Source: an uncultured Saprospiraceae bacterium
GTDB lineage: Bacteria > Bacteroidota > Bacteroidia > Chitinophagales > Saprospiraceae
Assembly: GCA_938045585.1 (NCBI GenBank)
Contig: CALIAU010000005.1
Location: forward strand, 124,001-188,000
Length of the DNA: 64,000 bases
Reading direction: 5' to 3'
The notes under the pieces were generated by a model. That model did no database searches, was not told where the DNA came from, and saw only the letters and a program-made list of their open reading frames with translations. Every line of letters begins with the position of its first letter. The stretch's first letter is position 1. Shown one piece after another: positions 1 through 64,000 of the stretch. A program made the translations under genes and the position numbers.

Positions 1-165
1 ATGTCCAATCCTTTAGCCGATTCTTTAAGAAAAACGAGGGTATCTCGCCCTCTGAATATAGAATGGCTTAAGCTCGCTTTACATCAGTGTAAAATCACTT
101 TAGCTACCATAGTTAAGCTATTACTACAAGGAATTCAAATAAAACCTAAGCCCAAAAACACCTAA
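1..165 (+). CDS. C-terminal end of an unrecognised protein (partial)
   Basis: Frame 1 is open from the window edge to a TAA at 163-165, giving 54 residues rich in Leu, Ile and Lys and ending in a Lys/Pro-rich tail. An ATG sits at base 1, so this could be a whole short gene, but more likely it is the tail of a gene that begins outside the window. I recognise no domain. The codon pattern is plausible and no longer ORF competes on the other strand. It could also be a decayed remnant. Confidence 0.3.
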   Translation: MSNPLADSLRKTRVSRPLNIEWLKLALHQCKITLATIVKLLLQGIQIKPKPKNT

Positions 166-188
166 AAGGAACTATTGCTAAGTCCATA

Positions 189-249
189 GGAAAAATTGCC
201 AATACCCTTGGGAACAATTGACTATATCTAGGGAAATCTTGACTATTCG
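189..249. repeat. three imperfect direct repeats with a 21-22 bp period
   Basis: Units start at about 189, 211 and 232. Each has the form GG-A-rich-TTG-C-AT; the last two share GGGAA and TTGACTAT. The 22- and 21-bp periods are two helical turns, so the units lie on one DNA face. They lie 60-120 bases upstream of the CMD/AhpD-like gene, where an operator would be expected. Spacing, and loosely the sequence, resemble LytTR-type response-regulator sites. Function is inference. Confidence 0.35.
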
Positions 250-309
250 TACAACTATTTTCCCCTGCATATTTGTATTATAATTAATTAACAAACAAAA
301 AAATTTTAA

Positions 310-864
310 ATGTCAAGATTTAATATACCAAGCAAAGATCAAGTATCAGAAAGCAATCAAGCAATTTTTGAAGACCTAGAAAAGGGCTTAGGATTTGTAC
401 CTAATTTATATGCATACTACGCAAAAAGCGATTCTGGATTAGCCGATTACCTAGCTTTTCAAAATAGAGCAAGTTCTCTTTCTAAAAAAGAAAAAGAAAT
501 TATCAATCTAGTTGTTAGCGAAATTAATGGCTGTGGCTATTGCCTTTCTGCTCATACAGTTGTAGCAGGAATGAACGGATTCACACCAGAACAAATTTCA
601 GAAATCAGAACTGGATCTGCTAATTTTGATGATAAACAAAATGCGCTCGCTCGCTTCGTACATGCTGTTACCACTAATAGAGGTCAGGTATCAAATGATG
701 CCAAAGAAGCTTTTTTCAATGCTGGATACACAGAAGAAAACTTAATAGATGTTGTTTTTAATATAGCAGACAAAACGGTCAGCAATCTCATACATAATAT
801 CACACAATTTGAGATTGACTTCCCGCTTGCACCAGGAGTGGAAACTCTAGCAGTGCCTGCATAA
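310..864 (+). CDS. carboxymuconolactone decarboxylase / AhpD-like peroxidase-related protein
   Basis: A 184-residue cytosolic protein of the CMD/AhpD fold, subclass 'uncharacterised peroxidase-related enzyme'. The redox signature is clear: Glu71, then CGYC at 75-78 and His82, the E-x3-C-x2-C-x3-H arrangement used by AhpD-type alkylhydroperoxidases for disulfide-based peroxide reduction. The length fits the single-domain family. ATG 310 follows an A-rich leader, as is usual in Bacteroidota. It is monocistronic: a strong terminator begins 15 bases after the stop. Direct repeats upstream may be its operator. The substrate is unknown; peroxide or organic hydroperoxide detoxification is the family-based guess. 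Confidence 0.85.
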   Translation: MSRFNIPSKDQVSESNQAIFEDLEKGLGFVPNLYAYYAKSDSGLADYLAFQNRASSLSKKEKEIINLVVSEINGCGYCLSAHTVVAGMNGFTPEQISEIRTGSANFDDKQNALARFVHAVTTNRGQVSNDAKEAFFNAGYTEENLIDVVFNIADKTVSNLIHNITQFEIDFPLAPGVETLAVPA

Positions 865-878
865 TAATTTTAGTCATA

Positions 879-916
879 ACAGTAGGTGTTTCAAAAGTGA
901 AACACCTACTGTTTTT
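879..916 (+). terminator. Rho-independent terminator of the CMD/AhpD-like gene
   Basis: Perfect 15-bp stem ACAGTAGGTGTTTCA (879-893) with its complement at 898-912, an AAAG loop, and a T-tract directly after. It starts 15 bases past the stop codon. Confidence 0.9.
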
Positions 917-939
917 CCGAAACAATTAATTTGATAAAA

Positions 940-1617
940 ATGAAAACCTACCCAATAATTTTGCTCGCCCTAGTAAGTCTTTTTATGCATGCTTGCATAC
1001 AGGATGATTTTGTAGATGACGAAGTAGACCCAATTCTTAGAATAAACGAAAGCATTGATAGCCTGGAGATAAATACAAGCTACCAATATGAAGCTACCTA
1101 TCTAAATAATGTAGGAAGCCCTGAATCTGTAGATATTGTATGGTCTAGTTCAGATTCGGAAATTATAGAAATGACAGAAGATGGCTTAGCTACAGCAAAA
1201 GCAGAAGGTAGTGCTACAATAACAGCTAGCTTTGATGATGGAAACCGTGCACTTGAAGCTACAAACCTAGTGCACGTTGGAGATAACACAACAATTGTTG
1301 AACAAGCATCTATCATGGGCTTTATCGAAACAACTACCTTTTATGATCTCGAAGGTGATTTTATCTATGAAGAAACCGAAACAGGGACTAGACTAAGCTT
1401 TGCTGACAATTATGTTGCTTCAGCTGGACTTCCTGGCCTTTACATCTATCTGTCTAACAATAGAAATTCCATAGCAAATGCGTTGGAAATAGGGGGCGTA
1501 GAAACATTTAGCGGAGCACATAGTTATGAAATCCCAGATGTAGGACTTATGGATTATCAATTTATTGTCTACTTCTGTAAACCATTTAATGTCAAAGTAG
1601 GTGATGGAGAATTTTAA
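940..1617 (+). CDS. lipoprotein with bacterial Ig-like (Big_2) and DM13 domains
   Basis: A 225-residue predicted lipoprotein. The N-terminus has a hydrophobic signal and a lipobox ending MHAC. A Big_2-like Ig domain covers roughly residues 30-105, with the typical 'W-S-S-S-D' and 'G-x-A-T-I-T-A' strands. The C-terminal 105 residues match DM13, a redox-associated domain: the LYIYLS strand, the YEIP segment and the near-terminal FCKPFNV with invariant Cys213. I use ATG 940 rather than TTG 931 because the signal peptide begins there. It is followed 19 bases later by an outer-membrane barrel gene and then a DUF547 gene, an apparent operon of envelope proteins. A role in electron transfer is inferred from the DM13 family. 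Confidence 0.75.
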   Translation: MKTYPIILLALVSLFMHACIQDDFVDDEVDPILRINESIDSLEINTSYQYEATYLNNVGSPESVDIVWSSSDSEIIEMTEDGLATAKAEGSATITASFDDGNRALEATNLVHVGDNTTIVEQASIMGFIETTTFYDLEGDFIYEETETGTRLSFADNYVASAGLPGLYIYLSNNRNSIANALEIGGVETFSGAHSYEIPDVGLMDYQFIVYFCKPFNVKVGDGEF

Positions 1618-1636
1618 TCCTCGAAAAAAAACAAAC

Positions 1637-2506
1637 ATGAAAAATACAATTACAAGCCTTCTTATAGTTTTTGTCGCTTATGGATCAGCTCTAGCAGGAG
1701 GCCCATGGCCACAATTAAAAGGAAATGGATATTTTAAATTATCGGAATGGTGGACCGTCTTCGATCAACACTATACAGACCAAGGTCTCATTGATCCTAA
1801 CCTGACTACTGGAATATATAATACATCTTTGTACGCAGAATACGGAATTACAAACAGATTTACAACAATTGTAAATTTCCCTTTCCTTAGCAGGAATTAT
1901 GTAAACAATCTCCGGTCCGGAACTACAGGTGATATTATTGTCGCTGGTGATGCTATTAATACAATTGGAGATATTGATCTTGGACTAAAATTGGGATTGA
2001 CCAAACCGGGTGCTAGCGTTCCCGTTGCTCTTACTTTATTCTTAGGCGTTCCAACAGGAACAGACATTGCTGGTGCCGAAGGTAATTTGCAAACAGGAGA
2101 TGGTGAGTTTAATCAGATGTTGCAACTAGATGCAGGAAAAGGATTTAATCTTGGCAAGACATCTGCATATCTAAGTGCTTACACTGCCTTTAACCATAGA
2201 ACAAAGGGCTTTTCAGAAGAATTCAGATATGGTCTAGAATTTGGACTAGGTTTACTTAGCGAAAAATTGTGGACAACAGCAAAACTGAATGTGGTAGAAT
2301 CACTAAAAAATGGAGATACTGCTGAGAACACAACAAACACTAGCATATTTGCTAACAACTCTGAATTCAGTAGCATTGAACTCGGACTGAATTATTATGT
2401 AAGTTCAAATTTTGGGATTTCAGCCAGCGTGGCTGGAGCAATTCGAGGTGAGATAATAGCAGCAGCACCATCATATAGCGTTGGCATCTTTTACGACATG
2501 AAATAA
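1637..2506 (+). CDS. outer-membrane beta-barrel protein (transporter-like)
   Basis: A 289-residue protein with a cleavable signal (MKNTITSLLIVFVAYGSALA). Alternating amphipathic strands follow, rich in Gly, Tyr, Asn and aromatic girdle residues, up to the last strand YSVGIFYDMK. This is typical of a 12-stranded outer-membrane barrel of the MetA/'transporter' kind. The start at 1637, not 1601, is chosen because the signal peptide begins there and this clears the upstream stop at 1617. It lies between the DM13 lipoprotein and the DUF547 gene with short gaps of 19 and 34 bases, so it probably belongs to one transcription unit. No substrate can be assigned. Confidence 0.7.
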   Translation: MKNTITSLLIVFVAYGSALAGGPWPQLKGNGYFKLSEWWTVFDQHYTDQGLIDPNLTTGIYNTSLYAEYGITNRFTTIVNFPFLSRNYVNNLRSGTTGDIIVAGDAINTIGDIDLGLKLGLTKPGASVPVALTLFLGVPTGTDIAGAEGNLQTGDGEFNQMLQLDAGKGFNLGKTSAYLSAYTAFNHRTKGFSEEFRYGLEFGLGLLSEKLWTTAKLNVVESLKNGDTAENTTNTSIFANNSEFSSIELGLNYYVSSNFGISASVAGAIRGEIIAAAPSYSVGIFYDMK

Positions 2507-2540
2507 GCCATAGATAGATATCAGTATCTATATTTGTTAC

Positions 2541-3401
2541 ATGACAAGCAAACTCATATTGTTCTTATTAAAACCTAGAACTCTAGTCACTATTGGAATA
2601 GTAATAATTATAACAAGCATCTTTGCAGCCTGTGGTGGGATTAATGGTGTTGTGCTCAATTCCTTAAGTACGATTAAAAGTATCACAGGAAATAAAGTAG
2701 ACTTAGAAAAAATAGAAAACTCTAAGTCTACACAAATGGATAACACTGTTTGGGATGCATTACTTAAAAAACATGTGCATAAAAATGGTGATGTAAACTA
2801 TGAAGGCTTCATAAGTGATCAAGCCATGCTCGATAGCTATTTAAATCAGCTAAGCTCTAATCCACCAAAAAATAATGCCTCAAGTAATGAGAAAATGGCA
2901 TACTGGATTAATGCCTACAATGCGTTTACTGTCAAACTTATAATTGAAAACTACCCAGTACAAAGTATAAAAGATATTGCTGGTAACATACCCATGGTGG
3001 ACTCACCATGGGATATCAAATTCTTCATTATAGGTGGGCAAAATTTTGACCTCAATACGATCGAACATGAAATACTGCGTAAAGAGTTTAATGATCCTAG
3101 AATTCACTTCGCTATTAATTGTGCATCTTTTTCTTGCCCCCGCCTAAGAAATGAAGCGTTCAACGCAAGCAGTCTAGAAGCGCAATTAGAAGAACAAACA
3201 ACTGTGTTTATTAACAACCCAGCTAAAAACACAATCACAGAAAATAGCTTGCAGATTTCAAAAATCTTTGATTGGTTTAAGTCGGACTTTAAAAACGCTG
3301 GCTCTGTGCAAGAATTCATTGCTAAATATGCTAAGGTAAAACTGGACACATCTATAAAGATCCACTATCGAGACTACGACTGGAGTCTCAACAAAACATA
3401 G
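2541..3401 (+). CDS. DUF547 domain-containing envelope protein
   Basis: A 286-residue protein. The N-terminus carries a hydrophobic segment (residues 14-30) ending in AACGG, so it is a lipoprotein or signal-anchored protein. From about residue 68 it is a complete DUF547 domain: start 'VWDALLKKHV', the 'YWINAYNAFTVKLI' helix, 'PWDIKFF', and the signature 'RIHFAINCASFSCPRL' with two Cys residues, and finally 'IFDWFKSDF'. DUF547 has a papain-like/transglutaminase-type fold, but its activity is not established. It is the last gene of the DM13/barrel/DUF547 set. Confidence 0.85.
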   Translation: MTSKLILFLLKPRTLVTIGIVIIITSIFAACGGINGVVLNSLSTIKSITGNKVDLEKIENSKSTQMDNTVWDALLKKHVHKNGDVNYEGFISDQAMLDSYLNQLSSNPPKNNASSNEKMAYWINAYNAFTVKLIIENYPVQSIKDIAGNIPMVDSPWDIKFFIIGGQNFDLNTIEHEILRKEFNDPRIHFAINCASFSCPRLRNEAFNASSLEAQLEEQTTVFINNPAKNTITENSLQISKIFDWFKSDFKNAGSVQEFIAKYAKVKLDTSIKIHYRDYDWSLNKT

Positions 3402-3514
3402 CTCCTCTTACAATAGAAGCATCTTCCTCTCATCCATTTTAGAAACATAAAGGGAATACCACTATTCTTCTGTCAGGTGAAAGACCCATTTTAATGTTAA
3501 TCTTAGGTATTGTA

Positions 3515-3543
3515 TTGTTTTCTATTACAAGAATTGTAATTTG
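3515..3543 (+). promoter_or_regulatory. Bacteroidota-type promoter for the CxxCH T9SS cargo gene
   Basis: TTG at 3515-3517, a 19-bp spacer, and TAATTTG at 3537-3543. This is one T short of the Bacteroidota consensus TAnnTTTG. Start codon ATG 3563 lies 20 bases downstream. The same variant and a similar spacing occur before the cupin gene at 11717. Confidence 0.5.
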
Positions 3544-3562
3544 ATAAAAATCGTAAAACAGT

Positions 3563-4699
3563 ATGTCAAAAAAGAAATTTCCATACATCTATAGATTATT
3601 CGGACTTTTGTTCGCAATAACTTTATTCTTCAGTTTTTCAGGTTCGGCGCCATTAGGAAATACAGGTGCTCCTGGAGATAGTGTATGTAATACCTGCCAT
3701 TTTGGTGGATCTCAAACAGGTAATGTAGATATTTTGGGAATCATAGATGTTGACAACCCAATTATTCCTGGCAAAACATATAATGTTGAAGTTAGAATTG
3801 AACTACTTTCTGGCAATTCTCCACGAGCAGGATTCGAATTTATTGCACTCGATGGAAATACTGCCGTTTCTCCTAGCACAGGTACCTTATCAAATTTTGG
3901 TACCAATGTAGGATTTGGCACTTCTGGAAATAGAACCTATGCACGTCACGTAGGCGGCGAAAACACCTATACCGGCGGCATCGCAAGTTACTTCTTCGAC
4001 TGGACAGCTCCAGCAAGTTCAAATAACCCTATTTCATTTTATGCAGTAGCAAATATTGCGAATGGTTCAGGAACTAGCGGTGACCTTATTGTATTTGACA
4101 ATGATCAGGCGATTGCACTTCCAGTTGATCTTACAGATTTTAAAGTACGCGACGAGAAAAATGGAACTGTTGCTCTATCATGGCAAACAGCCTCAGAAGT
4201 AAACAGTGATTTTTTCGAAGTCTTACGTAGTGAAGACGGAAGTAGTTTCCAAAGTTTAGGGAAAATTGAAGCTGCAGGTTTCTCAAACGAAAACCAAGAA
4301 TATAGTTTCTTAGACCAGTCCCCTATTTACAATCGGAACTCCTATTACCGTCTTAAGCAATACGACTATAATGGAGACCACTATTTCTCAGATATACAAA
4401 CTATCCAAGCAACAGAATACAATAACACACATTTAAATGTTTTTCCTAATCCAGCAGTGCGCTCATCCTGCCTATTTATTGATTACTTTTCTGAGCTAGC
4501 GTATCCAGACGCACAAATGAGAATTTTAGATATGCATGGCAGAAGTGTTATGACAAATGAACAACTAGATGCTGGAATTGAAAAGGGCCTTACAAAGGTG
4601 GTAGTTGATATTAACGAGCTACCTGTAGGCCAGTATATTCTCCATATTACAAATGAAGGAAGAGTATTAGAAAATCACATGTTCGTAGTATCACAATAG
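3563..4699 (+). CDS. secreted choice-of-anchor V / Reeler-like protein with CxxCH motif and T9SS type A sorting domain
   Basis: A 378-residue exported protein. The signal peptide spans about residues 10-28. Directly after it comes GAPGDSVCNTCHFGG, with Cys42-x2-Cys45-His46, the form of a c-type haem-binding site. A beta-sandwich at about 55-185 resembles the 'choice-of-anchor V' / Reeler-like domain that usually follows this motif in Bacteroidota. The rest is a fibronectin-like module and a T9SS type A C-terminal domain: 'NVFPNPAV', then 'MRILDMHGRSV' and 'LPVGQYILHI'. It should therefore be exported by Sec and then passed through T9SS to the surface. Haem attachment is not proven. Its neighbours are also envelope proteins. 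Confidence 0.8.
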   Translation: MSKKKFPYIYRLFGLLFAITLFFSFSGSAPLGNTGAPGDSVCNTCHFGGSQTGNVDILGIIDVDNPIIPGKTYNVEVRIELLSGNSPRAGFEFIALDGNTAVSPSTGTLSNFGTNVGFGTSGNRTYARHVGGENTYTGGIASYFFDWTAPASSNNPISFYAVANIANGSGTSGDLIVFDNDQAIALPVDLTDFKVRDEKNGTVALSWQTASEVNSDFFEVLRSEDGSSFQSLGKIEAAGFSNENQEYSFLDQSPIYNRNSYYRLKQYDYNGDHYFSDIQTIQATEYNNTHLNVFPNPAVRSSCLFIDYFSELAYPDAQMRILDMHGRSVMTNEQLDAGIEKGLTKVVVDINELPVGQYILHITNEGRVLENHMFVVSQ

Positions 4700-4716
4700 A
4701 TAGAATTAAAGATGCC

Positions 4717-4887
4717 TTATTTATCTGTTAGGGCCTCAATTTGCTTTAAGACCTTATCCGCTTCAGCATACTTTGCATCGCTTAGTGTTCGGTTTGAGGT
4801 AGACAAACTGTGTGCTTCCTTAAGGAGTTTCTTATAGGTTTCATTCAATTTATCTACAGGTGATTTCTTTTTAAATAGATTAAACAT
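4717..4887 (-). CDS. Lacal_2735 family small protein
   Basis: A 56-residue ORF on the minus strand. It starts MFNLFKKKSPVDKL, contains a helical middle with 'YKKLLKEAHSLS', then 'SNRTLSDAKYAEAD' and ends EALTDK. This matches my memory of the Lacal_2735 family of small, charged, probably cytosolic coiled proteins found in Bacteroidota; no function is known. It begins only 4 bases after the stop of the SDR gene, so it is cotranscribed with it and perhaps coupled in translation. Confidence 0.75.
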   Translation of the reverse strand: MFNLFKKKSPVDKLNETYKKLLKEAHSLSTSNRTLSDAKYAEADKVLKQIEALTDK

Positions 4888-4891
4888 AGTC

Positions 4892-5584
4892 TTAGGTTTT
4901 TAAGCTTGACATCCCGCCATCTACAGAATAGATTTGACCGGTTATCCAACTCGCTTTAGAGGAAAGTAAAAAATATGCAAGTTCTGCAATATCCTGCGCT
5001 TTCCCAATTCGTTTCAATGGATGTCTATCCGCATTCGCTTGGATCTTTTCATCAGTACTTAGCAATTTCTTAGCCAAGGGTGTATCCGTCAATGAAGGCG
5101 CAATTGCATTTACTCTAATCTTAGGAGCAAATTCAGCAGCAAGTGCTCGTGTCAATCCTTCAATTGCTCCCTTAGAACTTGCAACCTGCGAATGAAAATT
5201 ATATCCTTGCTGGACAGCTACTGTAGAAAAAAGTAATATAGAAGGATCCTCCGATTTTTTTAAACGATCAAAAGCAGCTTGAATAACGCGCACAGCACCT
5301 ACCGCTTGTAGATTAAAATCATTAATGAAGTCCTGTGGCTTGATACGCTTGAAAGGTTTTAAGTTGATAGTTCCGGGACAGTAAACAAGTCCGTCAATTG
5401 CCTCTGGAAGAAAATCTAGATTCACTTCCTCACGTGCATCCAATCTATGTGCAGATATATGCGCATGCTCTGCCACACTATTTTCGAGGTAAGTCCCATA
5501 CACATGATGTCCATCTTGGACTAAAACATCACTAATTGCAGCTCCAATACCTGATGAAGCTCCTACCACTAAATATGATTTCAT
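4892..5584 (-). CDS. SDR-family oxidoreductase lacking the catalytic tyrosine
   Basis: A 230-residue classical-length short-chain dehydrogenase/reductase. The cofactor loop GASSGIG is at residues 8-14, followed by an 'RLDAR' segment and the C-terminal 'ITGQIYSVDGGMSSL'. The active-site Ser and Lys are present (in 'LFSTVAV' and 'SSKGAIEGL'). The Tyr of the usual YxxxK is replaced by Val: the sequence reads V-A-S-S-K. I recall a subgroup of bacterial SDRs with a similar ASxAxxKGAxEGL pattern, so this is probably not a sequencing error. Substrate unknown; it may bind NAD(P) with altered or no catalysis. It precedes the Lacal_2735 gene by 4 bases. Confidence 0.85.
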   Translation of the reverse strand: MKSYLVVGASSGIGAAISDVLVQDGHHVYGTYLENSVAEHAHISAHRLDAREEVNLDFLPEAIDGLVYCPGTINLKPFKRIKPQDFINDFNLQAVGAVRVIQAAFDRLKKSEDPSILLFSTVAVQQGYNFHSQVASSKGAIEGLTRALAAEFAPKIRVNAIAPSLTDTPLAKKLLSTDEKIQANADRHPLKRIGKAQDIAELAYFLLSSKASWITGQIYSVDGGMSSLKT

Positions 5585-5626
5585 GAAAACTAAACCAATT
5601 TATAACTGCTTTGTTCAAAGCAACAG

Positions 5627-6082
5627 CTACTTGCTAAGAATTTTCTCAAAACACACACTATTCTCAATGCCCTGATACTGTCCATAATTTTCAATTACGA
5701 CATATCCATTTTTATTGTAAAGTCCCACGGCTTCAACTTGCCGTTTACCTGTTTCCAATATACAAGCACTATAAGCTAGTGATTGTGCCCAGGATTCTAG
5801 CTCCAGTAATATCTTGCTTGCAATACCCTGCCCTCTATAATCTTCTAGGACAAACATCCGTTTGACTTCCATTCGGGTATTATCAAATTGCTTTATTGCT
5901 CCACAACCCACCGCTATATTTTCCACATACACCACCAAGGCATATTTTATAGTATCTAACTTATTATACTGATTGTAGAAAGCATGTTCGTCCCCATCAG
6001 TTACACTTAAGTAGCTATCCAATTTTTTTACCAAAGCAACAAAGTCTGGATCATCGGCCGTTGTACGTCGTAATTGTATCAT
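5627..6082 (-). CDS. GNAT family N-acetyltransferase
   Basis: A 151-residue single-domain acetyltransferase. Motif A is visible as 'MEVKRMFVLEDYRGQGIASKIL': the beta-4 strand and the R/Q-x-x-G-x-G/A loop that holds acetyl-CoA (RGQGIA). Next come 'ACILETGKRQVEAVGLYNKNGY', the usual beta-5/alpha-4 region, and a C-terminal strand. Substrate cannot be predicted. Its start overlaps the stop of the upstream DinB-like gene by four bases (ATGA), which implies translational coupling. Confidence 0.88.
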   Translation of the reverse strand: MIQLRRTTADDPDFVALVKKLDSYLSVTDGDEHAFYNQYNKLDTIKYALVVYVENIAVGCGAIKQFDNTRMEVKRMFVLEDYRGQGIASKILLELESWAQSLAYSACILETGKRQVEAVGLYNKNGYVVIENYGQYQGIENSVCFEKILSK

Positions 6083-6633
6083 TTATAATTATCAGTAAAG
6101 TGTTCTATACGTTTCGCTATGGAAAATAATTCTTTATTGTAACCCTTGGACTTTCCCTTTGCTATAGATAGCGACTCCCATTCATCTTTTTGTATTTGTT
6201 TTGCCAACGCTACGATTTGTCCCACATGATAGGCATAATGCGCCAGCTGCCTATGAATCGCCTCAGTCACCGTATGCCCCATATTTCTGATATAGATAAT
6301 TTCCTCCAAGTCTTCCTTATTTAATTTTTCTAAAGCATCAAACAAACAAGTCCATCCAGCATCCCATTTTGTAATCAACTCATCTCGCGTCTTAATTTGA
6401 TTCTCAAATTCACCATCCCTATCTCTCCACTCCTTTTCACCATCCGCCGTCATAAAGTCTGTCCACCTTGACAACATATTCCCATGCAGATGATTTACAA
6501 TGATTGCAATACTATTACTTTCCGCATTTGTCGTCCAGAAAAGCGCCTCATCAGATAGCTGCGCAAAACTTTTTTCGCCTAGGTTTTTATAATACCCAAA
6601 TTCCTTCTTGATACTTCTAAGAAAACTTGACAT
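6079..6633 (-). CDS. DUF1572 (DinB-like) family protein
   Basis: A 184-residue helical protein of the DUF1572 family in the DinB/YfiT clan. Conserved His residues that could bind a metal are seen in 'IVNHLHGN' and in 'RQLAHYAYHVGQIVALAKQ'. This clan includes thiol- or metal-dependent enzymes such as bacillithiol transferases, but DUF1572 members are uncharacterised. First gene of a two-gene unit with the GNAT (4-base overlap). Transcribed away from the cold-shock gene across a 457-base gap that holds a GC-rich hairpin element. Confidence 0.8.
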   Translation of the reverse strand: MSSFLRSIKKEFGYYKNLGEKSFAQLSDEALFWTTNAESNSIAIIVNHLHGNMLSRWTDFMTADGEKEWRDRDGEFENQIKTRDELITKWDAGWTCLFDALEKLNKEDLEEIIYIRNMGHTVTEAIHRQLAHYAYHVGQIVALAKQIQKDEWESLSIAKGKSKGYNKELFSIAKRIEHFTDNYK

Positions 6634-6707
6634 ACAATATTGATTTGAAACTAAAGATAAGTTGTTTTGACAATACGCAGCAAGAATCTAAGACTCTAAG
6701 ATTGCAG

Positions 6708-6850
6708 TTGGGCGTACCCCTTTCTTCCGCTTATGCTACAGAAAGGGTCGGAGTATTTCAGGCGCGTTCATCACTTGGTCCTCCAGACGAGCAACAAGTT
6801 GCTCACTTCCATGTTCCCTGCCTGCGTGCGCAATCAGGCAGGCTTACGCA
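6708..6850. repeat. GC-rich multi-hairpin intergenic element
   Basis: Within the 457-base gap between divergent genes (6634-7090) lies a block much richer in G and C than its surroundings. It opens with TTGGGCGTACCCC and forms three hairpins: CCCTTTCT (6718-6725) with AGAAAGGG (6740-6747), GAGCAAC with GTTGCTC (689-bp region 6789-6804, 2-base loop), and CCTGCCTG (6817-6824) with CAGGCAGG (6835-6842). A related block with TGGGCGTGCCC and GGTCGG lies at 31800-31906. Probably a dispersed noncoding repeat. The rest of the gap is AT-rich with no gene I can support. Confidence 0.6.
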
Positions 6851-7090
6851 GAAACTAACAATACATACATGCATTTCTCCAATTCATTTCAAGAAACTAT
6901 TCAAGCAATGTGTGTATTTGCTCTTGAACAAATAAACACTTAGACCTTAGAATAACAGTCCATACAAACGTCATATTCAAAGAAAAACACCTATTAAGTC
7001 AATACTTTTTCACTTTAAACACTATCTTGAAACTTATAATCAGAAACAGTTGTTAAAGACAACACATTATATAATTATTTAAACCACTAT

Positions 7091-7525
7091 ATGGCAGACA
7101 GTTTTAGTAAAAAAGAAAGAGAAAAGAAAAGACAAAAACGGAAAAAAGACAAAGCAGAATTAAAAGCTCAGCGTAAACTTGATGGAAATAAGACCGAAGA
7201 GTTTATGTACTTAGATGAAGACGGCAATTTAACTTCCGAGCCACCTGATCCCACAAAGAAAAAGCGAGAGTATAAATTAGAGGATATAGAAGTATCCACT
7301 CCTAAGAAAGAAGATATGCCAGAAGTTGATAAAACAAGAAACGGCATCGTGAAATTCTTTAATCACGACAAAGGATATGGCTTTATCGCAGACAAACAAT
7401 CTGGAGATAGCATCTTTGTTCATATTGAAAATATTACAGGCGACATCAGAGAACACGATCGTGTAAGCTTTGAACTAGGCTCAGGGCCTAAAGGACCTGT
7501 TGCTCTTTCTGTAAAAATTATCTAG
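7091..7525 (+). CDS. cold-shock domain protein with basic N-terminal extension
   Basis: A 144-residue protein. Residues 1-80 are highly charged and Lys-rich (starting MADSFSKKEREKKRQKRKK) and probably disordered. The last 60 residues form a cold-shock domain with RNP1-like 'KGYGFIAD' and RNP2-like 'SIFVHIENI'. The family binds single-stranded RNA or DNA and acts as an RNA chaperone. The basic extension, common in Bacteroidota members, may add nonspecific nucleic-acid binding or ribosome contact. Monocistronic, with a terminator 12 bases after the stop. Confidence 0.88.
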   Translation: MADSFSKKEREKKRQKRKKDKAELKAQRKLDGNKTEEFMYLDEDGNLTSEPPDPTKKKREYKLEDIEVSTPKKEDMPEVDKTRNGIVKFFNHDKGYGFIADKQSGDSIFVHIENITGDIREHDRVSFELGSGPKGPVALSVKII

Positions 7526-7537
7526 CCATATTTAACT

Positions 7538-7579
7538 ATCCAATACATCTGACAACAACGCAGATGCATTGGATAATTT
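7538..7579 (+). terminator. Rho-independent terminator of the cold-shock gene
   Basis: ATCCAATACATCTG (7538-7551) pairs with CAGATGCATTGGAT (7561-7574), 14 bp with one G-U pair, followed by AATTTTT. Confidence 0.8.
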
Positions 7580-7672
7580 TTACTTGCACACAATTCCCAA
7601 AATTTAACACTAAGCATTAGACTACTAGCATCCTAAAGCTATCTTGTTTATCTATTTTAGACTTAGTTTGAT

Positions 7673-7680
7673 TACATTTG
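7673..7680 (+). promoter_or_regulatory. -7 promoter element (TACATTTG) of the ABC-F gene
   Basis: An exact match to the Bacteroidota -7 consensus TAnnTTTG, 20 bases before ATG 7701. No good -33 TTG at the usual distance was seen. Confidence 0.5.
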
Positions 7681-7697
7681 CAGCTTAATTACAATAA

Positions 7698-9332
<1,635 letters not shown>

Positions 9333-9365
9333 AATAACATATTTACTAATTCAAAAATTGATATC

Positions 9366-9467
9366 ATGGCAAAAGGAAAGAATGTCAAAAAAGCAGTAAA
9401 AAAAGAAGCGACTAAAAGCTTAAAAGAAAAAAGAGCTGAAAAGAAAGCTAAAAAAGCTAGTCGCTAA
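9366..9467 (+). CDS. very small Lys-rich basic protein
   Basis: A 33-residue ORF starting MAKGKNVKKAVKKEA and ending KAKKASR, with 15 Lys and 2 Arg. It starts 33 bases after the ABC-F stop and is followed directly by a terminator, so it is likely the second gene of that transcript. The leader before the ATG is A-rich, as for other genes here. Too short for family assignment; a nucleic-acid or ribosome-associated role is a guess from charge and context. Confidence 0.55.
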   Translation: MAKGKNVKKAVKKEATKSLKEKRAEKKAKKASR

Positions 9468-9480
9468 TCATATTGCAAGT

Positions 9481-9521
9481 AAAGTAACTGAAATAGATGC
9501 TTTCTAATTCAGTTACTTTAC
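9481..9521 (+). terminator. hairpin terminator after the ABC-F / small basic protein unit
   Basis: AAAGTAACTGAA (9481-9492) is perfectly complementary to TTCAGTTACTTT (9508-9519), with a 15-base loop. It starts 13 bases after the stop of the small gene. Confidence 0.75.
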
Positions 9522-9674
9522 TCAAAGTTTATTTGCAGGCAAATAGCAAATAAGCCAATCCTTGCCAAATTTTTCTTCTTGTTTATTTACCAAAACGACA
9601 TTTAAATTCTCTTCTATTGTCTCCTAAAAAGAGAATGAAATATATCTTCGCGGCTGAGTTTTAAACACAGATCT

Positions 9675-11627
9675 ATGAGGCTGTATATATATACAATATT
9701 ACTGAGTACCTTCTTCCTTCCATGCTCCCTATTGTCGCAACTTACAATAGACACGATAGAACTAAACACGACATTCATTCCTCTGAAAGCAAACGAAACA
9801 GGAAGAAACATAACTGTCATTTCCTCTGAGAATATTACTGAAACTCCTTTTACATCGCTTGACGATCTTATTCAAAAATTTCCAGGTGTAGAGATGCAAA
9901 CAAGAAATAGGTTTGGAGCGCAGGCGGATATTACTCTACGTGGGAGTACCTTCCCACAAGTTTTAGTACTAGTAGACGGAATGAAATTAAACGATCCGCT
10001 TACAGGACATTTTAATAGTTATATACCTGTAAGCCCAGGAGAAATAGAACGTATTGAAATATTACGTGGTGCAGCTTCTGCTCTGTACGGCTCTGAAGCA
10101 GTAGGAGGTGTTATAAATATAATTACCAAGAAATTTGGCACTACACAAGCTACAGTTACAAATCTAAATGGCGAGATCGATCTAGGTCAATACAACTTAC
10201 GATCCACAAATAATAACATCAGTGTACAAAACAAATCCTATTTTTTTAATGCAGGTATAAACTATGCGGAGAGCGATGGCCAAGAAATAGATTCCAATAG
10301 ATTAGAAGGAGTAACACTTGATAGTTATTCACCCTTCTTTGACATTCTTACCCTTGGTGCTTCCGGTGGTGTTAAACTAAATGATAATTTCAGTCTTACC
10401 GGACGTACATCCTATGATAATAGAGACTTTAGTGCACGTTACTTTTACACAACAAGTAGATTTGACAAGTCCGTCGAAAACACAACGAACTTATTTAATC
10501 AGCTCCAACTGAAGCATGTAGGGAATACAAGTTCTACACAAATAAATCTTGCGCATAGAAGAGGAACAGACGAATTTGTCTTTAGCCCAGATTTTCCATC
10601 TACAAATGTACATACCACACACTTCTTTAATGCTCAGATACATCACTTACGCAGCATCAATGAAACGCTAAGTTTAAATCTAGGAATACAAGCGGATAGA
10701 AGAAAGATCGAAAGTACAGACAGGGGCAATCATAGCGATATACATAGTGCCGCTTTTGCTATGCTCAACTATACACCACAGCAAAACATTTCCATAAATC
10801 TGAGTGGGCGCTTAGACAATGATGAAAATTTTGGTCTAGCATTTACTCCACAAATGAATGCCTCCCTACGTCAGGGAAAAATAAACTATAGAGCTTCCGT
10901 AGGCAAAAGTATTCGAGGAGCTGATTATACCGAGCGCTATGTTTCATTCAATTTAGAAAATCTAACACCGGGCAGAAGTCTGGGTAACCCAAACCTTAAA
11001 GCAGAAGAGGCATGGTCAGAAGAAATTGGCTTTGACTTCTATCCCAATAAGCACTGGACATTTAAGTCTACCCTCTTTGCAAGACAATCATCAAATCTTA
11101 TCGACTACGTATCAACGAATGAGGCAGATATTGAAAACAACACGAACCTACAAGCTGGCCAAGACTATTTCTATGCACAAAATATAACAGACGTCTCTAC
11201 AGTAGGATTAGAACTAGAGCTCTGGCATTCCCTAATTAAAAGCAACACGATAAGCTTAGATGGAAGTCTAGGATATACCTATCTAAGCACGAGTAATGAT
11301 CAGGATATTATTTCTGTCTATATCTCTAATCACGCGAATCATTTATTAAGTGCAAATGCCGTCCTAGGCTATGGAAAATTTGATCTCTCCATTACCAGTC
11401 TTTGGAAAGATAGAAGCGAACTCTTTGCAGAATCCATTAACCAAACTATCAAATCAAACTTTAATAATTGGGATATCCAGTTAAGCTACTCTCCTATCGA
11501 TCAAGCGCGTTTCCATTTAAAAATCTTCAATGTATTTGACCAACAAAATCAAGACATCTTAGGAGCAGTCTTACCAGGTCGATGGATTTCTGGCGGACTA
11601 CGTTATAATTTTACGAGAGCCCAATAG
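9675..11627 (+). CDS. TonB-dependent outer-membrane receptor (BtuB/FepA-type)
   Basis: A 650-residue receptor with a signal peptide (to about residue 22). The plug domain runs from about 35 to 155: 'FPGVEMQ', 'DITLRGSTFPQVLVLVDG', 'IERIEILRGAASALYGSEA' and 'GGVINIITKK'. The rest is a 22-stranded barrel ending in the strand 'WISGGLRYNF'. Unlike the receptor at 24102-27752 it has no N-terminal carboxypeptidase-regulatory-like domain, and no SusD partner is adjacent, so uptake of a small ligand (siderophore, cobalamin, metal complex) is more likely than glycan import. The ligand is not identifiable. Confidence 0.88.
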   Translation: MRLYIYTILLSTFFLPCSLLSQLTIDTIELNTTFIPLKANETGRNITVISSENITETPFTSLDDLIQKFPGVEMQTRNRFGAQADITLRGSTFPQVLVLVDGMKLNDPLTGHFNSYIPVSPGEIERIEILRGAASALYGSEAVGGVINIITKKFGTTQATVTNLNGEIDLGQYNLRSTNNNISVQNKSYFFNAGINYAESDGQEIDSNRLEGVTLDSYSPFFDILTLGASGGVKLNDNFSLTGRTSYDNRDFSARYFYTTSRFDKSVENTTNLFNQLQLKHVGNTSSTQINLAHRRGTDEFVFSPDFPSTNVHTTHFFNAQIHHLRSINETLSLNLGIQADRRKIESTDRGNHSDIHSAAFAMLNYTPQQNISINLSGRLDNDENFGLAFTPQMNASLRQGKINYRASVGKSIRGADYTERYVSFNLENLTPGRSLGNPNLKAEEAWSEEIGFDFYPNKHWTFKSTLFARQSSNLIDYVSTNEADIENNTNLQAGQDYFYAQNITDVSTVGLELELWHSLIKSNTISLDGSLGYTYLSTSNDQDIISVYISNHANHLLSANAVLGYGKFDLSITSLWKDRSELFAESINQTIKSNFNNWDIQLSYSPIDQARFHLKIFNVFDQQNQDILGAVLPGRWISGGLRYNFTRAQ

Positions 11628-11672
11628 AGCCTATTTTTTCTAGGCCTAAAAGTACATGAGCAAGAACTTTAC

Positions 11673-11699
11673 TTGATTTGTCCAATTAATTGTAATTTG
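11673..11699 (+). promoter_or_regulatory. Bacteroidota-type promoter of the cupin gene
   Basis: TTG (11673-11675), 17-bp spacer, TAATTTG (11693-11699); ATG at 11717. The -7 variant is the same as before the gene at 3563. Confidence 0.5.
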
Positions 11700-11716
11700 A
11701 CAGGTAAAGCTGTACT

Positions 11717-12073
11717 ATGAATCTAAAAGAGAAATTCCAAGACGTAACGGACTACTTTTCACCCAAGATAATAGGAGAGGTAAATGATGTGTATGTGAAA
11801 GTAGCACGGATAAAGGGAGATGAAATTCCTTGGCACAACCACAAAAACGAAGACGAACTCTTTTACATTATTGAAGGAAGTCTTCTCTTTGAAGAAGAAG
11901 GCAAAGAAGCATTTACTATGCAAGCGGGTGATTTATATATAGTAAAGAAAGGCGTAAACCATAAGGTCTCTTCCACGGAAGAATGTAAAATCATGCTCAT
12001 AGAAAATAAATCCACAGCCCATACTGGCGAAATAGTCTCTGCAGTAACAAAATCTATTGAAGACCAACTCTAA
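11717..12073 (+). CDS. cupin domain-containing protein
   Basis: A 118-residue single-domain cupin. Motif 1 is 'WHNHKNEDELFYIIEGSLLF' with metal ligands His, His and Glu; motif 2 is 'AGDLYIVKKGVNHKVS' with the second-site His. It is most like small cupins with mannose-6-phosphate isomerase-type folds that bind a divalent metal; the substrate is unknown. It stands alone with its own promoter and is convergent with the POT transporter genes. Confidence 0.88.
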   Translation: MNLKEKFQDVTDYFSPKIIGEVNDVYVKVARIKGDEIPWHNHKNEDELFYIIEGSLLFEEEGKEAFTMQAGDLYIVKKGVNHKVSSTEECKIMLIENKSTAHTGEIVSAVTKSIEDQL

Positions 12074-12083
12074 TCACTTCTAG

Positions 12084-12118
12084 ACAAGCTTGCCGCCTAC
12101 CTTGGAAGGTAAGTTTGT
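12084..12118. terminator. hairpin between convergent cupin and POT genes
   Basis: TACCTT-gg-AAGGTA (12098-12111) extended by ACAAGCTT (12084-12091) against AGTTTGT (12112-12118), with an unpaired GCCGCC on one side. It lies 10 bases past the cupin stop and may serve both strands. No long T-tract. Confidence 0.45.
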
Positions 12119-12171
12119 AAAGTCCCTGAAAAGCCCAACTCTATAATTGGAGTCAAGCCCTCAATAACTTA

Positions 12172-13737
12172 TTAATGTATTCCGTGCATCCACTTCTTAA
12201 GTGTAGGAACGAGTAGTAAGAGCACAAGTGCAGCAGCACCTACTACAAAAACTCCCCAGTTCATGTACACAGACACGAAACTATTCATAGAATCTACTGC
12301 TGAACCTCCCTCCAAAGGAGCCGCAGCGAGTTTTCCTAATTGCCCCGCAATTTCATGTGCAAGAGAAATAGAAAGGAACCACGCTCCCATTACAAATCCT
12401 ACAATTTTAGGTGGCGATAGTTTTGTGACCATAGAAAGACCTACTGGTGACAAACTTAATTCTCCTGTAGTGTGGAATAAATACATTAAGAATAAGAACA
12501 CAACGGGTACCATACCATCTCCTCCAAATAATTTTGCACCTAAGACTATCATTGCATAACCAAAGGCTAACTGTGCTAGACCCCAGAAAAATTTCATTGG
12601 TGTACTCGGTTCTTTGTCGTTCTTATTAAGACGCAACCACATAGATGAAAAAACGGGCGCAAGTAGCATTATATAAAGCGGGTTCAAACTTGCAAACATC
12701 GTTGTAGGAATCCCCAATCGATCCACATTTCTATCAGCAAATAACATCAATGAGCCACCGGCCTGTTCAAACAGTGCCCAGAACAATGCATGAAAGAAAA
12801 ACAGCACAACAACTACCCAAAGACGCTGTCCTCCTGCCTTATCTCCCTGTCCAATTAACTTAAAGGAGTACCAGAGAATATATCCAATGACCCCAGCAAT
12901 CAGAACAGGAAGAGCTACTGTTACAATTTCATTACTGTTTAATAAAAAGGCCATAAGAGGTATAGCAAGTAATACTGCAATCATAACTGTCCATTCATTA
13001 GAAAGCCCTAAGAATGAAGCGGCCTTTAATTTTTCCTCGCTTGGTGGTTTACCCTGTTCACCAAACTGGTCGCTATTGCGTAAGAACACAAAGATTCCAA
13101 TTAACATACCTACTCCCGCTAGTCCAAATCCATAGTGCCAGCCAAAGGTCTCTCCTAGGTATCCACACCAGAGGGGGGCAAGAAATGCACCTATGTTTAC
13201 ACCCATATAAAAGATAGTGAAGGCACCATCCTTTCTAGGATCATTGAGTTCATAAAACTTTCCAAGGAAGGAAGATATATTTGGTTTGAAAAAACCATTA
13301 CCCACTATGATTAAGGCAAGTGAGATAAAAAAGACATTAAAGTTACCCTCAAACATCAAACCTTCCAATCCTAACACAAAATGACCCAGTGCCATCAAGA
13401 CACCTCCCAAAATTATTGCCTTTTTAAATCCAAATAATTTATCTGCTATCAGACCACCAAGTACAGGCATACCATACACGAGGGCTCCATACGCTCCATA
13501 TATTCCATATGCGCGCACATCAGCACCATCTTGTCCCATAGATTCAAAAAGTACCTTAGTCATATACAACATTAATAAAGCACGCATTCCATAAAAGGAA
13601 AAACGCTCCCACAATTCAGCAAAGAAAAGTGTAAATAATGCTTTGGGATGAATCTTTTTTTGTGAAAGAACTACATAGGGAATCCAAATGAATACAAATA
13701 TTGTCCCTATAATCATTAACCATAGTCCGAAATTCAT
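12172..13737 (-). CDS. POT-family proton-dependent peptide transporter (paralogue 2)
   Basis: A 521-residue inner-membrane MFS protein with 12 or more helices. The POT/PTR2 signature 'ELWERFSFYGMRALLMLY' is near residue 40, followed by 'GNGFFKPNISSFLGKFY' and 'DGAFTIFYMGVNIGAFLAPL', both hallmark POT segments; it couples proton influx to di- or tripeptide uptake. Compared with its neighbour it has an extra N-terminal helix and a longer central region. It is 35 bases downstream of another POT gene in the same direction, a tandem pair from an old duplication. Confidence 0.9.
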   Translation of the reverse strand: MNFGLWLMIIGTIFVFIWIPYVVLSQKKIHPKALFTLFFAELWERFSFYGMRALLMLYMTKVLFESMGQDGADVRAYGIYGAYGALVYGMPVLGGLIADKLFGFKKAIILGGVLMALGHFVLGLEGLMFEGNFNVFFISLALIIVGNGFFKPNISSFLGKFYELNDPRKDGAFTIFYMGVNIGAFLAPLWCGYLGETFGWHYGFGLAGVGMLIGIFVFLRNSDQFGEQGKPPSEEKLKAASFLGLSNEWTVMIAVLLAIPLMAFLLNSNEIVTVALPVLIAGVIGYILWYSFKLIGQGDKAGGQRLWVVVVLFFFHALFWALFEQAGGSLMLFADRNVDRLGIPTTMFASLNPLYIMLLAPVFSSMWLRLNKNDKEPSTPMKFFWGLAQLAFGYAMIVLGAKLFGGDGMVPVVFLFLMYLFHTTGELSLSPVGLSMVTKLSPPKIVGFVMGAWFLSISLAHEIAGQLGKLAAAPLEGGSAVDSMNSFVSVYMNWGVFVVGAAALVLLLLVPTLKKWMHGIH

Positions 13738-13772
13738 AGTTGTTGTTTTTTATTAGTCTTTTGTGTTATTTC

Positions 13773-15125
13773 TTAGTGTACATCATCTAAAACTAAATCC
13801 TCTGCACCGTGCGTTAGACGCTTAAGTGGTTTAAGCATAAGTAATACAATTACACCCACTATCGTACAGAATATTACTATTCCAGTAAAAATTTCTTTTT
13901 CTCCAGCATTCTCAGCAGATGAACCAATCAAACCTGCTACCTTATTTCCAAGACCAGTGGCTGCAAAATAAGCACCCATCATAAAGGACGCATACTTAGC
14001 TGGAGCAAGTTTGGTAATAAACGAAAGCGCAACTGGAGAAGCACATAATTCTCCAATTGTATGAAATAAATAAGCAAGGACTAACCAATACATAGCTGAA
14101 GATCCAGATGCATCGAATTCTTGGGAGGCAAATCGCATGAACATAAAACCCCATCCCATTATTATTACACCTATCGCCATTTTAAATAAAGATGAACCTT
14201 CTTTTCCTGCTAGTTTCCATCTATACCAAAAACCAGCTACAGCTGTTCCCAAGGTAATTATGAAGAATGCATTGACTGACTGGAACCATGAGGCAGGCAC
14301 TTCAAAGCCTCCTAGCATTCTATCTGTTTTTTCATCTGCATAAATATTCATCAAGCCGCCAGCTTGTTCAAAAGCTCCCCAAAAAACGATAATGAGAAAA
14401 AAGGATAAGAACATAACAAGCATTCTATCTTTCTCTATTTTGGTCAATGGCTTGTCTGCTAAATCTTTATCTGGATTATCGTCGTTTCTTATAAAATCAC
14501 CCACTCCTTCCAAATACTTTAAACCCCACCAGTACACAAGCATCCCAATAAGCATCCCAATTCCTGCTAATCCAAATCCATAATGCCATCCTATATTCTC
14601 TCCTACATATCCTACAATGAGCGCAGACAAAAAGGCTCCAATATTTATACCGATATAAAAAATTGTAAATCCTTTATCTCGGCGTTCATCACCTTTGGCA
14701 TACAAACCACCTACCATGGTAGAAATATTTGGTTTTAATAAACCTACTCCAGCAATAATCAACCCGAGTCCAGTATAAAACGCCCAATCTTGAGTTATCG
14801 CTAAAATAGTATGACCAGCAACCAGTATCATTCCTCCCCAAAACACAGCTTTTTTCTGTCCTATGTACTTATCTGCTATTAGGCCTCCAGGTATGGATGC
14901 TACATATACAAGCATGGTATACCATCCATATAACCAAATTGCGTCTGCATTTGACCAACCCATTCCTGGGTTTGCGTCCATTGTTTCTTTCGTTATGTAT
15001 AATACCAGTATCGCACGCATCCCATAATAAGAAAACCGCTCCCACAATTCAGTGAAGAAGAGCACGTATAAGCCCATTGGATGTCCAAATAACTGTGGTT
15101 GATTTTCAAATAATTTCTTATCCAT
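13773..15125 (-). CDS. POT-family proton-dependent peptide transporter (paralogue 1)
   Basis: A 450-residue inner-membrane POT transporter, first gene of the tandem pair. Signature 'ELWERFSYYGMRAILVLY' near residue 26; 'GVGLLKPNISTMVGGLY' and 'DKGFTIFYIGINIGAFLSAL' follow. Late segments such as 'YLFHTIGELCASPVALSFIT' closely parallel those of the next gene ('LFHTTGELSLSPVGLSMVT'). Expected substrate: di- and tripeptides taken up with protons. The 5' flank is a 349-base noncoding region. Confidence 0.9.
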   Translation of the reverse strand: MDKKLFENQPQLFGHPMGLYVLFFTELWERFSYYGMRAILVLYITKETMDANPGMGWSNADAIWLYGWYTMLVYVASIPGGLIADKYIGQKKAVFWGGMILVAGHTILAITQDWAFYTGLGLIIAGVGLLKPNISTMVGGLYAKGDERRDKGFTIFYIGINIGAFLSALIVGYVGENIGWHYGFGLAGIGMLIGMLVYWWGLKYLEGVGDFIRNDDNPDKDLADKPLTKIEKDRMLVMFLSFFLIIVFWGAFEQAGGLMNIYADEKTDRMLGGFEVPASWFQSVNAFFIITLGTAVAGFWYRWKLAGKEGSSLFKMAIGVIIMGWGFMFMRFASQEFDASGSSAMYWLVLAYLFHTIGELCASPVALSFITKLAPAKYASFMMGAYFAATGLGNKVAGLIGSSAENAGEKEIFTGIVIFCTIVGVIVLLMLKPLKRLTHGAEDLVLDDVH

Positions 15126-15474
15126 TATATCATTAGATTTTAACTAAAAATATACTATTTAAGCTGAACATGGTAAGAATAAAGGGAATATATACGGGAA
15201 GAAAGGATTACTAAAAAAGCATAGCCGAAAAAGGAAGCTTTAAGGGTGTTAAAGAATCAATTGTAGCTGAAAGCAATAATGATTAATCAACTTAAAAGCA
15301 ATACGATTCGACTACGCAGATCTTAAGTTCATATCTACTCCAATATCTAATTTTATTAGAATATTAACGAAAAGTAAAGGGAACAAAGAATCTACATTAC
15401 AATGCTGGCTTTAATACAAGTACCTGTAAATCAGTACTTTACTAAATACTAAGCTAAATTTTAACATTTAGCGC
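15126..15474. other. 349-base intergenic region upstream of the POT pair
   Basis: No credible ORF. It holds a perfect inverted repeat TCTAAT-ttt-ATTAGA (15346-15360) and a short stem AAGTAC (15418-15423) with GTACTT (15434-15439) just past the DUF3108 stop, a possible weak terminator for that minus-strand gene. The promoter for the POT pair must lie here; only imperfect -7 candidates are seen. Confidence 0.4.
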
Positions 15475-16314
15475 CTATTCCAGAACGTATCTTAATCCAG
15501 TATATTCCTTTAAAACTACCTTTACTGAACCAATGGAGACCGGCGATTCCAGTAAAAGTGGGATATGGTTCTTATCTGCGCTAACCCATACGTCCATATA
15601 GGTCCCTTCTTCAAATACTTCGCCTGCAATTAACTCTGGTCTGATATGAAGTACCTCATATGTGCCTAAATTCTTAATCTCTTTTTCTTTCTTCCCTTCA
15701 TAGATAATTGCGGGTTGAAAAAACTCCTTATCAAAGAATATTTTTAAAGGAACATGATCACCCTCTTTAAGCACATCTGTATCCCGGTTTCTTAAATGAT
15801 ATAAAACGGATACAAGATCTTGCATACACGCGTGAGAATCGTAATGGAATGCACGTGTTGCATCAATGGACTTGCCTATAAATTCTGTTAGTTTTTGATT
15901 CTCTCTATCAAACGAAATACTATCGTAGCGTATATACTTACCTTCTTCAATTCTTCTCCTAAATGAAACCGGCTGTAAGGTCTCCTTATCGACCTTGCTA
16001 TAGTAATGATCATCTACTTTGAAGAAACTATCATAGGACGGATAAGTTTTTCCCACAACTTCAAAGTGAAAAAAAGCTTCTTCTTCACGCACAGTAAATG
16101 TAACTTCTCCTGCTGGTATCCATATAAATTTCCAATTATAATATGCTTTATAGGTAATCTTTTCTCCATCCTGAAAAACCGTATTCTGTAATACACATTC
16201 ATCATCAGAATGCATTATAGGGGGCAAAGACCTGTCCTCTTGGAGTACTGCATATCCTCCTAGGAATGTGCACAAAATGAAAAGAAGTGAAATTAACTTA
16301 TTTACCATATCCAA
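15475..16314 (-). CDS. DUF3108 domain-containing protein
   Basis: A 279-residue protein with an N-terminal hydrophobic signal segment and, from about residue 50, a DUF3108 domain. Typical features are 'GEKITYKAYYNWKFIWIPAGEVTF' (an amphipathic beta layer), 'VDDHYYSKVDKETLQPVSFRRR' and the late 'MDVWVSADKNHIPLLLESP'. The family has a lipoprotein-carrier-like (LolA/LolB-like) appearance and is thought to be periplasmic; function not established. Its start overlaps the end of the flippase-like gene by 17 bases, so they are cotranscribed. Confidence 0.82.
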   Translation of the reverse strand: MDMVNKLISLLFILCTFLGGYAVLQEDRSLPPIMHSDDECVLQNTVFQDGEKITYKAYYNWKFIWIPAGEVTFTVREEEAFFHFEVVGKTYPSYDSFFKVDDHYYSKVDKETLQPVSFRRRIEEGKYIRYDSISFDRENQKLTEFIGKSIDATRAFHYDSHACMQDLVSVLYHLRNRDTDVLKEGDHVPLKIFFDKEFFQPAIIYEGKKEKEIKNLGTYEVLHIRPELIAGEVFEEGTYMDVWVSADKNHIPLLLESPVSIGSVKVVLKEYTGLRYVLE

Positions 16315-17272
16315 GTGTCTCTACTATATTTGCTCTCAATATTACTAGATAACCCAACATTGCTGGAAACAGTAAATTGATGCTCCATATTAGAAACGTC
16401 ATGCAAAGAATAATTAGTTCATTTATTCCGAAAAGCCCCCAGATTAATAGAGAAATTTCTCCCCTCGCCAGGATACTTATAAAAGGTGGAAGTGGTAAGC
16501 TAGACTGTATCAAAAGTATGCTGGTGATCCCTTGTAAGGCCGATAAAGGATCTATTTCGATACCAAAAAAGCGGATTACAAAAAAGTACTGTGTTACATA
16601 CAGTAGATAACGTAAAGATGAGATGCACAAAACAAAGAAGAGAGTCTTCTTTTCAATTCTCCTAATTTCTTGGAAGTATTTAGTAAACCTTGATACATAT
16701 TTTTTAAGTCCTAGCTTACGAATAACCAGAGCAAGTACATCCACATTAAAATACACGTAGAGCCCTAATAGAAAAAATACTACTGCAGTACTTATTATAG
16801 GTATAAAAGAAACATCTAAATAGTTAAAATCTCTGGATAGAAAAATCAAACCAGTGATACCAAAAAATATGGTTGCCAAATTTTGACCTACACTTCCTAC
16901 TAGGGTAGCTATAATAGATTTCCAATTTTTTTCTGCTGGAATTGTCAGTAACCTTCCTCCATATTCCCCAATCCTGTTTGGTGTAATAATCGCTAAACTA
17001 ATCCCTGCTAAAATAGTTTTAAACGCCTGTCTAAAGGATATCTCTCCATATACCGCCTTCCACTTATGTGATTCCAAAATCCAGTTTAAAGGCATTAACA
17101 TTACAAAAGCAATTAACCAAAGGGGATTACCAGTTCTAAAACTATTTAACAACTCTTCCTTCAAGCCATTTTCTCCATTGTAGGCTTTGATCTGATTAAA
17201 TAGGACAAAGAGCAAAAACCCAGCTATCAGGAGCTTTACTGTTAGATTTATATATTTTGACCTATTCCCCAT
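16298..17272 (-). CDS. lysylphosphatidylglycerol synthase TM-region / UPF0104 family membrane protein
   Basis: A 324-residue integral membrane protein with about eight helices. The pattern, including 'NWILESHKWKAVYGEISFRQA', 'ITPNRIGEYGGR' and 'LPPFISILARGEISLLI', fits the UPF0104/LPG_synthase_TM (AglD-like) family, whose members flip or transfer lipid-linked substrates. It has no soluble synthase domain, so a flippase-like role is more likely than lysyl transfer. First gene of the unit with DUF3108; divergent from ruvC. Confidence 0.75.
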   Translation of the reverse strand: MGNRSKYINLTVKLLIAGFLLFVLFNQIKAYNGENGLKEELLNSFRTGNPLWLIAFVMLMPLNWILESHKWKAVYGEISFRQAFKTILAGISLAIITPNRIGEYGGRLLTIPAEKNWKSIIATLVGSVGQNLATIFFGITGLIFLSRDFNYLDVSFIPIISTAVVFFLLGLYVYFNVDVLALVIRKLGLKKYVSRFTKYFQEIRRIEKKTLFFVLCISSLRYLLYVTQYFFVIRFFGIEIDPLSALQGITSILLIQSSLPLPPFISILARGEISLLIWGLFGINELIILCMTFLIWSINLLFPAMLGYLVILRANIVETLGYGK

Positions 17273-17328
17273 TGAATGAATAAGTAAACTTATATTATAA
17301 TTAATAATAATGTGTCCATTAAATAGTC

Positions 17329-17336
17329 TAATTTTG
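17329..17336 (+). promoter_or_regulatory. -7 promoter element (TAATTTTG) of ruvC
   Basis: Exact TAnnTTTG match ending 16 bases before ATG 17353. No clear -33 element was found. Confidence 0.45.
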
Positions 17337-17352
17337 GCTCTAAGATTAACAA

Positions 17353-17919
17353 ATGCATTCTAGATATAAAATATTAGGCGTAGATCCTGGGACTTTGGCT
17401 CTAGGATATGCTGTTATTGAGGTAGATGCAAACAAGATTTCACTTTGTTGCGTTGGTACAATTGAATTGAAGAAATTTTCCGACCAACAGACTAAACTCA
17501 AAGAGATCTACCTCCAACTACAAGAAATCATAGAAACCTATCTACCCTCACAAATGGCAGTGGAAGCTCCCTTCTACGGAAAGAATGCACAATCGATGTT
17601 AAAGCTAGGTAGAGCCCAGGGTGTGTCTATAGCAGCAGGTATTACCATGGGACTTAATATCGTAGAATATGCTCCAAAAAAGATTAAACAATCTATCACC
17701 GGAAATGGAAATGCTTCCAAAGAACAGGTGGCTTCTATGGTGCAGGCCATGTTAAACAAAGACCTTTCGGAAATATCATTAGATGCTTCTGATGCACTTG
17801 CTGCTGCGATCACACACTACCATCAGTCGAAATTTGGAGTACCTTCTACCAATGTAAAAGGAGGTGGTTCTTGGAAAACATTTATAAATAATAATCCGGA
17901 CAGGATTGCTAGTAAATAG
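17353..17919 (+). CDS. ruvC: Holliday junction endodeoxyribonuclease RuvC
   Basis: A 188-residue RuvC resolvase with an RNase H fold. Catalytic acidic residues are in place: Asp in 'LGVDPGTLALGYAVIE', Glu in 'MAVEAPFYGKNAQSMLKLG', and Asp residues in 'SLDASDALAAAITH'. It cuts four-way junctions made by RuvAB branch migration. The tail after 'SKFGVPS' is about 25 residues longer than the core. Monocistronic; its TAG touches the stop codon of the convergent HIT gene with no base between. Confidence 0.95.
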   Translation: MHSRYKILGVDPGTLALGYAVIEVDANKISLCCVGTIELKKFSDQQTKLKEIYLQLQEIIETYLPSQMAVEAPFYGKNAQSMLKLGRAQGVSIAAGITMGLNIVEYAPKKIKQSITGNGNASKEQVASMVQAMLNKDLSEISLDASDALAAAITHYHQSKFGVPSTNVKGGGSWKTFINNNPDRIASK

Positions 17920-18315
17920 TTATTTCAAGGTATTAGCAATTTGCTTAGCGAGCAAAGCTAGTTGCTCTGAATTCATATCCATTTTAGGCTTTTCAAAATT
18001 CATATCGTGTAAGGATTGGATAGGAATTAGATGTACATGTGCATGTGGAACTTCTAAGCCAATAACCGTGACACCAATACGAGCACAGGGAACAACAGAT
18101 TCAATGCCCTTTGCTACCTTTTTAGAAAATAGCATTAAACCAGATAATTGCTCATCTTCTAAGTCAAATATATAATCCACTTCTTTTTTAGGGATACAGA
18201 GGGTATGTCCTTTCGCAACAGGATTAATGTCTAGAAAGGCTAGATAGTTCTCATCCTCTGCTACTTTATGACAGGGAATATCACCGTTTACAATTTTTGT
18301 GAAAAGACTTGCCAT
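17920..18315 (-). CDS. HIT family protein (nucleotide hydrolase/transferase)
   Basis: A 131-residue HIT-superfamily enzyme. The histidine triad is 'HAHVHLIPI', near residue 100; the N-terminal half has 'FTKIVNGDIPCHKVAEDENY', typical of the Hint/PKCI branch that hydrolyses adenosine phosphoramidates and similar nucleotides. The start overlaps the greA stop by one base (TAATG), which indicates translational coupling. The physiological substrate is not known. Confidence 0.92.
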   Translation of the reverse strand: MASLFTKIVNGDIPCHKVAEDENYLAFLDINPVAKGHTLCIPKKEVDYIFDLEDEQLSGLMLFSKKVAKGIESVVPCARIGVTVIGLEVPHAHVHLIPIQSLHDMNFEKPKMDMNSEQLALLAKQIANTLK

Positions 18316-18788
18316 TAGACGGAAATCTCCATTACCTCAAACTCTAAATTTCCTCTTGGTGTTTCTATAACAGCAATTTCGCCCACTGCTTTTCCGAGCA
18401 GTCCTTGACCAAATGGTGAGTTTGTAGAAATCTTTTTCAGCTTAATATCCGCTTCAGATTCTGAAACTAATTTATATGTCACTTCTTTGCCCGTCTTTAC
18501 ATTCTTAATCTTCACATTACACAAGACCGTCACTTTACTTGTATCCAACTCACTTGAATCCAATATCCTTGCATTAGCCAGTGCTTTGTCCATTTGACTG
18601 ATCTTCATCTCAAGCATGCCCTGCGCATCCTTTGCTGCATCGTACTCTGCATTCTCAGACAGATCTCCTTTTTCTCTTGCTTCTGCAATTGCTCTAGCTG
18701 CTTCTTGCCTCCCTTCTGTCTTTAAAAGGTCTAGTTCAGTTTTTAGTTTATCGTAACCTTCTTGGGTCATATAACTGATCTCTGACAT
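18315..18788 (-). CDS. greA: transcription elongation factor GreA
   Basis: A 157-residue GreA, close to the usual 158. The N-terminal coiled coil begins 'MSEISYMTQEGYDKLKTEL' and carries the tip motif 'ENAEYDAAKDAQG', whose acidic residues enter the RNA polymerase secondary channel and promote cleavage of backtracked RNA. The C-terminal FKBP-like domain ends 'GNLEFEVMEISV', with 'SPFGQGLLGKAVGE' before it. I start at 18788, not 18818, because the shorter form matches the family. Coupled to the HIT gene. Confidence 0.95.
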   Translation of the reverse strand: MSEISYMTQEGYDKLKTELDLLKTEGRQEAARAIAEAREKGDLSENAEYDAAKDAQGMLEMKISQMDKALANARILDSSELDTSKVTVLCNVKIKNVKTGKEVTYKLVSESEADIKLKKISTNSPFGQGLLGKAVGEIAVIETPRGNLEFEVMEISV

Positions 18789-18818
18789 GGTTATAGTTTT
18801 AGTTTTATTAAACGACAA

Positions 18819-18844
18819 AAACGTCTCCCATAAGAGAGACGTTT
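18819..18844 (-). terminator. Rho-independent terminator of the PorV/PorQ operon
   Basis: AAACGTCTC (18819-18827) pairs perfectly with GAGACGTTT (18836-18844). Read on the minus strand, the stem is followed by TTTTTG. It lies 33 bases past the stop at 18877 and separates this operon from greA. Confidence 0.8.
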
Positions 18845-18876
18845 CTGCTTTATATAAAATTATAAAAAAATTCTGA

Positions 18877-19917
18877 CTAAAAACTCAGTCTAAGACTGAT
18901 ATTGTGGCTTCCTCTGAAATAGCGTGTAGTTCTATACGCGTAATCTAAACCCAACTTCGTGTCACCAGCTTTCTTTAATGGGAGATCAAATGAAACGCCA
19001 CCTGCAAACCCATCATAGATGTTATCTGTTCCTGAGGACTGCTGTAGTTCATACTTGTAAGCACCTCTCAGTGCAAACTTATCCAATAGATATATTTCAG
19101 CACCTCCCCCAATTTGGTCTCTTGCAAATGCATTCGAAGTAAAATTACCAAGAATTCTTAAAAAGGCTTGGTCACTGAAATGGATATCATAAGAAAGACC
19201 TACATTCAACGCGGATGGAAGTTCAAACACATCTGCTCTTTGATTCAATGTAAGGCCATAGTCTATAATAGCATCTGGAGCATCTACCTGTGTTGCAAGA
19301 CCTGGACCCTTAAACTGCATAGGTGTTCCTACATTTCTTAGGGAGATTCCTAATTTAAATTCGTCATTATCTCCTGACACATATTGTACACCTGCATCTA
19401 CTGCAAATCCCAATGCACTTACATCTGTTAATGACTCGGAAATAGAACGAAATAATACTCCAACAGAAATTTTATTCTCATAGGTATGTGCATAACCCAC
19501 ACCTAGATGAAAATAACCAGGAGAAAATGTAGCTCCTGTTCCTCCAGGCTGATCAGTAGTAGTCACGAAGTTGTCACCAAAATCTACAGCTGTAAGCGTA
19601 AATCCGAGTGCTCCGTTTTCTCCTACCTTAGTAACAAATCCACCTGCATTAAGTCCCAATGTTGAGCCTTCATATAGTCTTGTATTTCCTAAGAGTAATT
19701 CCCTTTTTTCAATTCGACCGATACCTGCAACATTTAAACGCATTGCTTCTACACCAGATATAGATGAGGTATTCATTGTATGAATACCTGCACTTCTTGC
19801 CCAAGGATTAAAAAGCAATTCTCCTGCGCCTGCCTCTCCTTGTCTATCAGGGTTTCCTGCAAAAAGAGCTAGGGCACTAAAAATTATTGAAAATGTAAAT
19901 AGTAATTTTTTATTCAT
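18877..19917 (-). CDS. PorV/PorQ family outer-membrane barrel protein
   Basis: A 346-residue outer-membrane protein with a signal peptide (MNKKLLFTFSIIFSALALFA) and a FadL-like barrel of the PorV/PorQ family. Typical are 'GAGELLFNPWARSAGIHTM' after the signal, a short 'LNVAGIG' in place of the usual NPAGLA, and the final strand 'SHNISLRLSF'. PorV proteins shuttle T9SS cargo from the translocon to the sortase. The start is moved from 19965 to 19917, where the signal peptide begins. Third gene of an operon with a 1362-aa secreted protein and a TonB receptor, so it may be a dedicated partner rather than the housekeeping PorV. Confidence 0.8.
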   Translation of the reverse strand: MNKKLLFTFSIIFSALALFAGNPDRQGEAGAGELLFNPWARSAGIHTMNTSSISGVEAMRLNVAGIGRIEKRELLLGNTRLYEGSTLGLNAGGFVTKVGENGALGFTLTAVDFGDNFVTTTDQPGGTGATFSPGYFHLGVGYAHTYENKISVGVLFRSISESLTDVSALGFAVDAGVQYVSGDNDEFKLGISLRNVGTPMQFKGPGLATQVDAPDAIIDYGLTLNQRADVFELPSALNVGLSYDIHFSDQAFLRILGNFTSNAFARDQIGGGAEIYLLDKFALRGAYKYELQQSSGTDNIYDGFAGGVSFDLPLKKAGDTKLGLDYAYRTTRYFRGSHNISLRLSF

Positions 19918-19977
19918 AATATACCTTTTTAGGCATTTAAGCAGGCAGATAATTTCTGCCTGCATATGTTTATTATT

Positions 19978-22900
19978 TTATAATCCTGTCGCGTCAAATT
20001 TTCTATTAATACCAAACCACTTAATTGTTCTTTCCTCTCCAAGGTCTGGAGCAACAACATGGATTAGGTAAACACCACTTGCAACCGGTATTCCTCTAAA
20101 GTTTTTAAGATCCCATTCTAAGTCAGGGATGGTCTGTCTTGTAGCTACTCCTGGGTTACTTCCAGTTTTCACTGCTGGTAACACAGCTCTTTCAAATTTC
20201 TTTACAAATCTTCCATCTAGAGTAAATATGTTGATATCCGCTCTGTCTGGTAAATTTGTAATCTTAACCGTAGTAGTAGTAGCTCCCGTTTCATAGGCAG
20301 AATAACCATAATATGGATTCGGCACTACATTTACTATATCAAGAACGCTACTTTGCTGTTCAGCAGTAAGTGCTAAGGCTGCAGCGTCTCTAATTTCAAA
20401 TTCATACTCTGGTAAGTTTCCTTCTACAACCTCTCCACAACCATCTACACCTAAGACAAAATCTTCTTGTAAACTGTAAGGGTTATCAACTCTTAGTTTT
20501 ACTGTTAAGTCTGTTGGTATTAGACCTTGGTCATAAGGTAACATTTCTACCTCTGGATTAGTAAGTGCCAGTGAAGTCCAAGTAATAGCCTTCATAACAG
20601 AAATCTTTCCTCCTAAATTAAAGTTAGGTTCTAAGAGTTCGTATATCTCTGCACACTCATCATATTTCTGACGAGTAACATAAATAGCATGTCCTCCTCC
20701 AGCTGTAAGGAAATCAGGTGTGAAAAATGTTACATCCTGAGAAAGGTTAAACAACTCCGACCCTGGGTTAAATAACATGTCATATCCCAATGCATCGTCA
20801 CGATTCTCTGGATTCGCCTGAAGGTCCCTATATTCTTCATTAAAGAATGAATTCTCACCAAAGAAGATATTTAATCGTTCACCTGTCTCCACATCAATAG
20901 CATAGCCAGGGAAATAACCAAGTCCTACTGTCCCATCGTTTAGAGGATTTCCGTTAATGTCAACAGAAGGTGATCTTCTTAAATCAAAACTTCTTGCACC
21001 TTCAATTGTCTCAAGGCCATTATCTGTAAAAAACTTACTTGCTGTTTCAATTACCACACATTTACTCCATTTGCTTCTATCATCTGTCATCACAATATCT
21101 ACGTTATTCAACTGAGAGAAGCTACTAGCCGTTCTACCAAATGCTTGCTGATCAAATGCAGGCGTTAAATAATAAGGGAAAGTAGTGTTTGGTGGAGGTG
21201 CTGATGAGGTCAAGAAGTACGGATAGAATTCTCCTGTACCAAATAAACTAAATGCCTCTTCAGGATCCAATTCATTTTCTACTTCTCCATTTGCTGTTCT
21301 CATAAAATTAAACAGTGGTGCAAAGCCTGCTTGAAAATCGTTAAGGTTAGTCGCCCCATTATCCCTGACAGCATTATACCATGATAATGACTCATCTTCA
21401 TATTCAAGTTCGGTTCCTATACCACCATTCACATCATCACCTGCTTCTCCTGCATCTTCTGTTTGTGTAAGAGAAATGGAGAATCCATAATCAGTTAAAA
21501 TTTGCTCATTGAGTTGATCAATGGTTTGTTCTGATGCAATGGTTATTCCATTTGGATCAGTGAGTACCCAAGTAGCTCCAGGATCTAATCCACAATTAGC
21601 AGCACTAAAATCACCTTCCACTTTTAAATTGTATGTTCCTTCTTGCACTACGAGCGGGTTGAAAATTTTAATTGATATTGGTCCTTCTCCTTCCTGATAT
21701 TTAATTCTTCCGTCAAAGTTTCCAGCAAGAATAGCATCATACACGGAACTATCCACATCAACAAAATTACCACCGACTCCAACTCCTTGGATTCTAGTAA
21801 TTATTGCACCATCGCCATAATTTGACTGTAAGCTATCGTAGACAATTGGTCTAGGAATAAAGGTATATACCTGAATATTCTTTCTACCTTCTAAATATGG
21901 TTTACGTTGACCTAACTCACTTGATGGATCAAATGGTGCATATTCATTATGTCCATAAGCCACAACTGAGAAATAATATTTAGTATGATTTATTAGTCTA
22001 TCTCCAAAGGCATCTTCAGTCACTACAAATGAATGCTGCACACCTTGATCAGGAGATTGTATTACTCGTTCTGGAATCCAAATATTATCTACCTGACCTG
22101 GTATAATCTGTGGTGTCCAATTGTAGACTTCACTTACACCATTTTTTACATCAAAGGTACGAATAGGTCTTGCTTTCTCAGGATCAGAATATTCCTGCGG
22201 CGTCACCTGCGGATTTTGAAGTTGATATACAATATATCCTTCAAAGAAATAATCTCTTTCAGGAGACATAATTTCTTCAGGAGCAAAAATGTCATTCTCA
22301 GAATACTCTTCAAATGCATTGTTTGATCTGGTATCATTGGATAAGACTAATACTAATTCTTGATCCAATTCTACTGCACAAACATCTGGTGCATCTGGTC
22401 CATCGATAATATCAAAACAGTTATCAAATAATGCCTGTGCAAGGTCATCTGCAGCTTGTAATCTTGAGATATCCGGACAAGGGTAATCCAAGTCTGGTAC
22501 CCATACTGCTCCAATAATAAGTTCGTTCACAGCACCTGGTAATAGTAAGAAAGGTCCTGATGCTTGTAACGTTCTTCTATCTCCTGCTGCTAATCCACCT
22601 TCACACATTGACCATCCACCATCTATATTTGGATCGTCCGGGAACATGTAGCGTACAGTATCCGTTGACATAAGATTAAATCCTGTCCCACCGAAGGTAG
22701 CAGCTGTTCCATCTCTCCATCTTCCTTGGAGGTAATTATAATATTCAAAATCTTGGTTTGGATCCGCAGTTTGAGGCAGTGGTGTAGGCGTACTTCCTGG
22801 GTTATTAAAATACATAAAAGACGACATACCCAATTCTACGATAGTATCAAATTGCGTTGATCCAAGAGGTGGATCATTCAATACAGTGTCACCTGCTGCA

Positions 22901-24066
22901 TCTAAAGATATAATTTTAGGTCCTAAGGGTCCTCTAAAATAATCTGTACCAATAATAGGTACTTCCTCTTTATATGTTTCTATTCCACCTGGACAGTTTG
23001 TTCCAGACTCTCCATCCAAGGCATCTTGATTATACGTATATGCTAATGATCTAGGAACATCACATCCTACATAATCATCTGTAAAACATCCTAAATCTGG
23101 ATCAACCCACATAGCAAAGTAGCAATCTCTAATATCCTCAGAGGCTCTATTAATCAGTTTATACCTTTGAAAGGTCATGTTATTAATTTCATCATTGGTA
23201 GCGTAAGCAAATGCTTGTACCTGCACTTCCATCTGAATGGGACGTCCCATTGTTTCAAAGTGTGTTCTTCCAGCATCATTATAAATCCAAAATGTCATTT
23301 CATCTGGAACATATTCGATAGCTTGTTGTCTAGAGACAAGTGTGTTAAAACAGCCACGAATTTCAATTACTGGAAAATCACCATCTCTTGGATCATATTC
23401 TCCATCTGCATTCTCATCCCAGAATGAGCCTAGGCCTTGCTCGGCATCTGGAAGATCAAATTCGTATTTATCAAAGAAAAACGGATTTCCTTTTCCAGGC
23501 CAAAATTTTACGTTGTCAGGAATAGAGTCTGCTGACAAGGGCATGGTAGGGTCTTCTCGTTCATCAAAATCCGAAAATACTTTACGGACCTCGTCTCCTG
23601 TTACTTGGAAGAATAAATCCCAATTATTACAATCCTCTAAGTCAGTACCAAATAATCCAGTTACCTCATCTTCAATCAAAGGTCCAGTAGAGAAGTCTCC
23701 ACTGTTAATTCGGTACGTATTTGCGGCTATTTTAAGACCACCAGATGGATCATTTCCTCCAATCCAAACGGATCCTGCAAATATGGATGATACCTCAGGA
23801 ATACCTGAACCAACAGGTGGCTTAGGTACCACATACCTTCCGATGCCATCACCATCCCACCATACATCTCCACCCGTCAAAAGCCTTGCTCTGACGTTGT
23901 TGACTTCCACTTCAATTTGGGTTTGTGGTTCTAAACAATCCTCTCTAGAATTCACTGTAAGGTTTGTAGAATTGCTTTTGCCTCTTGCCTCTGGGTTTAT
24001 GTGCGCCCAAGAAAGGCTGACAAAAAAAGAGAAGAGAACACTTAATATTAATTTCTGTTTACCCAT
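19978..24066 (-). CDS. large secreted protein with C-terminal T9SS/FlgD-like domain
   Basis: A 1362-residue exported protein, signal peptide MGKQKLILSVLFSFFVSLSW ending near residue 21. The body is rich in Asp, Gly, Pro and aromatic residues, with beta-strand modules and no catalytic domain I recognise; an early segment reads 'GSVWIGGNDPSGGLKIA'. The last 100 residues look like a FlgD/T9SS-type Ig tail: 'VNVVPNPYYGYSAYETG', 'INIFTLDGRFVKKFERA', and 'IPVASGVYLIHVV'. Cell-surface display via T9SS is likely. It sits between the TonB receptor (35 bases) and the PorV/PorQ barrel gene, suggesting an outer-membrane complex. Function unknown. Confidence 0.75.
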   Translation of the reverse strand: MGKQKLILSVLFSFFVSLSWAHINPEARGKSNSTNLTVNSREDCLEPQTQIEVEVNNVRARLLTGGDVWWDGDGIGRYVVPKPPVGSGIPEVSSIFAGSVWIGGNDPSGGLKIAANTYRINSGDFSTGPLIEDEVTGLFGTDLEDCNNWDLFFQVTGDEVRKVFSDFDEREDPTMPLSADSIPDNVKFWPGKGNPFFFDKYEFDLPDAEQGLGSFWDENADGEYDPRDGDFPVIEIRGCFNTLVSRQQAIEYVPDEMTFWIYNDAGRTHFETMGRPIQMEVQVQAFAYATNDEINNMTFQRYKLINRASEDIRDCYFAMWVDPDLGCFTDDYVGCDVPRSLAYTYNQDALDGESGTNCPGGIETYKEEVPIIGTDYFRGPLGPKIISLDAAGDTVLNDPPLGSTQFDTIVELGMSSFMYFNNPGSTPTPLPQTADPNQDFEYYNYLQGRWRDGTAATFGGTGFNLMSTDTVRYMFPDDPNIDGGWSMCEGGLAAGDRRTLQASGPFLLLPGAVNELIIGAVWVPDLDYPCPDISRLQAADDLAQALFDNCFDIIDGPDAPDVCAVELDQELVLVLSNDTRSNNAFEEYSENDIFAPEEIMSPERDYFFEGYIVYQLQNPQVTPQEYSDPEKARPIRTFDVKNGVSEVYNWTPQIIPGQVDNIWIPERVIQSPDQGVQHSFVVTEDAFGDRLINHTKYYFSVVAYGHNEYAPFDPSSELGQRKPYLEGRKNIQVYTFIPRPIVYDSLQSNYGDGAIITRIQGVGVGGNFVDVDSSVYDAILAGNFDGRIKYQEGEGPISIKIFNPLVVQEGTYNLKVEGDFSAANCGLDPGATWVLTDPNGITIASEQTIDQLNEQILTDYGFSISLTQTEDAGEAGDDVNGGIGTELEYEDESLSWYNAVRDNGATNLNDFQAGFAPLFNFMRTANGEVENELDPEEAFSLFGTGEFYPYFLTSSAPPPNTTFPYYLTPAFDQQAFGRTASSFSQLNNVDIVMTDDRSKWSKCVVIETASKFFTDNGLETIEGARSFDLRRSPSVDINGNPLNDGTVGLGYFPGYAIDVETGERLNIFFGENSFFNEEYRDLQANPENRDDALGYDMLFNPGSELFNLSQDVTFFTPDFLTAGGGHAIYVTRQKYDECAEIYELLEPNFNLGGKISVMKAITWTSLALTNPEVEMLPYDQGLIPTDLTVKLRVDNPYSLQEDFVLGVDGCGEVVEGNLPEYEFEIRDAAALALTAEQQSSVLDIVNVVPNPYYGYSAYETGATTTTVKITNLPDRADINIFTLDGRFVKKFERAVLPAVKTGSNPGVATRQTIPDLEWDLKNFRGIPVASGVYLIHVVAPDLGEERTIKWFGINRKFDATGL

Positions 24067-24101
24067 GATATGAGTTTTATATAGTTTTTTAATTGTTATG
24101 C

Positions 24102-27100
24102 TTAAAAGTCAAATATTGCTCCCATATACATTCTTCTTGGTCTGAAGTAGTTTCCTGGGTTTGCAACCCTCCACTGATAGGAAGACAGGTAAGATCGAAT
24201 ATCCTGACCTACTGCAGCTAATTGATCCAACTGATCTCTACCAAATGAAGAAGCAAGGAATCCGTCATCATCTGGATCACCTGTTCCTGCATATACATTT
24301 CTAATATTTCTTGTGTCAAATACATTTTCCATTCTGAAATATACACTCATACCCAGTGATCTTCCACCCTCAGAAAGATTGATATTAAATCTCTTATCTA
24401 TACGCATGTCTGCATTAAAGGTCCACGGTCGTCTAGGACCATTGATATCTCCTTCAATACCTGCTGAAGTTAAAGGACTCGTAATAGTTGAATTGGCTGT
24501 ATATGGTCTTCCAGATACTGTAGTCAAGAGTAAATTTATACCAGCATCGGCAAAAATATTTTTACCAGCAACTACAGGTCCATTGTAGCTTTTTCCAGAA
24601 CCATACCGATAATCTATATTAGAAGTAATTCTATGCCTTTCATCAAATGATAACGGAAATACTTCTCTTTGAATACCTCTGTTACTAATTCCTGCTGATG
24701 AGTTAGCATCTGATCCTGTCGCATTTGCAAATTGAAGCGTATAAGATGCTGAGAGTTCAAGATTACTTGTTCTTCTCAAATCATAGGTAAATGAAAATCC
24801 TTTCACTGTTCCAAAATCAAGGTTACTATAAGCTTCATAGTTATTCAATGGTGCAGGAAGATTAAAATAGAATCTTCTCTGAATCATGTCCTCTAATCCT
24901 TTATAAAATGCAGAAATTTTAAGCGCAGAAGAATTTGTAAGTTTTTGGTGGAAACCCATCTCCCAATCTTCTGTTTTTTCTGGTTTAAGATCTGGATTAT
25001 TTGCCGGAACACCGCCTGGGTTTAATCTACTTCCATCTTGGAAATAATAATAATCCAAGGCTGTCATAATAGTGTTTGATGGCGGTCTTTGTACTAAGAT
25101 ATCATAGTGTGCAAAGAAACCTGCATCCTCAGAAATTGGGAAAGAGAATGATAGTCTAGGCATAAAGTTTAATTGTGGATCATAATCTTTAAATGAACCA
25201 TCAATATTAAATGCTTGCTCTGCATTGGCTCCAGCCTGGATGTTTCTTAAGTCCGGATTCTTTTCTCTATAAGAAGGGAATACGAGTCCACCTCCAAATA
25301 TCACATTTCCCCCACTCACAAGAGTACCATCTGGTGTATACCAGTTATCTCCTTCTCTAAATCCAACTACCGATTCTGAGCCTTCTCCAGAAACATATAC
25401 CTTATAGTCATCACCTACCGATTCAGGTTTTGTCTGGCCAGTATTTGCAAAAAATTCACTAGCCGTTTCGATATCATACAATGAGTATGGATCATTTAAA
25501 ACTTTGGAGTTAGCATCATAATAATCTGCACGTAATCCTAGTCTAAAAATTATATCCTTGTAAGTAAATTTATCTTGGATGTATCCTGAAAAGTAAATGG
25601 GTTGCCAGGGTGCAACATCAAAAGAACGTACCCCATTTGCATCCGTACTTGTGAAGAAATCATTGAACGTTACATCTGTTCCTAATTTATTTCCTAGATA
25701 ATCATAACCGTAGTAGGTAAGTCCTAACTGTGGAAAACTATTTAATTCCGGTGCAGAAAACATACCTAAACTCAAACTTGACGGATCAAGATCATCTATA
25801 TTTACAAACTCATCTAGATTATTATTTGTTAGATTTCTTAAGTTTTGGTAAAATAAATTTTCACTTCCTTCTGGTGCTGTATACGCAGGAGCATATACAA
25901 AATGGCCACTATCAAGAGTATCAAGTATAATGTTAGTGTTTACACCCACTAAGTCTGCATTTGCAAGCTGTCTAGCCGCAGTCCAAAGTGCTTCAGGTTG
26001 AATTTGCCAAAATCGGTTTGTTCTTTTCTCCCAGGCGAATCCAAACTGAATACTGTGTCTACCACTCTCGGAGCCGCCAGGAAGTATATCAAATCCACTG
26101 GTCACGTTTAGAGTAAGTATATCGTCTTCGCTTTTATTGAATACATTATATACTTGGCCTACATTTGAAAATAAGCCCCAGATATCATCTAGGTTATTAT
26201 CAGGAAATCCATTGATGTCATTGTATCTTGCTAAAGTTCCATTGATATCAAGATTAGGTAAAAAAGGCCCCTCTTCCACATCAATATATCCTTGCACTGC
26301 CTCTGGAAGACCGTTTGCCGCAAAGATCACTTGACCATCCCAAAGATTGGTATCAGCAATTTCTGAGATTACAGGCATCCACACTCTATCCTGAGATCCA
26401 AAATACCCATAGTTAAATAGGTTGTCTGTATGTCTCTTATCTTCTGTTCGTCCAAAGTTCTTCTCATATCCTGCTTGGATTGTGTAAGAAGCATTTTTTA
26501 TCAGTGAATTACTATTTGCTTTTTCCTCATCTGTAAGATCTTCACCAAATGATTGCTTTCCTAATTTATGCCTAAACCTAAAGTTCGCCTTATAGCCCTG
26601 TGTATAAGCCGTAGGATTATTTTGCCAGTTCAATAGTGTCCATGCAGCAGAGGGCGAAAAAATATTTTCACTTACAAAGAAGTTACCTCCAATGGTTAAA
26701 TCTATTGCATCTGTTATCCTAGCATCAATCTTGGCAGTACCTAAATAATCTGTATCCGCTGTATTAGGTCTTGCTGCAAGTGGATTTCCTACATCTTCTG
26801 TGTACCTAAATTGACCAGTAGGCAATTCTGTTGCCCCTAGAAAGGTAGTAGGGTTTGCTTCTAATTCTGAAATTAAACTTTCCGGTGCTCTGAATACACC
26901 TATTGCAGAAGGATTACTATCCCCTATTCTTCTATATCTTCCTGAAAGTCTAAATCCTAAAATCGATTTTCCATCTGATCCTTTAAGGATAGGTCCACTT
27001 AGGTTTCCATTCAATTCGTTATACCCAAAGGCATCTAAAAATTCTGAAGACTCTACCTCTAATCCTCCTGTAAAGTTTTTAGAAGGTCCTTTAGTAGTAA

Positions 27101-27752
27101 TGGATATAATTCCTCCTGTCACATCACCATACTTAGCTTCTAGTCCACCAGTTACTACCTGCATCTGATCAATTTCAGACTGAGGAATTGAATTGGTATT
27201 ACTTACACGCACTCCGTCTATATAATAATTTGTTGCATTGGTACGCGATCCTCTGATAGAGATAGCACCTCCATCAACAGATGAAAGACCTGCAGAGGTG
27301 GCTGCAATCGCATTAATATTCTTTGTAGGTAGGGCACGAATATTCTCTGCGGTAATCGTTTTACCCTGACTCGTATTATCAAAGTCAATTAATGGTGCTT
27401 TATATTCTGTGATGACAATTTCATCCATTAATACCCCCTGGGATATTACGGCGTTCATTTTGTTGGTTTGTCCCGCCTTAACGAGAATACCATTTACCCT
27501 GCTAGTTTGATATCCAACATAGGTTATTTCGATGTCATACGTACCCGGATCAATATCTCCAAATATGAAATTTCCATCAAAATCTGTCTCTGTTCCGGTT
27601 AAGAGCACATCGTTTTTATAGAGTGCAATGGTTCCGAACAAAATAGGCTCTCCGTTTTCACCATCAGTGACTTTTCCTTCCAGCGAAGTTTGGGCACTTA
27701 GAGCCCAAGACATTGATATGAAAATTACTAATAAAGTAATCTTTCTGGTCAT
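24102..27752 (-). CDS. TonB-dependent receptor with carboxypeptidase-regulatory-like N-terminal domain
   Basis: A 1216-residue outer-membrane receptor. Signal peptide to about residue 20, a CarboxypepD_reg-like domain (about 24-110, 'GKVTDGENGEPILFGTIALY', 'GYQTSRVNGILVKAGQT'), the plug (about 115-240, 'AISIRGSRTNATNYYIDGVR' and 'VVTGGLEAKYGDVTGGIISI'), and a long barrel ending 'GNYFRPRRMYMGAIFDF'. It belongs to the Bacteroidota receptors of SusC-like architecture, but no SusD follows; the partner is instead the 1362-aa secreted protein. First gene of the three-gene operon. Ligand unknown. Confidence 0.88.
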   Translation of the reverse strand: MTRKITLLVIFISMSWALSAQTSLEGKVTDGENGEPILFGTIALYKNDVLLTGTETDFDGNFIFGDIDPGTYDIEITYVGYQTSRVNGILVKAGQTNKMNAVISQGVLMDEIVITEYKAPLIDFDNTSQGKTITAENIRALPTKNINAIAATSAGLSSVDGGAISIRGSRTNATNYYIDGVRVSNTNSIPQSEIDQMQVVTGGLEAKYGDVTGGIISITTKGPSKNFTGGLEVESSEFLDAFGYNELNGNLSGPILKGSDGKSILGFRLSGRYRRIGDSNPSAIGVFRAPESLISELEANPTTFLGATELPTGQFRYTEDVGNPLAARPNTADTDYLGTAKIDARITDAIDLTIGGNFFVSENIFSPSAAWTLLNWQNNPTAYTQGYKANFRFRHKLGKQSFGEDLTDEEKANSNSLIKNASYTIQAGYEKNFGRTEDKRHTDNLFNYGYFGSQDRVWMPVISEIADTNLWDGQVIFAANGLPEAVQGYIDVEEGPFLPNLDINGTLARYNDINGFPDNNLDDIWGLFSNVGQVYNVFNKSEDDILTLNVTSGFDILPGGSESGRHSIQFGFAWEKRTNRFWQIQPEALWTAARQLANADLVGVNTNIILDTLDSGHFVYAPAYTAPEGSENLFYQNLRNLTNNNLDEFVNIDDLDPSSLSLGMFSAPELNSFPQLGLTYYGYDYLGNKLGTDVTFNDFFTSTDANGVRSFDVAPWQPIYFSGYIQDKFTYKDIIFRLGLRADYYDANSKVLNDPYSLYDIETASEFFANTGQTKPESVGDDYKVYVSGEGSESVVGFREGDNWYTPDGTLVSGGNVIFGGGLVFPSYREKNPDLRNIQAGANAEQAFNIDGSFKDYDPQLNFMPRLSFSFPISEDAGFFAHYDILVQRPPSNTIMTALDYYYFQDGSRLNPGGVPANNPDLKPEKTEDWEMGFHQKLTNSSALKISAFYKGLEDMIQRRFYFNLPAPLNNYEAYSNLDFGTVKGFSFTYDLRRTSNLELSASYTLQFANATGSDANSSAGISNRGIQREVFPLSFDERHRITSNIDYRYGSGKSYNGPVVAGKNIFADAGINLLLTTVSGRPYTANSTITSPLTSAGIEGDINGPRRPWTFNADMRIDKRFNINLSEGGRSLGMSVYFRMENVFDTRNIRNVYAGTGDPDDDGFLASSFGRDQLDQLAAVGQDIRSYLSSYQWRVANPGNYFRPRRMYMGAIFDF

Positions 27753-27845
27753 AGATTTTGTTTTTAACTAATAAATGTAATTCTGATTGACAGAAGTGCA
27801 ACAATGTTAACAAATATTGATGCTACAGCAAAATTTTTCTACTTA

Positions 27846-27873
27846 TCCTAGTCCTCTTGGAGACAACCTAGGA
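27846..27873 (-). terminator. possible terminator after the 2-hydroxyacid dehydrogenase gene
   Basis: TCCTAG (27846-27851) pairs with CTAGGA (27868-27873), with an inner CTC-ttg-GAG. On the minus strand it is followed by an A/T-rich run with AAAAATTTT. It would isolate the TonB-receptor operon from the gene upstream. Confidence 0.4.
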
Positions 27874-27881
27874 CGACATTT

Positions 27882-28817
27882 TTAAGAGATTTTTAAGATT
27901 TGTGTCGCGAGAGATGCAGCAATTTTATAAAAAGAGCTAAATGTCCATCCAGCTATATGGGGACTTAAGACCACATTGTCTCTGGTATACAGGCGTTTAT
28001 ACATAAGTTTTTCTTCCAGAGTAAAGGTTTTGGGCCGTTCGTTCTCAAATACATCCAAACAAGCACCCAATACTTTTTCGCTATCCAAAGCTGCTAATAA
28101 ATCATGTGTTAAAACATTCTTGCCACGGGCACAATTAATTAAAATGAAAGGTTTTTGACATTTCTCAATAAAACCATGGTCTATTAAATATTCAGTCTCC
28201 TGTGTAAGTGGAATATGCAAGCTAATGACATCTGCTTTTTCTTGAATTTCTACTAAATCAGTCTCTTTTATCCAGTCACAATCTTCCGCATAGTCCTTTT
28301 TGTACTTATCGTAAGCAAGTACCTGGACATCCCAATTTTGCCATTTTTTGGCAAAGGCTGAGCCATTATTTCCAAAACCAATGATGCCAATCGTTTTCCC
28401 AGCCAATTCTATACCCCTATTGCTTTCTCTCTCCCATATTGTTTCTCTCAACTGTCTATCTGATCGCAATAAGTTATTGCAGAGACAGAGCAACATACCC
28501 ACTGCATGTTCAGCTACAGCATTCCTATTTCCTTCTGGTGAACTAAAGACTTCAATGTTATTTCTTTTTGCATACGGCAAGTCGATAATATCTAGTCCTG
28601 ACCCCAATCGCGCTATAAATTTTAACTGCCTTGCAAGATCTATTGCCTTTGCATTCATCTTAATTTTAGAATTTATAACAATGCCATGATAATTTGAAAC
28701 TACAGCTAGAAACTCTTTGTATGTAAGGGAGGGAAGATAGTCCACGTGGTAACCTAGGCTCGTCAAAGATTCTATAAGATGTGAATGGACTCTATCGCTT
28801 ATTAAAACTTTTTTCAT
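27882..28817 (-). CDS. D-isomer-specific 2-hydroxyacid dehydrogenase family protein
   Basis: A 311-residue NAD-dependent dehydrogenase of the SerA/PGDH-like family. Nucleotide loop 'IGIIGFGNNGSAFAKKW' (G-x-G-x-x-G), catalytic Arg in 'ILINCARGKNVLT', Glu in 'GACLDVFENERP', and His in 'LSPHIAGWTFSS'. Length matches the form of 3-phosphoglycerate dehydrogenase without ACT domain, but no serC is adjacent, so serine synthesis is only one option. Divergent from carB across 87 bases. Confidence 0.85.
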   Translation of the reverse strand: MKKVLISDRVHSHLIESLTSLGYHVDYLPSLTYKEFLAVVSNYHGIVINSKIKMNAKAIDLARQLKFIARLGSGLDIIDLPYAKRNNIEVFSSPEGNRNAVAEHAVGMLLCLCNNLLRSDRQLRETIWERESNRGIELAGKTIGIIGFGNNGSAFAKKWQNWDVQVLAYDKYKKDYAEDCDWIKETDLVEIQEKADVISLHIPLTQETEYLIDHGFIEKCQKPFILINCARGKNVLTHDLLAALDSEKVLGACLDVFENERPKTFTLEEKLMYKRLYTRDNVVLSPHIAGWTFSSFYKIAASLATQILKIS

Positions 28818-28866
28818 GTATTCTCAAAAGATATATTTATAAATTCCTATATATATAACGAATATC

Positions 28867-28874
28867 TATATTTG
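28867..28874 (+). promoter_or_regulatory. -7 promoter element (TATATTTG) of carB
   Basis: Exact TAnnTTTG match, 30 bases before ATG 28905. It argues against the in-frame TTG at 28872, which lies inside the element itself. Confidence 0.6.
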
Positions 28875-28904
28875 CACTCAATTCATTTTCAGCAAAACTA
28901 CAGA

Positions 28905-31721
28905 ATGCCATTAGATAAGTCTATAAAGTCCGTTCTTATAATAGGAAGCGGCCCCATCGTCATAGGACAAGCATGTGAGTTTGATTATTCAGGAACACAG
29001 GCTTCCAAGTCTTTACGTGAAGAAGGAATTGAGGTTAGCCTTATAAATTCCAATCCTGCTACTATTATGACAGATCCTGTTACAGCAGATCATATCTACT
29101 TGCTGCCCTTAACGGTAGAAAGTATTGAGAAAATTCTTAAAGAAAGGCAGATAGATGCTGTGCTTGCAACGATGGGCGGACAAACCGCCCTTAATCTTGC
29201 TATTGAGGTAGGTAAACAGGGAGTCTGGGAGAAATACGGTGTAAAGCTAGTTGGGGTAGATTTAGATGCCATTGAGCTGGCTGAAAATAGAGAAGCATTT
29301 AGAAAGCACGTTCTTGACTTAGGCCTAGATGTCGCACCTTCTATGATTGCAAACTCTTTTCTTGAAGGAAAAAATGCTGCTCAAAAAATAGGCTTTCCTC
29401 TTGTAATAAGACCCTCTTATACGCTTGGAGGTACTGGAGGTGGATTCGTCATGAAGGAAGAAGAGTTTGATGATGCCCTTCGTAGAGGTCTCGATGCTTC
29501 TCCTACCCATGAGGTACTCATAGACAAAGCAGTACTTGGCTGGAAAGAGTATGAATTAGAACTCCTACGGGATAATAATAACAATGTGGTCATTATCTGT
29601 ACGGTCGAAAATTTAGACCCTATGGGGATACATACAGGAGATAGTATTACAGTAGCTCCTGCTATGACCTTATCAGATACTGCTTATCAAGAAATGCGAA
29701 ACCAAGCAATTCTTCTTATGCGATCCATGGGGAATTTTGCTGGCGGTTGTAATGTGCAATTTGCCATAGACCCAGTGACTGAGAAATTAATAACCATAGA
29801 AATTAACCCACGTGTTTCTCGTTCATCTGCCTTGGCTAGTAAGGCAACAGGATATCCCATTGCAAAAATCGCAAGTAAGCTTGCTATTGGCTACAACTTA
29901 GATGAGTTAAAAAATCAAATCACTAAAACGACCTCCGCATATTTTGAACCTACACTTGACTATGTGATAGTTAAGATGCCACGCTGGAATTTTGCTAAAT
30001 TTTATGGTGCAGATAAGACACTAGGGCTGCAAATGAAGTCTGTGGGTGAGGTCATGTCAATTGGAAGAAATTTCCTAGAGGCATTGCAAAAAGCTTGTCA
30101 GAGTCAGGAAAACAATAGATCAGGATTAGGAGCTGACAAAAAAGAGTGGATAAAGACAGATGATATTCTCGAGCGTCTAGAAAAAGCTTCCGATGATCGT
30201 ATCTACCGTGTTAAAGATGCACTCCGTCTAGGTGTTCCATCAAAAACTATCCACAAGCTTACGAAAATAGATATGTGGTATATTAACCAGATAAAACGAT
30301 TAGTAAAGTACGAAGATAGATTACTCAAGTTTAATGTTGCAGAAGATATTCCTGAACCATTTTTCAGAGAATTAAAACAACATGGATATTCAGATGCGCA
30401 GATTGCTTGGTTATTGCGCATTACTGAACGTGAGGTAACTAAACAAAGAAAAAAATTAGGTATTCGAAGAGTCTACAAAATGGTGGACACCTGCGCGGCA
30501 GAGTTCGAAGCAAAGACTCCATACTACTACTCTACCTTTGATGGCGAGAACGAGAGTGTATCCTCGGATAAAAAGAAAATAATTGTTCTTGGTTCTGGTC
30601 CCAATAGAATAGGACAAGGAATTGAATTTGATTACTGCTGCGTGCATGGCCTACTTGCAATAAAAGAGGCAGGGTATGAATCCATCATGATAAACTGTAA
30701 TCCAGAAACGGTTTCTACAGATTTTGATGTGGCAGATAAGCTGTACTTTGAACCTGTCTTTTGGGAACATTTACAAGAGATCATAGAGTTTGAAAAACCA
30801 GAAGGTATCATTGTTCAACTAGGCGGCCAGACTGCATTGAAGCTTGCTGAAAAGCTGCATAAAAGCGGTGTACAGATAATGGGAACCTCCTTTGAAGGGA
30901 TGGACTTAGCAGAAGATAGAGGACGGTTCTCTGACCTACTGAAAGAGCTTGATATTCCTTATCCAAAATATGGTGTGTCGGAAGACATAGACGATGCTAT
31001 AAATATTGCCAACAGGGTAAGCTATCCTGTACTTGTGAGGCCTTCCTATGTCTTAGGAGGACAACGTATGCGTATCGTTTTAAATGACGAAGAATTAGAG
31101 CGACATGTCTTGAGTATTTTCAAGCATCTACCTGACAACAAAGTTCTTATTGATCAATTTTTAGAGCGTGCAAAAGAGGCAGAAGTAGATGCTATCTGCG
31201 ATGGAGATGATGTTATGATCATGGGCATTATGGAACACATAGAACCGGCAGGAATTCACTCAGGTGATAGTTCCGCTATGTTACCTACGTATTCATTGAG
31301 TGATGCCGTTATTGAGACGATGAAAGAGTATACAAAAAAGCTTGCCATTGCTCTGAAAATTAAGGGTTTGATCAATATTCAGTTTGCCATTAAAGACGAA
31401 AAGGTATATGTTATAGAAGCAAATCCAAGGGCTTCAAGAACAACTCCTTTTATAGCAAAGGCATATCAGGTTCCATTCTTAAACATAGCTACCCATGTTA
31501 TGTTAGGAAATAAGAAATTGAAAGACTTCGATGTCCAGAAAAAACTGAAAGGCTATGCCATTAAGGTGCCTGTATTCTCCTTTAGTAAGTTTCCTAATGT
31601 GGACAAACAATTAGGACCGGAGATGAAATCAACAGGTGAAGCAATCCGATTTATAGATGACCTGACTGATCCATTCTTTAGAAAGCTAGATCAGGAGAGA
31701 AGTATGTATTTGACTAGATAG
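28905..31721 (+). CDS. carB: carbamoyl-phosphate synthase large subunit lacking the allosteric MGS domain
   Basis: A 938-residue CarB that makes carbamoyl phosphate from ammonia, bicarbonate and two ATP for pyrimidine and arginine synthesis. Both ATP-grasp halves are present: 'IGSGPIVIGQACEFDYSG' starts the first and 'LGSGPNRIGQGIEFDYCC' the second, each with its Arg/Gly-rich loop ('RPSYTLGGTGGGF', 'RPSYVLGGQRM'). The oligomerisation domain lies between. The protein ends where the second synthetase half ends ('DPFFRKLDQERSMYLTR'); the roughly 135-residue MGS-like domain that binds UMP and ornithine in E. coli CarB (1073 aa) is absent. Shorter CarB of this kind occurs in Bacteroidota, so it is not a local truncation. 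ATG 28905 is chosen because the -7 element lies just upstream. Confidence 0.95.
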   Translation: MPLDKSIKSVLIIGSGPIVIGQACEFDYSGTQASKSLREEGIEVSLINSNPATIMTDPVTADHIYLLPLTVESIEKILKERQIDAVLATMGGQTALNLAIEVGKQGVWEKYGVKLVGVDLDAIELAENREAFRKHVLDLGLDVAPSMIANSFLEGKNAAQKIGFPLVIRPSYTLGGTGGGFVMKEEEFDDALRRGLDASPTHEVLIDKAVLGWKEYELELLRDNNNNVVIICTVENLDPMGIHTGDSITVAPAMTLSDTAYQEMRNQAILLMRSMGNFAGGCNVQFAIDPVTEKLITIEINPRVSRSSALASKATGYPIAKIASKLAIGYNLDELKNQITKTTSAYFEPTLDYVIVKMPRWNFAKFYGADKTLGLQMKSVGEVMSIGRNFLEALQKACQSQENNRSGLGADKKEWIKTDDILERLEKASDDRIYRVKDALRLGVPSKTIHKLTKIDMWYINQIKRLVKYEDRLLKFNVAEDIPEPFFRELKQHGYSDAQIAWLLRITEREVTKQRKKLGIRRVYKMVDTCAAEFEAKTPYYYSTFDGENESVSSDKKKIIVLGSGPNRIGQGIEFDYCCVHGLLAIKEAGYESIMINCNPETVSTDFDVADKLYFEPVFWEHLQEIIEFEKPEGIIVQLGGQTALKLAEKLHKSGVQIMGTSFEGMDLAEDRGRFSDLLKELDIPYPKYGVSEDIDDAINIANRVSYPVLVRPSYVLGGQRMRIVLNDEELERHVLSIFKHLPDNKVLIDQFLERAKEAEVDAICDGDDVMIMGIMEHIEPAGIHSGDSSAMLPTYSLSDAVIETMKEYTKKLAIALKIKGLINIQFAIKDEKVYVIEANPRASRTTPFIAKAYQVPFLNIATHVMLGNKKLKDFDVQKKLKGYAIKVPVFSFSKFPNVDKQLGPEMKSTGEAIRFIDDLTDPFFRKLDQERSMYLTR

Positions 31722-31728
31722 CGGGGGT

Positions 31729-31760
31729 TAGACGCTAGACGTTAGACGCTAGACGCTAGA
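31729..31760. repeat. tandem repeat, 7-bp unit TAGACGC
   Basis: 4.6 copies: TAGACGC, TAGACGT, TAGACGC, TAGACGC, TAGA, starting 8 bases after the carB stop. Confidence 0.9.
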
Positions 31761-31799
31761 TTTTCAGGTTTACACAAACATAAAATGGAAACTCTTGCG

Positions 31800-31906
31800 T
31801 GAGGTGCCTGGAAGGTGGACGCAGTACAGACCCGCAGGGGCCGACCGAAAGAGAGCCTGTAAGGGACCGACCTAGGCTGCGTGGAACGCAGGATAGGGCA
31901 CGCCCA
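31800..31906. repeat. GC-rich hairpin element related to that at 6708
   Basis: Between the convergent carB and M14 genes. On the minus strand it opens TGGGCGTGCCC, followed by the hairpin CTGCGT-tcc-ACGCAG (31877-31891) inside a longer stem CCTA...TAGG (31871-31897), and two copies of GGTCGG. The opening TGGGCGTRCCC and GGTCGG are shared with the element near 6.7 kb; the rest differs. Composition is clearly unlike the AT-rich flanks. Confidence 0.55.
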
Positions 31907-31922
31907 AATCCATATAAATCTA

Positions 31923-34322
31923 TTAATTCTTGACGAGCTTCTTTGTAAAGCTAGTTCCCTCTTTAGTCCTAAATTCCATAAAATACATCCCCTCTTGCAG
32001 TGCAGATAGGTCAAGGTCAATTTGCGGAGCATCAATGTCAAACTCCATCACTTGTCTTCCTAGTTTATCGTATACAGTCGCCTGTGCTAACTTACTCGTA
32101 ACTGCAGATGACATATTAATCTTGACAAAATCATAGACAGGATTAGGCACTAGAGAGACCTCTTTTTCAAGGCTATTATCTAGAGTGGAACTGAGTTCCA
32201 TTTCCTTAAACGTGCTAATAGAAAAATCATCGATGTAAAATCCATCCATGTTGATTCCACCATCTGCTACGAGCATAAATCTCAGCGTTATCGTTTTCCC
32301 AATATAGTCCGCAAGATCAATTTCTTCCTTTACCCATTCTGCTTGCACTCCATCATAAATAGGTTCGCCTTCTATCTGATAAATAGATCCTGGATTTGTG
32401 TACTTACCACATAGAGATTGGTAATTAAATCCATCTTCTGAAACAGATAGCTGAACATAATCCCACTCCTGTTCTATCTCCCACTTGGCCCAAAAGCTAA
32501 GTATCGCTGTTTCCGCTTCTGTTAAATCTATTTGAGGAATATAGTTTAAAATATTTATGCTTGAATTAGGATAATCACCACCTTCAGAGTCCGTGATTGC
32601 GAAGGGAGCACTTAGGAAACTTTCTTGCGTCTGCCCCCACAATTGTAAATCCCAGTCTCCTAAACTTGAAAAGTCTTCTTCTACAAGAGGAACTGACTCT
32701 ACATTAGAACCTAGGTAGGTCTTTTCAATGAGAATAGTATCCGTGTAGGCACCATTGGAAACAAGCACTTCGAAATTGAGCAAATCTCCAGCTACTAAAT
32801 CATCTTTCAATGCGTAGCCCAAAGCGAGGCTTTCTCTCTCAAAGAAATCCATATTGAGATTTATACTTGGCGCTACATCATCTAGAAAACTAGCTGGATT
32901 TAGGCTCACCGTATATTCGCCACCCTGCATTCCCAACATATGCGCATCAAAAAAGAGTTCGCCCACTTCACTTAATACATAGTTAGAGGCATTACTTTCT
33001 ACAAGCGTCATTTTATCTATAGCGATATGCGCTGTTGTCAGGTTAAGTCGCATTGCTGACCTGTTTAGATAATCTATAGAACCTGGACGAGGCCAGAATC
33101 CATCAATTGGATTACTACCTACCTCAGGAGTGTAAGAATATATTTTATTCTTTTCTGTTTGTTCTCCATATAACCAATCGTCAGAGTCACCATTTACTAT
33201 ATAGCCTACTGTTTCTGTTCCAGTCCCCATTACGAAATCATTCTCGGAATTCATTGCACGTCCAAAGGCTTTAAAAATGCTATCCTCTTCTGTAGGTAAA
33301 TCATTGTAGCCCCATGGATGAATTAACAAATTTCCGAAGGTGTGATAGTTTAAGGCCAACTTAAAATCATGTTCAATACATAGCGTACGCATTGCCTGCG
33401 TTTCTACCTCACTAAATGCACTTTCTCCTCTATAGGTTTGGCTATTTTCATTAGGTGATGATCCTGAATTATCAAAGCCCCAGAAGTATCCATAATTTCT
33501 ATTTAGATCCACCCCTTTTACTTGGTCAAATTCATTTCTCCAAGTGTTCTTCCGCCATAGACCGCCACCATTGGGGTTTTCTATTTGGTTTTTAATGTAG
33601 CCATCTGGATTTAGGCAGGGTACGAAGTACATTTCTGTATTATCTACTAGGAATCTAACATAATCATCTGTTTCGTAATTTTCCAGCAGGTACCACATAT
33701 AGAAAATAAGTTGAGACATACTATTTGGTTCTCTGGCATGGTGTACTGCATTATATAGAATCTCAGGTTCTTCTTCTTCTACATCAGGATTATCAGAAAT
33801 TTTAAGATAAAAGACTCTGTTCCCATCATTTGTAACGTCACCTACTACGATACGTTCAGTAATAAGATTAGGATATTTTTCTTTCATCAAATCGACATTT
33901 TCCAACATCTCCTCATAGAGAAAATAACCTTGCATAGAACCAAATTCATAGTTTTCTGGAGTAAGGTAAGGATACTGGGAAAAGGAGTCAATGTCTTCTT
34001 GACCGCATTCATTTATTCTCAATAGTGTTTCCAAATCTTTTCCACGATCTGGATTTTGGTAGTAAGCGATGGCATCTTCAATAAGAATCTCAATCTCAAA
34101 GCCTTCCTGTCTCATAAGTGCTATCTCCTCTTTACTATAATCACTGATTAGGAATCTATGTGGCATGTGCTGCCCGTGATCAACTTCTAGTCCTAATTCT
34201 GCCAGTTCTTGAATACTATTATTGTATAAATACACCTTTACTCTAGAGTAATCGGCATTTTGCGCCGCAAGGACGAAAGGAACAATTGCTAAAAGAATTA
34301 AAAAGAAGATAGATTTACGCAT
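31923..34322 (-). CDS. secreted M14-family zinc carboxypeptidase with T9SS type A sorting domain
   Basis: A 799-residue exported peptidase. Signal peptide to about residue 20; a propeptide-like region to about 115; then the M14 domain with zinc ligands His195 and Glu198 ('NAVHHAREP') and His327 ('LALNYHTFGN'), substrate-binding 'VDLNRNYGYFWG', and catalytic Glu400 ('YTPEVGS'). Residues about 555-705 form a MAM/choice-of-anchor J-type jelly roll ('VPLVEEDFSSLGDW', 'MDGFYIDDFSI'). The tail is a T9SS type A domain ('VSLVPNPVYDFVKI', 'ATVYDKLGRQVMEF', 'LQEGMYFMEF'). Expected to remove C-terminal residues from external proteins for nutrition. Confidence 0.92.
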   Translation of the reverse strand: MRKSIFFLILLAIVPFVLAAQNADYSRVKVYLYNNSIQELAELGLEVDHGQHMPHRFLISDYSKEEIALMRQEGFEIEILIEDAIAYYQNPDRGKDLETLLRINECGQEDIDSFSQYPYLTPENYEFGSMQGYFLYEEMLENVDLMKEKYPNLITERIVVGDVTNDGNRVFYLKISDNPDVEEEEPEILYNAVHHAREPNSMSQLIFYMWYLLENYETDDYVRFLVDNTEMYFVPCLNPDGYIKNQIENPNGGGLWRKNTWRNEFDQVKGVDLNRNYGYFWGFDNSGSSPNENSQTYRGESAFSEVETQAMRTLCIEHDFKLALNYHTFGNLLIHPWGYNDLPTEEDSIFKAFGRAMNSENDFVMGTGTETVGYIVNGDSDDWLYGEQTEKNKIYSYTPEVGSNPIDGFWPRPGSIDYLNRSAMRLNLTTAHIAIDKMTLVESNASNYVLSEVGELFFDAHMLGMQGGEYTVSLNPASFLDDVAPSINLNMDFFERESLALGYALKDDLVAGDLLNFEVLVSNGAYTDTILIEKTYLGSNVESVPLVEEDFSSLGDWDLQLWGQTQESFLSAPFAITDSEGGDYPNSSINILNYIPQIDLTEAETAILSFWAKWEIEQEWDYVQLSVSEDGFNYQSLCGKYTNPGSIYQIEGEPIYDGVQAEWVKEEIDLADYIGKTITLRFMLVADGGINMDGFYIDDFSISTFKEMELSSTLDNSLEKEVSLVPNPVYDFVKINMSSAVTSKLAQATVYDKLGRQVMEFDIDAPQIDLDLSALQEGMYFMEFRTKEGTSFTKKLVKN

Positions 34323-34413
34323 GGATTATGATTGAGCCTGCAAGTTAAGACTATTCATAATATGATAAGCATCATTTTCCGAGAGATAATGTCTGCTGGA
34401 TATGGTATAAATA

Positions 34414-34445
34414 AAAAAGGCATCACCTATTGGTAATGCCTTTTT
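34414..34445 (-). terminator. hairpin terminator of the small secreted protein gene
   Basis: AAAAAGGCAT (34414-34423) pairs with ATGCCTTTTT (34436-34445); an inner ACC/GGT pair adds three bp after one mismatch. A/T tracts on both sides make it usable in either direction. Confidence 0.75.
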
Positions 34446-34466
34446 CTATTTTATTTGTTGTATGCT

Positions 34467-35021
34467 TTAGTTTGCAACATTTTCTGTTGGCCTCCTTTCT
34501 GGAATAATCAACTCAGGATTATAAGAAGGTACGAAGACTTTGATACTAGATGCATCATGCTGATCTAGGTTAACAAATTTCCAGTTGTTTCCTCCGTCTA
34601 GTGAAGCAGCTAATAGGTTACTATAAGATTTTACTTTAGTACCTCCTATATCTAAAACGATAGCTTGGCTGACGATACAATGTAACTCATCACCTGCCTT
34701 AATTATATCTGTAGCCTCATCAATAGAGCCTGATAGAAACTTAATTTTTTGGCTTTCCATCATTGTTCTATCATCGTTGAGTAATTGTTTCATAAAGGTA
34801 TCACCACCTCCCATTTCGACAATATTTGGATGGGACATCTCAACTACTTTATCAAAGTTTTTATTTACGAATGCGTCTACGAAAACTTTCCCGTCTTTGG
34901 TTAAGCCTTTATTTTCAATCGTTTTGAATGGTGAACCATCATCATCTTCAATGATAAGATCCTCCTGGGCAAACATGCTTGTTGTGCATAGTAGAGCAAA
35001 TAAGAAAGTAAATATTTTCAT
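34467..35021 (-). CDS. exported protein of unknown function (possible NTF2-like fold)
   Basis: A 184-residue protein with a clean signal peptide (MKIFTFLFALLCTTSMFA). The mature part, 'LTKDGKVFVDAFVNKNFDK' with 'HPNIVEMGG' and later paired strands ('SNLLAASLDGGNNWKFVNLD'), has the helix-then-curved-sheet look of NTF2/SnoaL-like proteins. This is a guess from pattern, not a family match. The start is taken at 35021, where the signal begins, not 35048. Monocistronic, with a terminator downstream; murI begins upstream. Confidence 0.6.
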   Translation of the reverse strand: MKIFTFLFALLCTTSMFAQEDLIIEDDDGSPFKTIENKGLTKDGKVFVDAFVNKNFDKVVEMSHPNIVEMGGGDTFMKQLLNDDRTMMESQKIKFLSGSIDEATDIIKAGDELHCIVSQAIVLDIGGTKVKSYSNLLAASLDGGNNWKFVNLDQHDASSIKVFVPSYNPELIIPERRPTENVAN

Positions 35022-35106
35022 AGTTCTTAGTTTTCTTTTGTTGTACAAAGATAGTGTTGTTTTCTTGCAAAACAGGGGGATTATGATAACCTTAACCTAT
35101 TGCAAG

Positions 35107-35928
35107 CTATTGCCAAATGGGTTTTTCGATCAGCTCTAACTCTCTGTTACAGAAGACCTTAGTAGTTGCCTCAAAGGAATCTGTATATTCTGACACATAG
35201 AATGCGTGGCTCCCATTATTTGTCTCAGCAAGTAAATTATTTTCTGCCAATTTCTTCTCTACTACTTCAGCCACTACATCCGTAGAATCAAAGATCTTAA
35301 TTTTCCCATCGAAGAATTGATCTATACTTTCTTTTATAAGCGGATAGTGTGTACACGCTAATAAGAGAGCATCAATATCTTTAAGCGATTCGTGCGATAA
35401 ATAGTTCTCTATAACCGCTTTACTTAAATTATTTTTATGAAATCCTTCTTCTATCATTGGTGCAAACAGAGGCGTTGCCAACTGAACCACTTCTAGATCA
35501 GGATTTATTGTTCTGAGCTTTTGTTTGTAGATTCCTGATCGGACTGTTGCTTTTGTGGCAATCACACCCACCTTGGAAAATCCTTGGTATGAGACGGAAT
35601 GAACAAGAGGGTCTACTACATTTACAAATAATGCTTTCCCATCAAAGAACTCAAGTAAGGTATCATATGCCGCAGATGAAGCAGAGTTGCAAGCGATTAC
35701 TATCATTTTACAATTCTGTTCTAATAAGAACTTGGATATCTTCAAAGAATAAAAGCGTATGGAATCTGCAGACTTATCCCCATAGGGCAGGTGTGCTGTA
35801 TCTCCAAAATAAATTATCTTCTCATTTGGGAATCGCTTAAAAATAGCATTGGCGACCGTTAAGCCGCCGATACCTGAATCGAATATTCCAATGGAATAAT
35901 TTCTTTTTAAGTCTTTAAATGTATCCAA
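35107..35928 (-). CDS. murI: glutamate racemase
   Basis: A 273-residue MurI that converts L- to D-glutamate for peptidoglycan. Landmarks: 'SIGIFDSGIGGLTV', 'YFGDTAHLPYG', and the two catalytic cysteines in 'VIACNSASSAA' and 'LLACTHYPLI'. No in-frame ATG exists at the right place; TTG 35928 gives an N-terminus of normal length, only 3 bases after the ompH stop. Together with two ompH genes it forms a cell-envelope cluster. Confidence 0.93.
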   Translation of the reverse strand: MDTFKDLKRNYSIGIFDSGIGGLTVANAIFKRFPNEKIIYFGDTAHLPYGDKSADSIRFYSLKISKFLLEQNCKMIVIACNSASSAAYDTLLEFFDGKALFVNVVDPLVHSVSYQGFSKVGVIATKATVRSGIYKQKLRTINPDLEVVQLATPLFAPMIEEGFHKNNLSKAVIENYLSHESLKDIDALLLACTHYPLIKESIDQFFDGKIKIFDSTDVVAEVVEKKLAENNLLAETNNGSHAFYVSEYTDSFEATTKVFCNRELELIEKPIWQ

Positions 35929-35931
35929 TAG

Positions 35932-36435
35932 TTATATGCCCAATTTAGCCTTCACTAAAGCACTTACATCTGAGCTCTGATCAGCATACAGGACAAATCC
36001 TGTGCTGAAGTCGAAAATGTATGTATATCCATTTTCTGTAGCTACATCATCAATTGCTTTCTGGATTTTGTCACGAATAGGCTTTAAAAGTGTTTCACTT
36101 TTATCAATTATTTGTTGTTGGCTGTTTTGCTCAAACTCCATAATCTTTTGCTCTTCTGCTTTAAGCTTTGCCACCTCTGCTTCTAGTTGAACTGGTGAAT
36201 AGTTATCACGTGTTTGTTCTAGGTTTACATATTTACCCTGTAGTCCTTGTAACATCTCCTGCCCTTTTTTCAAGAGCTGATTTCTATATGTATCAATATT
36301 CACATTGGCTTCTTTTACCGAAGGTAAATCTTGTAAAAGTTCTTGTGTATTTACGTATCCAAACTTCTGAGCAGACATATCTGTGCTCAGGCTCAATGAG
36401 AATACTACTAGTAATAAAGTGATTAAATTTTTCAT
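35932..36435 (-). CDS. OmpH/Skp family periplasmic chaperone (paralogue 2)
   Basis: A 167-residue periplasmic protein with signal peptide to about residue 22, 'KFGYVNTQELLQDLP', a long charged coiled coil (about 40-120) rich in Gln, Lys and Glu, and the C-terminal 'GYTYIFDFSTGFVLYAD' strand pair. This is the Skp jellyfish-tentacle layout: trimers that hold unfolded outer-membrane proteins. Follows another ompH by 29 bases and precedes murI by 3. No bamA is adjacent. Confidence 0.88.
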   Translation of the reverse strand: MKNLITLLLVVFSLSLSTDMSAQKFGYVNTQELLQDLPSVKEANVNIDTYRNQLLKKGQEMLQGLQGKYVNLEQTRDNYSPVQLEAEVAKLKAEEQKIMEFEQNSQQQIIDKSETLLKPIRDKIQKAIDDVATENGYTYIFDFSTGFVLYADQSSDVSALVKAKLGI

Positions 36436-36464
36436 GTAATTATATTAATTGTTCTTAGTCAATT

Positions 36465-36977
36465 TTATTTTATTCCTAATCTTCGTTTTACTTCGTCTGT
36501 TTTATCATAATCATCGCTGGCAAATAGAATTCCAGCGGATCCAGCCTTATCCAAAATAATATCATAGCCTCTATCAGAAGCTAAGTCTTCAATCGCAGCA
36601 AATACTTTTTCTTGTACTGGAGAAACCAGTTCTTGACGTTTTCTAAACAAGTCTCCATCTGGTCCAAATCTTCTTTTTTGCAATTCTCTTACAGCTGACT
36701 CCTTGGCCATTATTTCGTCCTCTCTTTGTCTTTTGATTTCATCACTTAGCAATACTTGTTCAGCCTGAAATTTATTGTACATACTTTTTACCTCATCCAT
36801 TTCAAGAGCAATTTCTTGTCTCCACTTAGAAGAGATATTGTCAATTTCACTTTGCGCGTTTCTATAATCTGATAAATCTTCTAAAATTTCATTCACATCC
36901 ACCAGGGCTACTTTTTGAGCTTGAAGGGAACATGTGAGTAATACGGCTAAAAAGCTAAATGTGATAATCTTTTTCAT
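36465..36977 (-). CDS. OmpH/Skp family periplasmic chaperone (paralogue 1)
   Basis: A 170-residue paralogue of the next gene: signal peptide (MKKIITFSFLAVLLTCSLQA), 'KVALVDVNEILEDLSDYRNA', coiled-coil arm (about 40-120), and C-terminal 'RGYDIILDKAGSAGILFAS'. First gene of the ompH-ompH-murI cluster. A -7 element TATTTTTG lies 31 bases upstream and fits as its promoter. Confidence 0.88.
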   Translation of the reverse strand: MKKIITFSFLAVLLTCSLQAQKVALVDVNEILEDLSDYRNAQSEIDNISSKWRQEIALEMDEVKSMYNKFQAEQVLLSDEIKRQREDEIMAKESAVRELQKRRFGPDGDLFRKRQELVSPVQEKVFAAIEDLASDRGYDIILDKAGSAGILFASDDYDKTDEVKRRLGIK

Positions 36978-37007
36978 TTCTTATGGTTTACTTTTCAAAA
37001 AGCTCGG

Positions 37008-37015
37008 CAAAAATA
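37008..37015 (-). promoter_or_regulatory. -7 promoter element (TATTTTTG) of the ompH-murI operon
   Basis: Exact TAnnTTTG on the minus strand, about 30 bases before ATG 36977. No obvious TTG at -33. Confidence 0.5.
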
Positions 37016-37041
37016 CAATTTCGCTGAGTATTTATATAATG

Positions 37042-37083
37042 GACCGATATTAAGACTTAAAAGTTTCAAAGTCAATATTGGTC
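37042..37083 (-). terminator. long hairpin between rsmG and the ompH genes
   Basis: GACCGATATT (37042-37051) pairs with AATATTGGTC (37074-37083, one G-U), and GACTT with AAGTC inside (37054-37058 with 37069-37073). It stands before the ompH promoter, as expected of a terminator for the rsmG unit, although no long T-tract follows on the minus strand. Confidence 0.45.
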
Positions 37084-37146
37084 AAAATTCGAATCCTAGC
37101 ATTAAAGGACTGACTTTCAACAACTTGCGGCATTATCCAGCTTTAC

Positions 37147-37185
37147 GTTTAACGAATGTTTAACCTTGCTGTTAAGCCGTTTAAC
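37147..37185. repeat. three GTTTAAC repeats on one helical face
   Basis: GTTTAAC at 37147, 37158 and 37179, with a partial GTTAA at 37171. Spacings of 11 and 21 bases keep the copies on one face of the helix. They lie 170-210 bases upstream of ompH and past the rsmG stop. No regulator known to me can be named. Confidence 0.45.
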
Positions 37186-37240
37186 ATGGCTTTTTGCCTC
37201 TTTAGAACCAATTCGGAAAATTGAACAATAAGATTAGACC

Positions 37241-37876
37241 CTAATGCTGCACATAAATTAAACACTTAGTCTCAAAAAAATCTTCTTTAAAATAACTACT
37301 TAAATCTGTTTTCTCATAGTAAGCGTGCTTTGAAACCTCTTTTAGTTCTTCTTTTAAATCGCCTCCTTTTAACGCGATGATTCCATTGGGTAGTGCATGT
37401 ATTGATTCCTCTTTTATCAATTTGTTAGTCCACTTTAGCAATGTTTCCGTTCTTGCCACTGCACGTGTTACTATAAAGTCAAACTTTGCTTTATGTTCTT
37501 CTACACGTGCATGGACAGTTTTTACATTTGGAATATCTGCTTCTCTGCAAATTTCATCTATAACGAACAGTTTCTTTTTCCTACTATCTAACAAAACGAA
37601 ATTTACCTCAGGGTGCAGAATGGCCAAGGGGATGCCAGGAAAGCCTCCGCCTGTTCCAAGATCAAGAATGTCTGCCCCTTTTTTAAACGAAACAAATTTT
37701 GCAATGGACAAGGAATGTAGGATGTGACGCTCTGTTATGTTGTCCACATCTTTTCTTGAAATCACATTAATTTTAGTATTCCATTCTACAATACCATCAG
37801 CAAGTTGAGCGAATTGCTGTTTTTGTTTTTCTGTAAGATTAGAGAAGTACTTACTTATGATTGTTTGATCTACCAT
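37241..37876 (-). CDS. rsmG: 16S rRNA (guanine-527-N7) methyltransferase RsmG
   Basis: A 211-residue RsmG (GidB) of usual length. SAM-binding motif 'ADILDLGTGGGFPGIPLAI', then 'VLLDSRKKKLFVIDEI', and the family segment 'FDFIVTRAVARTETLLKW'. It methylates G527 of 16S rRNA. Its start overlaps the end of the upstream GT2 gene by 7 bases. Not in the common mnmG-rsmG-parAB arrangement. Confidence 0.94.
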   Translation of the reverse strand: MVDQTIISKYFSNLTEKQKQQFAQLADGIVEWNTKINVISRKDVDNITERHILHSLSIAKFVSFKKGADILDLGTGGGFPGIPLAILHPEVNFVLLDSRKKKLFVIDEICREADIPNVKTVHARVEEHKAKFDFIVTRAVARTETLLKWTNKLIKEESIHALPNGIIALKGGDLKEELKEVSKHAYYEKTDLSSYFKEDFFETKCLIYVQH

Positions 37877-38949
37877 TTATTTCTTTGAAATATTAAAAAA
37901 GGGCTTAGTACGACATAGTACAAAAACATACAAAAATCCAGAAGTGGGTAGCTCAACTTTAAATCATGTTCCTGAAACTTATCTGCTATGAGTGCATAGA
38001 CAATCCAACTTACTCCTATTCTGATACCTAGAGCAAAAAGAGCAAAGCTATAAGCTCCATAACAAAGCAATATTATAGGCAATATGTAAGACAGAATATG
38101 ACTTGCCGAATATAGGGATAACAAAATCTTTGTCAATGCTTTATACCTAGTAGCAGTTGTAATATGTCTTGTCTTTTGTCTGAGAAATTCGTTTAGATTT
38201 GAAGCGGGAATAGATTCAGTAAACGAATCAGGTTCTATGCAAATTGTTGTATTCGTCGAATTAGCAACAGAGTCAATAAATAAATCATCATCACCAGATG
38301 CAAGGTCATTATGGGATTCAAATTTGTCTGAGTTTAGAAAGACAGATTTCTTGTATGCAAGATTACGACCTACTCCCATATATGGCATCCCTGCAATTGC
38401 ATAAGACATATATTGGATAACTGTTAAGAGTGTTTCATGCCTGATAAAAGCATTTAAAAATCCAGGCCTTTTTTTATACGCTCCATAGCCCAAAACTATG
38501 TCGGCGTTCTGGCTTGCATAACGCATGTGGCTAATCCAATCAAGAGATCTAGGTACACAATCGATATCCGTTAAAATAAGCAGATCATTTTGTGCATGTT
38601 CTATTCCTTCCTTCAAAGCCATTTTTTTACCTTTTTGGTCAATTTTAGCAGAAATTATCCTGATTTTTTCATCATTTATCTGATTCAAGGCATCCAATGT
38701 GCCGTCAGTTGAAAAATCATCAACTACAATTAATTCGTCCGATTTATTCACAGATTTTAAGTATGTAGGAATACTAGTTAAATGCTGAATTCCGTTTTTT
38801 ATGCATACGATTAGACTAACACTTTGATCAGAATCATGTGTATTACCATTCTTGTTTAGCAGAGCTAGCTTTGCAAAGGGCAAAACCCAGTAAAAAAGGT
38901 TTGTCCCGGTGGCAACAATTACGGCTATTTTTATCCAAATAAGGTCCAA
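37870..38949 (-). CDS. membrane-anchored family 2 glycosyltransferase
   Basis: A 359-residue GT2. An N-terminal helix (about 4-30), then the GT-A domain: 'VSLIVCIKNG', 'ELIVVDDFSTDGTLD' and DxD-like 'LLILTDIDCVPR'; acceptor-side 'ASGDDDLFID' and the 'RQKTRH' (QxxRW-like) site; two to three C-terminal helices. Such enzymes build lipid- or surface-linked glycans. No ATG is available: the ORF opens at TTG 38949, and a perfect -7 motif overlaps that codon, so the true start is uncertain. Confidence 0.82.
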   Translation of the reverse strand: MDLIWIKIAVIVATGTNLFYWVLPFAKLALLNKNGNTHDSDQSVSLIVCIKNGIQHLTSIPTYLKSVNKSDELIVVDDFSTDGTLDALNQINDEKIRIISAKIDQKGKKMALKEGIEHAQNDLLILTDIDCVPRSLDWISHMRYASQNADIVLGYGAYKKRPGFLNAFIRHETLLTVIQYMSYAIAGMPYMGVGRNLAYKKSVFLNSDKFESHNDLASGDDDLFIDSVANSTNTTICIEPDSFTESIPASNLNEFLRQKTRHITTATRYKALTKILLSLYSASHILSYILPIILLCYGAYSFALFALGIRIGVSWIVYALIADKFQEHDLKLSYPLLDFCMFLYYVVLSPFLIFQRNKW

Positions 38950-38954
38950 ATTTA
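38947..38954 (-). promoter_or_regulatory. -7-like motif (TAAATTTG) overlapping the GT2 start
   Basis: Exact TAnnTTTG on the minus strand whose final TTG is the presumed start codon of the GT2 gene. Either the motif is chance, or translation starts further in. Confidence 0.3.
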
Positions 38955-39074
38955 TGGTTCTTTAGAGGCAAACATCGTTATAGATATTGACATATCTACC
39001 CTAAAACCAATATAGTTAAGAAATATTCAAAAAAAATAGGGCTTTAGCTCTATTAAAGTGTCTTATAAGTGTCG

Positions 39075-39090
39075 CAATATTTGAATATTG
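39075..39090. promoter_or_regulatory. palindrome upstream of the C25/PorU2-like genes
   Basis: CAATATT-TG-AATATTG, a perfect 7+2+7 inverted repeat 96 bases before ATG 39186. A second inverted repeat, ACATATT...AATATGT, lies between it and the start. The 236-base gap (38950-39185) holds no gene; the palindrome has the size of a dimeric repressor site. Confidence 0.4.
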
Positions 39091-39185
39091 GGATTAACTT
39101 TATAGGAGATACTCAATTACTAAATAAGAACTAACATATTAAGAATAATTATAATATGTAACTACGAACCAAGCCTACGTTGAAA

Positions 39186-42100
39186 ATGAAAAACAGTTTA
39201 CACCTTGCACTACTCATTGGCCTATTTTTAAGTAGCTTCCAGCTTAACGCTCAAATGGACATAGATGGAGAAATCCTGTATGGAAATGAATGGATAAACT
39301 ACGATCAAGAATATTTTAAAATTACAGTAAGCGAAGATGGCATTTATAGAATCACTGGTTTTGAATTAGAGAATGCAGGTTTTGATTTAGCTAGTGTACA
39401 AGGAAGGTTCTTGCAACTCTATCATCAGGGAAAACAAATTCCAATGTTTGTTTCTGATGCTGACATAATTGAGGATGATGGTTTTATTGAGTTTTATGGA
39501 AAGAAGAACAGAGGAGAGATTGACAGACATCTATATCCTGATTGGGAAGAGAACCAATTGAATCCTAGGTACAGTAACTTTTCTGATGAGGCTAGCTACT
39601 TTCTAACCTGGGAAGAGGGTTCAGATAACCAAGATTATCGACTTTCTCAAATTGTAAATGATATCTCTGGCAATCCAACAGCCGAAACATATTATCTGCA
39701 TACAGAAGAAGTTGTTTTTTCAGATAGGCATAATAAGCCAGATTATACGACGAATAATTTACGCTTTTCTCATTTTGACAAATCAGAAGGATTTGGTTCT
39801 GATCTTGTAAGGAATAGAACAATTGCATTTCCGATAACAGATCAGGTTAACTCAAATTTTAAACCTGAATTACGTCTACGATTTGGTTCAAATGATACAG
39901 AACATAACCTCAATGTTAGCTTAAACGATTCAGAAATTTATTCTGAAGAGTTTAACGGAAATCAGCTTATACAAATTGACACAACATTCGAGTCAAGTTT
40001 GCTCACGCCTCAAACTGAATTGAATATCTTAGGAACTATAGGAAATAGTGATAGGTATGTATTAGCGTTTGCAGAAATAGAGTACTCAAGAGCGTTTGAA
40101 TTTTCTGCAGGAAAATCCATTGCTTTTAATCCTCGTCAAACAGATACTGCACCATATTTTGAGATTGATAACTTTTCATCGAATAGCGATTTAATTTTAG
40201 TCTATGATGAAGCGAGCAAAAGCAGGCTAATCGCAAATACGACAAGTAACACCATCCAATTTAGACTCCCAGTAAATGATTCAGAAGATAGAAAGATATT
40301 TGTATATGACTATGCAGAAGGGTTTAAAACTGTAGATAGGATAGAAAAAAAGAGTTATACGAATTATGGTGCTTCAAATCCAAGTTTTATAATCTTAACA
40401 AGTGACAAATTGGGTGATGATCCAATACAACAATATGCTGACTACAGAAATTCAGAAATTGGTGGAGACTTTAGGACATTGATAGTGCAGGTAGAAGAAT
40501 TGTACGATCAATATGCGTATGGAGATATAAGAAATCCGATATCTGTTAGAAATTTTATGCAGGAACGAAAATCTGATTGGCCTCAATTGGAATTTGTATT
40601 TGTTATTGGTAAAGGACTGGAGTATACTAATTACCGTACGGAAGAGCAAATTAACGATATAGATTTGCCCTTCTATGTTCCTACCTGGGGAATTCCAGGT
40701 GCAGATAATCTTATGTTTTCTGAAAAAGAAAAATCAGCACCTATTGTTCCAATTGGAAGAATTGCAGCGAGATCAGATGAAGATGTCAGCAACTATTTAG
40801 AAAAGGTATTTGCGCATGAACAAATTGCAAATACAGAATACACTTTAGAAACTAGGGAATGGACAAAAAATGTACTTCATCTTAGTGGAGGAGATACGGA
40901 GTTAGATTTGGATGAGCAAATCTTTGCAAAACTAGGAGACATGGAAGAAATCATTGAGGCGAGTACCTTTGGTGGCAATGTTATTACCTATAGAAAAACA
41001 AGTGCAGATCCGCTACAAACCGCAACTTCCACAGAAATATTACAAAACATAAGTGATGGTCAAGCTATGATAACCTTCTTTGGACATAGTGGAGCAGGCA
41101 CATTTGATTTTAGTTTAGAAGATGTAGGTGAGTGGCAAAATTATGAAAGGTATCCCATCATACTTTCTATGGGTTGCCATTCGGGCAATGTGCATGGAGA
41201 AAGTCAAAATTTGAGTTTAAGTGAAGATTTTGTTTTAACACCAGACAAGGGTGCAATAGCCTTTATTGCATCTTCATCAACAGCAACATTCTCCTCACTG
41301 TCTTCATTGGGTCCAAATTATTATGACAATTTTGGAAATGAATTCCATAACAACGCCATCGGCAAATCCATACAATCCTATCTTATCTCAAAAGAGGATA
41401 TACAAGAAAGAGGATTTGTCATGTTGAATCAACAACTTACATTTCATGGTGATCCATCTATCAAGTTATACCCGCAGGCTGGTCCAGATTATATTGTTGA
41501 TTATAACACGATCAGTAATGTCCCACAAGACATTACTATCATTGATGAAAGTTATAATGTAGAATTTGATGTGGTCAACTTAGGCAACTATGTTGACAAA
41601 GATTTGAAAATTGTACTATCCCATTACTTACCTGATGGCTCTCTTGCTAGGACTTACAACAAGGTTGTTCCTGCTCCAGGAAACCGTGTAAGAGTGAGTA
41701 TACCAATAGTGAACGAAGGCATAAATGCCTTAGGTAAAAACAGAATAGACATTGTCATAGATGCTGACAACAGTATTGCTGAAAGACCACTTCCATTTGC
41801 TGAAGAAAACAATACGCTAAGTACACTTACTGAAGATAATGGCTATTGTTATTTTGTAACTGGAAGCACTGTTATTCCTGTTTATCCTGCCGAATTCGGA
41901 ATTGTCTTAGAAGACGATATCACCTTTGTAGCATCAGGAGTAAATGCATTTAGAGACGAAACGCGATATCAACTACAACTGGATACATCTGAATTATTTG
42001 AAAATCCTTTGTTGGATGATCAAATTAGTTTGGAAGGAGGTACAGTAAAATGGAATCCAACATTTGACTATCAAGATGGCATAGTCTATTACTGGAGAGT

Positions 42101-44177
42101 CACACCAGTTATAGAAGATGAAGAAATTCAGTGGCAAAGTAGTTCATTTATACATCTACCGAATGAAGCAGAAGGCTGGAATCAAAGTCATTACTTTCAA
42201 TTTTTGAAAAACGATCTCTCAGAAATGAATGTGGAGGATCGGACGTTTACTGCGCCCTTAGAATTCGAAGAAAATGTATTAAACTTATTTGTGCCTGATG
42301 GGGACGAGATTGTACCTAGATATAGCCGTGCAAATACAAACTTAGCCTTTGCAAAACTTTGGGAGATTCCTCAGACTGGAATATGTGTAGTCATGCGGGA
42401 GCCTGTAAATTTCACTTTTCAAGTTAATACTGTTCCAGGACTCCATGGTTCTTGGTCACAAAATTCTACAAAAAGGATTTTCTTTTTCCGAACGGATGAG
42501 CAACAAAGCAGAATCGATTTAGTTAATTTCTTGTATGATATTATTCCTGATGGGTATCATTTCTTCTTGAACACCTTACATCATAATCTGGATGGTGACC
42601 TGCATACAGATGAATGGGAAGGCGATGCTGCCCTGAACAGTGGCAGAAGTATTTTTAGCTTTTTAGAATCACAGGGAGCAGAACTTACTCAAGACTTAAA
42701 AGGAAGGAATACACATTATGCAACTTTCATAACTAAGGGTGAAAAAATGCATGATGAGGTCTTGGGCAACTCGCTAGAAGAAGAAGTGAATATTTCTGCA
42801 ATAATAGCTCGAAAAGCTTTCAACGGAAAAATGGTTTCTAAGACAATTGGGCCTAGCTCGGCCTGGTTTACATTTGATAGCGGACTAAGTAACATTGAAG
42901 ATCAGGATGAAACAACTATTGACATCGTTGGTGTAAGAGCCAATGGCGATAAGACAACACTATACAGCGATGTACAACAAGGCTTACTTGATTTAAGTGA
43001 GATTCCGGCTGCTGTGTATCCATATTTAGAACTTTCTTATAGTGGAACTGATAGTCTCAATAGAACATTGCCAAGCTTAGACTATTGGAGAGTTTACCAT
43101 AAACCTGCACCGGAAGCTATTTATGAAAGTGCAGATATTTTAGAGTTTGAAAGTGATGCATTAGAGCAGGGCGAGGAAATTAGTTTCAGAGCAAAAATCT
43201 CTAATATAATTGAGAATGATATGGATAGTCTGTTAGTACGATACTCCATAACAAACTCATTGAATGAAACAGTGGAAACATTTGTAAGAAACGAACCTCT
43301 ATTAGGCTTAGAGAATAATACAATTGAGTTTAGTAGGGAAACTATTGATTTAACTCCTGGTAGATATGTATTTATTTCAGAGTTAAACCCATTAGAGGAT
43401 CAGATAGAGCAGCGTCATTTTAATAACTATGCGATAACACCGTTTAACATCAAAAGAGACAGGTTAAATCCTTTACTTGATGTAACCTTCAATGAGCAGC
43501 ATATTAATAATGGAGATGTCATTTCGGACAAGCCCGTGATACGCATTACTCTCTTAGATGAAAACCCATATCTCTTGCTCGATGATATCAATGATTTCCA
43601 AGTAGTGATAACACATCCAGATTCTACAAGAGAAAATTTAAACTTTGATACAGATGATCGTATCAGCTTTACTCCTGGAACGACAGATCTTAATCAAGCA
43701 GAAATAATATTCTTACCTGAGTTTTTACAAGAAGGTACATATGAGTTTTTTGCACAAGCAAAGGACAAGAGTGGTAATTTTTCTGGAGATGTTGAATACC
43801 GCGTCAACTTCCAAATTCTCTTTGAAAATAAAATCACTGATGTAGGAATATGTCCTAATCCATTACAAGCAATCACTGATGAGGCATTCTTTAAATTTTC
43901 GTTACAGGGTAAAATTCTTCCAAGCCCTTTCGAAATCAGAATTTACTCAATTGATGGTCAACTTGTTGAACTCATTCAGACCGACAGGTTAGGTAATGTG
44001 CTCATTGAAGGTGTAAACCTTGTTCCATGGGATGGAACAAGTGCTTCTGGTGCACCCCTATCATCCGGTACCTATTTTTACAAATTTGGATTTATACCTG
44101 ATCATTACAGAAACAACCTCCCTGCGTTATATTTCAAAGATGCCCATGGCTCTTTTGTAATTATAAACCAGGACTAA
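39186..44177 (+). CDS. C25 (gingipain-like) protein, PorU2-type putative T9SS sortase (paralogue 1)
   Basis: A 1663-residue secreted protein with signal peptide (to about residue 24). The C25 caspase-like domain covers about 400-750: 'FVFVIGKGLEYTNYRTEEQ', catalytic His634 in 'ITFFGHSGAG', and catalytic Cys664 in 'ILSMGCHSGNVHG', 30 residues later. CARDB-like Ig modules follow (about 770-1500), then a FlgD-like tail ('VPWDGTSASGAPLSSGTYFY'). Size and layout match the putative sortase PorU2 rather than classical PorU. Such proteases cut T9SS C-terminal domains and attach cargo to lipopolysaccharide. ATG 39186 is preferred over TTG 39180. Followed by a paralogue 11 bases downstream. Confidence 0.82.
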   Translation: MKNSLHLALLIGLFLSSFQLNAQMDIDGEILYGNEWINYDQEYFKITVSEDGIYRITGFELENAGFDLASVQGRFLQLYHQGKQIPMFVSDADIIEDDGFIEFYGKKNRGEIDRHLYPDWEENQLNPRYSNFSDEASYFLTWEEGSDNQDYRLSQIVNDISGNPTAETYYLHTEEVVFSDRHNKPDYTTNNLRFSHFDKSEGFGSDLVRNRTIAFPITDQVNSNFKPELRLRFGSNDTEHNLNVSLNDSEIYSEEFNGNQLIQIDTTFESSLLTPQTELNILGTIGNSDRYVLAFAEIEYSRAFEFSAGKSIAFNPRQTDTAPYFEIDNFSSNSDLILVYDEASKSRLIANTTSNTIQFRLPVNDSEDRKIFVYDYAEGFKTVDRIEKKSYTNYGASNPSFIILTSDKLGDDPIQQYADYRNSEIGGDFRTLIVQVEELYDQYAYGDIRNPISVRNFMQERKSDWPQLEFVFVIGKGLEYTNYRTEEQINDIDLPFYVPTWGIPGADNLMFSEKEKSAPIVPIGRIAARSDEDVSNYLEKVFAHEQIANTEYTLETREWTKNVLHLSGGDTELDLDEQIFAKLGDMEEIIEASTFGGNVITYRKTSADPLQTATSTEILQNISDGQAMITFFGHSGAGTFDFSLEDVGEWQNYERYPIILSMGCHSGNVHGESQNLSLSEDFVLTPDKGAIAFIASSSTATFSSLSSLGPNYYDNFGNEFHNNAIGKSIQSYLISKEDIQERGFVMLNQQLTFHGDPSIKLYPQAGPDYIVDYNTISNVPQDITIIDESYNVEFDVVNLGNYVDKDLKIVLSHYLPDGSLARTYNKVVPAPGNRVRVSIPIVNEGINALGKNRIDIVIDADNSIAERPLPFAEENNTLSTLTEDNGYCYFVTGSTVIPVYPAEFGIVLEDDITFVASGVNAFRDETRYQLQLDTSELFENPLLDDQISLEGGTVKWNPTFDYQDGIVYYWRVTPVIEDEEIQWQSSSFIHLPNEAEGWNQSHYFQFLKNDLSEMNVEDRTFTAPLEFEENVLNLFVPDGDEIVPRYSRANTNLAFAKLWEIPQTGICVVMREPVNFTFQVNTVPGLHGSWSQNSTKRIFFFRTDEQQSRIDLVNFLYDIIPDGYHFFLNTLHHNLDGDLHTDEWEGDAALNSGRSIFSFLESQGAELTQDLKGRNTHYATFITKGEKMHDEVLGNSLEEEVNISAIIARKAFNGKMVSKTIGPSSAWFTFDSGLSNIEDQDETTIDIVGVRANGDKTTLYSDVQQGLLDLSEIPAAVYPYLELSYSGTDSLNRTLPSLDYWRVYHKPAPEAIYESADILEFESDALEQGEEISFRAKISNIIENDMDSLLVRYSITNSLNETVETFVRNEPLLGLENNTIEFSRETIDLTPGRYVFISELNPLEDQIEQRHFNNYAITPFNIKRDRLNPLLDVTFNEQHINNGDVISDKPVIRITLLDENPYLLLDDINDFQVVITHPDSTRENLNFDTDDRISFTPGTTDLNQAEIIFLPEFLQEGTYEFFAQAKDKSGNFSGDVEYRVNFQILFENKITDVGICPNPLQAITDEAFFKFSLQGKILPSPFEIRIYSIDGQLVELIQTDRLGNVLIEGVNLVPWDGTSASGAPLSSGTYFYKFGFIPDHYRNNLPALYFKDAHGSFVIINQD

Positions 44178-44188
44178 AAAAGTAAACT

Positions 44189-47100
44189 ATGAAATTGACA
44201 AAGCAATTAATTATACTTTTCATTTTATCCTGCTCGTTTACTCAAATCTTCTCTCAAATGGAGATAAACGGCCAATCAATTTTTGGTAATGAGTGGATAG
44301 ATTACGAACGAGATTATTACAAAATTTCTATTTCGGAAGACGGCGTATATAGAATATACAGTTCCGATCTTGAAGAAAATGGAATAAACTTATCCCAATT
44401 CCGCGGAGAGGAATTACAACTCATGCATTGGGGACAAGAAGTACCTATATATGTCTCTACAGCTGGCAATTTTGGTTCCAATGATTTTATTGAATTTATT
44501 GGTCGTAAAAACACGGGCGAATTGGATAAGCAATTATTCTTAGAATGGGAGGAAGCGCAACTAAATTTAGAATACAGCCAGTTTACAGAAAGTTCTGCAT
44601 ATTTTTTAAGTTGGAAAAATGGATCAACTAACAATAATAGAATTACGGAGGAGGAAAATACTTTTAACAATTCTATCCCTGTAGAAGATTACCATATTCA
44701 TACTGAAACTTTAGTATTTAGCGATGTATTCACAAAACCAAGTTATACGGAGAGTGTTAGGTTTTCGAATTTTGACACAGCGGAAGGTTTTGGTACAGGG
44801 TATCAGAGAACGCATAATATAAGTTTCGATTTAACTGACCCTGCATCAACGAATGCTTTTATTCCTGAACTTAATATCCGAATGGGTACAAATGCTACTA
44901 CTCATATTCTGGAGTTAAGCCTTAATGACCAAGAAATTCATACTACTAATTTTTCTGGTTACAAAGTAATTGATCACACTGCCGAGCTTGATCCAAGCCA
45001 ATTATTAGCTAGCAACACTGTACAAGTGCATGGAGCAGTAGATGCGAATGACAGATACACGGTAGCGCATTCAAGTTTAAAGTATGCTAGACGATTAAAT
45101 TTTGGAAGTTCCAATTATGTAGAATTTCAATCAAGAAATAATTCATCTGCGTTTAGTTATTCCATAAACACAATTGACAATAGTTCAAATGAATTTGTGG
45201 TATTAGACGAATCAGAAGGAATTAGATATTCTGTAGAAACTTCCAATGATAAAATAAACTTTACGCTACCTGCAGGTTCTACCTCACGTACTATTCACAT
45301 GTTTGACCCAAGCGATGGATATAAGATTGTAGACAGAATAGAAGCACGCAGGTTCATTGACTATACTACAGAAAATCCAGAATATCTTATACTAACAAGT
45401 GAAAAACTCAACCCAACTTCTGGCTTAAATAAAGTACAAGAATATGCAGATTATAGATCATCTGAAATTGGTGGTGCTTATAACTCGTATGTTATAAATG
45501 TGGAACAACTCTATGATCAATTTGCTTTTGGAGTTATAAGAAATCCATTATCCGTTAGAAATTTTTCACATTTTATAAGGAGCCATTGGGAAAACTTAGA
45601 ATTTGTTTTCATCGTAGGAAAGGGTGTTGAATATGCGTCGTACAGAACGGAAGAACAAATAAATGACCCTACTACCCCGTCCTTTTATGTGCCAACATGG
45701 GGATTCCCAGGATCGGACAATCTGTTACTTGCTGACAAAGGTTTTTCTGCTCCTTCTGTTTCTGTGGGAAGAATTGCAGCGCGCGATGCTGTAGATATTT
45801 CAAATTATTTAAACAAGGTTATTGATCATGACCTTGTGTTTACAACTGGACAGACGCAAGAGGAAAAAAGTTGGACAAAAGAAATTATTCATTTAAGTGG
45901 AGGTGATCCTACAATCCAAGAAAGTTTGTATCAACATTTACTAGATATGGAGGATATAATTGAATCTAGTGCGTTTGGAGCTGAAGTCACTACCTATAGA
46001 AAATCAAGTGCAGATCCATTGCAGTCTGCAACCTCTTCAGAGATACTTAGTAATATAAATAGAGGTAAAGCCATTATTACATTTTTTGGTCATAGTGGTG
46101 TGGGTACCTTTGATTTTAGCTTAGAGGATGTCGCAGAATGGAAGAATGAAGGAAAATTACCTATGATAATTTCCTTAGGATGTCACTCTGGTAATATTCA
46201 TGGTACTTCAAATGCTTTAGGTCTGAGTGAAAGTTTTATTTTAGAACCTGAGAAAGGTGCTATTCTTTTCTTAGCATCTTCAAGTTCTGCATTTATAAGT
46301 CCACAAGCAGTTGCTGGAAAATCTTATTACGATTCATTCGGTAACGCACATTTTGGTAACCCTGTAGGTAATTCTATTTTCGACTACTTAAGTAACTTTA
46401 ATAATGCACAAAGTCTTTCTGTAAAATCATTAAATCAGCAACTCACTTTTCATGGTGATCCAGCAGTGGAGTTTTATACAAATCAATCACCAGATTATAT
46501 TACAGATAATACTTCAATAAAAATAGCAACTGAAAATCTTACTATAACGGATCCAGAAATTCCGGTTAAGTTTGATATTTTGAACCTAGGAAGTGCAATT
46601 AGTGATGAGATGGAGGTGCGTGTGTCTCATTATCTTCCAGACAACACGTTGTTTAGAGAATATACCGAGAGAATTGGTAATATACGCTACAAAAGCTCTA
46701 TCGAGTTTACTCTTGAAAACCCGGGTCTAGCAGCTGCTGGAAAAAATAGAATAGATATCGTTCTTGATTCTCAGAATGAAATTACAGAATTACCGAATCC
46801 AGATGCTGAGGAAAATAATACCTTAAGCAACACTGTTTCTGATGATGGTTTCTGCTTTTTTATCAATAGTAATATTGTTAAACCAAAGTTCCCAAATGAT
46901 TTTGGCATTATAAACACATCAGATATCAAGTTCATTGCTACAGGTAACAATGCATTTAATATCGAAACAGAATATATTCTTGAGTTAGATACGACTGATG
47001 TATTCAATTCTCCCCTTCTAAGCGAAACTATAAGCCAAGAAAACGGTACAATTGAATGGAATCCTAGTTTTGCCTATCAAGATGGGACGGTGTATTATTG

Positions 47101-49159
47101 GAGAATATCACCGAACAATGTTGCTGGTACAAATTTATGGCAACACAGTTCATTCATCTATTTAGAAAATGAACCAGAAGGATGGAATCAAAGTCATTTC
47201 TACCAGTATCTATATGATGATTTATCCGAGGCAAGGTTTGAAGGACGTACACTCAGATTTGGTCAAGAATTAGAGGAGACAACGTTAAATCTTTTTGTAC
47301 CGGATGGATCTACTGTAAGACCTAGGTACTGGAGAGCAAATACAACTTTAGGATTTGCAAAAATTTGGGAAATTACAGAAACAGGAATCTGTGTACTTAT
47401 ACGAGGAGAGGAAGATCTCGCCTTCGTTGAAAACGCACCACCTGGGGAACATGGTTCGTGGTCAAAAAGTGGTACAAAACGTGTATTCTTTTTTGCGACT
47501 GATAGCGCAGAAAAGCGGATTGCTCTAGTCAACTTCTTGGAAGATGTTGTAACTGATGGTCAGCATGTTTTCTTGAACACTATTCATAATGATGAAAATG
47601 GCAACCTATTCGGTGAAGAATGGGCTCAGGATTCTCTCAGTAATGATGGTAAAAACATATTTAACGTCTTGGAGTCTTATGGAGCTAATGATATTCGCAA
47701 ATTAGAAACAAACAATTCACACTATGCTATCTTTTTCACGAAAGGTGGAGCAGTGTCTGACGAAGCATTTAGTGTGAATCTGAGTGAAGAAATAAATCCT
47801 TCTGCTACACTTCCAAAGACAAAGGAAGATGGAGTTATTCAATCAACTCTTATAGGGCCTAGTGTTGCATGGTCAACCTTACAAACGCGGATTGAGGGCA
47901 TAGAAGACCATGATTCTATTTCTTTGAATGTGTATGGTATTGATTATGACAATAACGAAACTCTACTGTATGAAAATATCAGTACGGGTCTTTTTGATCT
48001 TAGTGAGACTTCTGCCAGCTCATACCCATTTTTAAAATTGAGGTACTTTGCTGCTGATGCCACTAACTATACATTCCCAGAATTAGAATATTGGAGAGTG
48101 AATCATAGACCTGTCCCTGAGGTAATTTATAACACAAATGAATTACTTAGCTTTAATAGCGATGAATTATTCATTGGCGAGCAATTACGTTTTGATGCTA
48201 GTGTTAAAAACATTACTAGCTCAGACATGGATAGCTTATTAGTTAAATACAGTATTATCGATCAGGAAAACAATATAGTAGATACTTATAATCGAAATAG
48301 CCCTTTAACGGCGAACGATGCATATAGTATCCAGTTTGAAAATTCTACAGATAACTTAGCACCTGGTGATTATCAGTTTATAGCTGAATTAAATCCTGAT
48401 GAAGACCAAGCAGAGCAAGAACATTTTGATAATTTCTTTGTAAAATCATTCTTAGTAATTGGAGATCAAATCAATCCTATCTTAGATGTAACCTTTGATA
48501 AGAAACATATTCTTAATGGTCAAACTGTTTCTAGTAGTCCTCTTATTGAGCTAATACTAACAGATCCAGAAGCAACACTGCTCCTGGATGATTTATCAGA
48601 TTTTCAAATTGCTCTTTTCCATCCAGATGGTTCACAGGAAAACATTGATGTATTGAATGATACAAGAATAACTTTTACTCCAGGAACTATAAGCAATAAT
48701 CAAGCTATCGTTCTTTTCTCTCCAACGTTTGAACCAGGAGAGTATACCTTCTTAGCGCAGGCAAAAGACAGATCTGGTAATTTCGCTGGAGGCTTAGAAT
48801 ATCGAGTAGATTTCGTGGTAAGTGGAACAAATGCTATTAGCGGTATAACTGTATTTCCAAACCCAAGTAGTTCGGTAATAAATCTGATGATAGATATAGA
48901 AGGAGAATCCGCACCCGAATCTGTTGACATTTATATACACAATATGCTAGGTCAAAAACTTATCCAATTAAACACATTGGATGCAGGAATAAACCTTACT
49001 GTAGGTAGTAATATTATTCCTATTTCGGAGTATATATCTAGAGGGCTTTTACCAGCAGGAATTTACAATTACAGTCTAGAGTTATCAGAATCTGCTCAGG
49101 GTAATTTTCCTGAAAATTACACAGAGAGTTCAGTGGGTAAATTTTTGATTGTAGATTAA
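44189..49159 (+). CDS. C25 (gingipain-like) protein, PorU2-type putative T9SS sortase (paralogue 2)
   Basis: A 1656-residue paralogue of the preceding gene over its whole length. Opening 'QMEINGQSIFGNEWIDYER' parallels 'QMDIDGEILYGNEWINYDQ'. His635 ('ITFFGHSGVG') and Cys665 ('ISLGCHSGNIHG') keep the catalytic spacing of 30. The Ig-like middle has matching blocks ('EPEGWNQSHFYQY' with 'EAEGWNQSHYFQF'). The C-terminus differs: here it is nearer a T9SS type A tail ('ITVFPNPSSSVINL', 'LPAGIYNYSLEL'), whereas paralogue 1 has the FlgD-like 'PWDGTSASG'. Start 11 bases after the first gene; a strong terminator ends the pair. Confidence 0.82.
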   Translation: MKLTKQLIILFILSCSFTQIFSQMEINGQSIFGNEWIDYERDYYKISISEDGVYRIYSSDLEENGINLSQFRGEELQLMHWGQEVPIYVSTAGNFGSNDFIEFIGRKNTGELDKQLFLEWEEAQLNLEYSQFTESSAYFLSWKNGSTNNNRITEEENTFNNSIPVEDYHIHTETLVFSDVFTKPSYTESVRFSNFDTAEGFGTGYQRTHNISFDLTDPASTNAFIPELNIRMGTNATTHILELSLNDQEIHTTNFSGYKVIDHTAELDPSQLLASNTVQVHGAVDANDRYTVAHSSLKYARRLNFGSSNYVEFQSRNNSSAFSYSINTIDNSSNEFVVLDESEGIRYSVETSNDKINFTLPAGSTSRTIHMFDPSDGYKIVDRIEARRFIDYTTENPEYLILTSEKLNPTSGLNKVQEYADYRSSEIGGAYNSYVINVEQLYDQFAFGVIRNPLSVRNFSHFIRSHWENLEFVFIVGKGVEYASYRTEEQINDPTTPSFYVPTWGFPGSDNLLLADKGFSAPSVSVGRIAARDAVDISNYLNKVIDHDLVFTTGQTQEEKSWTKEIIHLSGGDPTIQESLYQHLLDMEDIIESSAFGAEVTTYRKSSADPLQSATSSEILSNINRGKAIITFFGHSGVGTFDFSLEDVAEWKNEGKLPMIISLGCHSGNIHGTSNALGLSESFILEPEKGAILFLASSSSAFISPQAVAGKSYYDSFGNAHFGNPVGNSIFDYLSNFNNAQSLSVKSLNQQLTFHGDPAVEFYTNQSPDYITDNTSIKIATENLTITDPEIPVKFDILNLGSAISDEMEVRVSHYLPDNTLFREYTERIGNIRYKSSIEFTLENPGLAAAGKNRIDIVLDSQNEITELPNPDAEENNTLSNTVSDDGFCFFINSNIVKPKFPNDFGIINTSDIKFIATGNNAFNIETEYILELDTTDVFNSPLLSETISQENGTIEWNPSFAYQDGTVYYWRISPNNVAGTNLWQHSSFIYLENEPEGWNQSHFYQYLYDDLSEARFEGRTLRFGQELEETTLNLFVPDGSTVRPRYWRANTTLGFAKIWEITETGICVLIRGEEDLAFVENAPPGEHGSWSKSGTKRVFFFATDSAEKRIALVNFLEDVVTDGQHVFLNTIHNDENGNLFGEEWAQDSLSNDGKNIFNVLESYGANDIRKLETNNSHYAIFFTKGGAVSDEAFSVNLSEEINPSATLPKTKEDGVIQSTLIGPSVAWSTLQTRIEGIEDHDSISLNVYGIDYDNNETLLYENISTGLFDLSETSASSYPFLKLRYFAADATNYTFPELEYWRVNHRPVPEVIYNTNELLSFNSDELFIGEQLRFDASVKNITSSDMDSLLVKYSIIDQENNIVDTYNRNSPLTANDAYSIQFENSTDNLAPGDYQFIAELNPDEDQAEQEHFDNFFVKSFLVIGDQINPILDVTFDKKHILNGQTVSSSPLIELILTDPEATLLLDDLSDFQIALFHPDGSQENIDVLNDTRITFTPGTISNNQAIVLFSPTFEPGEYTFLAQAKDRSGNFAGGLEYRVDFVVSGTNAISGITVFPNPSSSVINLMIDIEGESAPESVDIYIHNMLGQKLIQLNTLDAGINLTVGSNIIPISEYISRGLLPAGIYNYSLELSESAQGNFPENYTESSVGKFLIVD

Positions 49160-49168
49160 ACAATATGA

Positions 49169-49210
49169 CCACCATTCCAAGGAGTAGTGTGCTACTTCTT
49201 GGAATGGTGG
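49169..49210 (+). terminator. strong hairpin terminator after the C25 pair
   Basis: A 19-bp stem with one G-U pair (49169-49187 with 49192-49210) and TGTG loop; outer part CCACCATTCCAAG with CTTGGAATGGTGG. Starts 9 bases past the stop. Confidence 0.8.
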
Positions 49211-49279
49211 GAATGTTAAGCCATATAACTTAAACAAATATGGCTCCCCCCTATCTTTAAGATTGCAAACTACTTTCCT

Positions 49280-49287
49280 TACTTTTG
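49280..49287 (+). promoter_or_regulatory. -7 promoter element (TACTTTTG) of the polysaccharide locus
   Basis: Exact TAnnTTTG match, with TTG 14 bases upstream (short spacing). The transcript would begin near 49294, almost at the presumed start of the first GT gene. Confidence 0.45.
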
Positions 49288-49302
49288 ACTCAAACATGAG
49301 TT

Positions 49303-50415
49303 ATTAAAATCAAGGTTCTACATATTGTTGCATCATACCCTAGCTCTACTCAAATCTGGTTAGAGAATTATTTAAATGCAAATCAAAACTATGAGATATT
49401 TTTGTTTGCTGAAGAGCTTAACAAGAATGCCGTCATAAATAAGAGCATTAGCCTTGTTAACAGTCCCCAAAAAAAACCTAAAAACAGGTTATCCAGCAAA
49501 TTGTACTATATAAAAACTCTGCGTTTCCTTAGGTCCTATATCAAAGAAAATAATATTTCACACGTACATGTTCATTTTGCAAATTTAGGATACCTATATC
49601 TAGGACTTAAGAGCAGGGACCTTCGATACGCTGTTTCCTTCTATGGTTATGATTATGAATCACTCAGCTATGAGAATAATAAATGGACAAAGGCCTATAA
49701 ATCACTATTTTCAGAAGCAGACTTATTTTTCTGTGAAGGAGAACATGGTGCCCAGAGACTTATACATCTAGGTTGTGATAAAGAAAAAGTAAGGGTGCAA
49801 AAATTAGGAGTTAGAAAAGAACACATCCAATTCTTAAAAAGAAAGAAAAAAAAGAATTCTTTAAAGCTTATACAGATTGCATCGTTCGCTGAGAAGAAAG
49901 GACAAATTCATTCGGTCAATGCTATTAAAAACATTTGTAAAGAGTGCCCAAATATTTCACTCAGTTTTTATGGAAATATTAGAGATAGTGCATATTATAG
50001 AACGGTTATTGATCTGATCGCACAGCATGGTTTAGAAGAACATATTCTTGGACATGATTATTTAGATTATACAAAGTTACATGAGACCTTAGCAAATTTT
50101 GATGTATTCATTCATCCGAGTTGTTATGCTCATAATCGTGATTGCGAAGGTGGCGCACCGACTATTCTCCTGGATGCCCAAGCAACAGGAATGCCCATCA
50201 TTAGCACTATGCATTGTGATATTCCAAATACTGTATTGCATGGCAAGACTGGTTTACTCTCTGAAGAGAAAAACTTAGACCAACTCTCAGAACACATAAA
50301 ACAGTTTTATAAAATGGATGAAGAAGAATACAATGCTTTTTCATACTCCGCCACAGCTTATATCGAAGAGAACTATGACATCCAAAAAAACTTATTAAGT
50401 CTTCGTTATGAATAA
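49303..50415 (+). CDS. GT-B (family 4-like) glycosyltransferase with unusual start
   Basis: The reading frame stays open back to a TGA at 49297-49299 and encodes a proper GT-B beginning, 'IKIKVLHIVASYPSSTQIWL', ahead of 'NYEIFLFAEELNK'. So the TTG at 49402 is too far in. No ATG, GTG or TTG precedes that strand in frame; ATT 49303 is the only near-start codon, and ATG 49296 is one base out of frame. The C-terminal half has 'LKLIQIASFAEKKGQIHS' and the nucleotide-sugar site 'GAPTILLDAQATGMPIIST', as in GT4. It overlaps the sulfotransferase by 8 bases. Expected to add a sugar to a surface polysaccharide. Confidence 0.75.
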   Translation: MKIKVLHIVASYPSSTQIWLENYLNANQNYEIFLFAEELNKNAVINKSISLVNSPQKKPKNRLSSKLYYIKTLRFLRSYIKENNISHVHVHFANLGYLYLGLKSRDLRYAVSFYGYDYESLSYENNKWTKAYKSLFSEADLFFCEGEHGAQRLIHLGCDKEKVRVQKLGVRKEHIQFLKRKKKKNSLKLIQIASFAEKKGQIHSVNAIKNICKECPNISLSFYGNIRDSAYYRTVIDLIAQHGLEEHILGHDYLDYTKLHETLANFDVFIHPSCYAHNRDCEGGAPTILLDAQATGMPIISTMHCDIPNTVLHGKTGLLSEEKNLDQLSEHIKQFYKMDEEEYNAFSYSATAYIEENYDIQKNLLSLRYE

Positions 50416-51241
50416 GCAGATTGAAAAAAGGATAAGTTTTATTGTTATTGGTGCAATGAAATCGGGTACAAGCTACTTAGCAAATAATCTTGAACAACAT
50501 CCTGATATCTCTTTTTGCCGTGAGAAGGAACCCCACTATTTCTCAAAAGAAAAGATAAACGCATCTACTTTAGAAAAATACCATCAGTTATTTGATTTCT
50601 CAAAACTACAGCAAGGAGAGGCAAGCACCACCTATACATTTTATCCTGAATACAATAAGGACGTTGCAAAAGATATCTATACCTATAACCCAAATATTAA
50701 GCTAATTTATATTGTTAGAGCTCCATTGGATAGAATAAGCTCGGACTATATGCACCTTTACTCTAGAAAGTACACACACTTAGAGTTTAATGAGGCCATA
50801 CGCAAAGTGCCAGGTATAATAGATCGCACGAAATATAATAGTCACATCCAGAGATACTTACAATATTTTAATCGAGATCAGCTCTTAGTTCTAAAGTATG
50901 AAGAGTTAAACAGCGAACCAGAATTTACATTTAATCAAATTACTAGTTTTTTAGGCATTACGCCTTTTGACGCTGTAGATACCCAACGTGTAAATGCAAG
51001 TCTCAATACTAAAAAGACGAGCCATCAGTTTAACAAAATTCCCATGCCACTACGAAAGATCACAAGTTTGCTCTTTCCTACATTTATAAAAGAGACTATT
51101 AGGAATACCTTCTTTATGGGAAGGCAATTGCATGCAAGACCGATCCTGACTAAAGAGTCCAAAGAACATATAGAAAACGCTTTAGCAGGCGAGATGGAAG
51201 CATTATATCAGTTTGAAAATGGAATTGATTATCGATTTTAA
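50408..51241 (+). CDS. sulfotransferase (type 1)
   Basis: A 277-residue PAPS-dependent sulfotransferase. The 5'-phosphosulfate loop is 'VIGAMKSGTSYLANNLEQHP' near the N-terminus; the 3'-phosphate site 'LIYIVRAPLDRISSDYMHLY' lies near residue 100, with the conserved Arg and Ser. Early 'REKEPHYFS' is typical of carbohydrate (heparan/NodH-like) sulfotransferases. Overlaps the upstream GT by 8 bases, so both act on the same glycan. Substrate sugar unknown. Confidence 0.88.
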   Translation: MNKQIEKRISFIVIGAMKSGTSYLANNLEQHPDISFCREKEPHYFSKEKINASTLEKYHQLFDFSKLQQGEASTTYTFYPEYNKDVAKDIYTYNPNIKLIYIVRAPLDRISSDYMHLYSRKYTHLEFNEAIRKVPGIIDRTKYNSHIQRYLQYFNRDQLLVLKYEELNSEPEFTFNQITSFLGITPFDAVDTQRVNASLNTKKTSHQFNKIPMPLRKITSLLFPTFIKETIRNTFFMGRQLHARPILTKESKEHIENALAGEMEALYQFENGIDYRF

Positions 51242-51243
51242 TC

Positions 51244-52176
51244 CTATGGCAATTCCTTAAAAGAATCTTTATACTCCTCTATTTCAAAATACTCTAAAAC
51301 TTTGCGCATTGCCTGTATTTGTTCTAAAGTAAAATGACTTTGCCATAACGAAAGTTGCTCCTTCCCTTTCAAGGGACTGTTTTTAGTTGCTGTAGAACTT
51401 GCCCTACTGAACTCTATCCGAGATAAGTCATACTTCAAGTTCCACGTTGCCAAGACTTTCTCTAGTGCACTTTTGGGATCCATTACTAAATCCTCGTAGT
51501 ATAAAGTCAACCATTTTTTGTCTCTGTCTTTATGTTCAAGTAAAAGCTTATTTGTCATACACCAGATCGCTGTTAAACCTTCGTGCGGTGTTTTTAAGGA
51601 TCGAATATAAGTGGAATACTGAGTATAATAGGTACTACGGTCATTTAAACTATCAAGGAATTTGTCTGGATTAAACCCCCAGCCCATTTTAATCTGAGAA
51701 GATACTACACTGAATGGATGCCTAAGTAAATGTATGGGAGCTCTTTCAAAGGTAAATTTCGACACGAGCCAGGGCAACAAGGCATTTGCTCTAACAAATT
51801 TAAAAACACCTGCTTGTGCCTCCTTGATTTTTGACCTATCAGTTTCACTCGTAATCCAATGATTTAGAATTTGGCCCTTCAAAAGTTTATTGAATAGTTT
51901 TTCCGCCTCTTCCCATTCATCATCAGCAGCAATATACGGACGCCAACTGAATCCTAAGCTTTTGAATGCTTGCACTCTCTTCCTATGAAAGGGCTCCCAA
52001 ATTTTAGGATAACCGGTAATCTCAGATAAAATTTCCGACACCCATGTACTACCTCCTCTGGGGTCAGAAAAGATAATAATGTTCTTACTGACTTCAAAAT
52101 CCATCTTACGTGCCAGCCACTGCATTTGCACATCTATTATCTTTTGCTCAATTCTCCAAAGTCCTGGTATCCGCAT
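51244..52176 (-). CDS. sulfotransferase (type 2)
   Basis: A 310-residue sulfotransferase-domain protein. PAPS loop 'IIIFSDPRGGSTWVSEIL' near residue 33; 3'-phosphate site 'PIHLLRHPFSVVSSQIKMGW' near 165; then 'LTLYYEDLVMDPKSALEKVL'. It differs in loop sequence and length from the sulfotransferases at 50408 and 61405, so it probably has a distinct acceptor. One base after the GT4 gene, which precedes it in the same unit. Confidence 0.82.
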   Translation of the reverse strand: MRIPGLWRIEQKIIDVQMQWLARKMDFEVSKNIIIFSDPRGGSTWVSEILSEITGYPKIWEPFHRKRVQAFKSLGFSWRPYIAADDEWEEAEKLFNKLLKGQILNHWITSETDRSKIKEAQAGVFKFVRANALLPWLVSKFTFERAPIHLLRHPFSVVSSQIKMGWGFNPDKFLDSLNDRSTYYTQYSTYIRSLKTPHEGLTAIWCMTNKLLLEHKDRDKKWLTLYYEDLVMDPKSALEKVLATWNLKYDLSRIEFSRASSTATKNSPLKGKEQLSLWQSHFTLEQIQAMRKVLEYFEIEEYKDSFKELP

Positions 52177-52177
52177 A

Positions 52178-53338
52178 TTATCTTGATTGCAATTTTTTCT
52201 GCGAATGTAAAACTTCAGTATAACTCGTTAAGTATTGCTGAGCAATGACTTGGTTACTGTATGTTCGAATAGCTCTCTCTCTTATGCTTTCCTTCTTATA
52301 TTGATTCAAATTTTGAGCCGTATAGCTAAGAGCCTTATAAAATGCGCTCTTATCCCGTGATGGCACGAGTATACCTAAGGAGTCATCATCCACAATCTCT
52401 GAGATACCACCCACATCTGATGACACAATGCTTAAGCCACAAGATTGTGCTTCAATCAAAACACAGGGTAAATTTTCTGTTAAACTAAATAAAACAAACA
52501 CATCATGTTCTCGCATTACTTTTGCTACTCCAAGTTCGTCCAAACCAGATAAAATTTGGGTATGCGTTAGATTAAATTTTTCAATAAGTGTTTCTGCCGC
52601 TTCTTTCCCCGTCTCTGCAACAATGGTTAATTGGGAATTTGGAAATTCCGTTTGAAAATTTTTAAAGACTTCTAGTAATTCTTCAATGTTTTTTTGTTCA
52701 GAGAGATTTGAAATATGTAGGTAACGTACTCCAAAACTTGGTTCATTTCGAATTGAAAATATTTCCGTGTCTACCACATTGGGCACCACCTTAAAAACAC
52801 TTTGCGCAGAAATCAATTTTAAATTCTTTTCTAGATCTTTAGAGACAGGAAACACAGCAGAACTATTTTTAAGCGCACTCTTTACAAATGGCTTTTTATA
52901 AAATGGAAGATCAAATGTACTAGTGGGTAGGTAGATAGTAGAATGCTCTGTTATCACATAAGGAATGCCATATTTCTTTTTTATCCGTCGTGCAACTATA
53001 CCTGCTGGTAAAGTAACATTTGCGTGCACAATGTCGATTTTTTGTCTGTTCTTTAGGTAGTTAAACCCAAACATAAATGCCTTAAATCTGGCTCGCGCTT
53101 GTAGTCTTCCCCGCTTACTTGGAAATAGTACTTTTACCTGAAGCACTTTTTCTCGCGTATCTTCTACTATCTTTGTTTCAGTGAGGCTGTGTACTTCGAT
53201 AGACAAAACGCTTACTTTATTGTTTGTCTGCGCTATTGCACGTGCGTGCTTGTAAATAAAAATGCCGTTGAATGGTTTTTTCTCTGAGGGGTACCAACTT
53301 GCTAAAAATAAGACACTAATATTTTCTATTTTGTTCAT
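52178..53338 (-). CDS. family 4 glycosyltransferase
   Basis: A 386-residue GT-B enzyme. N-terminal acceptor domain: 'VLFLASWYPSEKKPFNGIFI', 'DIVHANVTLPAGIVARRI'. C-terminal donor domain: 'RYLHISNLSEQKNIEELLEV' and the E-x7-E-type site 'LTENLPCVLIEAQSCGLSIV'. Cytosolic-side retaining transferase that uses a nucleotide sugar. First gene before the type 2 sulfotransferase (gap of 1 base); divergent from the GT2 at 53384. Confidence 0.9.
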   Translation of the reverse strand: MNKIENISVLFLASWYPSEKKPFNGIFIYKHARAIAQTNNKVSVLSIEVHSLTETKIVEDTREKVLQVKVLFPSKRGRLQARARFKAFMFGFNYLKNRQKIDIVHANVTLPAGIVARRIKKKYGIPYVITEHSTIYLPTSTFDLPFYKKPFVKSALKNSSAVFPVSKDLEKNLKLISAQSVFKVVPNVVDTEIFSIRNEPSFGVRYLHISNLSEQKNIEELLEVFKNFQTEFPNSQLTIVAETGKEAAETLIEKFNLTHTQILSGLDELGVAKVMREHDVFVLFSLTENLPCVLIEAQSCGLSIVSSDVGGISEIVDDDSLGILVPSRDKSAFYKALSYTAQNLNQYKKESIRERAIRTYSNQVIAQQYLTSYTEVLHSQKKLQSR

Positions 53339-53363
53339 GTAGTATAATACTATTACACAATAT

Positions 53364-53371
53364 CAAAAATA
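53364..53371 (-). promoter_or_regulatory. -7 promoter element (TATTTTTG) of the GT4-sulfotransferase unit
   Basis: Exact TAnnTTTG on the minus strand, 25 bases before ATG 53338, within the 45-base divergent gap. Confidence 0.4.
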
Positions 53372-53383
53372 CATTTAATTCTC

Positions 53384-54292
53384 TTGGTATCCGTATCTAC
53401 AATCATACCTTTTTACAATAACGCAGACACACTAAAGTCGTGCATACAATCAGCGATTGAGCAGGAGATTCAGGGCTCAGAAATATTACTAATTGATAAT
53501 AATTCGACAGATAATTCTCTACACATATCAAATGAATTTGCGCAAAATAATTCACAGGTATATTTATACCAATGCACAGAGCAAGGTTCAGCCTATGCTA
53601 GGAATTTGGGACTTGAACATGCTAAGGGTGAGTACATACAGTTCTTAGACGCGGACGATTTACTAAAAAAAGATAAAATAAAAATTCAATTAGAAGAGAA
53701 CAAGAACAATGCTGACATCATTGTCTCTCCGTACACCGAACATTTTAAAGGAAAAAAAATAGCCTACAACTTTAACACAGATATTTGGGCAGCTCTGATA
53801 GAGGGAAAACTTGGCATTACTAGTTCCAATTTATTCAAGACATCATCAATAAGAGACATTAAGGGTTGGGACACAAACATCCCAAATCACCAAGACTATG
53901 AACTTATGTTTCGCTTACTTAAAAACGGCGGTCTAGTGCAGTTTGTTAACTCTTCGCTCACAATTAAACGCTCAAGAGAATATCATTCTATTTCTTCGGA
54001 AACCGAGCAATCTTATCCAAAGGTAGGCATAGAGCTAAGGGAGAACATCAGGCAATATTTACAAGAGAAAAATATTCTGAATGAAAAGTATGAAAAACTA
54101 GCACTCCGCTATTTTTATGATAAGATCACCTGGCTATATAGGTTTGATCCAAATGAAGCGGTACGCCTTTATCATCATTATTTTTCAGAAAAGAAAAATC
54201 GATCTGTAATCCCTCTTAAGAATAGAATAATCGAGTCAGTTTTTGGTTTTTCTACTTCGCGCAAAATAAAACATAGTTTATTTTCCAAGTAG
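53384..54292 (+). CDS. family 2 glycosyltransferase
   Basis: A 302-residue GT-A enzyme: 'VSVSTIIPFYNNADTLKSCI', 'EILLIDNNSTDNSL' and the metal-binding 'EYIQFLDADDLLKKDKI'. No membrane helices, so it acts as a soluble or peripheral transferase. The frame upstream to a TAA at 53345 has no ATG; TTG 53384 directly precedes the first strand and is taken as start. Its 3' end overlaps the convergent GT2 by 15 bases. Confidence 0.88.
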   Translation: MVSVSTIIPFYNNADTLKSCIQSAIEQEIQGSEILLIDNNSTDNSLHISNEFAQNNSQVYLYQCTEQGSAYARNLGLEHAKGEYIQFLDADDLLKKDKIKIQLEENKNNADIIVSPYTEHFKGKKIAYNFNTDIWAALIEGKLGITSSNLFKTSSIRDIKGWDTNIPNHQDYELMFRLLKNGGLVQFVNSSLTIKRSREYHSISSETEQSYPKVGIELRENIRQYLQEKNILNEKYEKLALRYFYDKITWLYRFDPNEAVRLYHHYFSEKKNRSVIPLKNRIIESVFGFSTSRKIKHSLFSK

Positions 54293-55183
54293 TTTTTTAA
54301 TTCCTGCCTTAATCCATTTAACTCGTAAATCTAAGTTTGACGGGGCCTTATAATCAGGGTAGTCTCTTTTTATTTGGTCTAAAATCGTAGGTAAATACTC
54401 CCAATCAACCTGAGCAGTCCCTTTTAAAAGTTCATCATATTTACTATACACAATCGCATTCAATTCGGAATCAGAATACGGTAAATACTCCTGTAGGCTC
54501 ACAATTACGCGACAGATATTATCTCTCACTTGTTCATACATCTGTTCCTTGTATTTATCATACTTTGTTCCTGTAATTCTTTCTTTATGTCTGTGGACTG
54601 TACAAGAAATAGTATCTATACATTTCAAACTATTTTGTGCGATTAGCGGAAGAATGTAGGGTACATCTTCATACACTAAATCATCTTCATCAAAACGTCT
54701 AGATTTGGCAAGCTCATTTGGATATACAAAAGGAATAGGTGAATAGCTCTCTTCAATGTATTTCTTTACAAATATATCTTCTGCCCCGGGTGATACTGTT
54801 CTAATAAAAGCCCCATTTAGCTCTCTCATTTCATAAGCAAAAACAAGAATTTTATCTTTTTCGGCATGTTTAAAAATTGTATCAAAAAAGTGTGGTGCAT
54901 AGAGATCATCATCATCCAAATAGCAAAGGTAGTTTCCTTTTGCACGTTCAATTCCAAAATTTCTTGCGGAAGCGAGTCCTCCATTGGTCTTGTAGTAATA
55001 TTGAATACGCTCATCATCAAAGTCTTCTACTATCTGCTTTGACTTAGGTAATGAACCGTCATCAACTACAATTGCTTCCCAATCATCGAAAGACTGCTGC
55101 AGAATACTATTTACTGCCTTACTAAGCAAATCGCTACGATTATAACTTGGAATTATTACTGATATGAATGGATTCTTCTTCAA
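54278..55183 (-). CDS. family 2 glycosyltransferase
   Basis: A 301-residue GT-A enzyme: 'PFISVIIPSYNRSDLLSKAV', 'WEAIVVDDGSLPKSK', and 'NYLCYLDDDDLYAPHF' with the DxD-type metal site. Start TTG 55183 lies in a TTGA overlap with the asnB stop, a sign of translational coupling. It is the second gene after asnB, and its end overlaps the opposite-strand GT2. Confidence 0.88.
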   Translation of the reverse strand: MKKNPFISVIIPSYNRSDLLSKAVNSILQQSFDDWEAIVVDDGSLPKSKQIVEDFDDERIQYYYKTNGGLASARNFGIERAKGNYLCYLDDDDLYAPHFFDTIFKHAEKDKILVFAYEMRELNGAFIRTVSPGAEDIFVKKYIEESYSPIPFVYPNELAKSRRFDEDDLVYEDVPYILPLIAQNSLKCIDTISCTVHRHKERITGTKYDKYKEQMYEQVRDNICRVIVSLQEYLPYSDSELNAIVYSKYDELLKGTAQVDWEYLPTILDQIKRDYPDYKAPSNLDLRVKWIKAGIKKLLGK

Positions 55184-56958
55184 TGTTCCAAATTAATATT
55201 AAAGACTGATAACCATCGAGAAAAAATAAACACTCTGAATAACTTTTTAGTATCTCCTTCAGCAAATAATTCGTCCAAATGCACAATGGGTTCTAATTCT
55301 TTTTTTGATTCCAGAAGTACACTTTTAATATAGGCAAGATGTTCCTTCATCCATTTCTTTTCTGGTGTAGCAAATCCTAGTTTATCTTTTCTACTGTAAA
55401 TACGTTGAGGAAGTAAATCTTTCGACGCCTCTCTTAAAACCCACTTTGTTACACCTTCCCTAATTTTTAAGCCATCGCTTAAACTAAGCGCACATTCCAC
55501 TAAATGATGATCCAAATATGGCACACGTGATTCTATACCATGCGCCATTGCATTTCTATCTTCATATCTTAGAAGGGCCGAAACACCTAAACTAGACAAC
55601 AAATTTCTAGACATCTTTAATATAGTATCTTCTGGTTCTCTCTTAAAAAGTCTTGACTCGTCAAAGGCAAGATGTATGCATGTTTCATTCTTCTTTTTAC
55701 CCTTCTTTAGATATTGCACTAAATTTTCTTTGGCATTAATTTGAGGAAAACTATCCTTTGCTGTTTTAAACAATTTTGCTGCTCGAATAGGATTCGTTAC
55801 TAGTAAGTTTTTAAATACTGGTAAAAAGAATTTTTCATAGCCTGCAAAAATCTCATCTGCTCCTTGACCATCCAACATAACGCGTACTCCATCCTTTGCT
55901 GCTTTTTTAAATAAAGCAAACTGTGCGTACACAGCCAATCCATTAAAAGGTTCTTCTTGATGCCAGACGAGCGTATCCAAATCACGAAGAAACTCTTCAA
56001 AAGTAGGAGCTAAAATATTTCCTTCAAGTTTTGGGTTTTTTAAAACTTCATCTACATATTCCTTTTCATTAAATTTCTCTTCTGCATATACAACAGAATA
56101 GGTTTTATAGTTTTTTTCTACGCTTTCAGCAATATGCAAAGCAATAACAGAACTATCCAAACCACCTGACAGGGCACTTGCTGATTCAACATCTGCTCTT
56201 AAGCGTAAGTCAATTGAATTTTTAAGAAGTGTACGCACTTTTGAAATAGCCTCATCAGCTGAATATTCCTTTTCTTTTACATTAGCTAAACTATAGTATT
56301 CTTGTATTTCTACAGAAAAGTCACTGATATCAATAGTCATGCAATGTCCTCGTTCTAACTGGAGTACATCTTTAAACATTGTCTCCTTCGTATGATCGTG
56401 CATACCATATTCTAAGTATTCAAAAACCCGAACAGGATTGATCTTAGCGTTCCAGTTTTTAAAAGTGGTAAATGACTTAATTTCAGAAGCAATACTTACA
56501 CGATCTTTTTCTAACAAGTAATAAAACGGTTTTATCCCAAACCTATCTCTCGCACAAAACACAGTTTGTTTTTCTTTGTCATAAATTAGAAAAGACCATT
56601 GCCCATTAAACATGGAAAGACAAGCCTTTCCATATTCAGCATATGCAGCTAAAATTACTTCTGTATCAGAATCAGATGTAAACGAATAGCCTTTTGCTCT
56701 TAAATCATCTCGAATTTCTGGATAATTATAAATTGCACCATTAAAGACTATGACAAGACCAAAGGCCTCCATCGGCTGTTTGGCTAATTCTGAGGTATCA
56801 AAAATGGAAAGTCTATGATGTGCTAGACCAATTTGGGCATCGACGTACACATCGCTCATGTCTGGACCACGATGTTGTAATTGGGAAAGAGCCCCATTAA
56901 GTTCATCTATTTGAACACCTCCTTTATTCCTATTTATAATTCCAAATATTCCGCACAC
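55180..56958 (-). CDS. asnB: asparagine synthase (glutamine-hydrolysing)
   Basis: A 592-residue class II glutamine amidotransferase. The start is GTG 56958: the next codon must be the nucleophile Cys2 ('MCGIFGI'), which fixes it. GATase domain 1-200 has 'LQHRGPDMSD', 'GLAHHRLSIFD' and 'VIVFNGAIYNYPEIRDDL'; the synthetase domain has the ATP loop 'ALSGGLDSSVIAL'. Copies in glycan loci often amidate uronic acids or other sugar carboxylates, so a role in polysaccharide modification rather than general asparagine supply is likely. Cotranscribed with the GT2. Confidence 0.9.
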   Translation of the reverse strand: MCGIFGIINRNKGGVQIDELNGALSQLQHRGPDMSDVYVDAQIGLAHHRLSIFDTSELAKQPMEAFGLVIVFNGAIYNYPEIRDDLRAKGYSFTSDSDTEVILAAYAEYGKACLSMFNGQWSFLIYDKEKQTVFCARDRFGIKPFYYLLEKDRVSIASEIKSFTTFKNWNAKINPVRVFEYLEYGMHDHTKETMFKDVLQLERGHCMTIDISDFSVEIQEYYSLANVKEKEYSADEAISKVRTLLKNSIDLRLRADVESASALSGGLDSSVIALHIAESVEKNYKTYSVVYAEEKFNEKEYVDEVLKNPKLEGNILAPTFEEFLRDLDTLVWHQEEPFNGLAVYAQFALFKKAAKDGVRVMLDGQGADEIFAGYEKFFLPVFKNLLVTNPIRAAKLFKTAKDSFPQINAKENLVQYLKKGKKKNETCIHLAFDESRLFKREPEDTILKMSRNLLSSLGVSALLRYEDRNAMAHGIESRVPYLDHHLVECALSLSDGLKIREGVTKWVLREASKDLLPQRIYSRKDKLGFATPEKKWMKEHLAYIKSVLLESKKELEPIVHLDELFAEGDTKKLFRVFIFSRWLSVFNINLEH

Positions 56959-57118
56959 CTTGGATGTCGATTTAAGAGTAAAAATAAAGAAGTTCCTTAG
57001 AGTAATACCATTCTATAGCCTCTTATAACGAATTGTACCCTATCTCAGCCTAGGAATAGCCATAACTTTATATCAATTCCGTACTTTTATCATAAGATAC
57101 ATCGGATGAAGAGAAAGC

Positions 57119-58087
57119 ATGTCAAATAGGAATAAGGAGATAAGAAAAAACTATATACAGGCTTGTGCTGAGCATAAGAATCTACCTATATATTTCCAAG
57201 CATGGTGGTTAGATATTGTATGTGGGGCGGATAATTGGACTGCCCTTATAGAGTATGGTCATAACAAGCGTGTTGATGGTCTTTGGCCTATACCCTTAAC
57301 TAAATCTTATGGCTTAACAGTCACTAGACACCCTGCTCTTACTCCCTTCTTAGGGATCAAAATTTTCACACCAAGCGATATTGAAAAAACTTCATCACGA
57401 CTAAAATTTAGGCAAAGGATTACAGAGTCATTAATTGAAAAATTTAAGCACTTAAACTTGAGCTTTTTCAACCAACACTTTCATGAAGAAAATAATGACC
57501 TTCAAAATTTATTTTGGAATAATTTTAAACAACAAGTATATAATAGATATGTAATTAGTCCCATTCAAGTGGACACACTTCTTCAATCTTTCGATGGAGA
57601 CATCAGAACCAATATTAAAAAAGCCAATGCCATTGCTCATTGCAAGCGCTCAAATACTTGTATAGAATTATATGAAATGTTGCGTTCAGGATTTAGTAAT
57701 TCCTCAACAACGATACCCTACTCTGAAGAAACATTGAATGCATTATTAACTAAGATATTTGAAACAACTCCGAGTAAATTAATTGTTGCAGAAAAAGAAG
57801 GGAAAATAATTGGTGCCTGTTTAATACTTATTGATAAAGAAACAGCATATCTCAACTGCTTGGGAGTCAATCAGAACTATAGAAACTCCGGCATTTCTAG
57901 CTTACTAATTTGGGAGGGCATACAGTTTGCAGCCGAACATGTAAATCGTTTTGATTTCTCTGGTAGCATGATACCCAACATTTCTAACTTCTTTAGAGGC
58001 TTTGGTGGAGAGAAGGTAAATTATAATAACGTCAAGTGGTACAAGAATAAACTTGTGCATTTATTACATCAAACCTTCATAGCGTAA
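57119..58087 (+). CDS. FemAB/GNAT-type acyltransferase of the polysaccharide locus
   Basis: A 322-residue protein of the GNAT/FemAB-like type (Acetyltransf_6). N-terminal half: 'LPIYFQAWWLDIVCGADNW', 'DGLWPIPLTKSYGLTVTRHP'. C-terminal half carries the GNAT core, 'KLIVAEKEGKIIGACLIL', 'YLNCLGVNQNYRNSGISSLL', and 'FDFSGSMIPNISNFFRGFGG'. Members in exopolysaccharide loci may transfer amino-acyl or acyl groups to sugars; the substrate is unknown. Begins a three-gene plus-strand run with 58094 and 59433. Confidence 0.75.
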   Translation: MSNRNKEIRKNYIQACAEHKNLPIYFQAWWLDIVCGADNWTALIEYGHNKRVDGLWPIPLTKSYGLTVTRHPALTPFLGIKIFTPSDIEKTSSRLKFRQRITESLIEKFKHLNLSFFNQHFHEENNDLQNLFWNNFKQQVYNRYVISPIQVDTLLQSFDGDIRTNIKKANAIAHCKRSNTCIELYEMLRSGFSNSSTTIPYSEETLNALLTKIFETTPSKLIVAEKEGKIIGACLILIDKETAYLNCLGVNQNYRNSGISSLLIWEGIQFAAEHVNRFDFSGSMIPNISNFFRGFGGEKVNYNNVKWYKNKLVHLLHQTFIA

Positions 58088-58093
58088 ATACCC

Positions 58094-59440
58094 ATGGAGA
58101 CGTCAAAGCAAATAATTGTATTAGCAACTGTAGAAGGGTTCGTATCTGAACGTCTTGCTTATACTATTGCTTTTATTAATGCACATCCATTAAAACCTCA
58201 ATCGATTGATATCGTCTTATCTGAGGACGATACTGATTCGAAGGGCTTGGTACTGCGGTATGGTGAAAAAGAAATAATTCCAGCACAAAAATATTTTTTC
58301 CTCAAGGAGGTTCCTGAACATGCCTACTATATAAATCGATATCAAACGAAGGATACACATGTATGCAGCGTAGAAACTAAACAATGTGAAAATGATGTTT
58401 TCTTTAAAGAAGGTGCTTTTTCTTTTGACATTTTTGAGACCATCTTTTTTCATATCAGTCGATATGAAGAAGTGCATGCACATGCATCGGACATAAATCA
58501 AGCAGGATGGTTAAAAGAAACAGAACACATTCTCATACAATATAAAATTCAAGATATTCCAGTCGTTGACCATTTGGTTAGAGCATTTTTTAATGAGGTT
58601 TTACAAGAACACATAGATATCTCTAGTACTTATTCACTTTCTCATGATATAGATATCCTAACACGCTTTCAACCTGCATTTAAATTTTATCGCTCATTAC
58701 TCGCGACAATGTTTTATCGTAGGGGAATCCAGCAGCTAAATGAAAGTATACGGTATTACAAGGAGATGAAGAGTAAAAACTTGCCCGACCCTTATTACAA
58801 CTTTGAAGCTTTGCTTTCACAAGAACTCAATGTAGTTTCTCGTGTAATTTATTTTATGGTAGGTGGAAATTCTAAATATGATAATAAATACAAGATAACA
58901 GATGAGAAAGTGGATGAAATTGCATCACTAGCAAGAAATAATGCTTATCAAATAGGCTTACACACTAGCTATAATACTATGTTTGACATAGACAGATTTA
59001 GATCTGAGAAAAAACGCTTAGAAAATCGTCTAGATATTCAGGTAAGGCATAACAGACAGCATTGGTTACGATGGGATTGGGACAAGACACCATTTATCCT
59101 TGAAGAATTATCAATAGAAACAGATTCCTCAATGGGATATAATTCACATTTAGGATTTAGGTGTGGAACAGGCTTTCCTTACAAGATGTATAACTTTATT
59201 AAAGAAGCAAGATTTTCTTGGACAGAGCTACCCATGTCATTTATGGAAAGTTCAGCTATACATAATAGCAAGTTAGCTCATAATGACATAGAAGAAATCA
59301 TGGTTGACTTTATCCAAAAGAATAAAAACAATACACATGTTGAGATGAATTTTCACAATTCAAATTTCGATCCCACATTAGAATCAGGAAAGAAGATACA
59401 TGCATTTTACTTCATGCAACTAAAAGAGCTAATTGGATAA
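58094..59440 (+). CDS. polysaccharide deacetylase-like protein (DUF7033 type)
   Basis: A 448-residue protein. The N-terminal 170 residues resemble the DUF7033 lead domain ('FEAIFFHISRYEE'-type segment, here 'FETIFFHISRYEEVHAHASD'). The rest is a carbohydrate-esterase-4-like barrel: 'TYSLSHDIDI' (His-Asp pair), 'YQIGLHTSYNT', 'VRHNRQHWLRWDWD' and 'HLGFRCGTGFPY'. Metal ligands seem present but the motifs differ from NodB. It may deacetylate or otherwise modify a sugar. Overlaps the next GT by 8 bases. Confidence 0.7.
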   Translation: METSKQIIVLATVEGFVSERLAYTIAFINAHPLKPQSIDIVLSEDDTDSKGLVLRYGEKEIIPAQKYFFLKEVPEHAYYINRYQTKDTHVCSVETKQCENDVFFKEGAFSFDIFETIFFHISRYEEVHAHASDINQAGWLKETEHILIQYKIQDIPVVDHLVRAFFNEVLQEHIDISSTYSLSHDIDILTRFQPAFKFYRSLLATMFYRRGIQQLNESIRYYKEMKSKNLPDPYYNFEALLSQELNVVSRVIYFMVGGNSKYDNKYKITDEKVDEIASLARNNAYQIGLHTSYNTMFDIDRFRSEKKRLENRLDIQVRHNRQHWLRWDWDKTPFILEELSIETDSSMGYNSHLGFRCGTGFPYKMYNFIKEARFSWTELPMSFMESSAIHNSKLAHNDIEEIMVDFIQKNKNNTHVEMNFHNSNFDPTLESGKKIHAFYFMQLKELIG

Positions 59441-60629
59441 ACCAAAGAAAAAGATATTACTTATCGGTGAGCTCTATAAGCCACTAATTCCTTGGTTCCT
59501 TGAGTCAAAGGTTCCACAGGGTGTCCCAGGTGTTTACAATTTATATAAGTATTTAGGAAATTCAGATAGGTACAGTTTTTACTCTATTGTCTATAATCCT
59601 AAAATAAATTTTCAACGCCAGTTTGATAATGGCTCTGTACTAGAACTACACAAATTTTACTTTCCATTCTACTATCTTTGGAAACTTCTTGTGTTTTTTA
59701 AACTCATTTTTTGGGGAAACAAAAAACTAAAAGAAGAGTCTTTTGATCTTGTCTATGGTTTGAGCACCTTTTCTACGATTGCAGCCTACTTAGGTAAAAA
59801 ACATGGCATCGCTTCCGTAGGAAGAATTTATGGCACCATTTTAACTAAGAATGTTAAAAATAAAAACTACCTGAAATTATATACTCGATTCTTCTTTGAC
59901 ATACTTGCAATAAAATATCCAGCAGACCACGTTATTTCTACTCTTGATGGTACTTCTTATGACAAAGTGTTTAATCACTTTAATAAAAATAAGGAGGTTA
60001 TACTGTATTACAACGGCATGGAGCAAAAACTACGGTCACAGCTATTAGCACAGCCAGCAACGAAAGTTTTAAGCAGTACAAAGCCAATTAGACTTTGCTA
60101 CATTGCCCGTTTAGAGAGCTATAAACGTGTAGAACTAGGTATAGAACTTGTGTCTTATCTCGTACACCAGAAACAAATAAAAAATATTGTTTTATCCATT
60201 CTTGGCAGCGGCTCTGAAGAGAATAAATTAAAATCATTGCTTAGCAAATTACAACTAGAAGACTATGTAAACTTTATTCCAGAGATGCCTCATGAGAACC
60301 TAGCAGAATTTATTGCAAATGAGCAAGTCTCTCTTTTTTTCTATGAAGGAGGGAGTTTAGGAAATATCTTATGGGAATGTGCTATGGCGGGTAAACTTAT
60401 ACTTACAGTCGACAATGGTGACACTGCAGATCTTTTTAAAGACGGTAAAAATTGTCTGATTGCGCAAGACAATGAACGATTACCTCAGGTGATGGGTGAT
60501 AAGCTTGTTGCCCTATTAGACAAGGACATTTCAGCTATAAGTGAAGCTGGTCGGAAAGTAGTCGAGAAACATATAGGAACCTGGGAAGACAGATTTGATA
60601 AAGAATTTTCCTCCTTATTTGAAGAGTAA
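59433..60629 (+). CDS. GT-B glycosyltransferase
   Basis: A 398-residue protein with a GT-B pattern: 'KKKILLIGELYKPLIPWF' at the N-terminus, 'PIRLCYIARLESYKRVELGI' starting the donor domain, and 'YEGGSLGNILWECAMAGKLI' near 305, with the usual Glu. Start TTG 59433 lies in an 8-base overlap with the deacetylase-like gene. The last gene of this plus-strand run; convergent with the NodB-type deacetylase. Confidence 0.82.
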   Translation: MDKPKKKILLIGELYKPLIPWFLESKVPQGVPGVYNLYKYLGNSDRYSFYSIVYNPKINFQRQFDNGSVLELHKFYFPFYYLWKLLVFFKLIFWGNKKLKEESFDLVYGLSTFSTIAAYLGKKHGIASVGRIYGTILTKNVKNKNYLKLYTRFFFDILAIKYPADHVISTLDGTSYDKVFNHFNKNKEVILYYNGMEQKLRSQLLAQPATKVLSSTKPIRLCYIARLESYKRVELGIELVSYLVHQKQIKNIVLSILGSGSEENKLKSLLSKLQLEDYVNFIPEMPHENLAEFIANEQVSLFFYEGGSLGNILWECAMAGKLILTVDNGDTADLFKDGKNCLIAQDNERLPQVMGDKLVALLDKDISAISEAGRKVVEKHIGTWEDRFDKEFSSLFEE

Positions 60630-60632
60630 ACG

Positions 60633-61421
60633 TTACAACTCACCTTTTAGCTTAAGCTTTGATTTTACCAAACTATCATAGGCGCCGTGCAACCATCGAT
60701 TCCAAATTCTTGTGTTTTGCCAAAGTTCTAAAGAGTCTCTATGATTGAGATAGTTGTTATCATTTCTAAAGCCCGGAATAATTGTGAAGGCAGCTTTGTA
60801 TCCAGCTTGTTTAACAAGATTTTGAACTTCTCTAGGGGCATTGACTAATTGACCAAAAGGATATGCAAAAACATGTATCGGCTTTTTAATAATTTCTTCT
60901 AAAGTTTGTTTATCGCTAACTATTTGTTCTTTCAAAACTTCTTGCGAATGGCTTTGACTAAAGTCACAATGATCTTTTGTATGGCCACCTATACTCACAA
61001 CATTGTGCGCAGAAAGGCTGATTAAATCATCTTTACTTAATACATCAAGAAAAGTCTCCTTTCTTCTAACCTTCTCTTTTAGAAATGCTCTACCCTCATT
61101 TCTTTCTAAACCTAAAAGACCAGAGTTTACAAAAAAACAAACGGGGATTTCAAGTTCCAGAATTACCGGTAGGACATTGCTTATCCATGATTTATATCCA
61201 TCGTCAAAACTTATAGCGACTGGGTTCTCTTTATCTGTAGTATACACATCTTCTATTGGCACAATATTAAAATTATCTTTAAGCCAAATCATCCGTGTTT
61301 TGAAATTGCTTTTATCTTGTATATCATGGAAGCACAAAACACGCGGACCTGTTTTTCTTTGAAAGAAGGGCGTATACCCTATCCATAAATCTCGAACTCT
61401 ATTTCTAAACCTCCTTTTCAA
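60633..61421 (-). CDS. polysaccharide deacetylase family protein (NodB-type)
   Basis: A 262-residue CE4 enzyme. Motif 1 'VAISFDDGYKSW' with the Asp pair; motif 2 'SIGGHTKDHCDFSQ' with H-x3-H metal ligands; motif 3-like 'VFAYPFGQLVNAPREVQ'. No signal peptide, so it may act on a lipid-linked intermediate in the cytosol or be exported otherwise. Start TTG 61421 overlaps the upstream sulfotransferase by 17 bases. Confidence 0.88.
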   Translation of the reverse strand: MKRRFRNRVRDLWIGYTPFFQRKTGPRVLCFHDIQDKSNFKTRMIWLKDNFNIVPIEDVYTTDKENPVAISFDDGYKSWISNVLPVILELEIPVCFFVNSGLLGLERNEGRAFLKEKVRRKETFLDVLSKDDLISLSAHNVVSIGGHTKDHCDFSQSHSQEVLKEQIVSDKQTLEEIIKKPIHVFAYPFGQLVNAPREVQNLVKQAGYKAAFTIIPGFRNDNNYLNHRDSLELWQNTRIWNRWLHGAYDSLVKSKLKLKGEL

Positions 61422-62256
61422 AATTCCAATTTAGTTTTCTATTTAATAATTCTTCGACGTAGACAATATCTTCTTTAAAGGTAGTTGCAATTTTATAGTA
61501 CTGTTCTTTTGAAATTATGTTTTTCTTTTCTTTTGTATTTACATTTCTCAACAGACTTGGCAAACCAGAGTTTTTAACAATCCACCAAATCTTATCTCCA
61601 ACAATGGACTCTTGCAATTTTTCTGAAATAGTATTCATAGAAGATTCCATTTTTAGGTTTTTGGGTATCCTTCCAGAATTTATAATGTTCTCAAGTTGCG
61701 AGGGTACAAAGTTGGAGTCCACACCTAAAAATCTAAATATATTCTGGGTACATAATAAAGCATTTGATTCAATGTCTTCGTAAATTAAAATATGCAATTG
61801 TTCCCTGGGTATAAAATCAAATAATCTATTAAGTTGTTTTTTATATCTTCCTTGACCAAGGTAGGTCACATCAGTTTCTAAGGCTTCAGTAAATGATGTA
61901 TTGGGATCAAGGGTGCCTGCCTTTATACTATTATAATACTGCGAAAAGGCTCTATCTACTGGATCTCTTAAACTTACTAAGAGTTTTATGTTTGGATATG
62001 TATGGGCTATTCTTTCTAATGCCTGTTCTGTAAAAAGGTATTCTGTTGAAAACTCTCCAGCTAAGGCTTTACCATTACTACATCTTTTTTCATACTGCTC
62101 TTCGTACCAACTTATTCCCTTTTTCCACTTTTCTTCTCTTGAGAAAAAATTAATTTCCTTATAAGGAAGACAGAGCTGCGGATGCTCATACATACAAGCA
62201 TAAATCCATGAAGTGGCTGCTTTTTCTACTCCTATTCCTAGAAAACTTGGTCTCAT
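61405..62256 (-). CDS. sulfotransferase (type 3)
   Basis: A 283-residue sulfotransferase. PAPS loop 'FLGIGVEKAATSWIYACMYE' (residues about 5-24), followed by 'LPYKEINFFSREEKWKKGIS'; 3'-phosphate site 'LLVSLRDPVDRAFSQYYNSI'. This is the heparan N/O-sulfotransferase-like group; an acceptor sugar cannot be named. It is cotranscribed with the NodB-type deacetylase. An N-deacetylation/N-sulfation sequence, as in heparan sulfate, is therefore conceivable. Confidence 0.88.
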   Translation of the reverse strand: MRPSFLGIGVEKAATSWIYACMYEHPQLCLPYKEINFFSREEKWKKGISWYEEQYEKRCSNGKALAGEFSTEYLFTEQALERIAHTYPNIKLLVSLRDPVDRAFSQYYNSIKAGTLDPNTSFTEALETDVTYLGQGRYKKQLNRLFDFIPREQLHILIYEDIESNALLCTQNIFRFLGVDSNFVPSQLENIINSGRIPKNLKMESSMNTISEKLQESIVGDKIWWIVKNSGLPSLLRNVNTKEKKNIISKEQYYKIATTFKEDIVYVEELLNRKLNWNFEKEV

Positions 62257-62454
62257 TGTAATACGCTCTTAGTGCGAATTATTATAATTAAGATAAATTA
62301 CAAATTTCAATTAAATCAACTAGCTATCCAACATAGTATATGTCTGGTAAGTTGACATAACTAAAAGTAATTTAAAATTAGAAAATTCTGAGAATTGAAT
62401 TGAGAGGAGAGAAATGAAGTGAGTGCTTGAAAGCTAAGGAAGCTAAGCTATTGA

Positions 62455-63609
62455 TTAGGATTTAGTATACTGCTTGACGACTTCATTTACCACATCAACA
62501 ATATTCTTTGCAATAATCTTATCATCAAAAAGAGCTATAGTCTTTTGTCGACCGTTGTTGCCCATTTCTTCTAATTCTTCATTTTGCATGTTGATTATAG
62601 TGTCCATAGCAGAGCGTAAGGCATCACTATTCTTTACGGGCACTAGAAGACCATTTTCTCCATGGTCAATAGCTTCTCTACATCCAGCAGTTTCTGTTGC
62701 AATGACAGGTTTACCCATAGCCATAGACTCAGTTAAAGATCTAGCAATTGCTTCTCTATAGGATGGAAGCACTATGCAATCAGAATCAGAGATAATTTTC
62801 CTAACGTCTTTTAGATAGCCTTTGTAGTCAATAATATCTTCATGTACCCAGCGTGCAAGTTCGTCTGGATTCACTGAAGATGGGTTGTCTTTATCCAGCT
62901 CTCCTACAACTGTAAATCGAGATTTACCTTTATATTCTTCTTTGATTTGTTCTGCAGCATTAACGAATTCTTTGATTCCCTTATCATACAAGAGTCTACC
63001 GATGAATGTAAATCGAGTTACTCCGTTTCTATTAAATGCTCCGTCAGGGGAAAAGTGATTAATATTCACCCCACAGCCTTTAACAGAGATTGCATTTTCT
63101 GCTTTTACCATACCCTTGTCAGAAAACATCAATCTATCGTCTTCATTTTCAAAGATTACTTTCTTATGAAATCGAGAACTAAGTTTATACATAAAGGAAA
63201 CGAGCCATTCCATCCAACCCTTTCTTAAGAAAGGATAACCTAAGCCAGTAACAACTCCTATCGTTGGAATACCACTTAATTTACCCGCTATTGCTCCATA
63301 AATGTTTGGCTTATGTGTATAGTGCAATACCAGGTCCAATTCTAATATTTTGTACTTCCTTCTGAGTTCCTCAATAAATATGAGATCTTTTATTGGATGC
63401 TTACCATCTCTGGTTATAAATCGTAAATGAATGTGTTTGACCTTAGGGAATCTCTCTTTGTACTCTATGAATTCATCCATTGGGGCAAGAACAAATACTT
63501 CATAGTTATCTGCTAAGAGTTTCTCAATAACGTTTAGTCTGAAATTATAGATGTTCCAGGTAGTATTTGCGACAATTCCTATGCGTTTGCGTGGATTCTT
63601 AGATTTCAT
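62455..63609 (-). CDS. family 4 glycosyltransferase
   Basis: A 384-residue GT4: N-terminal 'RIGIVANTTWNIYNFRLNVI', 'HYTHKPNIYGAIAGKLSGIP', 'GVVTGLGYPFLRKGW'; donor domain 'TRFTFIGRLLYDKGIKEFVN' and 'YREAIARSLTESMAMGKPVI' with E-x7-E. This resembles N-acetylhexosaminyl or fucosaminyl transferases of O-antigen and capsule loci. ATG 63609 is used; a GTG stands one codon earlier. The 198-base gap downstream to the sulfotransferase shows no gene. Confidence 0.88.
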   Translation of the reverse strand: MKSKNPRKRIGIVANTTWNIYNFRLNVIEKLLADNYEVFVLAPMDEFIEYKERFPKVKHIHLRFITRDGKHPIKDLIFIEELRRKYKILELDLVLHYTHKPNIYGAIAGKLSGIPTIGVVTGLGYPFLRKGWMEWLVSFMYKLSSRFHKKVIFENEDDRLMFSDKGMVKAENAISVKGCGVNINHFSPDGAFNRNGVTRFTFIGRLLYDKGIKEFVNAAEQIKEEYKGKSRFTVVGELDKDNPSSVNPDELARWVHEDIIDYKGYLKDVRKIISDSDCIVLPSYREAIARSLTESMAMGKPVIATETAGCREAIDHGENGLLVPVKNSDALRSAMDTIINMQNEELEEMGNNGRQKTIALFDDKIIAKNIVDVVNEVVKQYTKS

Positions 63610-63747
63610 CACTTACTATAAAGGTACAAATTTTTAAATTCAAAAGAATTAGTAGAAAATCAGACACAATGCGTTTTAAGGTACAGAAGAGTGTTAAAGT
63701 CTTATTGATAAGAGAGATTAGCAGCTTAGACAGAATTAAGGCTAGAA

Positions 63748-64000
63748 TTAAGCCTTTGTTTTTATAAGTTTGCCAGGATTACCCACAACAAGATTATTAT
63801 CTTCTATATCTCTTGCTAAAAATGCGGCAGCAGAAATAACATTATTATTTCCTATTGATTTTCCTTGGATGACAGTAGAATTTGTTCCGATTACATTTCT
63901 ATTTCCAATAACACAATCTCCTGATATATTAGCAGCTGGATTAATTACATTAAATTCACCTATTACCGTATCATGCCCAATTGTACAGTTAAGGTGTATA
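63748..64000 (-). CDS. C-terminal part of a NeuD/PglD-like sugar O-/N-acyltransferase (partial)
   Basis: The minus-strand frame from 64000 down to TAA 63748 encodes 83 residues of left-handed beta-helix: 'CTIGHDTVIGEFNVINPAAN', 'GDCVIGNRNVIG', 'GKSIGNNNVISAAAFLARDI' and the closing 'VVGNPGKLIKTKA'. The I/V-G-x4 hexapeptide pattern and ending are those of NeuD/PglD-type acetyltransferases, which modify nucleotide-linked amino sugars or sialic acids in polysaccharide loci. The N-terminal part lies outside the window. Confidence 0.8.
   Translation of the reverse strand, partial: IHLNCTIGHDTVIGEFNVINPAANISGDCVIGNRNVIGTNSTVIQGKSIGNNNVISAAAFLARDIEDNNLVVGNPGKLIKTKA

Follow-up and report, generated by a model that had tools for sequence, protein, structure and literature searches.

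The tandem PorU2 genes

The window, by which we mean the whole stretch of 64,000 nucleotides that was analysed, comes from the genome of an uncultured Saprospiraceae bacterium (4.3 Mb, 98% complete). It carries two large intact open reading frames on the forward strand, namely copy A (39186–44177; 1663 aa, ATG at 39186, with an alternative in-frame TTG start at 39180 in the list of open reading frames) and copy B (44189–49159; 1656 aa, ATG at 44189). The two genes are separated by 11 intergenic bases, and their products are 46% identical over the full length. A sequence-only reading of this DNA had described a tandem pair of C25 proteins of 1.66-k residues lying 11 bases apart, and this description was borne out. 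Directly 3′ of copy B lies a strong hairpin (49162–49217; −37 kcal/mol, z −7.7) with no clear T run, a possible terminator or repeat element; judging from its position after copy B, the pair is probably transcribed as a single unit.

Both products belong to the PorU2 family, as they match NCBIfam NF052324 (putative type IX secretion system sortase PorU2) with 643.7 bits (copy A) and 662.7 bits (copy B), far in excess of its curated threshold (450 bits). The match spans residues about 11–869 in both copies. The PorU model NF033707, whose cut-off is 420 bits, gave only 157 bits for copy A and did not list copy B. PorU2 accompanies PorU in most of the 60 family- and order-level genomes sampled, usually with a size of ~1650–1700 residues, and the size and the catalytic dyad of the pair are ordinary for PorU2. 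The pair differs from other PorU2 in being a tandem pair rather than a single copy, in its drifted C-terminal domains (CTDs), and in the lack of PorV2 in the genome; the domain order is the same. A classical PorU, whose presence elsewhere the sequence-only reading had left to be checked, was found on contig C2 of the same genome (NF033707, 1159.5 bits; NF052324, 211 bits), where its neighbours are PorV, a PorP/SprF-family gene, and GldJ.

Copy A consists of a signal peptide, a PorU-like N-terminal region, the C25 peptidase domain, a series of beta-sandwich domains together with a single ILEI-like alpha/beta domain, and the CTD; the architecture of copy B is the same. The C25 domain (PF01364) lies at 40386–41468 in copy A (E = 2.7e-52) and at 45383–46471 in copy B (E = 7.7e-50). 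An AlphaFold2 model of residues 1–880 of copy A, including this domain, had a pLDDT of 90.5. The best Foldseek match of the N-terminal half was PorU (PDB 6za2; E = 3.7e-31), with the gingipains behind it, and the C25 model superposed on RgpB with a VIA-align Z of 37.5 (rmsd 2.7 over 325 residues). The C-terminal half gave mainly common beta-sandwich matches by Foldseek and VIA. The region with the ILEI/FAM3-like domain (42363–42830 in copy A) was assigned through homologous segments: 7 of 19 matched PF15711 (ILEI; best E = 9.8e-5), copy A's own segment being unmatched, and a PDB profile search with the ILEI-like segment returned nothing relevant.

Duplication history and selection

Copies A and B are each other's closest paralogues. 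The only other sampled genome of the genus (the sister genome, G001) carries both copies, and in our tree copy A of one species is sister to copy A of the other, and likewise for copy B, with 100% support for each pair and nested within the family tree. Each copy is thus orthologous to its counterpart in the sister genome, which places the duplication before the divergence of the two species and after the split from the other sampled genera. Absence of the pair from close relatives with the same T9SS cargo had been named as a point that would speak against the sequence-only reading. The outcome is mixed, as the pair is present in the one other genome of the genus, but most genera of the family have a single PorU2. 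Tandem or extra PorU2 copies arose independently in G018, G004, G041, and G022. Three extra copies in G004 (L044, L054, and L058) end in a dockerin-like tail (DGDxNxxDKIxW) rather than a CTD, and one PorU2 copy of that genome retains a canonical CTD.

Between the two species, copy A shares 67% identity with its orthologue over the whole protein and 73% in the C25 domain; for copy B the values are 63% and 77%. The dN/dS of the C25 domain between species is ~0.07 for each copy, with dS above 2 and near saturation. This constraint indicates that both enzymes are maintained, and the dN/dS comparison revealed purifying selection on both domains; between A and B themselves, dS is saturated and dN/dS is unusable as a single number. 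The sequence-only reading also held that the copies had diverged throughout while keeping the catalytic core, which agrees with their identities of 58% in the C25 domain, 39% in the N-terminal part, and 25% in the CTD. It is very improbable that copy B is heading for loss of function and that the pair is a neutral duplication. The CTD of copy B is indeed its fastest-evolving part (37% identity between species), but its C25 domain is better kept between species than that of copy A, its dyad is intact, and it has no stop codons.

The catalytic dyad and the missing arginine

The predicted catalytic pairs, His634/Cys664 in copy A (codons at 41085–41087 and 41175–41177) and His635/Cys665 in copy B (46091–46093 and 46181–46183), proved exact. 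The dyad is kept in all 107 aligned PorU2 sequences, and both copies qualify as C25 peptidases in this respect. A conserved arginine located 32 residues past the catalytic cysteine was proposed to set PorU apart from the gingipains (Gorasia et al., 2015; PMC4560394). We examined the position of this residue, Arg722 of Porphyromonas gingivalis, which was proposed as a sortase-type residue of PorU (PMC4560394), in a joint alignment. It is arginine in 42/42 PorU but in 0/107 PorU2, where it is mostly glycine or serine (serine in copies A and B), and PorU2 has a gingipain-like "IAS" strand in place of the PorU arginine. Other residues are invariant in PorU2 yet lacking from PorU (e.g., Lys561, His565, and Lys604).

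Given this difference, the dyad by itself is no proof of a sortase. The role of the arginine is itself an alignment-based proposal, so that its absence lowers, without excluding, the prospect of sortase activity in PorU2; judging from these alignments, we regard PorU-type sortase activity of PorU2 as rather doubtful. Since copies A and B lack the arginine, transpeptidation onto a glycan in the manner of PorU would be no likelier than hydrolysis or a chemistry other than that of PorU. The description of the pair as sortase-like enzymes is thereby weakened.

PorU2 resembles PorU (NF033707; PDB 6za2) in its N-terminal region, C25 fold, Cys/His dyad, and the kind of CTD, whereas PorU is about 500 residues shorter, has Arg722, and is encoded beside porV. 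The gingipains RgpB and Kgp share with PorU2 the C25 fold, the dyad, and the lack of arginine at this position, but they are secreted proteases with removable CTDs and have no PorU-like conserved CTD.

The C-terminal domains

The CTDs of copy A (43836–44174) and copy B (48839–49156) had been described as tails of different types. They are in fact the same homologous domain, although only that of copy A scores against a profile of the PorU2-type CTD (45 bits; copy B was undetected). Among the 92 other PorU2 sequences, the CTD is the most conserved domain (mean identity 52.6%, vs. 38.5% for C25), which makes it unlike a disposable export tag. Both CTDs of the window lie away from this norm, with mean identities to the family of 33% (A) and 25% (B), copy B being the farthest; between the two species, the CTD of copy A is 81% identical and that of copy B 37–38% identical. 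Their conservation scores are 0.52 (A) and 0.36 (B), compared with about 0.8–1.0 for the canonical CTD. The canonical CTD is a class that we observed in this analysis, outside the NCBIfam definition, in 64 of 65 PorV2-bearing rows with extra copies set aside. Against TIGR04183, the general cargo tail, copies A and B scored 15 and 19.5 bits, both below the threshold of 23 bits for type A cargo of the type IX secretion system (T9SS), copy B being slightly nearer to this tail.

The CTDs of PorU and PorZ stay on the protein and are not removed (PMC11285876); the anchors of these two proteins are PorV and PorQ, respectively (PMC5562754). We considered whether the canonical PorU2 CTD might mark a cargo class, and rejected this idea, since a profile of this CTD, searched in 15 genomes, found PorU2, PorU, and one protein of ~1400 residues beside a third barrel (described below), not the bulk of the cargo; in one genome it also gave weak partial matches. 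The genome carrying the window has at least 150 candidates for type A CTD cargo. The reverse strand at 31923–34322 encodes an M14 carboxypeptidase in which a T9SS sorting domain of type A is clear, a possible ordinary cargo near the pair.

The PorU of this genome shows the same drift, with a normal score for the C25 domain (0.83) and a low one for the CTD (0.43). We therefore rejected a fast-evolving genome as the whole cause of CTD drift; the C25 domain of PorU2 likewise shows no such effect.

Covariation of the C-terminal domains with PorV2

In several order-level relatives, the gene immediately preceding PorU2 is that of PorV2 (NCBIfam NF052325, putative type IX sorting system protein PorV2). 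PorV2 is absent from the assemblies of the genome carrying the window and of its sister: a family PorV2 profile scored 539–547 bits in three relatives, only 20.8 bits (on PorQ) here, and nothing in the sister. Most of the genomes are incomplete metagenome-assembled genomes, and the absence of PorV2 means absence from assemblies throughout.

We ranked PorU2 sequences by CTD conservation first and searched for PorV2 afterwards. Among the newly searched genomes, PorV2 was absent for 9/9 full-length PorU2 with a drifted CTD and present for 37/39 with a canonical CTD, two more loci (contig-end or extra copies) having been set aside. Combined with the earlier genomes, 64 canonical and one drifted CTD were found with PorV2, and two canonical and 15 drifted CTDs without it. 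With the CTD left out of the tree, independent contrasts related CTD conservation to PorV2 (t = 8.6, p = 5e-13), while the C25 domain showed no effect (p = 0.41) and other PorU2 regions correlated more weakly (p = 0.004–0.04); these p-values are approximate, as a presence/absence trait was handled as continuous. A strict test of independent pairs, weak because too few of them are supported, gave four for, none against, and three ties (p = 0.125).

The CTD of PorU follows the same pattern. Its strength is related to PorV2 (p = 4e-5) and to the PorU2 CTD (r = 0.90), with 114–154 bits in PorV2-bearing genomes and 30–96 bits in the drifted lineages, which suggests that a constraint on the CTDs of both enzymes disappears together with PorV2. 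This joint drift of the PorU2 and PorU CTDs where PorV2 is absent, across independent lineages, is the new element of our analysis.

There are exceptions. Two genomes (those of L107 and L087) have no PorV2, yet both PorU and PorU2 have normal CTDs (about 150 bits for PorU), which may reflect assembly gaps or recent losses of PorV2. The PorU CTD is also normal in G028 and G049, which have no PorV2 in the assembly, and G003 has PorV2 yet a partly drifted CTD. In seven genomes (G008, G010, G014, G015, G021, G029, and G036), PorV2 was present and PorU2 was undetected, which fits a role of PorV2 that includes PorU. PorV2 is tandemly duplicated in G004, G006, G012, G034, G386, G396, G398, and G400.

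A third barrel of the PorV/PorQ family is encoded in the window at 18877–19965 on the reverse strand. We rejected it as a drifted PorV2, as it has 97.9 bits to NF033709 and only 18 bits to NF052325, is closer to PorQ, and has clear orthologues in relatives that carry PorV2 as well. Orthologues occur in most relatives searched. It is adjoined by a gene for a 1362-aa protein (19978–24066, reverse strand) whose C-terminus matches the PorZ and PorU2-type CTDs, and the two (18877–24066) look like a further pair of a barrel and a CTD-docked protein.

The polysaccharide neighbourhood

A divergently transcribed GT2 glycosyltransferase gene upstream of copy A (37870–38949, reverse strand) is kept beside PorU2 in several related genera. 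On the other side, the polysaccharide locus noted by the sequence-only reading is present (49402–56958), with glycosyltransferases, two sulfotransferases, and an asparagine-synthase-like protein. This setting is not peculiar to the window. Polysaccharide genes account for 35/266 open reading frames in the flanks of PorU2, 3/217 in those of PorU, and 1/258 in those of PorV2 (p = 6e-7 for PorU2 vs. PorU), although the gene families were seeded from the window and the surroundings of PorU2, and a single ancestral location is common to neighbouring genera. The ILEI fold has animal members that bind GlcNAc (PMC9802357). The polysaccharide neighbourhood and the weak ILEI-like domain hint at a glycan.

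Interpretation

What reaction copies A and B carry out can be read in two further ways. They may be active sortases parallel to PorU, each cutting the CTD off its own class of cargo and joining that cargo to a particular glycan, perhaps the adjacent sulfated polysaccharide. The intact dyad, the PorU-like N-terminal region and overall fold, the polysaccharide-rich flanks, the weak ILEI-like domain, and the type A cargo candidates of the genome (at least 150) are all consistent with this, but the proposed sortase arginine is found in no PorU2, and the enrichment in glycan genes is subject to the seeding and the shared location mentioned above; we consider this account unlikely. The missing arginine and the "IAS" strand in its place fit a reading of PorU2 as a gingipain-like surface protease that would hydrolyse surface or extracellular proteins and use its CTD only for export and anchoring, and by VIA-align the catalytic domain is indeed nearest to the gingipains. 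Over a longer stretch, however, PorU is the best match by both Foldseek and profile. PorU2 occurs alongside PorU in most genomes and adjoins PorV2 in relatives, which suggests a component of the secretion machinery more than a secreted protease, and a CTD that is more conserved than the catalytic domain would be unusual for a cleavable export tag. Such a protease is possible, if distinctly short of an even chance.

As for the drift of the CTDs, a changed translocon (Sov/SprA) or PorV might drive it, the loss of PorV2 being a side effect and not the cause. The tight correlation between the PorU and PorU2 CTDs could also follow if the translocon or PorV had come to recognise all component CTDs differently, and the conservation of PorV is slightly low in G000 and G005. 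It is likewise low in some PorV2-bearing relatives, and the PorV of G003, G018, and G033, which have PorV2, has diverged to roughly the same degree as in G000, while the PorV of G013, which lacks PorV2, is ordinary. We find this explanation doubtful. A more far-reaching proposal is that the CTDs of PorU and PorU2 have in PorV2 a dock or shuttle of their own at the outer membrane, apart from the PorV shuttle of ordinary cargo, and that its loss left the CTDs unconstrained and PorU2 free to duplicate and specialise, as in the window; judging from the covariation, we put this proposal slightly short of an even chance.

The reading that we prefer, and hold to be about evenly balanced between right and wrong, is that the T9SS exports PorU2 to the surface, where this C25 enzyme docks by its CTD, usually to PorV2, and that the genus of the window lost the dock and duplicated PorU2. 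Copies A and B would be paralogous C25 cysteine enzymes that work at the cell surface within the attachment module of type IX secretion, exported by Sec through the signal peptide and then by the T9SS through the CTD. PorU2 would be held at the outer membrane by its own retained CTD acting as a docking domain, as in P. gingivalis PorU, which docks to PorV. Most relatives show extreme constraint on this CTD, and the PorV2 barrel most likely recognises it there; PorV2 probably recognises the PorU CTD as well. In this genus, PorV2 appears to have been lost, the CTDs of PorU and PorU2 have drifted, and porU2 has been duplicated. The CTD of copy A has reached a new conserved form, so that this copy probably still has a fixed substitute partner to dock to; the CTD of copy B evolves freely and may be an export tag only. 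At the surface, the substrates on which both copies act with the Cys/His dyad would be cargo of the T9SS or other surface proteins.

PorU2 and PorV2 are NCBIfam names. In the open-access papers searched, we found no experimental study of either protein and no use of the name PorU2, and the sole match to PorV2 in a T9SS paper was a superscript artefact. The covariation of PorV2 with the CTDs offers a first testable idea of which proteins bind each other within this second attachment module, while the lack of the arginine directly prompts the question of whether PorU2 acts as a sortase at all. Should PorU2 indeed link proteins to glycans of the surface, there would be two ways in which Saprospiraceae and their relatives build their cell surface.
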